DNA from: a virus
Length of the DNA: 30,625 nt
Virus record (IMG/VR): IMGVR_UViG_3300024515_000265
Span: 1-30,625 of that record
Direction: 5' to 3' (one strand)
Shown here piece by piece: positions 1 to 30,625 of the stretch. A model generated the notes under the pieces. It was not told where the DNA came from. It saw nothing but the letters and a program-made list of their open reading frames with translations, and did no database searches. How positions within the stretch are numbered: the stretch's first letter is position 1; every line of letters starts with the position of its first letter. The position numbers were made by a program, and so were the translations under genes.

Positions 1-6
1 ACCCAT
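1..6 (-). CDS. Start of a further minus-strand gene, cut by the window edge
   Basis: An ATG on the minus strand at 6-4 overlaps the last base of the stop codon of the upstream gene (TAATG arrangement). Only two codons (Met-Gly) lie in the window, so nothing can be said about the product. The overlap is typical of translationally coupled genes here. Confidence 0.4.
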
Positions 7-539
7 TATTTTATAATCTCATCCTTGCCATATTGATCCCAATCTGTGAAGCGATCTCTTCCCAGAAGGTCCTGTAGGTTATGGCACCAAACCCCAGGAT
101 TAGTTGCTTTAAAATCTTTGTCGTCGATCTTCAATGTAGCATTATAACCGAGTTGATTAATATAAGGTAATTTTACACTAATCTGCGGAATAAATCTACG
201 CTTTTCGGTTAAACCGCTCTCGAGCAATCCTTCCGTTTCCTTAACATCAAAGTCAAGCGTACACCAGAAACCGTCTTCTGCATCTAGACAAACGTAGATC
301 ATATCTTCCCACGGACGCCAAGTTTCTACATCATTAACGCCATTAGTTTGGAAACTTTGATTAGCACCAAAATAGATATGCTTGCAGTTATGATTACGTG
401 CAAGTTCCATAATAACATATGGGTCGTGAACACCTACAACAAATAAGGTCTTCATTCCAAATGCAGGAGTGCGTTCAATCTCCACACCAGTGAAGAATGT
501 AATACCTTCGCTGACTCCGTCTGTGTAATCACGCTTCAT
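6..539 (-). CDS. Conserved phage protein of unknown function, 177 aa
   Basis: No family was recognised with certainty. The 177-residue protein has no signal peptide or membrane segment and reads as a compact soluble enzyme-like protein: the N-terminal third resembles a small alpha/beta unit (hydrophobic LFVVGV near residue 32, then a helix and IYFGANQSF near 55-63), followed by alternating polar/hydrophobic strands and a Trp/Cys-containing segment near the C-terminus (GVWCHNL). The start ATG overlaps the stop of the upstream gene (ATGA) and has an AAGGAAA ribosome site. It lies in the same minus-strand run as the DpdA-like gene, and the next gene starts on its stop codon. A link to 7-deazaguanine chemistry is only a guess from position. 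Confidence 0.75.
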   Translation of the reverse strand: MKRDYTDGVSEGITFFTGVEIERTPAFGMKTLFVVGVHDPYVIMELARNHNCKHIYFGANQSFQTNGVNDVETWRPWEDMIYVCLDAEDGFWCTLDFDVKETEGLLESGLTEKRRFIPQISVKLPYINQLGYNATLKIDDKDFKATNPGVWCHNLQDLLGRDRFTDWDQYGKDEIIK

Positions 540-1102
540 TCATTTTCCTTAAAGTCAATAACATTGCCATCTTCGTCGGCTTGGATAATACGACGATAAC
601 CGTTTTCGCCTTCAATCACAATAGGACCCCAAATCCACATTTCGCTATCACTAGAAGACCAATCTCTGCTTTCTAGTGCATCGTAATAGCCATCTTCTTC
701 CATTGCTTCTTCAATTTCTGCTTGCTCATCTTCGTCAATGTCATCTGGCCATTCTACGTCTGCCCAACAACCGTCAAAGGTTGATTCGAGCTCAACTTCT
801 TCAATATTATTATAGTAGCAGTTGTTAATATCTATGCTGTCTTTAGATCCATCACCGCCTGGTACATAATCAAACTCAAACTTTGGCGGGTTTCCATCGT
901 TAGTATAAACAATCCAAGATCCTCCACGCCAACCAGTTTTGTGAATAATTTCTTGTCCGTCTTTAGTAAAGTGTTCGTGTTCTTCAATAGACTTTTTGTA
1001 GTATGTACTTACAGTCCAAGCGGTAAGTTCTTTCTTTTCTGTAGTTTCGTCGCTACTATATGATGGTGAGGTATCGTCTGATGAAAAAGGCCAAGTTGCC
1101 AT
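536..1102 (-). CDS. Acidic hypothetical protein, 188 aa
   Basis: Function unknown. The protein is strongly acidic, with Asp/Glu runs between about residues 115 and 145 and a Ser/Asp-rich N-terminus, and contains many aromatic residues (Trp and Tyr pairs). There is no membrane segment or signal peptide. The acidic, DNA-mimic-like composition is common in small phage proteins that bind host factors, but nothing in the sequence proves this. The gene is preceded by a consensus sigma-70 promoter lying in the upstream small gene, so it is probably expressed early and strongly. Its stop overlaps the next start by 4 bases. Confidence 0.75.
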   Translation of the reverse strand: MATWPFSSDDTSPSYSSDETTEKKELTAWTVSTYYKKSIEEHEHFTKDGQEIIHKTGWRGGSWIVYTNDGNPPKFEFDYVPGGDGSKDSIDINNCYYNNIEEVELESTFDGCWADVEWPDDIDEDEQAEIEEAMEEDGYYDALESRDWSSSDSEMWIWGPIVIEGENGYRRIIQADEDGNVIDFKENE

Positions 1103-1104
1103 AA

Positions 1105-1275
1105 TTATTTTTCCTTTTTAGCAAATAATCTTTTAATGGACTGAATTAAATTATAGTATCTAAAATGATAATTGTCAAGAAATGCTGAGCTCAAAAGAGG
1201 TTCTCTATGCGGACATCTTCCTTGATTCCAATCACAATTTGGTTGAATTTGTAAATTACAGGTTTGGCATTTCAT
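1105..1275 (-). CDS. Small cysteine-rich protein, 56 aa, possible zinc ribbon
   Basis: This short gene begins with ATG at 1275, overlapping the TGA of the preceding gene (ATGA), and ends with TAA at 1105, two bases before the next gene. The translation starts MKCQTCNLQIQPNCDWNQGR and then has CPH. Cys3-x2-Cys6, Cys14 and Cys21-x-His23 could bind one zinc ion; the remainder is a basic, aromatic tail (NLIQSIKRLFAKKEK). Small proteins with a similar DWxQGRCPH pattern occur in T4-like marine phages as far as I recall, with no known function. The perfect promoter for the next gene lies inside its coding sequence. Confidence 0.65.
   Translation of the reverse strand: MKCQTCNLQIQPNCDWNQGRCPHREPLLSSAFLDNYHFRYYNLIQSIKRLFAKKEK
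1150..1178 (-). promoter_or_regulatory. Consensus sigma-70 promoter
   Basis: On the minus strand the -35 box TTGACA (1178-1173) and the -10 box TATAAT (1155-1150) are separated by exactly 17 bases, a complete match to the sigma-70 consensus. It lies inside the 56-aa small gene and would start transcription near 1143, about 40 bases before the acidic 188-aa protein. This is expected for an early T4-like promoter read by unmodified host RNA polymerase. Confidence 0.8.
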
Positions 1276-1454
1276 TCTTCCAACCCCGCCTGTTTTGCCC
1301 TTAGCATTTCGATCTCATCTTTTAAAAAGAGTCGTTTCTTTTTAAGTTCGTGAATATTCTCTTCCCCAAATATTCCTGTTCTTTCCATATCGTCTACTTT
1401 TTTATCAAGCATACGATGTGCTTCTTCCAAGTGCTTAATTCTATTTTCGTACAT
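1272..1454 (-). CDS. Small DUF465/YdcH-like helical protein, 60 aa
   Basis: The ATG at 1454 was preferred over upstream alternatives because a GAGG ribosome site lies 6 bases before it and the HNH gene then ends just before it; a longer reading frame to 1523 would overlap that gene. The 60-residue protein is almost entirely charged alpha-helix. It contains RIKHLEEAHRMLDKKVDDME, then HELKKKRLFLKDEIEML, the pattern of the DUF465 (YdcH) family: two antiparallel helices with a conserved KKxxLxLKDEI segment. The role of this family is unknown. Its stop overlaps the start of the next small gene. Confidence 0.75.
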   Translation of the reverse strand: MYENRIKHLEEAHRMLDKKVDDMERTGIFGEENIHELKKKRLFLKDEIEMLRAKQAGLEE

Positions 1455-1455
1455 A

Positions 1456-1857
1456 TTAAACCTCTTCAAATAAAGTTGTGAACATCTTATTTGTATAAGA
1501 ATATTTCTTTTTGTGATCTCCAAACATTTTACTTTTTTCGTTATGGCAATTTGCGCACAAGATTTTTAAATTGTCTGAAGATGTATTGCCTTTATCACCG
1601 TCGTGATGATCTATGGTAAGACTTCTATACGGATCTCTACAAAACCATCCAAGGTATCCTGATTGGTTTTCGCATCCTTTTGATTGCATCCATTCGTCCA
1701 CTTCAAACCTTAACACAGTTCTATGAAGATTGCAAAAAGTTTTCCATTTCCAGGTAGGTGTACCATCTTTTTTAACATAACCTTTATGGTACCCTACTTG
1801 AGTATTGCAACCGGGTAAACTACATTTAGGAGCGTGATTCCTAGATAGAGATCGCAT
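1456..1857 (-). CDS. HNH homing-type endonuclease, 133 aa
   Basis: The HNH core is visible at residues 80-108: LTIDHHDGDKGN, then SSDNLKILCANCHNEKS. The His pair near 84-85, the Asn near 96-97 and the terminal HN form the beta-beta-alpha-metal nuclease site, and Cys101/Cys104 with the N-terminal CxxxxC (12, 17) are likely zinc ligands. Such proteins nick or cut double-stranded DNA. Small free-standing HNH genes in T4-like phages are usually mobile homing endonucleases inserted between core genes. Here it sits 8 bases downstream of the DpdA-like gene. There is no obvious intron nearby, since both flanking genes appear intact. It could instead have a packaging or restriction-like role. Confidence 0.85.
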   Translation of the reverse strand: MRSLSRNHAPKCSLPGCNTQVGYHKGYVKKDGTPTWKWKTFCNLHRTVLRFEVDEWMQSKGCENQSGYLGWFCRDPYRSLTIDHHDGDKGNTSSDNLKILCANCHNEKSKMFGDHKKKYSYTNKMFTTLFEEV

Positions 1858-1865
1858 TTTAAGCC

Positions 1866-3422
1866 TTATTCAACTTTTAAATTATCCAACTCTTCGTCTT
1901 CTCTGTCGTCAGTCCAAGGAACTTCAACAGTTCCATCTTCTTTGACTTCATCAAAAAGACTATCTACAATGTTAGTAACACCACCACGTAGACGAGCACC
2001 TTCTAAGTTTTGTAAAAATCCAAGACGTTCTGCTTCAGCAATCATTTCAAATGCTTCTTCTTTAGTCTTGAGTTCAAACAATTCTTCAACAAATCTATTA
2101 AAATACAGAATGTTGCGCGGTACCCATTCTGAGTATTCATCACTTTTATCTGCATCTTTAACCTTGCGCCAGTGTCTCCAATCTGGTCTGTGACTTGCAT
2201 ATTCAATATCTGCTAGATTATTAGATCTTTGAACAGCACGAATGTGACATTCAACATTATGACCCATCATTAGAGCATAGGCAAAACTATCCCAAGAAGT
2301 TTTACCTTCTTTACCAATCTTGTTTAACATTCCCGGTGCATAGTGGCAAATATCAGCGACTGTAAGTCTGCGACCAAAATCGGATTCGAAAGGAAAAGGT
2401 ATATCGTGCCGTCTGGCAAGACTCTTATTGTCCGGGGCTTTATCCATGATAACAGAGAATCGCTTATTGGTATGTTGGGCGTTAGTATATACCAATCCGT
2501 GAGCTGTTGCGATGAAAGGTGATGCGCAGTCAAAGGAAATTGTGAAGTTTTCATTTACGTGCTTTCTAATTTGACGCTGAATGCTTGTTAGATAACAAGC
2601 CCAGTCCAACTGTGCAGTACCCAAGAAGTGCATCCAATCCTTGCCTTCTAGCATACCGTCAAACCGCATAGTAATCAGTCTACGTAGTGTAATAGGCATC
2701 TTACACATATTAGCACCACCCATAGCCCATCCTTCTGCGGCTCTGTCTCCGTACTTGCTAGTATCGGAGTATTCTTTTACACCCTGGTACCACGCTTCTG
2801 CGTTTTCCCAGTTACTACCCTGTAAAACATTTAACAGTTTAGTACCGCCATCTTTTGCACCTAAACGATTTTGAATAAAATATTCATTGTTAAATCTTGT
2901 TTTATCTAAACAATCTTGAAATGATTTTAAACCTGTCTTTGGACTATGAATATGGTCACAAGCCCAGGTCGGAACGTCTAGCATCATTGACCAATCAGCA
3001 GTAACATCTAGCCAAGTTAAGATCTTTTCGCGAGTTTTATTTGCTTCTGAGCCTTCAAAATTTTGCCAGTCGAACTTAATAACACCTTTACCGATCTGAT
3101 AACCGCCTGAATCACCTAATATCATAGTAGCGTTACGATCACGTTGTTGAATCATAGATTCTTGTGTGATACTTTTATTAATGTCTAACTGTGCGTGACC
3201 TGCTGAATACAACGCATATTTGTAATAAAAATAGCCTTGCTCTGGATTCAAGAAGTTCATACCTTCAATGCCGCGATCAAATCCTTGAGGAACGCGATCG
3301 TCTGGAATAAATTTTTCTAAACGTTGTTTTGCAACGTATGTAGAATAGAAAGAACTAATAGCAGGTAAGTAAACCGCATAGTCTTTCTGTAATGGTGTTA
3401 AATCAACTGGTTGTTGTTTCAT
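1866..3422 (-). CDS. dpdA: DpdA-like 7-deazaguanine DNA transglycosylase (TGT superfamily), 518 aa
   Basis: This protein belongs to the tRNA-guanine transglycosylase superfamily. It shows GDSGGYQ (residues 103-109, the general-acid Asp motif), LDVP (148-151), LQG (200-202), AMGG (233-236), HFLG (265-268) and FDCASPF (297-303), whose Asp298 matches the catalytic nucleophile in the TGT FDC motif. The usual TGT zinc cluster (CxCxxC followed by His) is not evident. Phage members of this type are called DpdA and exchange guanine in DNA for a 7-deazaguanine such as preQ0, protecting against host restriction. A QueC-like preQ0 enzyme at the other end of the window supports this. The gene overlaps its upstream neighbour by 20 bases and lies beside gp45 and gp43. 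Activity on tRNA rather than DNA cannot be excluded. Confidence 0.82.
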   Translation of the reverse strand: MKQQPVDLTPLQKDYAVYLPAISSFYSTYVAKQRLEKFIPDDRVPQGFDRGIEGMNFLNPEQGYFYYKYALYSAGHAQLDINKSITQESMIQQRDRNATMILGDSGGYQIGKGVIKFDWQNFEGSEANKTREKILTWLDVTADWSMMLDVPTWACDHIHSPKTGLKSFQDCLDKTRFNNEYFIQNRLGAKDGGTKLLNVLQGSNWENAEAWYQGVKEYSDTSKYGDRAAEGWAMGGANMCKMPITLRRLITMRFDGMLEGKDWMHFLGTAQLDWACYLTSIQRQIRKHVNENFTISFDCASPFIATAHGLVYTNAQHTNKRFSVIMDKAPDNKSLARRHDIPFPFESDFGRRLTVADICHYAPGMLNKIGKEGKTSWDSFAYALMMGHNVECHIRAVQRSNNLADIEYASHRPDWRHWRKVKDADKSDEYSEWVPRNILYFNRFVEELFELKTKEEAFEMIAEAERLGFLQNLEGARLRGGVTNIVDSLFDEVKEDGTVEVPWTDDREDEELDNLKVE

Positions 3423-3771
3423 AATCTCTCGCTAAATGTGCTGTAAGTTCTACTCTTGTCTTTGCCTGTTCTAATTGGTCTAATGCAATGCGAACTGCTT
3501 CGTTAGTTGTTGCTAACTTGTACCATTCTTCTTCTTGCTTCATACGTTTAATAGCCCAGTCAATGGCTTTTTCTGCGTCATTATTTAGGCCTACGTTTGC
3601 AGACCCTGCATAAATCTTCATCCACGTATGGCCATCAAATACTTCCATATCGCTGCCGTTTAATCTCAACATACCTTGAGAAGGATTTGACATATTAGAT
3701 GACACATAGGGAAGCGAACTTCCCCCTGCGGCATACATATGTTTGCTGGAACTACTAACGTTATTAATCAT
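3403..3771 (-). CDS. Conserved phage protein, 122 aa, unknown function
   Basis: The N-terminal half is Ser/Asn/Gly-rich and includes a short pattern seen in phage surface proteins (GMLRLNGSDMEVFDGHTWMK near residues 33-52: a product-plus-'EVFDGxxW' beta-hairpin repeat). The C-terminal half is a charged helix from about residue 62 to 115 (AEKAIDWAIKRMKQEEEWYK). No enzymatic motif is present. The start is at 3771, directly on the stop of gp45, and the C-terminus overlaps the DpdA-like gene. Its place in the replication cluster suggests co-expression with gp45. It is not recognisably gp62, which might be expected near here. Confidence 0.75.
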   Translation of the reverse strand: MINNVSSSSKHMYAAGGSSLPYVSSNMSNPSQGMLRLNGSDMEVFDGHTWMKIYAGSANVGLNNDAEKAIDWAIKRMKQEEEWYKLATTNEAVRIALDQLEQAKTRVELTAHLARDYETTTS

Positions 3772-4508
3772 TAGGCCGCCTGTGCTGGAATAATGTATTT
3801 GTATGTTGCCAATCCGCTGTCTAGAGTGATTTGGATAGCACCTTCATTTGACAAACTCATCTTTGTGTTGTTGACATCGGCAATCTTAAGAATGCTCAAG
3901 ATTGGAAGCACCGGCCAAGTCCAACCACGATCCAGTTTACCTGCAACGTTCTGTGCAAAAATAAACTCACCGCCGTGTGTGCTTGCATCACCAAAGATAA
4001 ATTTCAAATTGCCACCGTCAGTTTTTGCAAGGAATGTTGGATGTTCGCTGTTAGCACCAGCTTGGAAATTAAAACGCTGTACAGCAGCAACGGTTGGCTC
4101 TAGTTCAACATCCCACTTAACACCGCGGAACTTAACAGTCTTCATCTTTTCGTTGATGATTTCCTGATTCATAAAGCGATAGTCGTTGCGGAAATCGCCG
4201 TCTTTGTTTTCAAAGTGGATACCGACGGGGATAGTTTCACCATTACGTTCTGCTGATGTGATAGTAATTTTTGCATCATCCTTGTATTCGCTGCCATCTA
4301 ACAAATATTTCAACTTGTTAAGTTGCGGCATACCAAATACACCAATCATATCTGGATAAGGATTAGCAGTTTCTGCATCCATAATAACTGAACGGTCATC
4401 TGCCATTGAGTTAATTGTAGTCTTTTCTTCTGTGCCTGTAACTTTGACTGTGGTTAAAAAGCCTAGGTTTTGTGTATGTGACACAATGTCTTGTAAAATG
4501 TCTTTCAT
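3771..4508 (-). CDS. 45: DNA polymerase sliding clamp, gp45-like, 245 aa
   Basis: The protein fits the T4 gp45 clamp in length (T4 protein is 228 aa), in position next to gp43 and in sequence style. The N-terminal helix is MKDILQDIVSHTQNLGFL, the internal segments resemble clamp beta strands, and it ends in the clamp-like strand ATYKYIIPAQAA. The clamp is a trimeric ring that tethers gp43 to DNA and, in T4, activates late transcription. A GGAGAT ribosome site precedes ATG 4508, and a sigma-70-like promoter lies in the 61-base gap after gp43, so it has its own start of transcription in addition to read-through. Confidence 0.85.
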   Translation of the reverse strand: MKDILQDIVSHTQNLGFLTTVKVTGTEEKTTINSMADDRSVIMDAETANPYPDMIGVFGMPQLNKLKYLLDGSEYKDDAKITITSAERNGETIPVGIHFENKDGDFRNDYRFMNQEIINEKMKTVKFRGVKWDVELEPTVAAVQRFNFQAGANSEHPTFLAKTDGGNLKFIFGDASTHGGEFIFAQNVAGKLDRGWTWPVLPILSILKIADVNNTKMSLSNEGAIQITLDSGLATYKYIIPAQAA

Positions 4509-4532
4509 TTAGATATCTCCATGTATATTAAG

Positions 4533-4561
4533 ATTATATTTAGATCGTGAATAAAAATCAA
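4533..4561 (-). promoter_or_regulatory. Sigma-70-like promoter for gp45
   Basis: On the minus strand TTGATT (4561-4556) and TATAAT (4538-4533) are 17 bases apart. Transcription would start near 4526, giving an 18-base leader with GGAGAT before ATG 4508. The box starts 9 bases after the gp43 stop codon, in the only gap of the replication cluster. Confidence 0.65.
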
Positions 4562-4569
4562 CCTTGAAA

Positions 4570-7239
4570 TCACTCAAAATCAAATAATTTGCTAAAGGTA
4601 TTATCATTTCTAGTAGAACTGATATCCCATTCTAGTACTCCAATTAAGTTTTCTAATTTTTCATCGATAACAGTAGTTTCCATCAAACCGTCATCGAATG
4701 GTAAATCTTTAAACCATTGAGGTAAACGTAGTTCGTCTACAGGATATGCTACTGACGTATATCCCATAGGATTGTCTTTTAATTTGCAGACAATGACTTT
4801 TGCTCCGTCGACGATTTGCATTGAGTATTTGTCGTCGTAGAGGCGTTTGAGCGTATTCCAATTAAGGCTTGCTCTAACATGACCAGGCATATTTGCCTTG
4901 CCAGCTTTCTTCTCTTTACTGGCGTATTCTGTAATGTTGTTTGCACGTTTTGGTGATCCTTTCTCCCATCCTGGGCGTGTTTTAAAATCTGTTCTAAAGT
5001 CTGTAATAAACTCTAGTACTTCTTCTTGCGGAGCTCCATTAAGAACTTTTGTAAGTACGTCACTTAAAAAGTCTTGGATAACAACCGGGGTATCTGACCT
5101 TTTGAGGTCAAGCCCCATTGCTTTGATCTTGCCTGGCTTGCCATCGACGTCTGCCCGCTTTCCTTCTTTGTCGTAGTAGAGCACGGCATATCGTTTCTTT
5201 GTGATGAATAGTCCTTTGGAAGCAACAATCTCGCGACCTGCTTTGATGACCTCTCCTCGAGATTTTGGAACGTGGAAGGCATCTTGCATGAATTTGACGA
5301 AAGTACCATTTACAGTTTCTCCTATAGTGTCATAAAGTTCAACAACGTTTTCCTTATTCCAAGGAACAAGGCCCTTCTCAATGTCTTTCTTCAGCGTTGA
5401 ATAAGCTGAAAAATAACAAGAGTCTGTGTCACCGTAGATCACTGATTTGCCAACGTGATCATATTCTCCGGTAATAATTTCATTAACTTTACTTGCCATA
5501 TGTTTGGCAATCTGACGTCCTGTAAGCGTAGTACTTTGACCAATTCTATTATCAAAGAAACGGCAACCTGGGTTAAGAATAGCACCGTACAAACTGTTTA
5601 GGTTAATCTTCTTAACTAGTTGTCGTTTATCCCAGTATTCTTCTTCAACAGTATTACCTGCCTTGATGCATTCTTTAAGTTTGGCCTGCATCTCTTTACG
5701 TTCTTTGTACCAACGTGCTAACAGACCTGGAATGATACCTTCTACTTCATAGGTAAAGATAGTTCCATTTGCTGAGATCATCCAAGGTTGGTTGCTTTCA
5801 AAGATTAAATCATAGATTTGTGCGGCCGACAGGGTATCACTACCGCCGCCTTCCCAGTCGATGGTAATTTCTCGACCAACTTCTTTGTTCATAACAGAAG
5901 TATATTCTAATGATCCAAATATTCCTTCCCAAGCAGCAGCAAATGATTTACCCTTGCCCATTTCTGTTTCAAGATGTGCTTTGGTACCATCTGCACGTAG
6001 TTGTCCTACAATAGTTTCCGGGCCCATATTCAGCGCACGAATCGCAGACGGATACAGTGAGTTAATATCTAATGAGCCAATCCACTCGTGGATGCCTTTC
6101 TTTGGATATGCAACATAAGCGCCAGCGGCCTGTGTGTCTCCTTGCTCCTCCATCTTTTTACGATTAGGAACAATCATACCACGACGGTGAGCTTCATTAA
6201 TAATGGCTTGTTCAGTTACGGCAACAGCACCCATTGTTGTCTGTAGCAGAACTGTGTTTTCGTGTGCAATCTTGTTGGACAGGTCTAGGAATTTTAGTTT
6301 CTTATCTAGTTTGTCAAGTAGTGCAGTATCTTGTCTGTTATATTCAATAAACTTTTTAAAGTCATTGTTATATAATTGATCAAGCGTTCCCTCGTAGGCA
6401 ACCTTCTTTTCACCAACTTCCATTTCACCGATGGCATCTAATCGATAGGTGTGTCTTTCTTCATATGTGTATTTTCGATATAATTCTAAATAGTCCATAT
6501 GCACACGACCGATAAGATCATATGTAACAGCAGTCTTTCCGTACTTTTCGTATTCACGTTTCTTAGGATAACAATCCCACAAACAGAAACGTTTAGTATC
6601 CTCTTTGCTTAGAACTTTAATAACACGATTTACAGTATACGGAATATCAAAACCTTCACTGTTCCAACCAGACAACACATCAGCATCTTGAATAAGATCT
6701 AAAAATGTATCCAACATATCTGCTTCGTTGTCAAATAACATCGTGTTAGGAAATTCTTCGACAGCCTTTTGAGCTTCTTCCATTGACATTGTCTTTGGAG
6801 GAATAGCAAGACATACAAGTGTGTCCAACCATTGCAGGTGAACAGCAATTGCGGTAATTGGCATAAATGCATCATCAGGCGAAGCGTAGCCACGTTCTGG
6901 ATCAAAATCTACTTCAATATCGAAGTAGGCTGCATTTAGTTTCGGCGCATCAATGTTTAGATAATGATCTTCTAAACAACGAAAGATTGGATTAATATCT
7001 GATTCGTATAGTTTTTTGTTAGAATGAATTGCAAGTTCTTTGCGAAGTTCTTTTACATTCTTACAACTTACACGGCTTAGTGGTTCACCCTTGATAGATT
7101 GAAATTTACCTTTAGGGTCATAGTAATAGAAAAGATGTTTGGCAGGATAATCCTTAAAATGCCTTTCACCTTTATCATTTCGCTCGACGACACGAATAGT
7201 ATCGTCCTCGCGATCATAGAAAGCGTCAACGTAACTCAT
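4570..7239 (-). CDS. 43: Family B DNA polymerase, gp43-like, 889 aa
   Basis: This is the replicative polymerase with proofreading exonuclease. Exo I is YFDIEV (105-110), Exo II is WNSEGFDIPY (192-201) and Exo III is EYNRQDTALLDKLD (299-312). Polymerase motif A is SLDINSLYPS (389-398), motif B is KKINLNSLYGA (543-553) and motif C is YGDTDS (602-607), so all catalytic acids are present. The last residues (TFSKLFDFE) match the clamp-binding tail of T4 gp43. Length is close to T4 (898 aa). The ATG at 7239 was chosen over one 12 codons upstream because it has an AGGAG site and the upstream region forms an operator-like hairpin. It is probably regulated by gp43 binding to that hairpin. Confidence 0.95.
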   Translation of the reverse strand: MSYVDAFYDREDDTIRVVERNDKGERHFKDYPAKHLFYYYDPKGKFQSIKGEPLSRVSCKNVKELRKELAIHSNKKLYESDINPIFRCLEDHYLNIDAPKLNAAYFDIEVDFDPERGYASPDDAFMPITAIAVHLQWLDTLVCLAIPPKTMSMEEAQKAVEEFPNTMLFDNEADMLDTFLDLIQDADVLSGWNSEGFDIPYTVNRVIKVLSKEDTKRFCLWDCYPKKREYEKYGKTAVTYDLIGRVHMDYLELYRKYTYEERHTYRLDAIGEMEVGEKKVAYEGTLDQLYNNDFKKFIEYNRQDTALLDKLDKKLKFLDLSNKIAHENTVLLQTTMGAVAVTEQAIINEAHRRGMIVPNRKKMEEQGDTQAAGAYVAYPKKGIHEWIGSLDINSLYPSAIRALNMGPETIVGQLRADGTKAHLETEMGKGKSFAAAWEGIFGSLEYTSVMNKEVGREITIDWEGGGSDTLSAAQIYDLIFESNQPWMISANGTIFTYEVEGIIPGLLARWYKERKEMQAKLKECIKAGNTVEEEYWDKRQLVKKINLNSLYGAILNPGCRFFDNRIGQSTTLTGRQIAKHMASKVNEIITGEYDHVGKSVIYGDTDSCYFSAYSTLKKDIEKGLVPWNKENVVELYDTIGETVNGTFVKFMQDAFHVPKSRGEVIKAGREIVASKGLFITKKRYAVLYYDKEGKRADVDGKPGKIKAMGLDLKRSDTPVVIQDFLSDVLTKVLNGAPQEEVLEFITDFRTDFKTRPGWEKGSPKRANNITEYASKEKKAGKANMPGHVRASLNWNTLKRLYDDKYSMQIVDGAKVIVCKLKDNPMGYTSVAYPVDELRLPQWFKDLPFDDGLMETTVIDEKLENLIGVLEWDISSTRNDNTFSKLFDFE

Positions 7240-7243
7240 TTTT

Positions 7244-7267
7244 CTCCTATGCAATTTACGGCTTGCA
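7244..7267 (-). promoter_or_regulatory. Hairpin before gene 43, candidate autoregulatory translational operator
   Basis: On the minus strand TGCAA (7267-7263), an 8-base loop GCCGTAAA and TTGCA (7254-7250) form a 5-bp hairpin followed immediately by TAGGAG and the gp43 ATG. The T4 gp43 operator likewise has a 5-bp stem and an 8-base loop upstream of its ribosome site and is bound by gp43. The geometry matches; the loop sequence does not. Confidence 0.5.
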
Positions 7268-7314
7268 AATACCAAAAATGCGGTTTATGGCCCAGCCTAC
7301 CATCTATCTTATAT

Positions 7315-7605
7315 TTAACTAATTAGCATTCTTACCAGCCCAACACTATCAATGGTGGTGAGCAGGATGTAGTTAGCCAGCATCCCAAAAGATTTCCTAG
7401 TCCAAGCAGCCCAAGCATACATAGCACAACCAGTGATCCAAATAGGATATAAAGCAAGGAGTGGAGGATTGGGTACTGTGACAGCCATTGTGATGCTACA
7501 TCCAATTGAGATAGCCCAAGCAAGGAGCTCAATAATAAAACGTAAACGGTTAGATGCCCAATCATCTTTGATCCATTGTATAGTTGGTTGAAAATATTCT
7601 ATCAT
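7315..7605 (-). CDS. Small inner-membrane protein, 96 aa
   Basis: Three hydrophobic stretches are visible: about residues 24-44 (IIELLAWAISIGCSITMAV), 48-66 (LLALYPIWITGCAMYAWAA) and 74-94 (MLANYILLTTIDSVGLVRM), with an amphipathic N-terminus containing conserved-looking aromatic residues (YFQPTIQWIKDDW). It is probably a polytopic inner-membrane protein. No transporter or enzyme motif was recognised. The start ATG overlaps the stop of the DsbA-like gene (ATGA), so the two are translated together, and a short gap separates it from gp43. Confidence 0.8.
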   Translation of the reverse strand: MIEYFQPTIQWIKDDWASNRLRFIIELLAWAISIGCSITMAVTVPNPPLLALYPIWITGCAMYAWAAWTRKSFGMLANYILLTTIDSVGLVRMLIS

Positions 7606-7862
7606 TCGGGTAAACGTTTGGTAACGCCCAAAATCATTTCAATTTCATCCCACTCTTCTTCGTGAGACTTCCAATTGTCTTTATGTGCAATCTTAATTGC
7701 TTTATTAATAATGCTAGGTTTAACTTGTAGCTCTTCTGCTACGGCCTTAACGGTTTCTTTTAGGCCTTCTTGGAGATCTTCAATTTCGCGCAATACATTT
7801 CCACCTTCGTTAATGAGACGCTCAAGTTTAGCCTTTTCTTCTGGACCGTACATTTTTGCCAT
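7602..7862 (-). CDS. dsbA: DsbA-like double-stranded DNA binding protein, 86 aa
   Basis: The start at ATG 7862 (MAKMYGPEEK) has a perfect AGGAG site 7 bases upstream; a longer reading frame to 7916 would run through the promoter and into the terminator stem. The small helical, charged protein resembles T4 DsbA (89 aa): a VAEELQVKPSIINKAIKIAHKDN helix-turn-helix-like segment (about residues 40-62) followed by an acidic helix. T4 DsbA binds double-stranded DNA near late promoters. The gene is first in its transcript, directly after a terminator and a sigma-70-like promoter, which suggests early expression leading into gp43. Similarity is moderate, so the DsbA name is provisional. Confidence 0.65.
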   Translation of the reverse strand: MAKMYGPEEKAKLERLINEGGNVLREIEDLQEGLKETVKAVAEELQVKPSIINKAIKIAHKDNWKSHEEEWDEIEMILGVTKRLPE

Positions 7863-7887
7863 AGTATTCTCCTGTATATAAAAGTAT

Positions 7888-7916
7888 ATTATATAGCCAC
7901 AAAAAAAGCCAGTCAA
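7888..7916 (-). promoter_or_regulatory. Sigma-70-like promoter embedded in a terminator
   Basis: TTGACT (7916-7911) and TATAAT (7893-7888) on the minus strand are 17 bases apart. The -35 box is formed by the hairpin of the preceding terminator and the T-tract serves as part of the spacer. The predicted transcript begins near 7881, about 19 bases before the DsbA-like ATG, with AGGAG in the leader. Confidence 0.75.
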
Positions 7917-7932
7917 CCTATGACTGGCTTTT
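7901..7932 (-). terminator. Intrinsic terminator after the 292-aa virion-type gene
   Basis: A perfect 12-bp stem (7932-7921 with 7915-7904, core GCCAGTCA/TGACTGGC) with a 5-base loop is followed on the minus strand by seven Ts (7907-7901). It sits 19 bases after the stop of the upstream gene and ends transcripts coming from the late block before the DsbA-like gene. Confidence 0.88.
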
Positions 7933-7950
7933 CTACACCTTTTGGTTAAA

Positions 7951-8829
7951 TTACTTTTGATCTTCGCTTAGTACGTCATACATTTCAAATACGCCGCCGT
8001 TACGTTCGTAAATTAAACCTGCGTATAGATCTGCTTTCATACCTTCGCCTAGTTTAGCAACAGCAACACGTTGAGCCCAGTTGAACAATTCTGTATCAAT
8101 TGCATCAATTTGTTGTTGACCGCCGCTTTCTTGAACCAACTGAACCATTTGCTTAAATGTTAGTTTTTGTTCTACACTTTCAGCAACAACTTTCTTAGAA
8201 GTTTTAACAGATTCGTTTTTCTTGCCACCAAAGTATTTTGCCTGCTTGTCGCTCATACCTTTCTTGCCATCTTTCTTGTTACCGCCTTTTTCGGCAGCAG
8301 CTTTTTTCATTGGCTCTTTCTTGTCACCGTCTTTGTCAATGTCTAAGAAATCTGGCTTTGCACCTTCGTCCATTTTCTTTTCTTTCTTGGCTTTTTTATC
8401 TTCTTTATCAGACTTTTTAGCCTCAACCATTTTTAGGAATTTAGACTTAAATTGTTCTGGATCTACAGATTCTTTAGCAGACTTACGAGCTTTTTCTTTA
8501 CGCTTCTTGTCGTCCTTGTCATCTGAACCTGGATCGTATTCAAACTTGTCACGAGTGTGTTTTACACCTGTTGCAGTTTTTGTTAAAGTACCTGTTGAAG
8601 TTTTCTTTGTATCGCCAGTTTTAGCATCAGCGTCAAAGCCTTCTTCAACTTCTTCTTTCTTTTCTTCTTTTGCTTTCTTTGCTTCAGCAATGTAAGAAGA
8701 TTGTCCAGCTAAAACACGCAATTCTGCGTCTTCGTTTAACTGTACAGATTTTGGTAATTGAGGAGCAGCAGGAGTTTCGATCTTGCCGTCGATGCTCTCA
8801 ATTTTAGTAATTAGTGATTTAAAGTCCAT
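7951..8829 (-). CDS. Lys/Glu-rich virion-type protein, 292 aa
   Basis: The middle of the protein (about residues 50-215) is extremely charged and repetitive (KK, DK, EK runs) and probably disordered. It includes a DxDxDG-like acidic loop, FLDIDKDGDKKEP (about 160-172), typical of calcium-binding motifs and common in T4-like phage virion proteins. Short structured ends flank this: MDFKSLITKIESID at the start and a helical C-terminal domain (about 225-292) ending in YDVLSEDQK. A late promoter GATAAATA lies 27 bases before the start and a TAGGA site precedes it; a terminator follows. Likely an internal or structural head protein, by analogy and context only. The gene is read last in its block. 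Confidence 0.7.
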   Translation of the reverse strand: MDFKSLITKIESIDGKIETPAAPQLPKSVQLNEDAELRVLAGQSSYIAEAKKAKEEKKEEVEEGFDADAKTGDTKKTSTGTLTKTATGVKHTRDKFEYDPGSDDKDDKKRKEKARKSAKESVDPEQFKSKFLKMVEAKKSDKEDKKAKKEKKMDEGAKPDFLDIDKDGDKKEPMKKAAAEKGGNKKDGKKGMSDKQAKYFGGKKNESVKTSKKVVAESVEQKLTFKQMVQLVQESGGQQQIDAIDTELFNWAQRVAVAKLGEGMKADLYAGLIYERNGGVFEMYDVLSEDQK

Positions 8830-8856
8830 AATAAAAGTCCTAAAAGGTGTATACTT

Positions 8857-8864
8857 TATTTATC
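8857..8864 (-). promoter_or_regulatory. T4-type late promoter (GATAAATA)
   Basis: GATAAATA on the minus strand, 27 bases before the ATG at 8829 and overlapping the stop codon of the upstream gene. One of seven copies found in the window, all just upstream of minus-strand starts. Confidence 0.65.
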
Positions 8865-9105
8865 TTTTAATGAAGTTGCCTTCGCCAAAGATATTAGTTT
8901 TCATATTTAATGCGTTATCTGTTGGCTTTTGTTTCTTGGGTTTAGGCTGCGGAGGAGCCTTTGTGCCAGATTTTCCCGGGCTACCAGTATAGCTTGTTTT
9001 TCCACGAGCTTTTCCTGGGCTAATATGCGGATTTGCAACGGTAGCAATATTACCTGCTGAAGTAGCACCTGCTGTGGCTGTTTCTAAAAGTTCACTTATT
9101 TTCAT
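8860..9105 (-). CDS. Small Pro/Lys/Gly-rich protein, 81 aa
   Basis: Function unknown. The protein begins with a short amphipathic peptide (MKISELLETATAG), like those of its neighbours, followed by a Gly/Ala/Ser part and a Pro/Lys-rich basic tail (GTKAPPQPKPKKQKP) that is probably disordered and could bind DNA. A GATAAATA late promoter ends 5 bases before ATG 9105, so its transcript may have almost no leader; no good ribosome site is visible. It lies between a GH19 enzyme and the charged 292-aa protein and is probably a minor or internal virion component. Confidence 0.6.
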   Translation of the reverse strand: MKISELLETATAGATSAGNIATVANPHISPGKARGKTSYTGSPGKSGTKAPPQPKPKKQKPTDNALNMKTNIFGEGNFIKR

Positions 9106-9110
9106 ATTAA

Positions 9111-9118
9111 TATTTATC
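9111..9118 (-). promoter_or_regulatory. T4-type late promoter (GATAAATA)
   Basis: GATAAATA overlaps the stop of the GH19 gene and ends 5 bases before ATG 9105. The predicted start of transcription falls on or beside the start codon, giving a leaderless or nearly leaderless message. Confidence 0.55.
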
Positions 9119-9839
9119 GCATAGCTAGCTGGAATGCTTGATGTTTTTCTTTACGTTGATCTAGATGTTTCATTCCTGGATTAATTGGTTTAGTTACAGA
9201 TTTTGTATCTTTAAAACTATCAACTTTATTAGCAACACGGGTTTTCCAATACCATACTGCAACTTTGGCAGCAACTTCAGGTTTTTCTACAAGCTCTGGA
9301 TGTTTTTCTAAAGGAAGACCTAGAGCTTCTCCGGCTTTTTTATAATTTTCTCGTCCAGTTAACTGAATATAACCACGTCCCTTATATTTGGCACCGTCCC
9401 CTGCTTGTTTGTTTCCTAAAATTTTTGCCTTGCGAGGAGCGTATCTAGGATCGTATTTTTTAAAATCTAAAGATCCACCAATTTCTTTCATATGTTTAAA
9501 GTCTAATGTTTCGTGAGCACATTGAGCTAGAAACGCAGCAAGCTCTGGCCCTTTTATACCTGCTTTCTCAGCAGCCTTTTTAAGGTACACTTCGTGCGGA
9601 TTTCCTGTAACAGATTTAGCAACATCTTTTTTGCTAATTGTTTTTAACGGATCTACTTTTTTGGTATGTTGTTGTTTTGCCTGTTGTACAATTGCAGGTT
9701 TATCGTTTTGGTTTTTTACTTTGCCTGCCTCTGCACTAGGACTGTGCCCTAATGCGGCAGCACCTAAAGCAGCACCGGCTACCCAGTCTTTCCAACCTTC
9801 CTCTAATTCTTGAGGAGTAATAAACTCTGCTGCTCTCAT
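9114..9839 (-). CDS. GH19-type muralytic enzyme (lysozyme-like), probably virion-associated, 241 aa
   Basis: The C-terminal two thirds (about 85-235) is a glycoside hydrolase 19/lysozyme-like domain: FLAQCAHET (103-111) with the catalytic-type Glu110, and YKGRGYIQLTGRENY (152-166). It would cleave peptidoglycan. The N-terminus has a short amphipathic peptide (MRAAEFI), an Ala/Gly-rich helix (AGAALGAAALG) and a Lys/Gln-rich linker, unlike the plain endolysin at 18687. The start overlaps the stop of the upstream gene. Its location among virion-type genes suggests a particle-borne enzyme used during entry, separate from the lysis endolysin; this is inference. Confidence 0.8.
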   Translation of the reverse strand: MRAAEFITPQELEEGWKDWVAGAALGAAALGHSPSAEAGKVKNQNDKPAIVQQAKQQHTKKVDPLKTISKKDVAKSVTGNPHEVYLKKAAEKAGIKGPELAAFLAQCAHETLDFKHMKEIGGSLDFKKYDPRYAPRKAKILGNKQAGDGAKYKGRGYIQLTGRENYKKAGEALGLPLEKHPELVEKPEVAAKVAVWYWKTRVANKVDSFKDTKSVTKPINPGMKHLDQRKEKHQAFQLAMR

Positions 9840-10030
9840 ACTTGACTAAAGGGATTAATTTTTTCGTCGGAGTCAATGCTTTGTTTTTCTGGATATACTA
9901 GATACGTGTCTACACCAGCAATACCTCCCATAAACATTCCTTCTTTCATTTTATGAATAGGATCGTTGGGATCTAAGACGCAGTCTTCTTCACTGGTTTG
10001 TACATTATATGTTACACGATATTGTTTCAT
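9836..10030 (-). CDS. Hypothetical protein, 64 aa
   Basis: Function unknown. The 64-residue protein has one predicted strand-rich N-terminal part ([20 protein letters not shown]), a Gly/Met-rich centre ([11 protein letters not shown]) and an acidic polar tail. Its start and stop overlap its neighbours by 4 bases, supporting a real, coupled gene between the Fe-S carrier and the GH19 enzyme. No motif was recognised. Confidence 0.65.
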
Positions 10031-10350
10031 ACAGCAAAACTACTCCCACATCCACAGGTTGTTTGAGCATTTGGATTTTTAATTACAAATTGACTGCCCA
10101 TTAACTCTTCTTTATAATCTATGACAGCACCTTGTAGGTATTGCATACTCATAGAATCAACAAGAACTTTAAAATTTTCTAAAGGAATTTCGAAATCATC
10201 TTCGTTTTGTTCCTCGTCAAATGTAAATCCATAACTGAAACCAGCACAGCCTCCGCCTTGTACAAAGGTTCGAAGAGCTAGTTTAGGATTGTTTTCATCA
10301 ATCAATAAATCTACGATTTTACTTTTAGCTGATTCAGTTATCTCAATCAT
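10027..10350 (-). CDS. erpA: A-type iron-sulfur carrier (IscA/ErpA/HesB family), 107 aa
   Basis: The protein has the complete A-type carrier signature: Cys35 in [12 protein letters not shown] and the C-terminal pair Cys99/Cys101 in TTCGCGSSF, with the usual length of about 107 residues. It delivers Fe-S clusters to target enzymes. It closely follows ErpA/IscA; which of these cannot be decided by eye. It is an auxiliary metabolic gene in a phage, sitting between virion-type genes and overlapping the gene on either side, so it is expressed with them. Possible targets are host or phage Fe-S enzymes such as radical SAM proteins, but none is visible in this window. Confidence 0.92.
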
Positions 10351-10943
10351 TATGCAGTAGCCTTTTCACCTGTTCTAGATACTTCCCATTTCTTGCCAGT
10401 CTGTGCAGTTTTCTTACGGCACATATCTTGTAATCTACGAAGCTGAGCCATTTCTCTGTAATCGTCGGCATATGTTCCTTGACCTTGAAATACTTTCCAT
10501 TTCTTGCCGTTAATGTAGATAGCAAAGTTGTTTGGAGGTTCTGTATTACCTTCGTCCCAGTCGTCTTCTCTATTTCTACGTCCAAATCCGCTTACGCTAC
10601 TATCATAGTCTCTTTGATAAGCATCACGTCCAAAACCTGCTTCTGCCATACCTTTTTGCTTTGCTTCTTTTTCTAGGTCTGCCTTGCGTTGAATAATGGC
10701 CTGTTTAATTTCAGGATCTTTTCCGGCAATTGGATCCATTTGTAGGTCTTGTAGGGCTTTGCGTTTTGCTTGAAGGTCATCTTTATTGCGAAGTTCAGTT
10801 TCATCGACTTTATTCTTGTGCTTAACATCACCTTGCTTTTGTGCTTTCTTTTTATCTTTGTGTGCGCCGGCACCGCTAGTTTTTTGATTCTTAGCTACAA
10901 AGTTTCTTGGTTTACTTGTTGGTATAATATCTTTTGCTCTCAT
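10350..10943 (-). CDS. Lys-rich virion-type protein, 197 aa
   Basis: The protein begins with a short peptide ([15 protein letters not shown]) similar to its neighbours and continues with a very basic, probably disordered region (about 15-105). It ends in a small folded-looking domain with [17 protein letters not shown] near 140-156 and KWEVSRTGE near the end. No enzymatic motif is present. It starts 4 bases inside the nucleotidyltransferase gene and its stop abuts the Fe-S carrier start. It is probably a head or tail structural or packaged protein; that rests on composition and context. Confidence 0.7.
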
Positions 10944-11914
10944 GACGACCTCTTTTGTTTTGGACCCTTACGTTCCTTCCATTTTTTATCTGTCGAACAC
11001 CAATAGCGTCCGTATCCTTCCTCAATGCTGTCAATCATAGGATCGATACCTCTACTACGTATTCCGCCTTTCTTACGAATTTTTGCAAGCTCTTCTAAAG
11101 CATGACGAATTTGTTCAACATTCATTTTTAATTCATCAAATTGTCTTACCATAGTCTGCCATTCGCCTGGGCTAGCACCATCAACTCTACTGGCTAAATC
11201 TTTGATTTGACCCGCTGCTCTTAACATTCTATATTTAAGTTTAGCAGGATTAGCTTTGTTGTGACTATGAATCATAGGATCCATTGGATCAGCAGGATCT
11301 AATTCGATAGGTGCTTCTGAAATACTTTCGGTAATTTTCATACCTTTACGAACAGCAACAAATAAAGGTTTAGCAAGTTCCCCTGCACCTGTTGCTTCTT
11401 TAAATCCTTCAAAATCGTTATTGGCAGCGGCAGCTCTTGCTCCACTGGCACTTACACCAGCAACGCCTTCTGCACCATCTTCTCTATCTCCGCTTGATAC
11501 AAAATCTAGAACATCAAATTTATAGAAACCGTGTGCTTTACCTTCAACACCGTTGTATCCTTCTAACAATTTTTTCATATCTTCTAAACGATCACTACCT
11601 GCAACAAACGTAGCTGCATTATAGCCGTTATCATAAAGATAAGAAGCAACTTTTACAACTGTATTAAGACCGGCATTATCTACAACATCTTTAGCATATT
11701 CTGGAAACATTTCTTTAATAAACTTTATTTTAGTTCCATAATCTAAAGGATTCTTTTTAGCATCTTGACTTTGACTAACAAATATCTGCATATCTCCGCC
11801 CTGGGCTTTCATAGTATCTAATACCTGCTTATGGCCAATGGTAGGTGGATTCATTCTGCCAAAGCAAAATGTAACGTGTTTTGTTCCGCCTTCAAATAAT
11901 TCAAACAATAACAT
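10940..11914 (-). CDS. Nucleotidyltransferase-domain protein (NMNAT/cytidylyltransferase-like), 324 aa
   Basis: Residues 12-185 form a HIGH-type nucleotidyltransferase domain: GRMNPPTIGH (19-28, the ATP-binding T/HxGH motif), VAGSDR (104-109) and VSASGAR (154-160, equivalent of the ISxxxxR motif). Enzymes with this core transfer a nucleotidyl group to nicotinamide mononucleotide or small phosphates. A C-terminal extension of about 130 residues is helical and basic (LEELAKIRKKGG), unusual for metabolic enzymes, and the N-terminus (MLLFELFEGG) resembles the leading peptides of neighbours. T4-like marine phages carry similar proteins in structural regions. It overlaps both neighbours by one to four bases. 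The substrate is unknown. Confidence 0.75.
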   Translation of the reverse strand: MLLFELFEGGTKHVTFCFGRMNPPTIGHKQVLDTMKAQGGDMQIFVSQSQDAKKNPLDYGTKIKFIKEMFPEYAKDVVDNAGLNTVVKVASYLYDNGYNAATFVAGSDRLEDMKKLLEGYNGVEGKAHGFYKFDVLDFVSSGDREDGAEGVAGVSASGARAAAANNDFEGFKEATGAGELAKPLFVAVRKGMKITESISEAPIELDPADPMDPMIHSHNKANPAKLKYRMLRAAGQIKDLASRVDGASPGEWQTMVRQFDELKMNVEQIRHALEELAKIRKKGGIRSRGIDPMIDSIEEGYGRYWCSTDKKWKERKGPKQKRSS

Positions 11915-12249
11915 TACTTGTAATCGCCTTTTTCTATATGTTTTTCTTGTTCATCTGCAATGCGTTTGGCAAGATCGATTAATTTTTCTTTGGGGAATTT
12001 TTCTTCTTTATCTTTAATATCAAATTTATCGCAATAATGTCCTACTGCTGTTTCAATAGGTCTAATGTATATTTTAAATACGTGAGGATTACCCTTGTGT
12101 TCTCTATGTTTTTTAATGGCAGGGAAGAAGTGCTGATCTAAAATTCCTGTATCGTTGTCAATAAAGAACTTTAAATCGTCTAACCAGTCAATATCTTGCT
12201 GGTCGTCTTTTGGTGCACCAATAGGGCTAAACATTTCTTTCAATAACAT
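11914..12249 (-). CDS. Conserved phage protein, 111 aa
   Basis: Function unknown. The mostly helical, acidic protein starts with MLLKEMFSPIG, a short hydrophobic-acidic peptide like those of neighbouring genes, then contains a compact domain with WLDDLKFFIDNDTGILDQHF and HVFKIYIRPIE segments, and ends in a charged helix (LAKRIADEQEKHIEK). A late promoter lies 24 bases upstream and a hairpin overlaps the GGAAG ribosome site. The stop shares a base with the next start. Possibly packaged or virion-associated, judging by its neighbours. Confidence 0.72.
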   Translation of the reverse strand: MLLKEMFSPIGAPKDDQQDIDWLDDLKFFIDNDTGILDQHFFPAIKKHREHKGNPHVFKIYIRPIETAVGHYCDKFDIKDKEEKFPKEKLIDLAKRIADEQEKHIEKGDYK

Positions 12250-12272
12250 AGTATCTTCCGTAAGATGATACT
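12250..12272 (-). promoter_or_regulatory. Hairpin overlapping the ribosome site of the 111-aa gene
   Basis: Between late promoter and ATG 12249 the minus strand can fold as ATCTT-ACGG-AAGAT (5 bp, 4-base loop), extendable by AGT/ACT across a 3-base bulge, or alternatively as AGTATC/GATACT (6 bp). Both enclose the GGAAG ribosome site, so access of ribosomes may be controlled. Confidence 0.4.
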
Positions 12273-12273
12273 A

Positions 12274-12281
12274 TATTTATC
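12274..12281 (-). promoter_or_regulatory. T4-type late promoter (GATAAATA)
   Basis: CGATAAATATAG on the minus strand, in the 44-base gap between two genes, ends 24 bases before ATG 12249. The clear intergenic position makes it one of the best copies of the motif. Confidence 0.75.
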
Positions 12282-12293
12282 GAAAGTTTACTG

Positions 12294-12668
12294 TTAGCAA
12301 TTATAACGGACCGCAATAATTTGGCCGTCTTCGATGTGGTATTTTGCGCGAATAAACACAAATTTTCCGGTAATATTTGTGCTTCTATTAGAATTTGAGC
12401 TATCTAAATCAAACGTTTCTGTATGAACGTCAAACCAATCATTATCACCGGGGTGAAGTTCTAAACTTGCTTGTAAAGCAATAGTACCTACAAATCCCTC
12501 AGTATGAAACAAGACAGTATGTATTCCGCTGCCGTTTTTATAATATCCTGCGCCTCTGCTTTTATCGGAATAAAATACCGCATCTGCATCTGTGCCTGCA
12601 TCATAATCTCTGTTATATGCAGAATGCACACTGATATTTTCTAATAAATTAAAGGTTTCAAAGCTCAT
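12294..12668 (-). CDS. Beta-rich virion-type protein, 124 aa
   Basis: ATG at 12668 was chosen; a GTG one codon upstream is the alternative. After the leading peptide (MSFETFNLLENIS), the protein is rich in strands and aromatic residues and ends with GKFVFIRAKYHIEDGQIIAVRYNC, a pattern common in jelly-roll or immunoglobulin-like phage surface and collar proteins. A late promoter overlaps the stop of the upstream gene and ends 4 bases before the ATG. No enzymatic motif is present. It probably belongs to the particle, as a decoration or fibre-like component; confidence in the exact role is low. Confidence 0.7.
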   Translation of the reverse strand: MSFETFNLLENISVHSAYNRDYDAGTDADAVFYSDKSRGAGYYKNGSGIHTVLFHTEGFVGTIALQASLELHPGDNDWFDVHTETFDLDSSNSNRSTNITGKFVFIRAKYHIEDGQIIAVRYNC

Positions 12669-12671
12669 CAC

Positions 12672-13352
12672 TTATTTATCGGAAATAACAAAGTTGTAGA
12701 TTCGACCTACGACTTCCGAATTACGGAGTTTTAGCATCAGCAGAGTAGCTTCGTCTTCAACTAATACATACCTTCTATCCCAATTCCAGTCAGTGTTTAA
12801 AAACCAATTTTCTACAGCAGGTGTGCAAGTAACTTTACCATCTTGTTTCTTAAGCCAATCCAGATAACGTTGTTTTCCTTCTTTATCGCCTTTCATTTTG
12901 TGAGGTAATAGATATACTCTATAATTATACCTACCTTTGGGCAATTTATCTACAGTGATATAATTTTGATTAGAATTTAATAGATCAATGCTAGAAGTAC
13001 TAGGTTCAAACCGATGCCGTAAGATATATTCAAACGATGTAGAAATTAAATCATAAAAAGAATTGTCGTTAGTGTATACGTCAATCAGACCACTTTCTAT
13101 TCTTAGGCTATATAGATCTGCGGTATATTTTTTTAAAAATTGAACAAACGGAAGAATAACATCTTTATTATGCCAAGCTCTTTGTTTAAAAGAAAAATGA
13201 TTTGTGTCTGGATCTGGACCTAGACAAAATTGTTCTACTTCATCTAAATTTTTAGTTCTTAACAAGGCACAGCCTTCTATTGTAAAGCTGGCCTTGTATA
13301 ACCATTTACCGTAAAATTTACGAGTTGTCTGTTTGGTCTTCTGTGATAGCAT
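12672..13352 (-). CDS. Conserved hypothetical protein, 226 aa
   Basis: Function unknown. The soluble protein (226 aa) is rich in aromatic and basic residues, with a basic N-terminus (QKTKQTTRKFYGKWLYK) and a C-terminal segment NWDRRYVLVEDEATLLMLKL followed by RIYNFVISDK. It has a mixed alpha/beta composition without a recognised fold. The start overlaps the end of the ClpA-like gene by 35 bases in another frame, an unusually long overlap for this region; no later ATG gives a shorter one near the N-terminus. Being translated with ClpA makes it a candidate partner, adaptor or substrate, but this is only context. Confidence 0.72.
   Translation of the reverse strand: MLSQKTKQTTRKFYGKWLYKASFTIEGCALLRTKNLDEVEQFCLGPDPDTNHFSFKQRAWHNKDVILPFVQFLKKYTADLYSLRIESGLIDVYTNDNSFYDLISTSFEYILRHRFEPSTSSIDLLNSNQNYITVDKLPKGRYNYRVYLLPHKMKGDKEGKQRYLDWLKKQDGKVTCTPAVENWFLNTDWNWDRRYVLVEDEATLLMLKLRNSEVVGRIYNFVISDK
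12673..12680 (-). promoter_or_regulatory. T4-type late promoter (GATAAATA)
   Basis: GATAAATA coincides with the last codons and stop of the 226-aa gene and ends 4 bases before ATG 12668. The predicted transcript would begin at or next to the start codon. Confidence 0.55.
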
Positions 13353-15675
13353 CCGATTCTACCTTAGCTTCTTCAGCGGCCCGTTGTGCTCTGAGTGCTT
13401 TCTTTTCTTCTTTAGTTAATGGTTTAGGAATTTCTGCAACTGTAAAGTCTAGTTTATCATCAACAATATCTACAGTTACTCGACCACCATTAACTAGATC
13501 GCCAAACAGCACACGACGACTTAAAGGACTTTTAACTTCGTTATCGATAATACGAGCCAACGGGCGAGCACCCATTTTCTTATCATAACCTTTATCTGCT
13601 AACCAACGAGTAGCTTTAGCTGTAAGAACAATTTCAATTCCTTTATCTTTAAGTTGACCGTTGAGATCGCCAATAAATTTCTTGACAATTTGTTCAACAA
13701 CTTTTTCGCTAAGTTTATTGAATTTAATTACAGCGTCAAGACGATTGCGGAATTCAGGAGCAAAGAATTTTTTAATTGCTTTATCATCTTCGCCGTCGCG
13801 TTCTAGTTCGCCGAATCCAATGGTATTACGTTCGTTATCGGCAGCACCTAGGTTAGATGTCATAATAAGAATTGTATTTCGACCATCTGCTTGTTTACCA
13901 TTTGATCCTGTAACAAACCCGTTATCCATAAAAGCAAGAAGAATGTTAGAAACATCTGGATGTGCTTTTTCGATTTCGTCTAACAATAAAATAGAATTAG
14001 GTTGTTCTTGCAGTTTAGTAATTAACTGACCTGCGTTATCTTCGTAACCAACATACCCTGGAGGAGCACCAATTAACCGTGCAACACTATGCTTCTCTTG
14101 ATATTCGCCCATATCGAAACGAATAAGTTGCATACCCATCTTGTCTGCAAGTTGTTTAGCAGTTTCTGTTTTACCGCAACCTGTTGGGCCTAAGAATAAG
14201 AATGAACCAATTGGTTTGTTAGGTGCTTTCATACCTGCTTGTGCAACCATAACTTTGTCAAGCAATGTGTCAACAGCTTTATCCTGACCGTAAACAACGG
14301 ATTTCATTTGTGCATCTAATCCTGAAAGATTTTTGCTTTCTTTTTGTGCTACAGTCTCTAAAGGCATATTGATCATCTTGCTAAGTTCGTATGTAACTTG
14401 TTCGATGTCAACAATTTGATCAATGCCGTCCATTGCTTCGTCGTCTTTAAGTTTGTAACGAGCCGCAGCACAGTCAATGATATCAATGGCCTTATCTGGA
14501 AGTTTCTTATCCGCCATATACTTGACAGATAATTTAACTGCTTGGTCAATAGCCGCATCACTAATTTTAACATTGTGATGTTGTTCATAATACTTTTTAA
14601 GACCTTTAAGAATCTTAATAGTGATTTCTGGAGTAGGTTCTTCAATACTTACACGCTGGAATCGACGCATTAGAGCACGATCGCTTTCGAAGTATTTTCG
14701 ATATTCTTCCCAGGTAGTAGATGCAATAAGTTTGATAATACCTTTGGTAAGAATAGGCTTAAGCATATTGGCCATATCGTTAGAACTTTGACTTGCAGCA
14801 CCTGCACCGTTCATCATATGCGCTTCGTCGATAAAAAGAATAATTTTACCTTTCTTTTCAAGTGCTGATAAAACTGCTTTTAATCGCTCTTCAAAATCAC
14901 CACGATATTTACTGCCAGCAAGCAATGAACTAATATCAAGTGTATAAACTTGATGATCCTGAATGAATTTAGGGACTTTCTTTTCAAAGATCTTACGTGC
15001 AAGTCCTTCTGCAATAGCAGTCTTACCTACACCTGGATCACCTACCATAAGAACGTTACTCTTATTACGTCGAGCTAGAACTAGTTGAATTTTTTCAATT
15101 TCATCATCACGACCAATAACAGGGTCAATCTTACGCTGCTTTGCTTTGAAGCTTAAATTTGTACAGAATTGATTTAAAATTCTATCTGCTTGATTTGTAT
15201 TAACAACTTTATTTTCGCTCAATTCGACCTCTTCTTCCTGTACAAAATTTTCTTGGAAATATTTTACAAATTTTTCTTTAGTTACACCACCTTTTGTTAA
15301 GAAGTAAAAGGCAAAACTATTCTTTTCTGATAACACACTGATGATTACATCGGCCACTTCCATTCGTTGACGGCCGCTAAACAACACCTGTGTAAAACAA
15401 CGATTAAGCACACGTTCCACACTATTAGTTTTCTTTGGCTTAATATTTGGATTTGAAATCTTGATATCGTTAAGATTATTTTTTAGATAATGTTCAAGAT
15501 TAGTTTTAATAAAAGTTGAATCTGCACCAAAACTTTCTATAAGTTTGAATGATTCATCGTCGTTCATAATACCAAAAACAATATGTTCGATGGTAATATA
15601 TTCGTGACCTAAGTCTTTTGCAACTCTAATAGAGTCTTCAAAAATTTCTTGAAGTTGCTTACTTGGTTCGATCAT
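13318..15675 (-). CDS. clpA: ClpA-like AAA+ unfoldase, 785 aa
   Basis: This is a full two-ring Clp/Hsp100 ATPase. An N-domain with two Clp repeats occupies about 1-145. The first AAA+ module has Walker A GDPGVGKT (212-219) and Walker B FIDEAH (281-286); the second has GPTGCGKT (496-503), LLLDE (563-567) and NRLD (644-647). It lacks the long coiled-coil middle domain of ClpB and carries TIGFGE (618-623) in the position of the ClpP-binding IGL/IGF loop, as in ClpA (758 aa in E. coli). It should unfold proteins and feed them to host ClpP. It directly follows the DnaJ-like gene. No ClpP or ClpS gene is present in the window. Confidence 0.92.
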   Translation of the reverse strand: MIEPSKQLQEIFEDSIRVAKDLGHEYITIEHIVFGIMNDDESFKLIESFGADSTFIKTNLEHYLKNNLNDIKISNPNIKPKKTNSVERVLNRCFTQVLFSGRQRMEVADVIISVLSEKNSFAFYFLTKGGVTKEKFVKYFQENFVQEEEVELSENKVVNTNQADRILNQFCTNLSFKAKQRKIDPVIGRDDEIEKIQLVLARRNKSNVLMVGDPGVGKTAIAEGLARKIFEKKVPKFIQDHQVYTLDISSLLAGSKYRGDFEERLKAVLSALEKKGKIILFIDEAHMMNGAGAASQSSNDMANMLKPILTKGIIKLIASTTWEEYRKYFESDRALMRRFQRVSIEEPTPEITIKILKGLKKYYEQHHNVKISDAAIDQAVKLSVKYMADKKLPDKAIDIIDCAAARYKLKDDEAMDGIDQIVDIEQVTYELSKMINMPLETVAQKESKNLSGLDAQMKSVVYGQDKAVDTLLDKVMVAQAGMKAPNKPIGSFLFLGPTGCGKTETAKQLADKMGMQLIRFDMGEYQEKHSVARLIGAPPGYVGYEDNAGQLITKLQEQPNSILLLDEIEKAHPDVSNILLAFMDNGFVTGSNGKQADGRNTILIMTSNLGAADNERNTIGFGELERDGEDDKAIKKFFAPEFRNRLDAVIKFNKLSEKVVEQIVKKFIGDLNGQLKDKGIEIVLTAKATRWLADKGYDKKMGARPLARIIDNEVKSPLSRRVLFGDLVNGGRVTVDIVDDKLDFTVAEIPKPLTKEEKKALRAQRAAEEAKVESDAITEDQTDNS

Positions 15676-15678
15676 TAT

Positions 15679-16530
15679 TTAGATTCCTTCTTTAAGTTGT
15701 TTAATCTGTTCGATTTGATTATTGTTTAAATTCTTAGGTATTAATACTTTAATTTTTAACATCAAATGACCTTTTTGTCTAGTCCTCATATTAGGAAGAC
15801 CTTCTCCTGTTATCCGTAATGTTGTGTCTGGTTGTGTTCCTTGCGGAATGTTAATTGATAATTTTTTTAAATCTAACGTCGTTATCTCAACTGACGTTCC
15901 TAAAATTGCATCCCAAACAGATATTTCTTTTTCTAAAAATAGAGTTGCACCTTCTCGTCTAAAAATAGGATGGTCTGCAACAAATACATTTACTATAAGA
16001 TCTCCGGGTCGAAGAGAAGGAATTGAACTGTCTCCCATACCTTCGTATCTAATTTGTTGACCGTGTTCTATTCCCTGAGGAATCTGAATGTTGATCATTT
16101 TAGGTTTTCCGCCCGGCATTGATAATTCGGCGGTAAAATCTTTACCGTTTAGGACATCTTCTAATGTCACGGTTACGTTTATGTTTAGGGATTTGTTTTT
16201 CCTCATCGGTTGGCGACCAAAACCTCCAAACCCAAAATTACCAAACAAATCATTTATATCACCTGCACCAAAATGGAACTCAAAAGGATTTCCTGGGCCG
16301 TGATGATGGAAACCTCCCATTCCTGGTTGTGCATTAGGATCTCCGCCCATATCGATAATCCGTTTTTTATCAGGATCGCTTAATGTTTCGTAGGCAGTAG
16401 ATATTTCTTTAAATTTATTTTGGTCACCACCGCGATCGGGATGATGCTTCATCGCAAGTTTACGATAAGCCTTTTTAATTTCGTCGTCAGAGGCACCTCT
16501 CTGTAAACCTAGTGTTGAGTAATAATCCAT
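15679..16530 (-). CDS. dnaJ: DnaJ/CbpA-type Hsp40 co-chaperone, 283 aa
   Basis: The start is ATG 16530 (MDYYSTLGLQ), where J-domains normally begin. The J-domain (1-65) has the essential HPD motif in KHHPDRGGD and ends in YETLSDPDKK. A Gly/Phe-rich linker follows (about 72-115). Two beta-sandwich C-terminal domains follow, without the four CxxCxGxG zinc repeats, so it resembles CbpA or eukaryotic type II Hsp40. It would stimulate host DnaK. It is read immediately before ClpA (3-base gap). A sigma-70 promoter lies so close that the transcript may start at the ATG itself. Confidence 0.92.
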   Translation of the reverse strand: MDYYSTLGLQRGASDDEIKKAYRKLAMKHHPDRGGDQNKFKEISTAYETLSDPDKKRIIDMGGDPNAQPGMGGFHHHGPGNPFEFHFGAGDINDLFGNFGFGGFGRQPMRKNKSLNINVTVTLEDVLNGKDFTAELSMPGGKPKMINIQIPQGIEHGQQIRYEGMGDSSIPSLRPGDLIVNVFVADHPIFRREGATLFLEKEISVWDAILGTSVEITTLDLKKLSINIPQGTQPDTTLRITGEGLPNMRTRQKGHLMLKIKVLIPKNLNNNQIEQIKQLKEGI

Positions 16531-16536
16531 AGTAAC

Positions 16537-16565
16537 ATTATACAATAAAAAAAGGACCACGTCAA
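16537..16565 (-). promoter_or_regulatory. Sigma-70 promoter inside a terminator, upstream of dnaJ
   Basis: TTGACG (16565-16560) and TATAAT (16542-16537) on the minus strand have a 17-base spacer. The -35 box lies in the loop of the lysis-operon terminator and the T-tract forms the spacer. Only 6 bases separate TATAAT from the dnaJ ATG, and no ribosome site is visible, which predicts a leaderless message. Confidence 0.75.
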
Positions 16566-16576
16566 GTAGTCCTTTT
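16547..16576 (-). terminator. Intrinsic terminator at the end of the lysis operon
   Basis: On the minus strand an 11-bp stem (16576-16566 with 16560-16550; one G-U pair) with loop TTGAC is followed by a run of seven Ts (16553-16547). It lies 28 bases after the stop of the small secreted protein gene. Confidence 0.85.
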
Positions 16577-16603
16577 ATTTAAGTAAGATTTACTGAGCTC
16601 AAA

Positions 16604-16807
16604 TTATTTTTTATCTGGCTTAGTTCCTTCAACTTTAGTGCCTTCTTTCTTTTCGTGTTTTTTCATAGTTTTGCATTTTTCAACTTCTTTACCTGTTTTG
16701 GCATCTTTAGTTTTAATGCAAACTTTTTCTGCCTTAGCTGGCGCATCTGCTGCTACTGCTGTAAATGAAAATGTTGCTGTAATTATTAGTGCTAAAAGAT
16801 TTTTCAT
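16604..16807 (-). CDS. Small secreted Lys-rich protein, 67 aa
   Basis: The N-terminus is a clear Sec signal peptide (MKNLLALIITATFSFTAVAA, cleavage likely after AVA or VAA), followed by a lysine-rich mature part of about 47 residues with two cysteines (VCIKTKDAKTGKEVEKCK) that may form a disulfide in the periplasm. It ends in a Lys/Glu/Thr tail. Short secreted proteins with this style occur in betaproteobacteria, which could hint at the host, but this is weak. It is last in the lysis operon, has an AAAGGAG site and precedes the terminator. A role in lysis or superinfection exclusion is possible and unproven. Confidence 0.75.
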   Translation of the reverse strand: MKNLLALIITATFSFTAVAADAPAKAEKVCIKTKDAKTGKEVEKCKTMKKHEKKEGTKVEGTKPDKK

Positions 16808-16819
16808 ATCTTTCTCCTT

Positions 16820-17356
16820 TTAAATTTCTGGTTGATCAGGTTGAACCGGCATTGGTTTACCTGAACTGCTGGTCATTACTTGAGCCTTTGGCGCTCCAAA
16901 TCCTGTACTGCTACCAAAGCCGCCTGCTGGTGCTGCTGGAGGTACGCTTCCAAAGCCGCTTGAGCTAAAGCCTCCTGTGGTGCTTGCTGCTCCGAAACCT
17001 GACGAAGCTGGTGCCTGGAAACTGCTCGGTCCTGCTGGAGGAGGGCTAAATGTTGTTGGTTGTTGTATTCCGCCATTGTTTGCTCCATTTAATTTTTCTT
17101 GTGTACGACCAAATGCCGCAATACCTAATACCGCACCCATCGCGATATGGAATAAACCAGCACCTTGTAGTGTTAGTGGATTCCATTGTGTAATAGGACT
17201 ATGTGTTAGAGTTTGTAACAAACTCCATAAGATTGGAAATACTACCATGTCCATCATACAGACAACCATATACATCCAACCCATCATTGGACGCCACTTA
17301 GCATTCATCCAATCTTCTTTTTTCTTTTCGCTTTCGCTCTTTACTTCTTCTGTCAT
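16820..17356 (-). CDS. Holin candidate (3-TM type) with FG-repeat tail, 178 aa
   Basis: After a charged N-terminus come MNAKWRPMMGWMYMVVCMMD and a hydrophobic segment to about residue 50, an amphipathic stretch (ITQWNPLTLQGAG) and a second membrane segment (about 65-82) ending in FGRTQEKL. This pattern matches the '3TM holin' family known from gene transfer agents and related phages (PF11351 as I recall it). A holin permeabilises the inner membrane for endolysin release. The tail (about 100-178) is Gly/Ser/Ala/Pro-rich with repeated GFG units, unusual for a holin. It lies between the DUF4337-like gene and the secreted protein in the lysis operon, with an AGGAG site. Confidence 0.65.
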   Translation of the reverse strand: MTEEVKSESEKKKEDWMNAKWRPMMGWMYMVVCMMDMVVFPILWSLLQTLTHSPITQWNPLTLQGAGLFHIAMGAVLGIAAFGRTQEKLNGANNGGIQQPTTFSPPPAGPSSFQAPASSGFGAASTTGGFSSSGFGSVPPAAPAGGFGSSTGFGAPKAQVMTSSSGKPMPVQPDQPEI

Positions 17357-17374
17357 GTGTCGCTCCTATTCAAT

Positions 17375-17935
17375 TTAAAACCAAAGGAATAATCCGTTGG
17401 CTGATAACAATATACCCACTCCTGCTACTGCAAAACTACTCCAAAACATTGGCATACTAACAGCAAGAATACTTGCTGATAAAACAACAATGGCTAATTG
17501 ATATGCAGTTGATGCATAACCAATCCACGGACTTGATTTTTTGGCGTGTTCGCGATCAGCTTCCATCTTACGAGCATTAACAGCAATTTCTTTCTTGTCG
17601 CTGTCCATACGTTCTGCTTCTGCCTTAAACTCTGCCTTTAGTTTAGGATCGCTGGTGGTCTTGCTGGCAATCTCATAACTAACTAAACGATTATTCTTGG
17701 CCTGATATTGTGCCCAAGCATTGTTAGCACCTAGGGTATTGTTAAGAACTGTAGAACTTAACTTGCCACCATACCAACTGTTAACTGCTAAGAATAAGGC
17801 AAATACGGAAATAACCATACCTGCTTTGTCTTTAATCTTTGCTTCTCTTTCGCTTCGAGAACCCGCCGCTGGCTTCGGCGCATCTTCCTTAGGTTCTTTA
17901 TTAATCAATTTTAAAATTGAATCATGCAATGCCAT
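17375..17935 (-). CDS. DUF4337-like membrane protein, 186 aa
   Basis: There is a cytoplasmic Lys/Arg-rich N-terminus, a membrane segment at about 39-55 (MVISVFALFLAVNSWYG), and a long charged helix to about 130 with NNAWAQYQAKNNRLVSYEIA. Two closely spaced hydrophobic segments follow (about 143-184). The WAxYQAK pattern between the first membrane segment and a helical domain is typical of DUF4337, a family of unknown function found in bacteria and phages. It lies in the lysis operon after the o-spanin, with an AGGAG site, so a role in membrane disruption or lysis timing is plausible. Confidence 0.7.
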   Translation of the reverse strand: MALHDSILKLINKEPKEDAPKPAAGSRSEREAKIKDKAGMVISVFALFLAVNSWYGGKLSSTVLNNTLGANNAWAQYQAKNNRLVSYEIASKTTSDPKLKAEFKAEAERMDSDKKEIAVNARKMEADREHAKKSSPWIGYASTAYQLAIVVLSASILAVSMPMFWSSFAVAGVGILLSANGLFLWF

Positions 17936-17963
17936 TTATACGCTCCTTGTAAATGTGCTATGT

Positions 17964-18224
17964 TTATTTAACACTTTCTCTGATTTTCTTCTGTCCGTTA
18001 TACCATTCAACCCAGTCATCTACTTTTGCTTTACAATCGTAATATTCTTTATAATTATCTGCAACAGTTTCAACAATTGAACTTAATTTGTCGTTTTTAG
18101 GATCTACAGTTTTTAGATCTGGACAAGCAACTAACAAATCTTTAGGAACTTCCGGAAACGGCGGAATAGTCGTTAAACAACCTGTTAACAATACAGCAGG
18201 AATTAATAGTGCTAATCTTGTCAT
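17964..18224 (-). CDS. o-spanin-type outer-membrane lipoprotein, 86 aa
   Basis: The N-terminus is a lipoprotein signal with lipobox LTGC (MTRLALLIPAVLLTGC, lipidated Cys16), followed by a proline-containing linker (TTIPPFPEVP) and a short helical domain with two more cysteines (ACPDLKTVD and YYDCKAK). This is the arrangement of outer-membrane spanin subunits (Rz1 type), which bind the inner-membrane spanin across the periplasm to disrupt the outer membrane. It overlaps the end of the i-spanin gene by 4 bases. The mature part is longer than lambda Rz1. The pairing is inferred from architecture and position. Confidence 0.78.
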   Translation of the reverse strand: MTRLALLIPAVLLTGCLTTIPPFPEVPKDLLVACPDLKTVDPKNDKLSSIVETVADNYKEYYDCKAKVDDWVEWYNGQKKIRESVK

Positions 18225-18685
18225 TTCTTAGCCTCTGGATTAGTTGCTGCTTTGTTAATTATTTCATTAACCTTAGGGTCTAATTTACAATCTGCATTAA
18301 TCTGACGTTCTACTTCTTTAATTTCAGTTTTAACAGTATTGTAATATTCTACACGAACTTTTTGTTTTTTCTTGCGTTCTTCTTCGAGTTTTTTGTTAAG
18401 ATTATTAGACTGGTCTTCCATTAGAGCAACCTTGTCTTCTAATTCTTTAACTTTTGCTCTCCAAGATGCTTCGGTATCGTAGCCGCCCTTGAAGTAAACA
18501 CCGCTAACTAAAAGGGCAACACTTATGATCTGAATCAATAAATGATAAGGAGCCAACGCTGGAAACCAGCGAACGATCCGGTGTAGCAAAAAGAAACTTA
18601 ATACTGTACCTATGATACCTGCCAACAATACTAAATGTATAGCATACATTAATACTGAATCAGGTATCCACGCAAGCAACCACAT
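18221..18685 (-). CDS. i-spanin candidate with multiple membrane segments, 154 aa
   Basis: The N-terminal half has two to three hydrophobic segments (about 10-35 and 46-65), and the C-terminal half is a long coiled coil (WRAKVKELEDKVALMEDQSN, continuing to about 130) ending in a Cys-containing segment (INADCKLDPKV). A membrane anchor followed by a periplasmic coiled coil is the inner-membrane spanin (Rz-like) plan, and it immediately precedes a lipoprotein o-spanin. Classical Rz proteins have only one membrane segment, so this one is atypical; it could combine holin-like and spanin parts. Starts 2 bases after the endolysin stop. Confidence 0.7.
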   Translation of the reverse strand: MWLLAWIPDSVLMYAIHLVLLAGIIGTVLSFFLLHRIVRWFPALAPYHLLIQIISVALLVSGVYFKGGYDTEASWRAKVKELEDKVALMEDQSNNLNKKLEEERKKKQKVRVEYYNTVKTEIKEVERQINADCKLDPKVNEIINKAATNPEAKK

Positions 18686-18686
18686 A

Positions 18687-19322
18687 TTAGGCTCCTAATA
18701 CGTGTAGTGCGTGGTTATAATGTTTAATACGATCTTCTAAACCAATAGTACCACCGTTGATACGCTTGGTTAATGTTAGAATGTCACCTTTGTCTGCCCA
18801 TTGATTTAGGTTGTTTGTTTCCCAGAACCAGCAAGCTGATTGCACAGCACCTTCGAATGTCTGTAGATATTCACTGGCTTCTTCAACAGGAATATCTAAC
18901 GACGCAGCAAACCAAGTATAGTTTTCTTTACCAGTTAACTGAATAAGGCCGCGACCACAATAACGGAAACCATCGCCGCTATGCTCATCACCGTTGCCCA
19001 TACGATTTGCATAGATTCTATTAGCAATAGCTTCTTGCTTGTTGGGCAATGAAGCATATTGATTAGCAATGTCGTCATTCGGAAAATATTTAGGGAAAAT
19101 CTTACGTAGACTCGGAGCACGATAATTTAAGTTTTCTTTTAAAACTTTGAAACCGCCTGATTCGTGAGCGCATTGTGCTACAAAAGCTGCTACACGCTGC
19201 GGAGTATTAATTTCGTAATCTGGAAGAATCTCGCATAGTGCATTATACCAATGATCTAGGTATTGATTACCGGGAATCATTTGTCCTAACTGTTCTTTTG
19301 TAAAATCAAACGTAAAACTCAT
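18687..19322 (-). CDS. GH19-family endolysin, 211 aa
   Basis: The protein is a compact chitinase-class-I/GH19 lysozyme-like enzyme: AAFVAQCAHESGGF (45-58) with catalytic-type Glu54, RIYANRMGNGDEHSGDG (102-118) and YCGRGLIQLTGKENY (121-135), ending with GGTIGLEDRI, all standard for phage endolysins of this family. It cleaves peptidoglycan after holin release. It has no signal peptide and no binding module. It is the first gene of the lysis operon (endolysin, i-spanin, o-spanin, DUF4337-like protein, holin candidate), with an AGGAT ribosome site. This is the second GH19 enzyme in the window, and the two are clearly different proteins. Confidence 0.9.
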   Translation of the reverse strand: MSFTFDFTKEQLGQMIPGNQYLDHWYNALCEILPDYEINTPQRVAAFVAQCAHESGGFKVLKENLNYRAPSLRKIFPKYFPNDDIANQYASLPNKQEAIANRIYANRMGNGDEHSGDGFRYCGRGLIQLTGKENYTWFAASLDIPVEEASEYLQTFEGAVQSACWFWETNNLNQWADKGDILTLTKRINGGTIGLEDRIKHYNHALHVLGA

Positions 19323-19324
19323 TA

Positions 19325-20080
19325 TTATATCCTTTTCAATAACATAGAACGACTGCCGTTGTTAAAAACAAAATTTTCTCCAACTTTATTAATGTTGTAG
19401 TCGCCTAATACTTTAGTTAGCCAAAACATCTCGCTAGTTGCTGCTTCGTCAACTGAATACCCGTCTTCAATGCCTTCTAAGATAGATTCGGTTGTACTGT
19501 CTTTAACAATCTGTAGTGTAATTTTATTATTGTAAGGTTTGTGAATAGTGATAACATCTCCATCTAATGTTAAATCGTCCATTAATGTTTTTGTAAAGAA
19601 CTGTTTAACATTTTCTGTTTGCATCTTATGCATAAACCCTTTATAATCATTAGGAGTATCTGGGATACGTTTTAATGAATCGCCTGATACTTCGTGTACT
19701 TGATTATCTTTATAATATTTAAATTTAAAATTATCAATACCTGTTAGTCGTTGAACACCATAGGTTAAGTCCTTAATCTGTTCTGCTAGCTTTGGAGTAC
19801 GACTAATTTCTACAAAGACTGAATACTCGCCACTATTGTCTTCACCAGAACTAACATCCGCGTCTAAAACAAATGAATATCCTTTTTCAATGAACTCCAT
19901 TAAGTCTTTTGCTGGACTTCTATCTTTTACTTTGAAACTAACAACACAGACGTCCTGATCTTCTCCCATTTTTGATTTGAAGCTGTCTACTTCAAATGTG
20001 GGATGGATCATTTCTTGTAAATCTAAAGGACGAAGACCTTCATTAAGCTGCTGGTTGTTCTGCTGCTGGTTGTTCTGCAT
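19325..20080 (-). CDS. Conserved T4-like phage protein, 251 aa, unknown function
   Basis: The ATG at 20080 was chosen because it has an AGGAA site and starts with MQNNQQQNNQQLNEGLRPLD; a longer frame to 20155 lacks this. The first 16 residues are a Gln/Asn repeat encoded by the same bases as the AEQPAA repeat of the upstream gene in another frame (38-base overlap). The rest is a soluble alpha/beta protein with FIEKGYSFVLDADVSSGE and YSVFVEISRTPKLAEQIKDL segments. I recognise no enzyme motif. With the upstream gene it follows a late promoter, so a structural or assembly role is likely. Confidence 0.72.
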   Translation of the reverse strand: MQNNQQQNNQQLNEGLRPLDLQEMIHPTFEVDSFKSKMGEDQDVCVVSFKVKDRSPAKDLMEFIEKGYSFVLDADVSSGEDNSGEYSVFVEISRTPKLAEQIKDLTYGVQRLTGIDNFKFKYYKDNQVHEVSGDSLKRIPDTPNDYKGFMHKMQTENVKQFFTKTLMDDLTLDGDVITIHKPYNNKITLQIVKDSTTESILEGIEDGYSVDEAATSEMFWLTKVLGDYNINKVGENFVFNNGSRSMLLKRI

Positions 20081-20588
20081 TTGCCATTTCCTGTGCTTGT
20101 TGTTCTGCTGGATCGATATGAGCATTAACGCCAGATGCGCTAACAATGTCTTCAATCTTATTCTTATCTAATTCTGTATAACCTCTATTAATATCAGACA
20201 TTAATTTCTTAGGCATTTTAATTTTAATCATCCATACTGGATGACGATCTAGTTTACCTTTTCTTGTTCCTGGTCTAATATCATCGGGGTCTTTAATTTT
20301 TCTAACAGAAGATATTTCTGTTTCTGCAACCTGAACCTTGCAACCGTATTCTAACAAACGTTTTGCACCTTCGGGTTCCGGCATTTCATCTTTAGGCCAC
20401 ATAAAGGTACATTCTACAAAATAGCGACTTTCGTGAGGTCCGGATACTAATTCACCGTCGAGCCAGTTGTCAAAAACATATACATCTAGTTCGTCAATTA
20501 CTCTCTCAAAATCTTTGAGTAGATTTAAACTATTGTTAGAACCGTAGATCTGTTCTATATTATTAATAATATCTTTAATATCGGCCAT
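20043..20588 (-). CDS. Conserved T4-like phage protein, 181 aa, unknown function
   Basis: Function unknown. Soluble protein with an N-terminal helix (MADIKDIINNIEQIYGSNNS), a central beta-rich part (HESRYFVECTFMWPKDEMPE) and a Lys/Arg-containing region (RKGKLDRHPVWMIKIKMPKK), ending in a tandem AEQPAA repeat. A late promoter ends 15 bases upstream and an AGGAG site is placed well before ATG 20588, so it is a late gene, first of the transcript running toward the lysis genes. It is probably a virion or assembly protein together with the next gene. Confidence 0.72.
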   Translation of the reverse strand: MADIKDIINNIEQIYGSNNSLNLLKDFERVIDELDVYVFDNWLDGELVSGPHESRYFVECTFMWPKDEMPEPEGAKRLLEYGCKVQVAETEISSVRKIKDPDDIRPGTRKGKLDRHPVWMIKIKMPKKLMSDINRGYTELDKNKIEDIVSASGVNAHIDPAEQQAQEMANAEQPAAEQPAA

Positions 20589-20603
20589 GATTTCTCCTAC
20601 TTG

Positions 20604-20611
20604 TATTTATC
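20604..20611 (-). promoter_or_regulatory. T4-type late promoter (GATAAATA)
   Basis: CGATAAATACAAG on the minus strand in the divergent gap before phoH; it ends 15 bases before ATG 20588, with AGGAG between. Directs the late transcript that includes the two conserved genes and probably the lysis genes. Confidence 0.75.
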
Positions 20612-20673
20612 GAGATAATTTAATCATTACATATAACTTTTTCACGAAAATGTTAAATAAAAATGTGTTCGGT

Positions 20674-20702
20674 CACGGACACTACGGTTTTTAGGGTCCG
20701 TG
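20674..20702 (+). other. Hairpin in the phoH leader
   Basis: In the 144-base divergent gap, CACGGAC (20674-20680) and GTCCGTG (20696-20702) form a perfect 7-bp stem around a 15-base loop containing TTTTT. It lies 30 bases before the phoH ATG and 12 bases before its strong GAGGAGG ribosome site. No T-tract follows, so it is not a terminator. It may be an mRNA leader element. No known riboswitch was matched. Confidence 0.45.
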
Positions 20703-20732
20703 CCTAGCACTTAGAGGAGGGCTAACCTTAAT

Positions 20733-21482
20733 ATGAAGAGAAATAGAGCGCAAAAGCAGCAGCGTAACCAAGCAGATCAGTACGATCCACGCTTTGACAG
20801 TAATGTAATCAACATTGATCGCAGATTGAACGAAAAGCGCAAGCGAGTTCAAATTTATCCAAAAAATCTAAGTCAAGAGACTTATCTACTTAAACTAAAC
20901 GATTCCCAGAAAAAGATTGTATTTGCTATCGGCCCAGCCGGTACAGGTAAAACTATGCTGGCCGTGCAGTGGGCAGTAGATCAGTTAAAATTTGGGCAAG
21001 CGGAAAAGATCATTATTACAAGACCTGCTGTATCAGTAGACGAGGAACATGGATTCCTCCCAGGAGACTTAAATGAAAAAATGGCCCCCTGGACCAAGCC
21101 TATTTTTGATGTTTTTGCTGAAAACTTCAATGCTAAAGAAATTCAACATATGATCGAAGAGGGGGTGATAGAAACCAGTCCTTTAGCATATATGAGAGGC
21201 AGAACATTCAAAAACGCAGTGGTAATTGCAGATGAAATGCAGAATGCAACACCTAGCCAGATGAAAATGTTGCTGACGAGATTAGGAACTGAGTCTAAAA
21301 TGGTTGTAACTGGGGACTTGCAACAAGCAGACCGTCCTAGCAACAATGGTCTTTTAGAGTTTTTACAACTCTATAATAATTTTAAAGACCATCGATACGT
21401 AGACCTAGTACAATTTGACGTACAGGATGTAGAACGCCACGAGGCGGTAAAGGAGATTTTATCTATATACGGTGACTGTTAA
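20733..21482 (+). CDS. phoH: PhoH-like ATPase, 249 aa
   Basis: PhoH family P-loop protein: Walker A GPAGTGKT (67-74), IITRPAVSVDEEHGFLPGD (94-112, the PhoH-specific segment) and Walker B VVIADEMQNA (163-172). Sensor motif VVTGDLQQAD is at 191-200. The family contains RNA helicase- and nuclease-related ATPases of uncertain role and is widespread in T4-like marine phages. The gene is alone on the plus strand between two minus-strand blocks, with a GAGGAGG ribosome site and a hairpin leader. Its stop codon interlocks with that of the convergent 80-aa gene. A phosphate-starvation role is assumed by name but not supported here. Confidence 0.93.
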   Translation: MKRNRAQKQQRNQADQYDPRFDSNVINIDRRLNEKRKRVQIYPKNLSQETYLLKLNDSQKKIVFAIGPAGTGKTMLAVQWAVDQLKFGQAEKIIITRPAVSVDEEHGFLPGDLNEKMAPWTKPIFDVFAENFNAKEIQHMIEEGVIETSPLAYMRGRTFKNAVVIADEMQNATPSQMKMLLTRLGTESKMVVTGDLQQADRPSNNGLLEFLQLYNNFKDHRYVDLVQFDVQDVERHEAVKEILSIYGDC

Positions 21483-21721
21483 TCCTTAGGGAGATAGGGG
21501 GTCAACCGATCCCCTAGCATCCTCTTGTAAAATTCGAGCATATCGTCATATCCAGCATCTGGATTGAGCCCGTTTTTTACGCACTTCTTTTCCTTAAAGT
21601 CTAAGATGACTTTAGCGGTTTGTATGTGCTTCATTCTCAAATTATTTTTAAACTCTGTTACTTCGTCCCATAGGCCTGTGGGCTTACGAACATAGGTAAC
21701 AATCATATAACGTTCACTCAT
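21479..21721 (-). CDS. Conserved small phage protein, 80 aa
   Basis: Function unknown. A basic, mixed alpha/beta protein: MSERYMIVTYVRKPTGLWDE forms a strand-like start, then KNNLRMKHIQTAKVILDFKE, then a helix (YDDMLEFYKRMLGD). The start overlaps the dCMP deaminase stop by 8 bases, so it is expressed with it. Its stop shares four bases with the phoH stop on the other strand. Small proteins of this type are found in T4-like phages; no motif could be identified. Confidence 0.72.
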   Translation of the reverse strand: MSERYMIVTYVRKPTGLWDEVTEFKNNLRMKHIQTAKVILDFKEKKCVKNGLNPDAGYDDMLEFYKRMLGDRLTPYLPKD

Positions 21722-22226
21722 CTAATTTCTCCACAACAATTCCGCTTTTTTCAAGGAATTTAATTCCTGTATCATCTCGATAATTTTCTCCGTAGAACAC
21801 TCGACTAATGCCGGACTGATAGATAAGTTTAGCACATTCTATACAGGGGCTGTGTGTAATAAAAATATCAGCACCAAGACCGCTGTTATGTGATTTTGCT
21901 AACTTAGCAATGGCATTTGATTCGGCGTGTAATACTTCTGGTTTAGTTTTTAGACCAAAATGAACGTTACAACCTGCTTCTTCATTCCATTCTTCGTAGG
22001 GATACTTGGCAAGAAATTCATCTGGATCAAGCCATCCTCCTGCTCCGGAGTCATAATCTCTATATTCGCAGTTGTTTTCCCAACCTGCGGGCATACCGTT
22101 GTAACCATAGCTGATTACTGTGTCGTCTTTGACAATAACGGCGCCGACGTGAAGGCGTTGTGCGTGACTTAATTTTGCAACACGTTTTGCCCAGTCTTTA
22201 TAAAGATCTTTAAATTTTTGTTTCAT
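21714..22226 (-). CDS. cd: dCMP deaminase, 170 aa
   Basis: Zinc-dependent deoxycytidylate deaminase that makes dUMP, feeding dTTP synthesis. HAESN (100-104) provides the zinc ligand His100 and the catalytic Glu102; SPCIECAK (126-133) provides Cys128 and Cys131. The Cys53, His89 region resembles the second structural zinc site of T4 dCD (193 aa). VGAVIVKDDTVISYGYNGMP (27-46) is the substrate-site strand. The start overlaps the gp44 stop by 4 bases. Genes for thymidylate synthase or dUTPase are not in the window. Confidence 0.93.
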   Translation of the reverse strand: MKQKFKDLYKDWAKRVAKLSHAQRLHVGAVIVKDDTVISYGYNGMPAGWENNCEYRDYDSGAGGWLDPDEFLAKYPYEEWNEEAGCNVHFGLKTKPEVLHAESNAIAKLAKSHNSGLGADIFITHSPCIECAKLIYQSGISRVFYGENYRDDTGIKFLEKSGIVVEKLDE

Positions 22227-23140
22227 AACAATTTAGCAAGTCTTACCAATGTAGCAGCAAGATTAATTTCCGGATCTGCACAGATTGTATGATCTACAAG
22301 ACCTTGTTTAATTAATAGAATTGCTTTGTCTTGATTATCTTCTGCTCCAAAGATATCTAAGTTGTCATAAAGCCAACGATATACTTCTTCCATTTCTTCT
22401 GCGCGAATCTTACCACAGAGCATCTTACGTGCTTCTGTGATCTTGCCAGCCTTAAACAAGGTAACCATATCAAACTTCCAGTCTGCTTCGCCTTGATCGC
22501 CTTTGTTAGGAGCAGCTAGTTTGCCCTCATTAACATTTTGTTGTACTAGGTTAATACACTTACGAAGGTCTGGATAAGTTACCTTTACGTAATTATCCAA
22601 GGTGTCAAGATCAAAGTCCACACCTTCATCGACGAGGATAGTAGCCACACGAGCAGTAAACTCTGTAATATCAGTACGTTCGACGTGGAAGCCTTGACAC
22701 CGCGAATGTATAGCAGGAATAATACGATTGGGATAGTTACAAGTAAGAATGAAGCGAGCTGTTGCATGGTATTCCTCCATTACTCCGCGGAGTGCTGCCT
22801 GTGCGTTCGGTGAAAGATAATCGGCCTCGTCAAGCAATACAACTTTGAATGGGCCAAAAGGAATCATTTGTACAAAGTTTGTGATCTTGTCACGAACATC
22901 CTCAACAGAGTTTGTACGCGATGCGTTAATTTCTAACACATCATAGTCTTCAATTCCTAATTCGTGAATAAGAATCTTAGCAAGAGTAGTTTTACCAATG
23001 CCTGCCGATCCACTTAACAGTAAATGAGGAATGCTTTGATCTTTAATCCAAGTTTCAACTTGACTGCGTTGATGTGCATCTCTAAACACATATCCATCAA
23101 TCCTTGCTGGACGATACTTCTCTACCCACAATTCTTTCAT
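22223..23140 (-). CDS. 44: Clamp-loader ATPase large subunit, gp44-like, 305 aa
   Basis: The start at ATG 23140 (MKELWVEKYRPARID) agrees with the usual clamp-loader N-terminus and has GAGGAAC upstream; an upstream extension reads through another small gene. AAA+ motifs: Walker A GSAGIGKT (44-51), Walker B VVLLDEAD (100-107) and SRC (146-148, arginine finger). With gp62 this protein loads the gp45 clamp on DNA. The ATG overlaps the stop of the small membrane protein gene (ATGA). Unlike T4, gp62 is not next to gp44, and gp45 and gp43 lie about 18 kb away in the window. Confidence 0.92.
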   Translation of the reverse strand: MKELWVEKYRPARIDGYVFRDAHQRSQVETWIKDQSIPHLLLSGSAGIGKTTLAKILIHELGIEDYDVLEINASRTNSVEDVRDKITNFVQMIPFGPFKVVLLDEADYLSPNAQAALRGVMEEYHATARFILTCNYPNRIIPAIHSRCQGFHVERTDITEFTARVATILVDEGVDFDLDTLDNYVKVTYPDLRKCINLVQQNVNEGKLAAPNKGDQGEADWKFDMVTLFKAGKITEARKMLCGKIRAEEMEEVYRWLYDNLDIFGAEDNQDKAILLIKQGLVDHTICADPEINLAATLVRLAKLL

Positions 23141-23307
23141 ACTAGTTCCTCTGCAATGCCTAAAATTTCTGCTGCAATAATTAATGCACCTGCAAGAATA
23201 ATATTTTGAGGCCAAATAAGAGCAATACCAGCAGCAACACGTACAGCACTTTTTACAAGGCTAACATAAAAATGTCCCTTGCTTGTATCTTTAGGTTGGA
23301 TTTCCAT
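23137..23307 (-). CDS. Small membrane protein, 56 aa
   Basis: A short gene from ATG 23307 to TGA 23137. The protein has a polar N-terminus (MEIQPKDTSKGHFYVSLVKS) and then a long hydrophobic stretch (VAAGIALIWPQNIILAGALI and onward to IAAEILGIAEELV) that would span the membrane once or as a hairpin. Its start overlaps the end of the cytidylyltransferase gene by 17 bases and its stop overlaps the gp44 start, so the position fits a coupled gene. Function unknown; without the overlap pattern it would be weak. Confidence 0.6.
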   Translation of the reverse strand: MEIQPKDTSKGHFYVSLVKSAVRVAAGIALIWPQNIILAGALIIAAEILGIAEELV

Positions 23308-23737
23308 TTTTTAATCCCTTATTAATTTCAGCGGCTATGACACGTTGTCTTAGTTCTGTTGTTGAAAAATTGTGTTCTCGTTTATTAAAATAAAACTCAA
23401 TTCCTCGATCATTACATTCCCAGCGACCTGTAAAATCCTCATTTTCGTATTCTTGTCCTAGTATTCTAACATCAATGGGATAAGAAAGCAAGATATTTAC
23501 AAGGTCAGCTTCTGTTTCGTAGACTAGTATTTCGTCAACGTACTTGCAGGCCTTGAGTTGCTCGTAACGCTCAAATATACTTTGAATAGGTTTATTTTTA
23601 ATTCCCGGGCGATCAATTGTAGGATCTGTTTGTAGACCTACTATCAAATAGTCGCATTGAGTTTTTGCTTCTTTGAGCATCATAATATGCCCGGCGTGAA
23701 ACAGATCAAATGTGGAACAGGTGAATCCTTTTTTCAT
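23291..23737 (-). CDS. Glycerol-3-phosphate-type cytidylyltransferase, 148 aa
   Basis: A compact HIGH-superfamily nucleotidyltransferase: CSTFDLFHAGHIMMLKEAK (7-25) has the HxGH motif (14-17), followed by DYLIVGLQTD (29-38) and FSTTELRQRV (about 124-133), the RTEGISTT-like motif of the TagD/RfaE2 family. It would join CTP to glycerol-3-phosphate or a similar small phosphate, making a CDP-activated precursor. Such genes are common in T4-like marine phages and may serve surface glycan synthesis or nucleotide pools. The start overlaps the MazG-like gene stop by 4 bases. Substrate cannot be told from sequence alone. Confidence 0.85.
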   Translation of the reverse strand: MKKGFTCSTFDLFHAGHIMMLKEAKTQCDYLIVGLQTDPTIDRPGIKNKPIQSIFERYEQLKACKYVDEILVYETEADLVNILLSYPIDVRILGQEYENEDFTGRWECNDRGIEFYFNKREHNFSTTELRQRVIAAEINKGLKNGNPT

Positions 23738-24105
23738 TTCTTTTCCACAAAAGGTTTAAGGTCTGGAGGAGTCCAGCCTAAGGGTTTGAGTACTTTGCCA
23801 TCTTCACGTTTACGAACTTTACCAGTCTCGGAATCGATCTTAGCAAAATTTGTACGCATAACTTCTTTCCAACCACCTTCTCCGTCGAAGCCGGCTGAAT
23901 GAATTGCACCTACAGTAACAACAATAAAATCTAATAAAGCATCTAAAGTTTCAACTTGATCACTATTGTCAATCGCTACTTTTAATTCTTTCCATTCTTC
24001 TTCCATTAAATCAAGATACAATTTAAACTGATCTTGATTAAAGCCTTCAACTGTTTGGTCGCAGGCTCGCATAAATTTCTCTTGATCACGAAACGGATTA
24101 GTCAT
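23734..24105 (-). CDS. MazG-like NTP pyrophosphohydrolase, 123 aa
   Basis: All-alpha NTP pyrophosphatase of the MazG/PRA-PH superfamily: EEEWKEL (35-41) and ETLDALLDFIVVTVGA (53-68) provide the paired acidic residues for magnesium. A C-terminal tail contains KVRKREDGKVLKPLGWTPPD, typical of phage members and resembling phosphoribosyl-ATP pyrophosphohydrolase-like proteins. It would hydrolyse nucleoside triphosphates. MazG proteins of marine phages are proposed to alter host nucleotide signalling; this is not settled. A consensus-like promoter lies 28 bases upstream and an AAGGAAT ribosome site precedes ATG 24105. Confidence 0.8.
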   Translation of the reverse strand: MTNPFRDQEKFMRACDQTVEGFNQDQFKLYLDLMEEEWKELKVAIDNSDQVETLDALLDFIVVTVGAIHSAGFDGEGGWKEVMRTNFAKIDSETGKVRKREDGKVLKPLGWTPPDLKPFVEKK

Positions 24106-24107
24106 TA

Positions 24108-24353
24108 TTATTCCTTTGATTTTAATATATTAATGATACGCTTTTGTTCTTGCCCTGTCAACCAGTCTTTTTCCAACTCGCCAAAATCAGGAGCATCTTT
24201 TAGAGCACGATCGATAACTTCTTTAAGGAGGTAAAGTTCTTTTTTTAGTTCAAACGCGGTAAATCCGTCTGTATAAGAACTAGAACAATTTCTGGAGAGA
24301 TTGTGTATTTGGGATGTTATTTCACTAACATCCCAAGACTTCTTGAAACCCAT
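24108..24353 (-). CDS. Conserved hypothetical protein, 81 aa
   Basis: A helical, soluble protein of unknown function with a polar N-terminus (MGFKKSWDVSEITSQIHNL), a Ser-rich turn (CSSSYTDGF), then helices (FELKKELYLLKEVIDRALKD). Its ATG overlaps the gp31 stop. The first 15 codons contain a perfect 11-bp inverted repeat, and the last codons contain the promoter for the next gene. No motif recognised. Confidence 0.7.
   Translation of the reverse strand: MGFKKSWDVSEITSQIHNLSRNCSSSYTDGFTAFELKKELYLLKEVIDRALKDAPDFGELEKDWLTGQEQKRIINILKSKE
24133..24161 (-). promoter_or_regulatory. Sigma-70-like promoter for the MazG-like gene
   Basis: TTGACA (24161-24156) and TATCAT (24138-24133) on the minus strand are 17 bases apart, inside the 3' end of the 81-aa gene. 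The transcript would start near 24126, about 20 bases before ATG 24105 with AAGGAAT between. Confidence 0.65.
24309..24336 (-). repeat. Perfect inverted repeat near the start of the 81-aa gene
   Basis: TTGGGATGTTA and TAACATCCCAA form an 11-bp stem with a 6-base loop, beginning about 17 bases inside the coding region. It is not followed by a T-tract. It would fold in the mRNA just after the start codon. Confidence 0.7.
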
Positions 24354-24751
24354 TACATAAAGTCTTCTGGTCTAATATTTAGACTGTCGCCATTTGAAAA
24401 CTCTTGTCCCCAATAGGCAGTATCGGGACGTTCATCCGTAACGGCAAGTATAGAAGCAACTTCTACTTTTTGAACTTCCTTGATAGATTCACCGTCGTCA
24501 ATTTTGATCTTACGAGTCCAACGACCGTGTTCAATAAGGATCCATTGTCCTGGCTTAACATCAAGTTCACACCGTTCGCCTACTTTATAGACTTGAGCCC
24601 AACGAGGCTTAACACCGTGTGCCTTACCGTCATCGCTTTGGATGACAATGCCGGATTTGGTTGTTTGTTCGCCCATATCCATATTATAAACTAAGATATC
24701 CTTAGGCAGGGGGCGTACCTGCATTTGTCGTGCTTCGAATTGTGTGGCCAT
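24353..24751 (-). CDS. 31: GroES/gp31-like co-chaperonin, 132 aa
   Basis: GroES-type beta-barrel: VRPLPKDILVYNMD (12-25) opens the fold, MGEQTTKSGIVIQSDDG (26-42) fits the mobile loop that binds GroEL, and VKPGQWILIEHGRWTRKI (65-82) is the roof and strand region. T4 gp31 replaces host GroES for folding the major head protein; here it would bind host GroEL. The first residues MATQFEARQM extend beyond plain GroES. The gene lies among replication genes in the minus-strand run, with its stop overlapping the next start by one base. Confidence 0.82.
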   Translation of the reverse strand: MATQFEARQMQVRPLPKDILVYNMDMGEQTTKSGIVIQSDDGKAHGVKPRWAQVYKVGERCELDVKPGQWILIEHGRWTRKIKIDDGESIKEVQKVEVASILAVTDERPDTAYWGQEFSNGDSLNIRPEDFM

Positions 24752-24758
24752 CTTTACC

Positions 24759-24989
24759 TCATTTTTTATTGCCGCGAGTTGCTACTTCTTCACGCAATGC
24801 ATTTGGGTTCTGGGCATAATAATCTTGTAAAACCTGTTCTCTAGTTCTAACAATTTTTCCACCTTCACCTAACTCGTCACCGCGAGCATTTACTTTCATA
24901 TTTCCTACTGCGGGAGTTTTTTCAAAACGTAGACCCATTTTTTCCATGTCTACTTCTTTACCGCGCATACTCATATATGTTTTACCCAT
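24759..24989 (-). CDS. Conserved T4-like phage protein, 76 aa
   Basis: Function unknown. A hydrophilic basic protein, MGKTYMSMRGKEVDMEKMGL, followed by TPAVGNMKVNARGDELGEGG and an NxxAR-containing turn. It ends with a charged helix. Proteins with the TPAVGNMxVNARGDELG pattern are conserved in T4-like marine phages as I recall, near gp31, but with no known role. It lies between the DnaE-like fragment gene and gp31, each separated by only a few bases. Confidence 0.75.
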   Translation of the reverse strand: MGKTYMSMRGKEVDMEKMGLRFEKTPAVGNMKVNARGDELGEGGKIVRTREQVLQDYYAQNPNALREEVATRGNKK

Positions 24990-24990
24990 T

Positions 24991-25455
24991 TTATATCTCC
25001 TTGAAGAATTCTTCTATTGGTAAATTGTATTTAATACTATCTATCTTATGTACCCCTATCAAATAGAGTACGTAACTTGCTACAGAACTTCCACGTCCTA
25101 CACCCCAAACTACATTGTTTGCCCTAAGAGTATCTACAATATACTTCATAACATAGAGTACATCAGACATACCGTACTTAATGTAAAGTTCTAGTTCCTG
25201 ACTTACTCGATCTCTTTGTTCATCAGTTTCGCACATTCCGTAGAGCATTTCTACAAGATTTGGATAATAATCGTCGGGAATGAACCAGTGTTTTGGATTT
25301 ATTTCTTTAGGTGGTATTGGATAATGCAGATGTTCTTGATGTATTCTATTAACGTATTGAGTTAGATCATCAGAACAGGGGCAATGTTCCAAGATATCTG
25401 GACCGTGCCTTAATATACCTTCTATAAGTTGTTCTGTTGTGTTATTAATCGACAT
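24991..25455 (-). CDS. Stand-alone fragment-like relative of DNA polymerase III alpha (DnaE), 154 aa
   Basis: The C-terminal half (about 85-154) follows the DnaE palm: QELELYIKYGMSDVLYVMKY, then VVWGVGRGSSVASYVLY (116-131), equal to the GPGRGSAAGSL dNTP-binding loop, then KYNLPIEEFFKEI, the LxxERFLNPER region. It stops just before the PDxDxDF catalytic aspartates, so it cannot polymerise DNA alone. The N-terminal half is not matched to a known domain. The gene overlaps the previous one by 11 bases and may have its own promoter (25530-25558). Whether it is a degenerate remnant or a repurposed binding module is unknown. Confidence 0.75.
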   Translation of the reverse strand: MSINNTTEQLIEGILRHGPDILEHCPCSDDLTQYVNRIHQEHLHYPIPPKEINPKHWFIPDDYYPNLVEMLYGMCETDEQRDRVSQELELYIKYGMSDVLYVMKYIVDTLRANNVVWGVGRGSSVASYVLYLIGVHKIDSIKYNLPIEEFFKEI

Positions 25456-25675
25456 TGATCAATTGACCTAAATCACCATCTGCTTGTTTCAATTTTTGTA
25501 GATGCCTTTTGCTGAGCTCTTCTTTATATATTGTAATACAAGTTGATAGTTGTGTCAATAGATCTGCGCTGCCTAAACGTGCGGCAGCGTAATATTTTTT
25601 GTTCAATTCAAGAAGTTTATTTTCAACTTCTTGATCTTTTAGATTGGTTAAATCACCAATTAGTGGATGAAACAT
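25445..25675 (-). CDS. Coiled-coil-type hypothetical protein, 76 aa
   Basis: Small helical protein, MFHPLIGDLTNLKDQEVENK followed by helices LLELNKKYYAAARLGSADLL and a charged C-terminus (EELSKRHLQKLKQADG). No enzymatic motif is present. Its start coincides with the stop of the upstream structural gene, but its content fits better with the replication cluster; it could be a small assembly or tail protein. A sigma-70-like promoter for the next gene lies in its middle. Confidence 0.72.
   Translation of the reverse strand: MFHPLIGDLTNLKDQEVENKLLELNKKYYAAARLGSADLLTQLSTCITIYKEELSKRHLQKLKQADGDLGQLINVD
25530..25558 (-). promoter_or_regulatory. Sigma-70-like promoter before the DnaE-like gene
   Basis: TTGACA (25558-25553) and TACAAT (25535-25530) on the minus strand are 17 bases apart, within the 76-aa gene. 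It would produce a transcript for the early-type genes down to gp31 and beyond, separate from the late transcript of the fibre genes. Confidence 0.6.
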
Positions 25676-26262
25676 TAGCTAAATTGGCCAACATAGTTCA
25701 TAAAGAATGTGTCTGGGCCGTGTCTCCAAATTTCAACAATAACAGGATCTACATCTGATAACGCTTCTAGATCATACGCTCCTCCAACAGATGGAAAATT
25801 ATTTTTCTTCTTTTGAGTAGCACCAGTTCCTGATAAAGAAAATGTAATTTCTCTTGGTGTAAGAGCATCGTTAGTGTACAATTCTAATGTAACTTTACCA
25901 ACTGATGTCGAGTCAGCTGGAAAGCCTGTTAAATTAAATGTTGCATTATCACCTAACGTAATGATTTGATATGCGCCACTGGCAAATTCAATATCTACTA
26001 TTCCGCTTGATATTGCCAGTTCGGATGGAATTATTACATCTGTTGTGTTAACAAACATCGCATTAACGATCTTGTTTCCAAAAAATTCATTATCCTGGTC
26101 AGTTCTTGCAGCGTTTTGTTGTAGATCTTCAATTTCACTTTTAGCTGCTATAAAGTTATCTTTAATTTGATTAAAGTTGTCACGAAAAACCTGTGTATCG
26201 TTATCCTGCCCAGCTCTAGGAAAGTTTTCGTTAATTGCTGCGTAATTAATGTTGCTTGTCAC
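25675..26262 (-). CDS. Virion/tail-fibre-type protein, 195 aa
   Basis: Starts with GTG at 26262 (overlapping the preceding stop), with GGAG 10 bases upstream. The N-terminus (NYAAINENFPRAGQDNDTQV) and the helix FNQIKDNFIAAKSEIEDLQQ resemble the attachment part of T4-like fibre or baseplate proteins: the same 'VFRDNFNQIKDNF' style appears in the 191-aa gene at 28737 as FQKVNANFSELN. The rest is strand-rich with Gly/Thr repeats, typical of trimeric fibres. A late promoter lies 33 bases upstream in the previous gene. Exact fibre type unknown. Confidence 0.78.
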   Translation of the reverse strand: MTSNINYAAINENFPRAGQDNDTQVFRDNFNQIKDNFIAAKSEIEDLQQNAARTDQDNEFFGNKIVNAMFVNTTDVIIPSELAISSGIVDIEFASGAYQIITLGDNATFNLTGFPADSTSVGKVTLELYTNDALTPREITFSLSGTGATQKKKNNFPSVGGAYDLEALSDVDPVIVEIWRHGPDTFFMNYVGQFS

Positions 26263-28724
26263 GGTAATTTTTCTCCACGTTGCGGAAATGCAAGGTATTT
26301 ATCCTCTATCACTCCGTCTATAATATCTATTACATATCTATCTGCTTCAAAATTAATTGTTTTAAAATCAAACCCGCTGGCTTTAATTCTTGATAAAACT
26401 GAAGCAGATGCGCCTGGATTACAATAGCACAATGGAAGTGCTTTTGTATATCCTGTTTCGTAGGTTGATTGGTCTTGAATACTCCTCATCCAAAGAGGTA
26501 AAAATTCTCTGTCGTTGTCGCCTACAGTCTTAATTCTATTTCTCATATTTTTAATAGAATTTGGAAATATACGTTGATGGTCACTGTCACTAACTAACGG
26601 AATATCGCTATCTATTTTAATAGCATCGTAGCTTACTAAGACTTTACTTTTTATTGTATTTGATAAGTTTATGGTATCTTTAATACTTTTACCATTTTTT
26701 TCAAATTCATCAACTATTTCTACATAGATTAATTCGTAGATTGTTTCTTGAGTAATAGGATCTTTAGCCTTTACAATTTTTAAATTTCCAAATTTTAATT
26801 TTTTATTGTAGTGATTTCGACTGATTGCCTGGACATATTTTACAGCCTCAACACTTTCAATGCCTGCAAACACTAACACTTTCAATGAAGTTTGAACTCC
26901 AAAATTTTTATCTCCATAACGATATAAATCGTCCGGTTTAAAAATAGTAACATCAGTTATAAAATCGTACCACGCCAATCTCTTTTCTTTAGTTTGAAAT
27001 GCTTTTAGATAAAGATTAGCAAATGTTTTTGTATTATCTGATATTACAGTAAAATAAAAAGTCTTATCGAGTGTGGCAAAATTTACAGAATCTCTAGCTC
27101 GAATTGTAAATGTAAACTTCTTGTCAAAGGTTGTTGTTCCTTGATCCCAAGTTCCACTAAATTCTCTACTTAATGTAGAGCTGTCTTCAGCTGAATCTGT
27201 TCTTTCGTAAAATCTTGTTAGACCATCTCCCGCATCATCGGCAAATTGTTTTACTTTTCCTTCAATAAGCCCAGTAGGATAGAATGTTAATCCTGGCGGC
27301 AATTTTCCACTGACCCATTCGTAGCCTATGTGTCCTCCGTAGAGTAAACTTTCTGCCTCTACAGATAATCTGCTAGGCTGATTTGGTTTAATAGTTCCTA
27401 AGTCAGAATCTGAAATCCAATTAACAGCACTTTCGATCTCTCCAATAACATCAACTGTAAATGTTTTATCTGCATACGCTGTTCCTTGGAACCAATAACT
27501 TACATCGGTTGGTAATCTATTTTTATGAGCAGTTATACAAACATAGATGTTATTTTGAAATTCTACAGCATCGTTTATTGAATATGTTATACCGGAATTC
27601 CAAAGACCTTTATATGTATAATTTGTGTAGGCTAGAGTAGATGAAAAATTAGTAGCCCTAATTGTAAATTGATATGTTTTGGTTATCCTTGCCTGATACG
27701 GTACCTTCCCTGCAATCTCTCCGGTCATTGTGTCAATTTCAGTTCCGGGAGGCAACACACTTTCACTGTTATCTGGATTTGTTGGAACAAGAAAATATAC
27801 AGTAGTACCAGTTAATGTCGGCGGATTATAAACATCTAAAAATATAATTACATAATTATTTGCTCTAAAACGTCCTAGATAACTTTCAGTAATCCATAAC
27901 GGAAGTCTAAAACTACTAGCGTCTGCTTGGAATAAATTTGTATCTACTTGTACAATACTGTTATCTGCCTGTAGAAATTCTTCAGTGACAACATATATTT
28001 TAAACAATCTAGTCTCGGTATAGATACCGTCCGATATTCCTACAACAAAATTATATATTCTACTTAATCGTCTCGGGGTTCTGCTTGGATCATTGTAATC
28101 ATAGGTTACATCGTCGTAATAAAATGTATCGTAACCGTTTGATTTAGCTTCTACGAAATCTAATGGAACAACGTCCAATGGTGCTGTATCGTATCCCCCG
28201 TAAGGATTACCGGAATATTCTAAAGCAAATATGGGATCAGTAAATCCAGAAATTATACCATCTTTACTTAAACTTAATCCAGGAGGTAGTTCCCCACCGT
28301 TAGGGACTAGATAAAATTCTAAATTATCTCCTGCTGTTAAATCTGTATCTCTGGCTTCTAATTGAAAATTAACATAATCGTTATCGAGAACAAAATATGC
28401 TTCGCCTCTGCCAACATTTAAAAATCCTTCGTTGGTCAGCCAGTAGGGTCTGTCAGCACCGTCGATGCCTATGATAAAAGTTTGATCTTTTAAATCATTA
28501 CTATCTTGTGCTCGAATAACAAATTTACTTTCTGTATATACTCTAACTTCTACAGGAGTACCTGTTATTGTATTTCCGGTAAGTTTTAAACCTCTTGGTA
28601 AACTTCCTGAAATAAGTGTAAAGGTGATATCCCCAACATCTGAAGATGCTTCAATTATTGTTTCTGATATAACTTTTTCAGGTAATATCCCTAAACTTCC
28701 TGCAGGTGTGATCCAGGTAATCAT
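26259..28724 (-). CDS. Large tail-fibre or baseplate protein with He_PIG-type Ig repeats, 821 aa
   Basis: Mosaic structural protein. At least four putative Ig (He_PIG, cadherin-like) modules show the hallmark LPPGLxL...GxIxGxP: around residues 42-57, 145-162, 323-341 and 474-490. A CBM5/12-like carbohydrate-binding segment (about 372-411, GLWNSGITYSINDAVEFQNN then IYVCITAH and W) sits between modules. The C-terminal 250 residues (from about 565) are a different alpha/beta domain without motif. Such proteins attach at the tail or baseplate and bind host surface sugars. AAGGAG precedes ATG 28724. It is the largest late gene in the window. Confidence 0.83.
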   Translation of the reverse strand: MITWITPAGSLGILPEKVISETIIEASSDVGDITFTLISGSLPRGLKLTGNTITGTPVEVRVYTESKFVIRAQDSNDLKDQTFIIGIDGADRPYWLTNEGFLNVGRGEAYFVLDNDYVNFQLEARDTDLTAGDNLEFYLVPNGGELPPGLSLSKDGIISGFTDPIFALEYSGNPYGGYDTAPLDVVPLDFVEAKSNGYDTFYYDDVTYDYNDPSRTPRRLSRIYNFVVGISDGIYTETRLFKIYVVTEEFLQADNSIVQVDTNLFQADASSFRLPLWITESYLGRFRANNYVIIFLDVYNPPTLTGTTVYFLVPTNPDNSESVLPPGTEIDTMTGEIAGKVPYQARITKTYQFTIRATNFSSTLAYTNYTYKGLWNSGITYSINDAVEFQNNIYVCITAHKNRLPTDVSYWFQGTAYADKTFTVDVIGEIESAVNWISDSDLGTIKPNQPSRLSVEAESLLYGGHIGYEWVSGKLPPGLTFYPTGLIEGKVKQFADDAGDGLTRFYERTDSAEDSSTLSREFSGTWDQGTTTFDKKFTFTIRARDSVNFATLDKTFYFTVISDNTKTFANLYLKAFQTKEKRLAWYDFITDVTIFKPDDLYRYGDKNFGVQTSLKVLVFAGIESVEAVKYVQAISRNHYNKKLKFGNLKIVKAKDPITQETIYELIYVEIVDEFEKNGKSIKDTINLSNTIKSKVLVSYDAIKIDSDIPLVSDSDHQRIFPNSIKNMRNRIKTVGDNDREFLPLWMRSIQDQSTYETGYTKALPLCYCNPGASASVLSRIKASGFDFKTINFEADRYVIDIIDGVIEDKYLAFPQRGEKLP
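26296..26303 (-). promoter_or_regulatory. T4-type late promoter (GATAAATA) inside the 821-aa gene
   Basis: GGATAAATACC on the minus strand, 33 bases before the GTG start of the 195-aa fibre gene and inside the last codons of the upstream gene. Same 8-base core as the other six sites. Confidence 0.6.
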
Positions 28725-28736
28725 CTGGACGTCTCC

Positions 28737-29312
28737 TTAAACAAACGTGCCGCAGTCTAAATCAAAACGTCCCGGAATAGTAAATGTTCCAAAATCCATA
28801 TTTGTCATAGCATATAGAAATTGCAATGCATTATTGTATTCACTGCCAATCGCACCAAAATCGTAGGAAGTTACAATATCAGTTACTGGAACAACAGTTT
28901 TAAAATAAACTGTAGATCCAAATGTTGAAACTTCAATATCATTTCTACTAGTAGTAGACCCGCTTGCAGGCCCACCACTTAATGTAATTTGTGTATGCGT
29001 ACTGGCCAGCATTGAACCAGAATTGGTGTCAAATCTAATAAATGCGTCATCGGCAGTACTGTTAACAATAATAGCATTACCAGTATCGTCTAACATCATT
29101 TTATTACCGGATACTAAATTTTTAAATTGTAATTCTGGACCCACTTTTTCTTTAAAAATTCCATACCCAGTTGTTCCTATATTGGAAGCTGTGATTGTTA
29201 GTGACGAATTTAATTCTGAAAAATTAGCATTTACTTTCTGAAATGCTGTTCGTAGATCATCACCTAAACCGTCGTTTACTACATTACCGATGTTGATTGT
29301 CTGAATTGCCAT
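28737..29312 (-). CDS. Virion/tail-fibre-type protein, 191 aa
   Basis: The N-terminus (MAIQTINIGNVVNDGLGDDL then RTAFQKVNANFSELN) is the attachment-type start found in T4-like fibre and baseplate proteins, shared in style with the 195-aa protein at 25675. A Ser/Gly/Thr-rich strand region follows (SGGPASGSTTSRNDIEVSTF), and the C-terminus is YDFGAIGSEYNNALQFLYAM then DFGTFTIPGRFDLDCGTFV. A late promoter lies 29 bases upstream. First gene of the fibre block. Role inferred; no receptor-binding motif recognised. Confidence 0.78.
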   Translation of the reverse strand: MAIQTINIGNVVNDGLGDDLRTAFQKVNANFSELNSSLTITASNIGTTGYGIFKEKVGPELQFKNLVSGNKMMLDDTGNAIIVNSTADDAFIRFDTNSGSMLASTHTQITLSGGPASGSTTSRNDIEVSTFGSTVYFKTVVPVTDIVTSYDFGAIGSEYNNALQFLYAMTNMDFGTFTIPGRFDLDCGTFV

Positions 29313-29341
29313 AATGCGCTCTCTTTTGTTTTCCTGCTTAG

Positions 29342-29349
29342 TATTTATC
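29342..29349 (-). promoter_or_regulatory. T4-type late promoter (GATAAATA)
   Basis: CGATAAATACT on the minus strand in the divergent gap before the fibre block, 29 bases before ATG 29312. Clear intergenic placement. Confidence 0.75.
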
Positions 29350-29365
29350 GTTAAATAACATTCAT

Positions 29366-29836
29366 ATGCTCGATGATAAAATACACTCAGATAATGAATT
29401 TTGGATCAATTTAAAATGGCCTGCAGCACCTAACGAAGCGGATTTTAAGGTATTTGAGCAGTATTGTGTAGGGCAAGTTTTGTTGTTAGGTAGCACTAAA
29501 TTGCTGTTACCGTTAGCAACAGAAGCGTGGGATTTAGAACCCAAGTATGTAGATCCTAAAATTAAGAACAAGGACTGGTTTACACTAAACAAGCACTGGG
29601 ATACTATTATTATAGACGGGGGACTAGCGTTTGGAGAGCAGTTCTGTAAGGATTTGCTTAAACTTGTACTTCCATATTGTGATCGGTTTGTTGCCCGTGC
29701 TTTTTTAAATCCTAATTGGCCCACAAAGTATGCTGTCTACTTTCCTAGGGCGCACGAACTTAATCCACAGCCACAAGAACACCCTATCAACGAAGTTTAC
29801 ACATTTTATATATGGAACAAAAACCCACAATACTAG
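29366..29836 (+). CDS. Methyltransferase-fold (Rossmann-like) protein, 156 aa
   Basis: The pattern resembles a class I SAM-dependent methyltransferase: VLLLGSTK (38-45) in place of the VLDxGxGxG motif I, an acidic residue (Asp63) after the next strand, and DTIIIDGG (79-86) as the motif IV-like strand, then a helix and FVARAFL. The glycine loop is degenerate (GSTK rather than GxGxG), so it may bind SAM poorly or be a nucleotide-binding Rossmann protein. No ribosome site is visible before ATG 29366. It overlaps the QueC-like gene by 25 bases, so the two are coupled; a role in base modification is a context guess. Confidence 0.6.
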   Translation: MLDDKIHSDNEFWINLKWPAAPNEADFKVFEQYCVGQVLLLGSTKLLLPLATEAWDLEPKYVDPKIKNKDWFTLNKHWDTIIIDGGLAFGEQFCKDLLKLVLPYCDRFVARAFLNPNWPTKYAVYFPRAHELNPQPQEHPINEVYTFYIWNKNPQY

Positions 29837-30405
29837 CTATGTATTCCGGCGGCCTAGACAGTCTAGGCATGGTCTACAAACTATTAACTGAAGATGAATA
29901 CAAGGACCATGACATCCACATACATCACGTTCACAATAAAAATGTAGAACAGCGTTGGCGGGCTGAACAGATTGCAGTAGATCTTGCCACTAAAGAACTA
30001 AAGCGATTAGGTTTTGAATTTGCCTATAGTGAAAGTGAAATAGGCACACAACCTTTTGGCCGTAATTTCTTGTACGACACTGATAGTATGAACTTCTTTG
30101 CTGGCTATGTCTGTAGTGTAAATCCAGACATTAAAAAAGTTGCTATGGGTATGCAGGCCAATGATCATAATCAACGCTTAGAAGATCGCCGTATTCGTGC
30201 TAACAAAATACTACAGGCATTTACGCCTGCAGAAAAGATATTTCCTGTAATGAACATGACCAAGCGTGAGATCTATGACATGTTACCAGAAACTCTGCGT
30301 AACATGTTTTGGTCGTGTCGTGTGCCTGTATACAGTGAAAAAAATATCACACCCTGTGGACGGTGTGATACTTGTCGTAAACTCAAAGAGCAGGGTATTC
30401 GTTAA
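29812..30405 (+). CDS. queC: QueC-like 7-cyano-7-deazaguanine (preQ0) synthase, 197 aa
   Basis: PP-loop ATPase of the QueC family: SGGLDS (12-17) binds ATP, and the C-terminal Cys169, Cys182, Cys185 and Cys188 (CGRCDTC) are the usual four zinc cysteines. Enzyme converts 7-carboxy-7-deazaguanine to preQ0 using ATP and ammonia. It is shorter than E. coli QueC (231 aa). Phage preQ0 enzymes normally work with DpdA to put 7-deazaguanine into DNA, and a DpdA-like gene is present. FolE, QueD and QueE are not in the window. Translation is coupled to the upstream MTase-like gene. Confidence 0.88.
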   Translation: MEQKPTILAMYSGGLDSLGMVYKLLTEDEYKDHDIHIHHVHNKNVEQRWRAEQIAVDLATKELKRLGFEFAYSESEIGTQPFGRNFLYDTDSMNFFAGYVCSVNPDIKKVAMGMQANDHNQRLEDRRIRANKILQAFTPAEKIFPVMNMTKREIYDMLPETLRNMFWSCRVPVYSEKNITPCGRCDTCRKLKEQGIR

Positions 30406-30625
30406 ATCGCGCCTGGATAGTTGCCAACAGTACTAGCCCAAGATGATCCTTCACCATTGCTACTGATGCGTAGGTCGTTAATCTTGCCAACGTATCTATT
30501 TTGAGTTCCTATATTTGTAACGGTAAACGTCCCTATACCAATAAAGGTCTGCGGTGGTACTTGTCTAGTTATAAAGGTCTGTTGAGGAGTACCGCCATTA
30601 AGCACCATAATCGTATTGGTATTAT
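30402..30625 (-). CDS. C-terminal part of a structural protein, open at the right edge
   Basis: The reading frame is open from the window edge and ends with TAA at 30402, overlapping the queC stop by 4 bases (convergent). The visible tail (about 73 codons) has a Thr/Gln-rich strand pattern (TPQQTFITRQVPPQTFIGIG) and ends with SSWASTVGNYPGAI, typical of virion fibre or baseplate proteins. An internal ATG at 30608 is probably not the true start. Family not determined. Confidence 0.6.
   Translation of the reverse strand, partial: NTNTIMVLNGGTPQQTFITRQVPPQTFIGIGTFTVTNIGTQNRYVGKINDLRISSNGEGSSWASTVGNYPGAI

Follow-up and report, generated by a model that had tools for sequence, protein, structure and literature searches.

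The locus studied here raises the question of whether the gene at positions 1866-3422 of the window (the whole stretch of DNA analysed, a record which is itself a 30,625-base fragment) encodes an enzyme that exchanges guanines in DNA, which base would be put in their place, and what the neighbouring genes would do with that base. The evidence is computational, and consists of homology, fold, invariant catalytic residues and synteny.

The dpdA gene, its predicted fold and its closest relatives

The open reading frame at 1866-3422 (minus strand, ATG start, 518 amino acids) is real, as the preliminary description of this DNA had it, and it belongs to a populous family. With the window protein as query, 433 stretches in IMG/VR were confirmed to hold relatives (80 of the 433 were kept), and with a sister sequence as query there were at least 600 (80 kept), which may overlap the 433. 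Homologues were also found in 13 phage records, i.e., 11 of the PA5oct group (PA5oct itself is present twice), Vibrio phage 2.275.O and Sinorhizobium phage Phosso, with identities to the window protein of about 42% for the PA5oct group and about 30% for the other two. Because of these numbers, in IMG/VR and in phage records alike, the observation of dpdA is more than chance. When viral_contigs was scanned with the protein of PA5oct and with that of 2.275.O, there was no match.

The family libraries were of little help. The window protein has no significant match in Pfam, PHROGs or PADLOC and a chance-level match in NCBIfam, and the sequence search of the PDB was blank, whether the query was the single protein or a 13-row profile. 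The model of canonical tRNA-guanine transglycosylase (TGT), PF01702, does not match it, and in a set of 37 records that contained 9g it detects no TGT; since this model also misses the DpdA proteins of 9g and nt-1, it is uninformative for DpdA. The lack of a significant match in Pfam, PHROGs and PDB sequences may be counted against the reading of this gene as a transglycosylase, together with the comparison of the family profile with the single E. coli TGT sequence (E 0.49, no direct match).

The structure was predicted with AlphaFold2 from a 28-row alignment (mean pLDDT 68.4, pTM 0.76), and the only modest confidence of this model would count against the same reading. The best PDB match of the model in Foldseek was the TGT QTRT1/2 (E 2.0e-4), which was the sole match at E <= 0.001, and the rows under it were mostly other TIM-barrel proteins. 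When VIA-align was run on the 1000 best chains of Foldseek, all 50 listed rows were TGTs (Z 17.6-18.3), the best being 2ash_B (Z 18.3, rmsd 4.6, 304 aligned residues). The predicted fold is that of a tRNA-guanine transglycosylase, with Z about 18 to bacterial, archaeal and QTRT1 enzymes, in which equivalents of D104, D149, Q201 and D298 are also present; unlike these enzymes, the window protein has no zinc cluster and no indicated role in a tRNA pathway.

The catalytic landmarks named in the preliminary description can all be read, with D104 in GDSGGYQ, Q201-G202 in LQG and D298 in FDC. Both catalytic aspartates (D104 of DSGG and the nucleophile D298) are present in 175/175 aligned sequences, the window included, and the same holds for S105, G106, G107, Q109, D149, G202, G236, H265, L267 and G268, while Q201 is kept in 174. 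On the minus strand, the codon of D104 (DSGGYQ) is found at 3111-3113, that of D149 (LDVP) at 2976-2978, Q201-G202 at 2817-2822, HFLG (residues 265-268) at 2619-2630, and the codon of D298, the expected catalytic nucleophile (SFDCASP), at 2529-2531. Via DpdA2, D104 aligns with D89 of E. coli TGT, which we take to be the general acid/base, and HFLG aligns with HMLG of nt-1 DpdA2. In the alignments, D298 corresponds to the aspartate of SYD in nt-1 DpdA2, and this residue to the aspartate of FDC in E. coli TGT, presumably the nucleophile of that enzyme.

The zinc cluster is indeed absent, as CxCx2C, present in E. coli TGT (the positive control), occurs in 0/174 family members, and so does Cx(1-3)Cx(1-4)C. 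It had been suggested that this zinc-less state may define an uncommon branch of DpdA, which was rejected, because CxCx2C was found in none of the 18 phage DpdAs checked (0/7 DpdA1 and 0/11 DpdA2); its absence is normal among the phage DpdAs examined.

The placement among DpdA groups was determined by profile comparison, which the preliminary description had proposed as a check. The family profile (81 sequences at 92% non-redundancy) matched 11 DpdA2 sequences over the full length (hhalign Prob 97.8, E 4.5e-12, compared with E 0.07-0.1 for reversed controls, and E 0.07-0.18 across all four reversed-sequence controls), but not 7 DpdA1 sequences (hhalign E 0.45; HMM E 0.37 or worse), and DpdA2 in turn matched E. 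coli TGT with E 7.7e-6. Other comparisons gave little: the 13-row profile had no match in nt-1 at E 1, in Campylobacter phage CP220 (E 10) or in HVTV-1 (E 1), the deep profile scored nt-1 weakly (7.6 bits), and single-sequence comparisons were weak (A2 vs. nt-1 E 0.0048, A2 vs. 9g E 0.13). In a midpoint-rooted FastTree of 48 sequences, DpdA2 formed its own group (label 1.0) with long branches, and the node joining all non-DpdA2 rows, with one divergent bacterial row outermost, had a label of 0.16. Given the clear profile homology and the separate grouping in the tree, we would call the family a sister branch of DpdA2 rather than a shown member of it; judged by sequence against these two groups, it stands apart, with a relation to DpdA2 and no detectable one to DpdA1. 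What can be kept of the idea of an uncommon branch is a distinct one, on the grounds of sequence and of the glycosyltransferase described below, but not with zinc and gene position as its markers. DpdA3 and DpdA4 subfamilies were reportedly named by Cui et al. in 2023; for a relation to these, the blank profile searches of CP220 and HVTV-1 are a limited check.

The DpdA2 of nt-1 (YP_008125322) and its relatives have TGT motifs in the same register as the window protein, no zinc cluster and a neighbourhood of 7-deazaguanine genes; the differences are that the window family forms a separate long branch and that only 4 of 70 DpdA2 records also have a match to the glycosyltransferase. The DpdA1 proteins of 9g and CAjan are alike in function class, in the absence of CxCx2C and in the vicinity of the clamp, polymerase and 7-deazaguanine genes, whereas 9g DpdA1 has 317 amino acids compared with 518 in the window and there is no detectable sequence relation; these two phages have Gat-QueC or QueC, and no glycosyltransferase match.

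Gene order and the conserved glycosyltransferase

Upstream of dpdA, all on the minus strand, lie a 122-aa ORF that overlaps its start (3403-3771), a putative sliding clamp (3771-4508) and a gp43-type DNA polymerase (4570-7275), the last two labels being those of the preliminary description. Among the 147 of 162 dpdA loci that had 3.5 kb upstream, a relative of the polymerase was found within that distance in 145 and of the clamp in 136, while the 122-aa ORF, which has no significant family, is not generally conserved (28/147). The PA5oct genes matched by the window polymerase are annotated as DNA polymerase; for the clamp, Pfam gave a chance-level match and PHROGs a family of unknown function (phrog_12062). 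The statement that dpdA lies directly downstream of gp45 and gp43 is therefore nearly correct, with the 122-aa ORF in between and the clamp label resting on that earlier assignment. The position beside the replisome genes is not unusual, and does not define a branch, since in 9g dpdA is the immediate neighbour of the clamp and polymerase genes and in CAjan a single small ORF separates it from them; in phiSM and Dp-1 it lies within about 3 kb of the clamp gene.

Downstream, the window holds o177 (6-539, minus strand), a conserved partner of dpdA whose homologue also lies just upstream of DpdA2 in ACP17 (E 2.3e-15), and, between dpdA and o177, an HNH endonuclease (1456-1857, minus strand; PF01844 25.4 bits, cut-off 21.4). 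What follows could be read in a 134,843-base contig, to which the window aligns twice (8-13422 to locus L004 at 99.9%, and 19812-30625 to L089 at 100%). Past the left end of the window, L004 continues with o117, o129, a glycosyltransferase (GT; 14660-15730), FolE (PF01227 130.8 bits), a cupin-like ORF and a phosphoribosyltransferase, and further on with two ORFs resembling SGNH, a HIT protein and then QueE (phrog_2076, E 7e-51). FolE and QueE are thus both downstream of dpdA in a locus near-identical to the window over 13.4 kb, and, as judged from these sequences, they are the best support for a 7-deazaguanine context.

The same order recurs in the family. Out of 162 loci, 79 had 6 kb downstream; the count over 9 kb, which did not include L085 and L086, covered 61 loci. 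Within 6 kb, FolE was found in 54/79 loci, and the order GT, FolE, QueE was present within 10 kb of dpdA in 64/79. In the 61 loci with 9 kb, o177, o129 and GT were each found in all 61, FolE in 59, the cupin in 55, QueE in 52, the phosphoribosyltransferase in 49, the HIT protein in 46 and HNH in 7, and by these counts the HNH endonuclease would be an accessory outside the module. QueD (PF01242) was present in 7/19 IMG/VR records with a dpdA match, away from the dpdA block, and was not found in the near records G001 and G007, both fragments (G007 is the matching 134,843-base record); it directly follows dpdA in the contig L307, which had been binned into an archaeal MAG. In Vibrio phage 2.275.O, the dpdA homologue lies near genes annotated as QueF, a vitamin-uptake (YhhQ) transporter, QueC and FolE.

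The small conserved protein o129 (phrog_17812) is also found in phiST beside QueD, QueE and FolE. Inspected by eye, it has His/Glu motifs reminiscent of 6-pyruvoyl-tetrahydropterin synthases, but no Pfam match to them, and hhalign against a QueD-like T-fold enzyme gave E 0.086 (reversed 0.39). A link of o129 to DpdL, reportedly a decarboxylase (Cui et al., 2023), may be considered, and the papers listed in a literature search that included DpdL were unrelated.

The glycosyltransferase is the most surprising of the partners, being present within 6 kb downstream of dpdA in 78/79 loci and preceding folE wherever both were seen. As many dpdA loci are near-identical, they were clustered at 95% identity (single linkage). 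Of the resulting clusters, 49 had 6 kb downstream and GT was found in 48; the one without it is the fragment L085. By sequence, the GT of the window group has no Pfam glycosyltransferase match, whereas its homologue in X1 passes the Glycos_transf_1 cut-off (45.5 vs. 26.4 bits) and that of ZZ01 does so narrowly (26.5). The model (pLDDT 85.7, pTM 0.83; Foldseek best E 2.1e-8) has a GT-B fold, with Z 22.3 to sucrose-phosphate synthase 6kih_A and 22.0 to BshA 3mbo_B. An EX7E-type motif, which we take to be a mark of GT4 enzymes, was found in 93/94 GT sequences (17 of 111 GT ORFs, with no start found or cut, were skipped; one row, L236, was dropped in a further GT analysis). The protein therefore shares fold and motif with the retaining GT4 enzymes BshA and MshA, at 9-12% identity to their rows.

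GT homologues were found in 20 of 50,697 phage records, 16 of which also hold the dpdA family (11 of the PA5oct group, and Phosso) or DpdA2 (ACP17 twice, X1 and ZZ01). GT adjoins DpdA2 directly in ACP17, where it comes after, and in X1, where it comes before, while in ZZ01 the two are separated by a single small ORF that is homologous to o129; FolE and QueE are near the pair in all three. The other 4 records are weak matches (69 bits), one of which, PhiXhv-12, was inspected: it has no match to the window dpdA family or DpdA2, and its GT lies two genes from Gat-QueC, which scores 168-171 bits, and a PIG-L deacetylase is located in the interval. Among the 13 phage records of the dpdA family, GT is present in 12, including Phosso, where dpdA is far from it. 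The GT link is weakened by Vibrio 2.275.O, which has none, by L085, by the distance in Phosso, by PhiXhv-12 with its GT but no dpdA match, and by part of the cellular relatives.

These relatives were found on 20 contigs of bacterial and archaeal genomes. Three are phage-like contigs binned into metagenome genomes, with the order polymerase, clamp, dpdA, o177, o129, GT; of the other 17, 16 have alphaproteobacterial names, with about 29-38% identity. GT is next to the dpdA relative in 5 of these alphaproteobacterial contigs, and on all 5, which were the ones checked for it, GT has a Vut_1 (YhhQ-type) protein as its neighbour (PF02592 E 2e-7 to 3e-5, 2/5 over the cut-off). In 12/20 contigs there was no GT in the available DNA, which was about 8 kb on each side for six and short or cut for the rest. 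As YhhQ is described in PMC6884629 as a specific preQ0 transporter, the combination of GT, dpdA relative and YhhQ-type protein in bacteria is a third context that ties both enzymes to 7-deazaguanines.

The QueC-like gene and the presumed inserted base

The preliminary description had supported the replacement of guanine by preQ0 or a derivative with a QueC-like enzyme at 29812. The gene (29812-30405, plus strand) is real: it has the PP-loop SGGxDS (SGGLDS) and a C-terminal cluster of QueC-type cysteines, matches PF06508 with 28.2 bits (cut-off 22; the best stretch covers only residues 142-190) and phrog_1550 with E 1.3e-19, and by profile matches canonical phage QueC with E 2.2e-8, compared with 0.041 for the reversed control. 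The NCBI equivalog TIGR00364 was not reached (22.6 bits, cut-off 150.3), and by profile the product is a diverged QueC homologue. Of 24 records tested, 4 were found to have it; some of the 24 are fragments, and 5 (ACP17, X1, ZZ01, nt-1 and 9g) are outside the window dpdA family; three further records (G011, G019 and G022) have both the QueC-like locus and dpdA. As main corroboration it was demoted, since it scores 28 bits where the canonical QueC of 10 comparison phages reaches 156-251; Hutinet et al. set QueC singletons aside as ambiguous in PMC6884629. The better corroboration of the 7-deazaguanine context is FolE and QueE, and preQ0 as the product has been weakened.

Canonical QueC, taken as 100 bits or more to PF06508, was found in 0/13 IMG/VR records with GT (G001-G004, G007, G009 and G029-G035, many of them fragments), and among six named phages with GT it was not found in PA5oct, Phosso, ACP17, X1 and ZZ01 and was present in PhiXhv-12. 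It was present in 10/11 comparison phages without GT (nt-1, KVP40, pf16, 9g, CAjan, phiSM, Dp-1, HVTV-1, CP220 and 2.275.O), the 11th, Moby, having 32.6 bits; the GT-negative Salmonella phage 7-11 was left out of the table. For the named phages, Fisher's test gave p 0.0014 without Moby and 0.0054 with Moby counted as lacking QueC, which is indicative only, since the comparison phages were chosen and not sampled.

Because canonical QueC is missing, the inserted base might be 7-carboxy-7-deazaguanine, the product of QueE, which o129 and GT would then process. This is consistent with the QueC counts just given, and with phiST, where no QueC is annotated in the 24 kb shown around o129, QueD, QueE and FolE. 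We nevertheless find it rather unlikely, as the window has its diverged QueC, the host may supply preQ0, the YhhQ-type protein of the GT-bearing bacterial relatives points to an imported preQ0-type base, and PhiXhv-12 combines Gat-QueC with GT, apart from the choice of the comparison phages. The inserted base may be preQ0, ADG, CDG or another derivative.

Proposed function and its alternatives

The explanation that we find likely as a whole is that the product of the window gene is a DNA-guanine transglycosylase from a distinct, DpdA2-related branch, which inserts a 7-deazaguanine, and its substrate is very probably DNA rather than tRNA. The preliminary description's claim of an enzyme of the DpdA type that has the TGT fold, belongs to a 7-deazaguanine context and probably acts on DNA is supported by the predicted fold, the DpdA2 profile match and the FolE/QueE synteny. 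In the proposed mechanism, D298 would attack C1' of a DNA guanosine, guanine would be released and a 7-deazaguanine base inserted, which may be made from GTP via FolE, QueD and QueE; the genes of FolE and QueE lie downstream in relatives, and that of QueD, where found, mostly elsewhere in the genome. Since relatives share the block polymerase-clamp-dpdA-o177-o129-GT-folE-queE, the modification would probably be timed with replication. The neighbouring GT4-like enzyme may then add a sugar to the inserted base, for which we see slightly less than an even chance. The target of GT may be a different one, and a base decarboxylated at C7 would not offer a sugar any evident point of attachment.

Could the enzyme serve tRNA instead? 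The fold matches are solved tRNA-guanine transglycosylases, which speaks for a phage enzyme placing 7-deazaguanine in tRNA. The zinc cluster is missing, however, the closest profile match is DpdA2, the gene order is linked to the polymerase, and the pathway phages analysed in PMC6884629 encode, according to that analysis, no QueA, QueG or QueH, so we consider a tRNA enzyme highly improbable. More serious is the possibility of a DpdA-type enzyme whose end product is plain preQ0, ADG or CDG, with GT serving surface glycans or virion glycosylation. Phages often carry glycosyltransferases, and the window has its diverged QueC. dPreQ0, dADG and dPreQ1 are reported in PMC6884629 and PMC12028318 as the main products measured in known DpdA phages. 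For DpdA1, the proof is the deletion made in CAjan; in the DNA of nt-1, dPreQ0 accounts for about 0.11% of G, and dADG and dG+ for smaller amounts (PMC6884629), the proof for DpdA2 itself being indirect. In vibrio phage 6E351A, which was matched by name to the DpdA2 match H51, 15% of dG is modified, and the mass found would fit dPreQ1 (PMC12028318). A plain product would nevertheless leave unexplained why GT follows dpdA within 6 kb in all but one of the 79 loci and always ahead of folE, why its homologues stand beside DpdA2, or one small ORF from it, in ACP17, X1 and ZZ01, and why it accompanies dpdA relatives and a Vut_1/YhhQ-type protein in five bacterial contigs; we regard it as a real possibility, if somewhat short of even.

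Returning to the sugar, a fuller picture can be tentatively drawn, which we would put somewhat below an even chance: a widespread phage module, with relatives on alphaproteobacterial contigs, for a sugar-bearing 7-deazaguanine in DNA, in which DpdA2-related insertion is followed by a dedicated GT4-like glycosyltransferase, o129 is a further tailoring enzyme and PhiXhv-12 represents an elaborated form. The DNA glucosyltransferases of phage T4 act on hydroxymethylcytosine. They are alike in the idea of a post-replicative sugar on a modified base, and differ in that the base proposed here is a 7-deazaguanine. In a literature search judged mostly from titles, no report of a glycosylated 7-deazaguanine in DNA was found, nor any paper on PA5oct together with queuosine.

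The reading as DpdA is strong and the sugar step is a bold one. What is added is a large branch of probable phage DNA-guanine transglycosylases, unrecognised by the family libraries tried, with a conserved glycosyltransferase partner and hints of a sugar-decorated base. Bulky sugar bases matter since both restriction enzymes and Cas nucleases can be blocked by them, and since type IV restriction is directed at such bases. If true, glycosylated 7-deazaguanine would be a new and testable DNA base, and phages with both dpdA and GT (Phosso and the PA5oct group) have already been isolated and sequenced.

Other genes of the window and of the PA5oct locus

An HNH endonuclease gene (window 1456-1857) adjoins dpdA, the gene for the probable DpdA-like DNA-guanine transglycosylase, yet such a gene is seen in only 7 of the 61 relatives whose loci have 9 kb of DNA downstream. 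The window also carries an iron-sulphur cluster biosynthesis gene at 10027-10350 (PF01521, E 1.3e-19). At the PA5oct locus (L082), the DNA polymerase (5605-10831) is annotated as two pieces, which are separated by a putative Hef-like homing endonuclease.

Further candidate transglycosylases and clusters

In Cellulophaga phage phiST (L305), the second gene past the homologue of o129, a conserved small-protein gene, encodes a hypothetical protein (12813-13592) in which TGT-like motifs, HFLG and STDS, were recognized by eye; this protein was undetected by the DpdA profiles of the present analysis. Vibrio phage V07 (MT135025, 349 kb) has matches to both DpdA2 and DpdA1 (H36, H89), and the record may represent two joined genomes, or one phage with DpdA1 and DpdA2 enzymes.

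In the Xanthomonas phage PhiXhv-12, a gene cluster (L293 498-9755) encodes a Leu/Phe-tRNA protein transferase, a GNAT protein, Gat-QueC, a PIG-L deacetylase, a homologue of the GT4-like glycosyltransferase and a GFO/IDH oxidoreductase, and may constitute a more elaborate 7-deazaguanine pathway.

On five alphaproteobacterial contigs (L311, L314, L321, L322 and L323), genes for a Vut_1/YhhQ-type protein and the glycosyltransferase accompany a dpdA relative. Visual inspection of these contigs suggests that some of them also carry integrase-like ORFs and a recurring ORF of 500-900 aa; three of the recurring ORFs, one of them on contig L316, had no match in Pfam.

Phosphoribosyltransferase and glycosyltransferase past the left end of the window

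Contig locus L004, which is 99.9% identical to window 8-13422 and extends past its left end, carries a phosphoribosyltransferase gene (17152-17643) between folE and queE; such a gene lies downstream of dpdA in 49 of the same 61 loci, and we infer that its product could salvage the guanine set free by base exchange. The ZZ01 cluster includes a gene annotated as XGPRT. Also downstream of dpdA, at L004 14660-15730, is the gene for the GT4-like glycosyltransferase, which is found 3' of dpdA in nearly all loci, and this enzyme is the centrepiece of the proposed reading of a sugar-bearing 7-deazaguanine.
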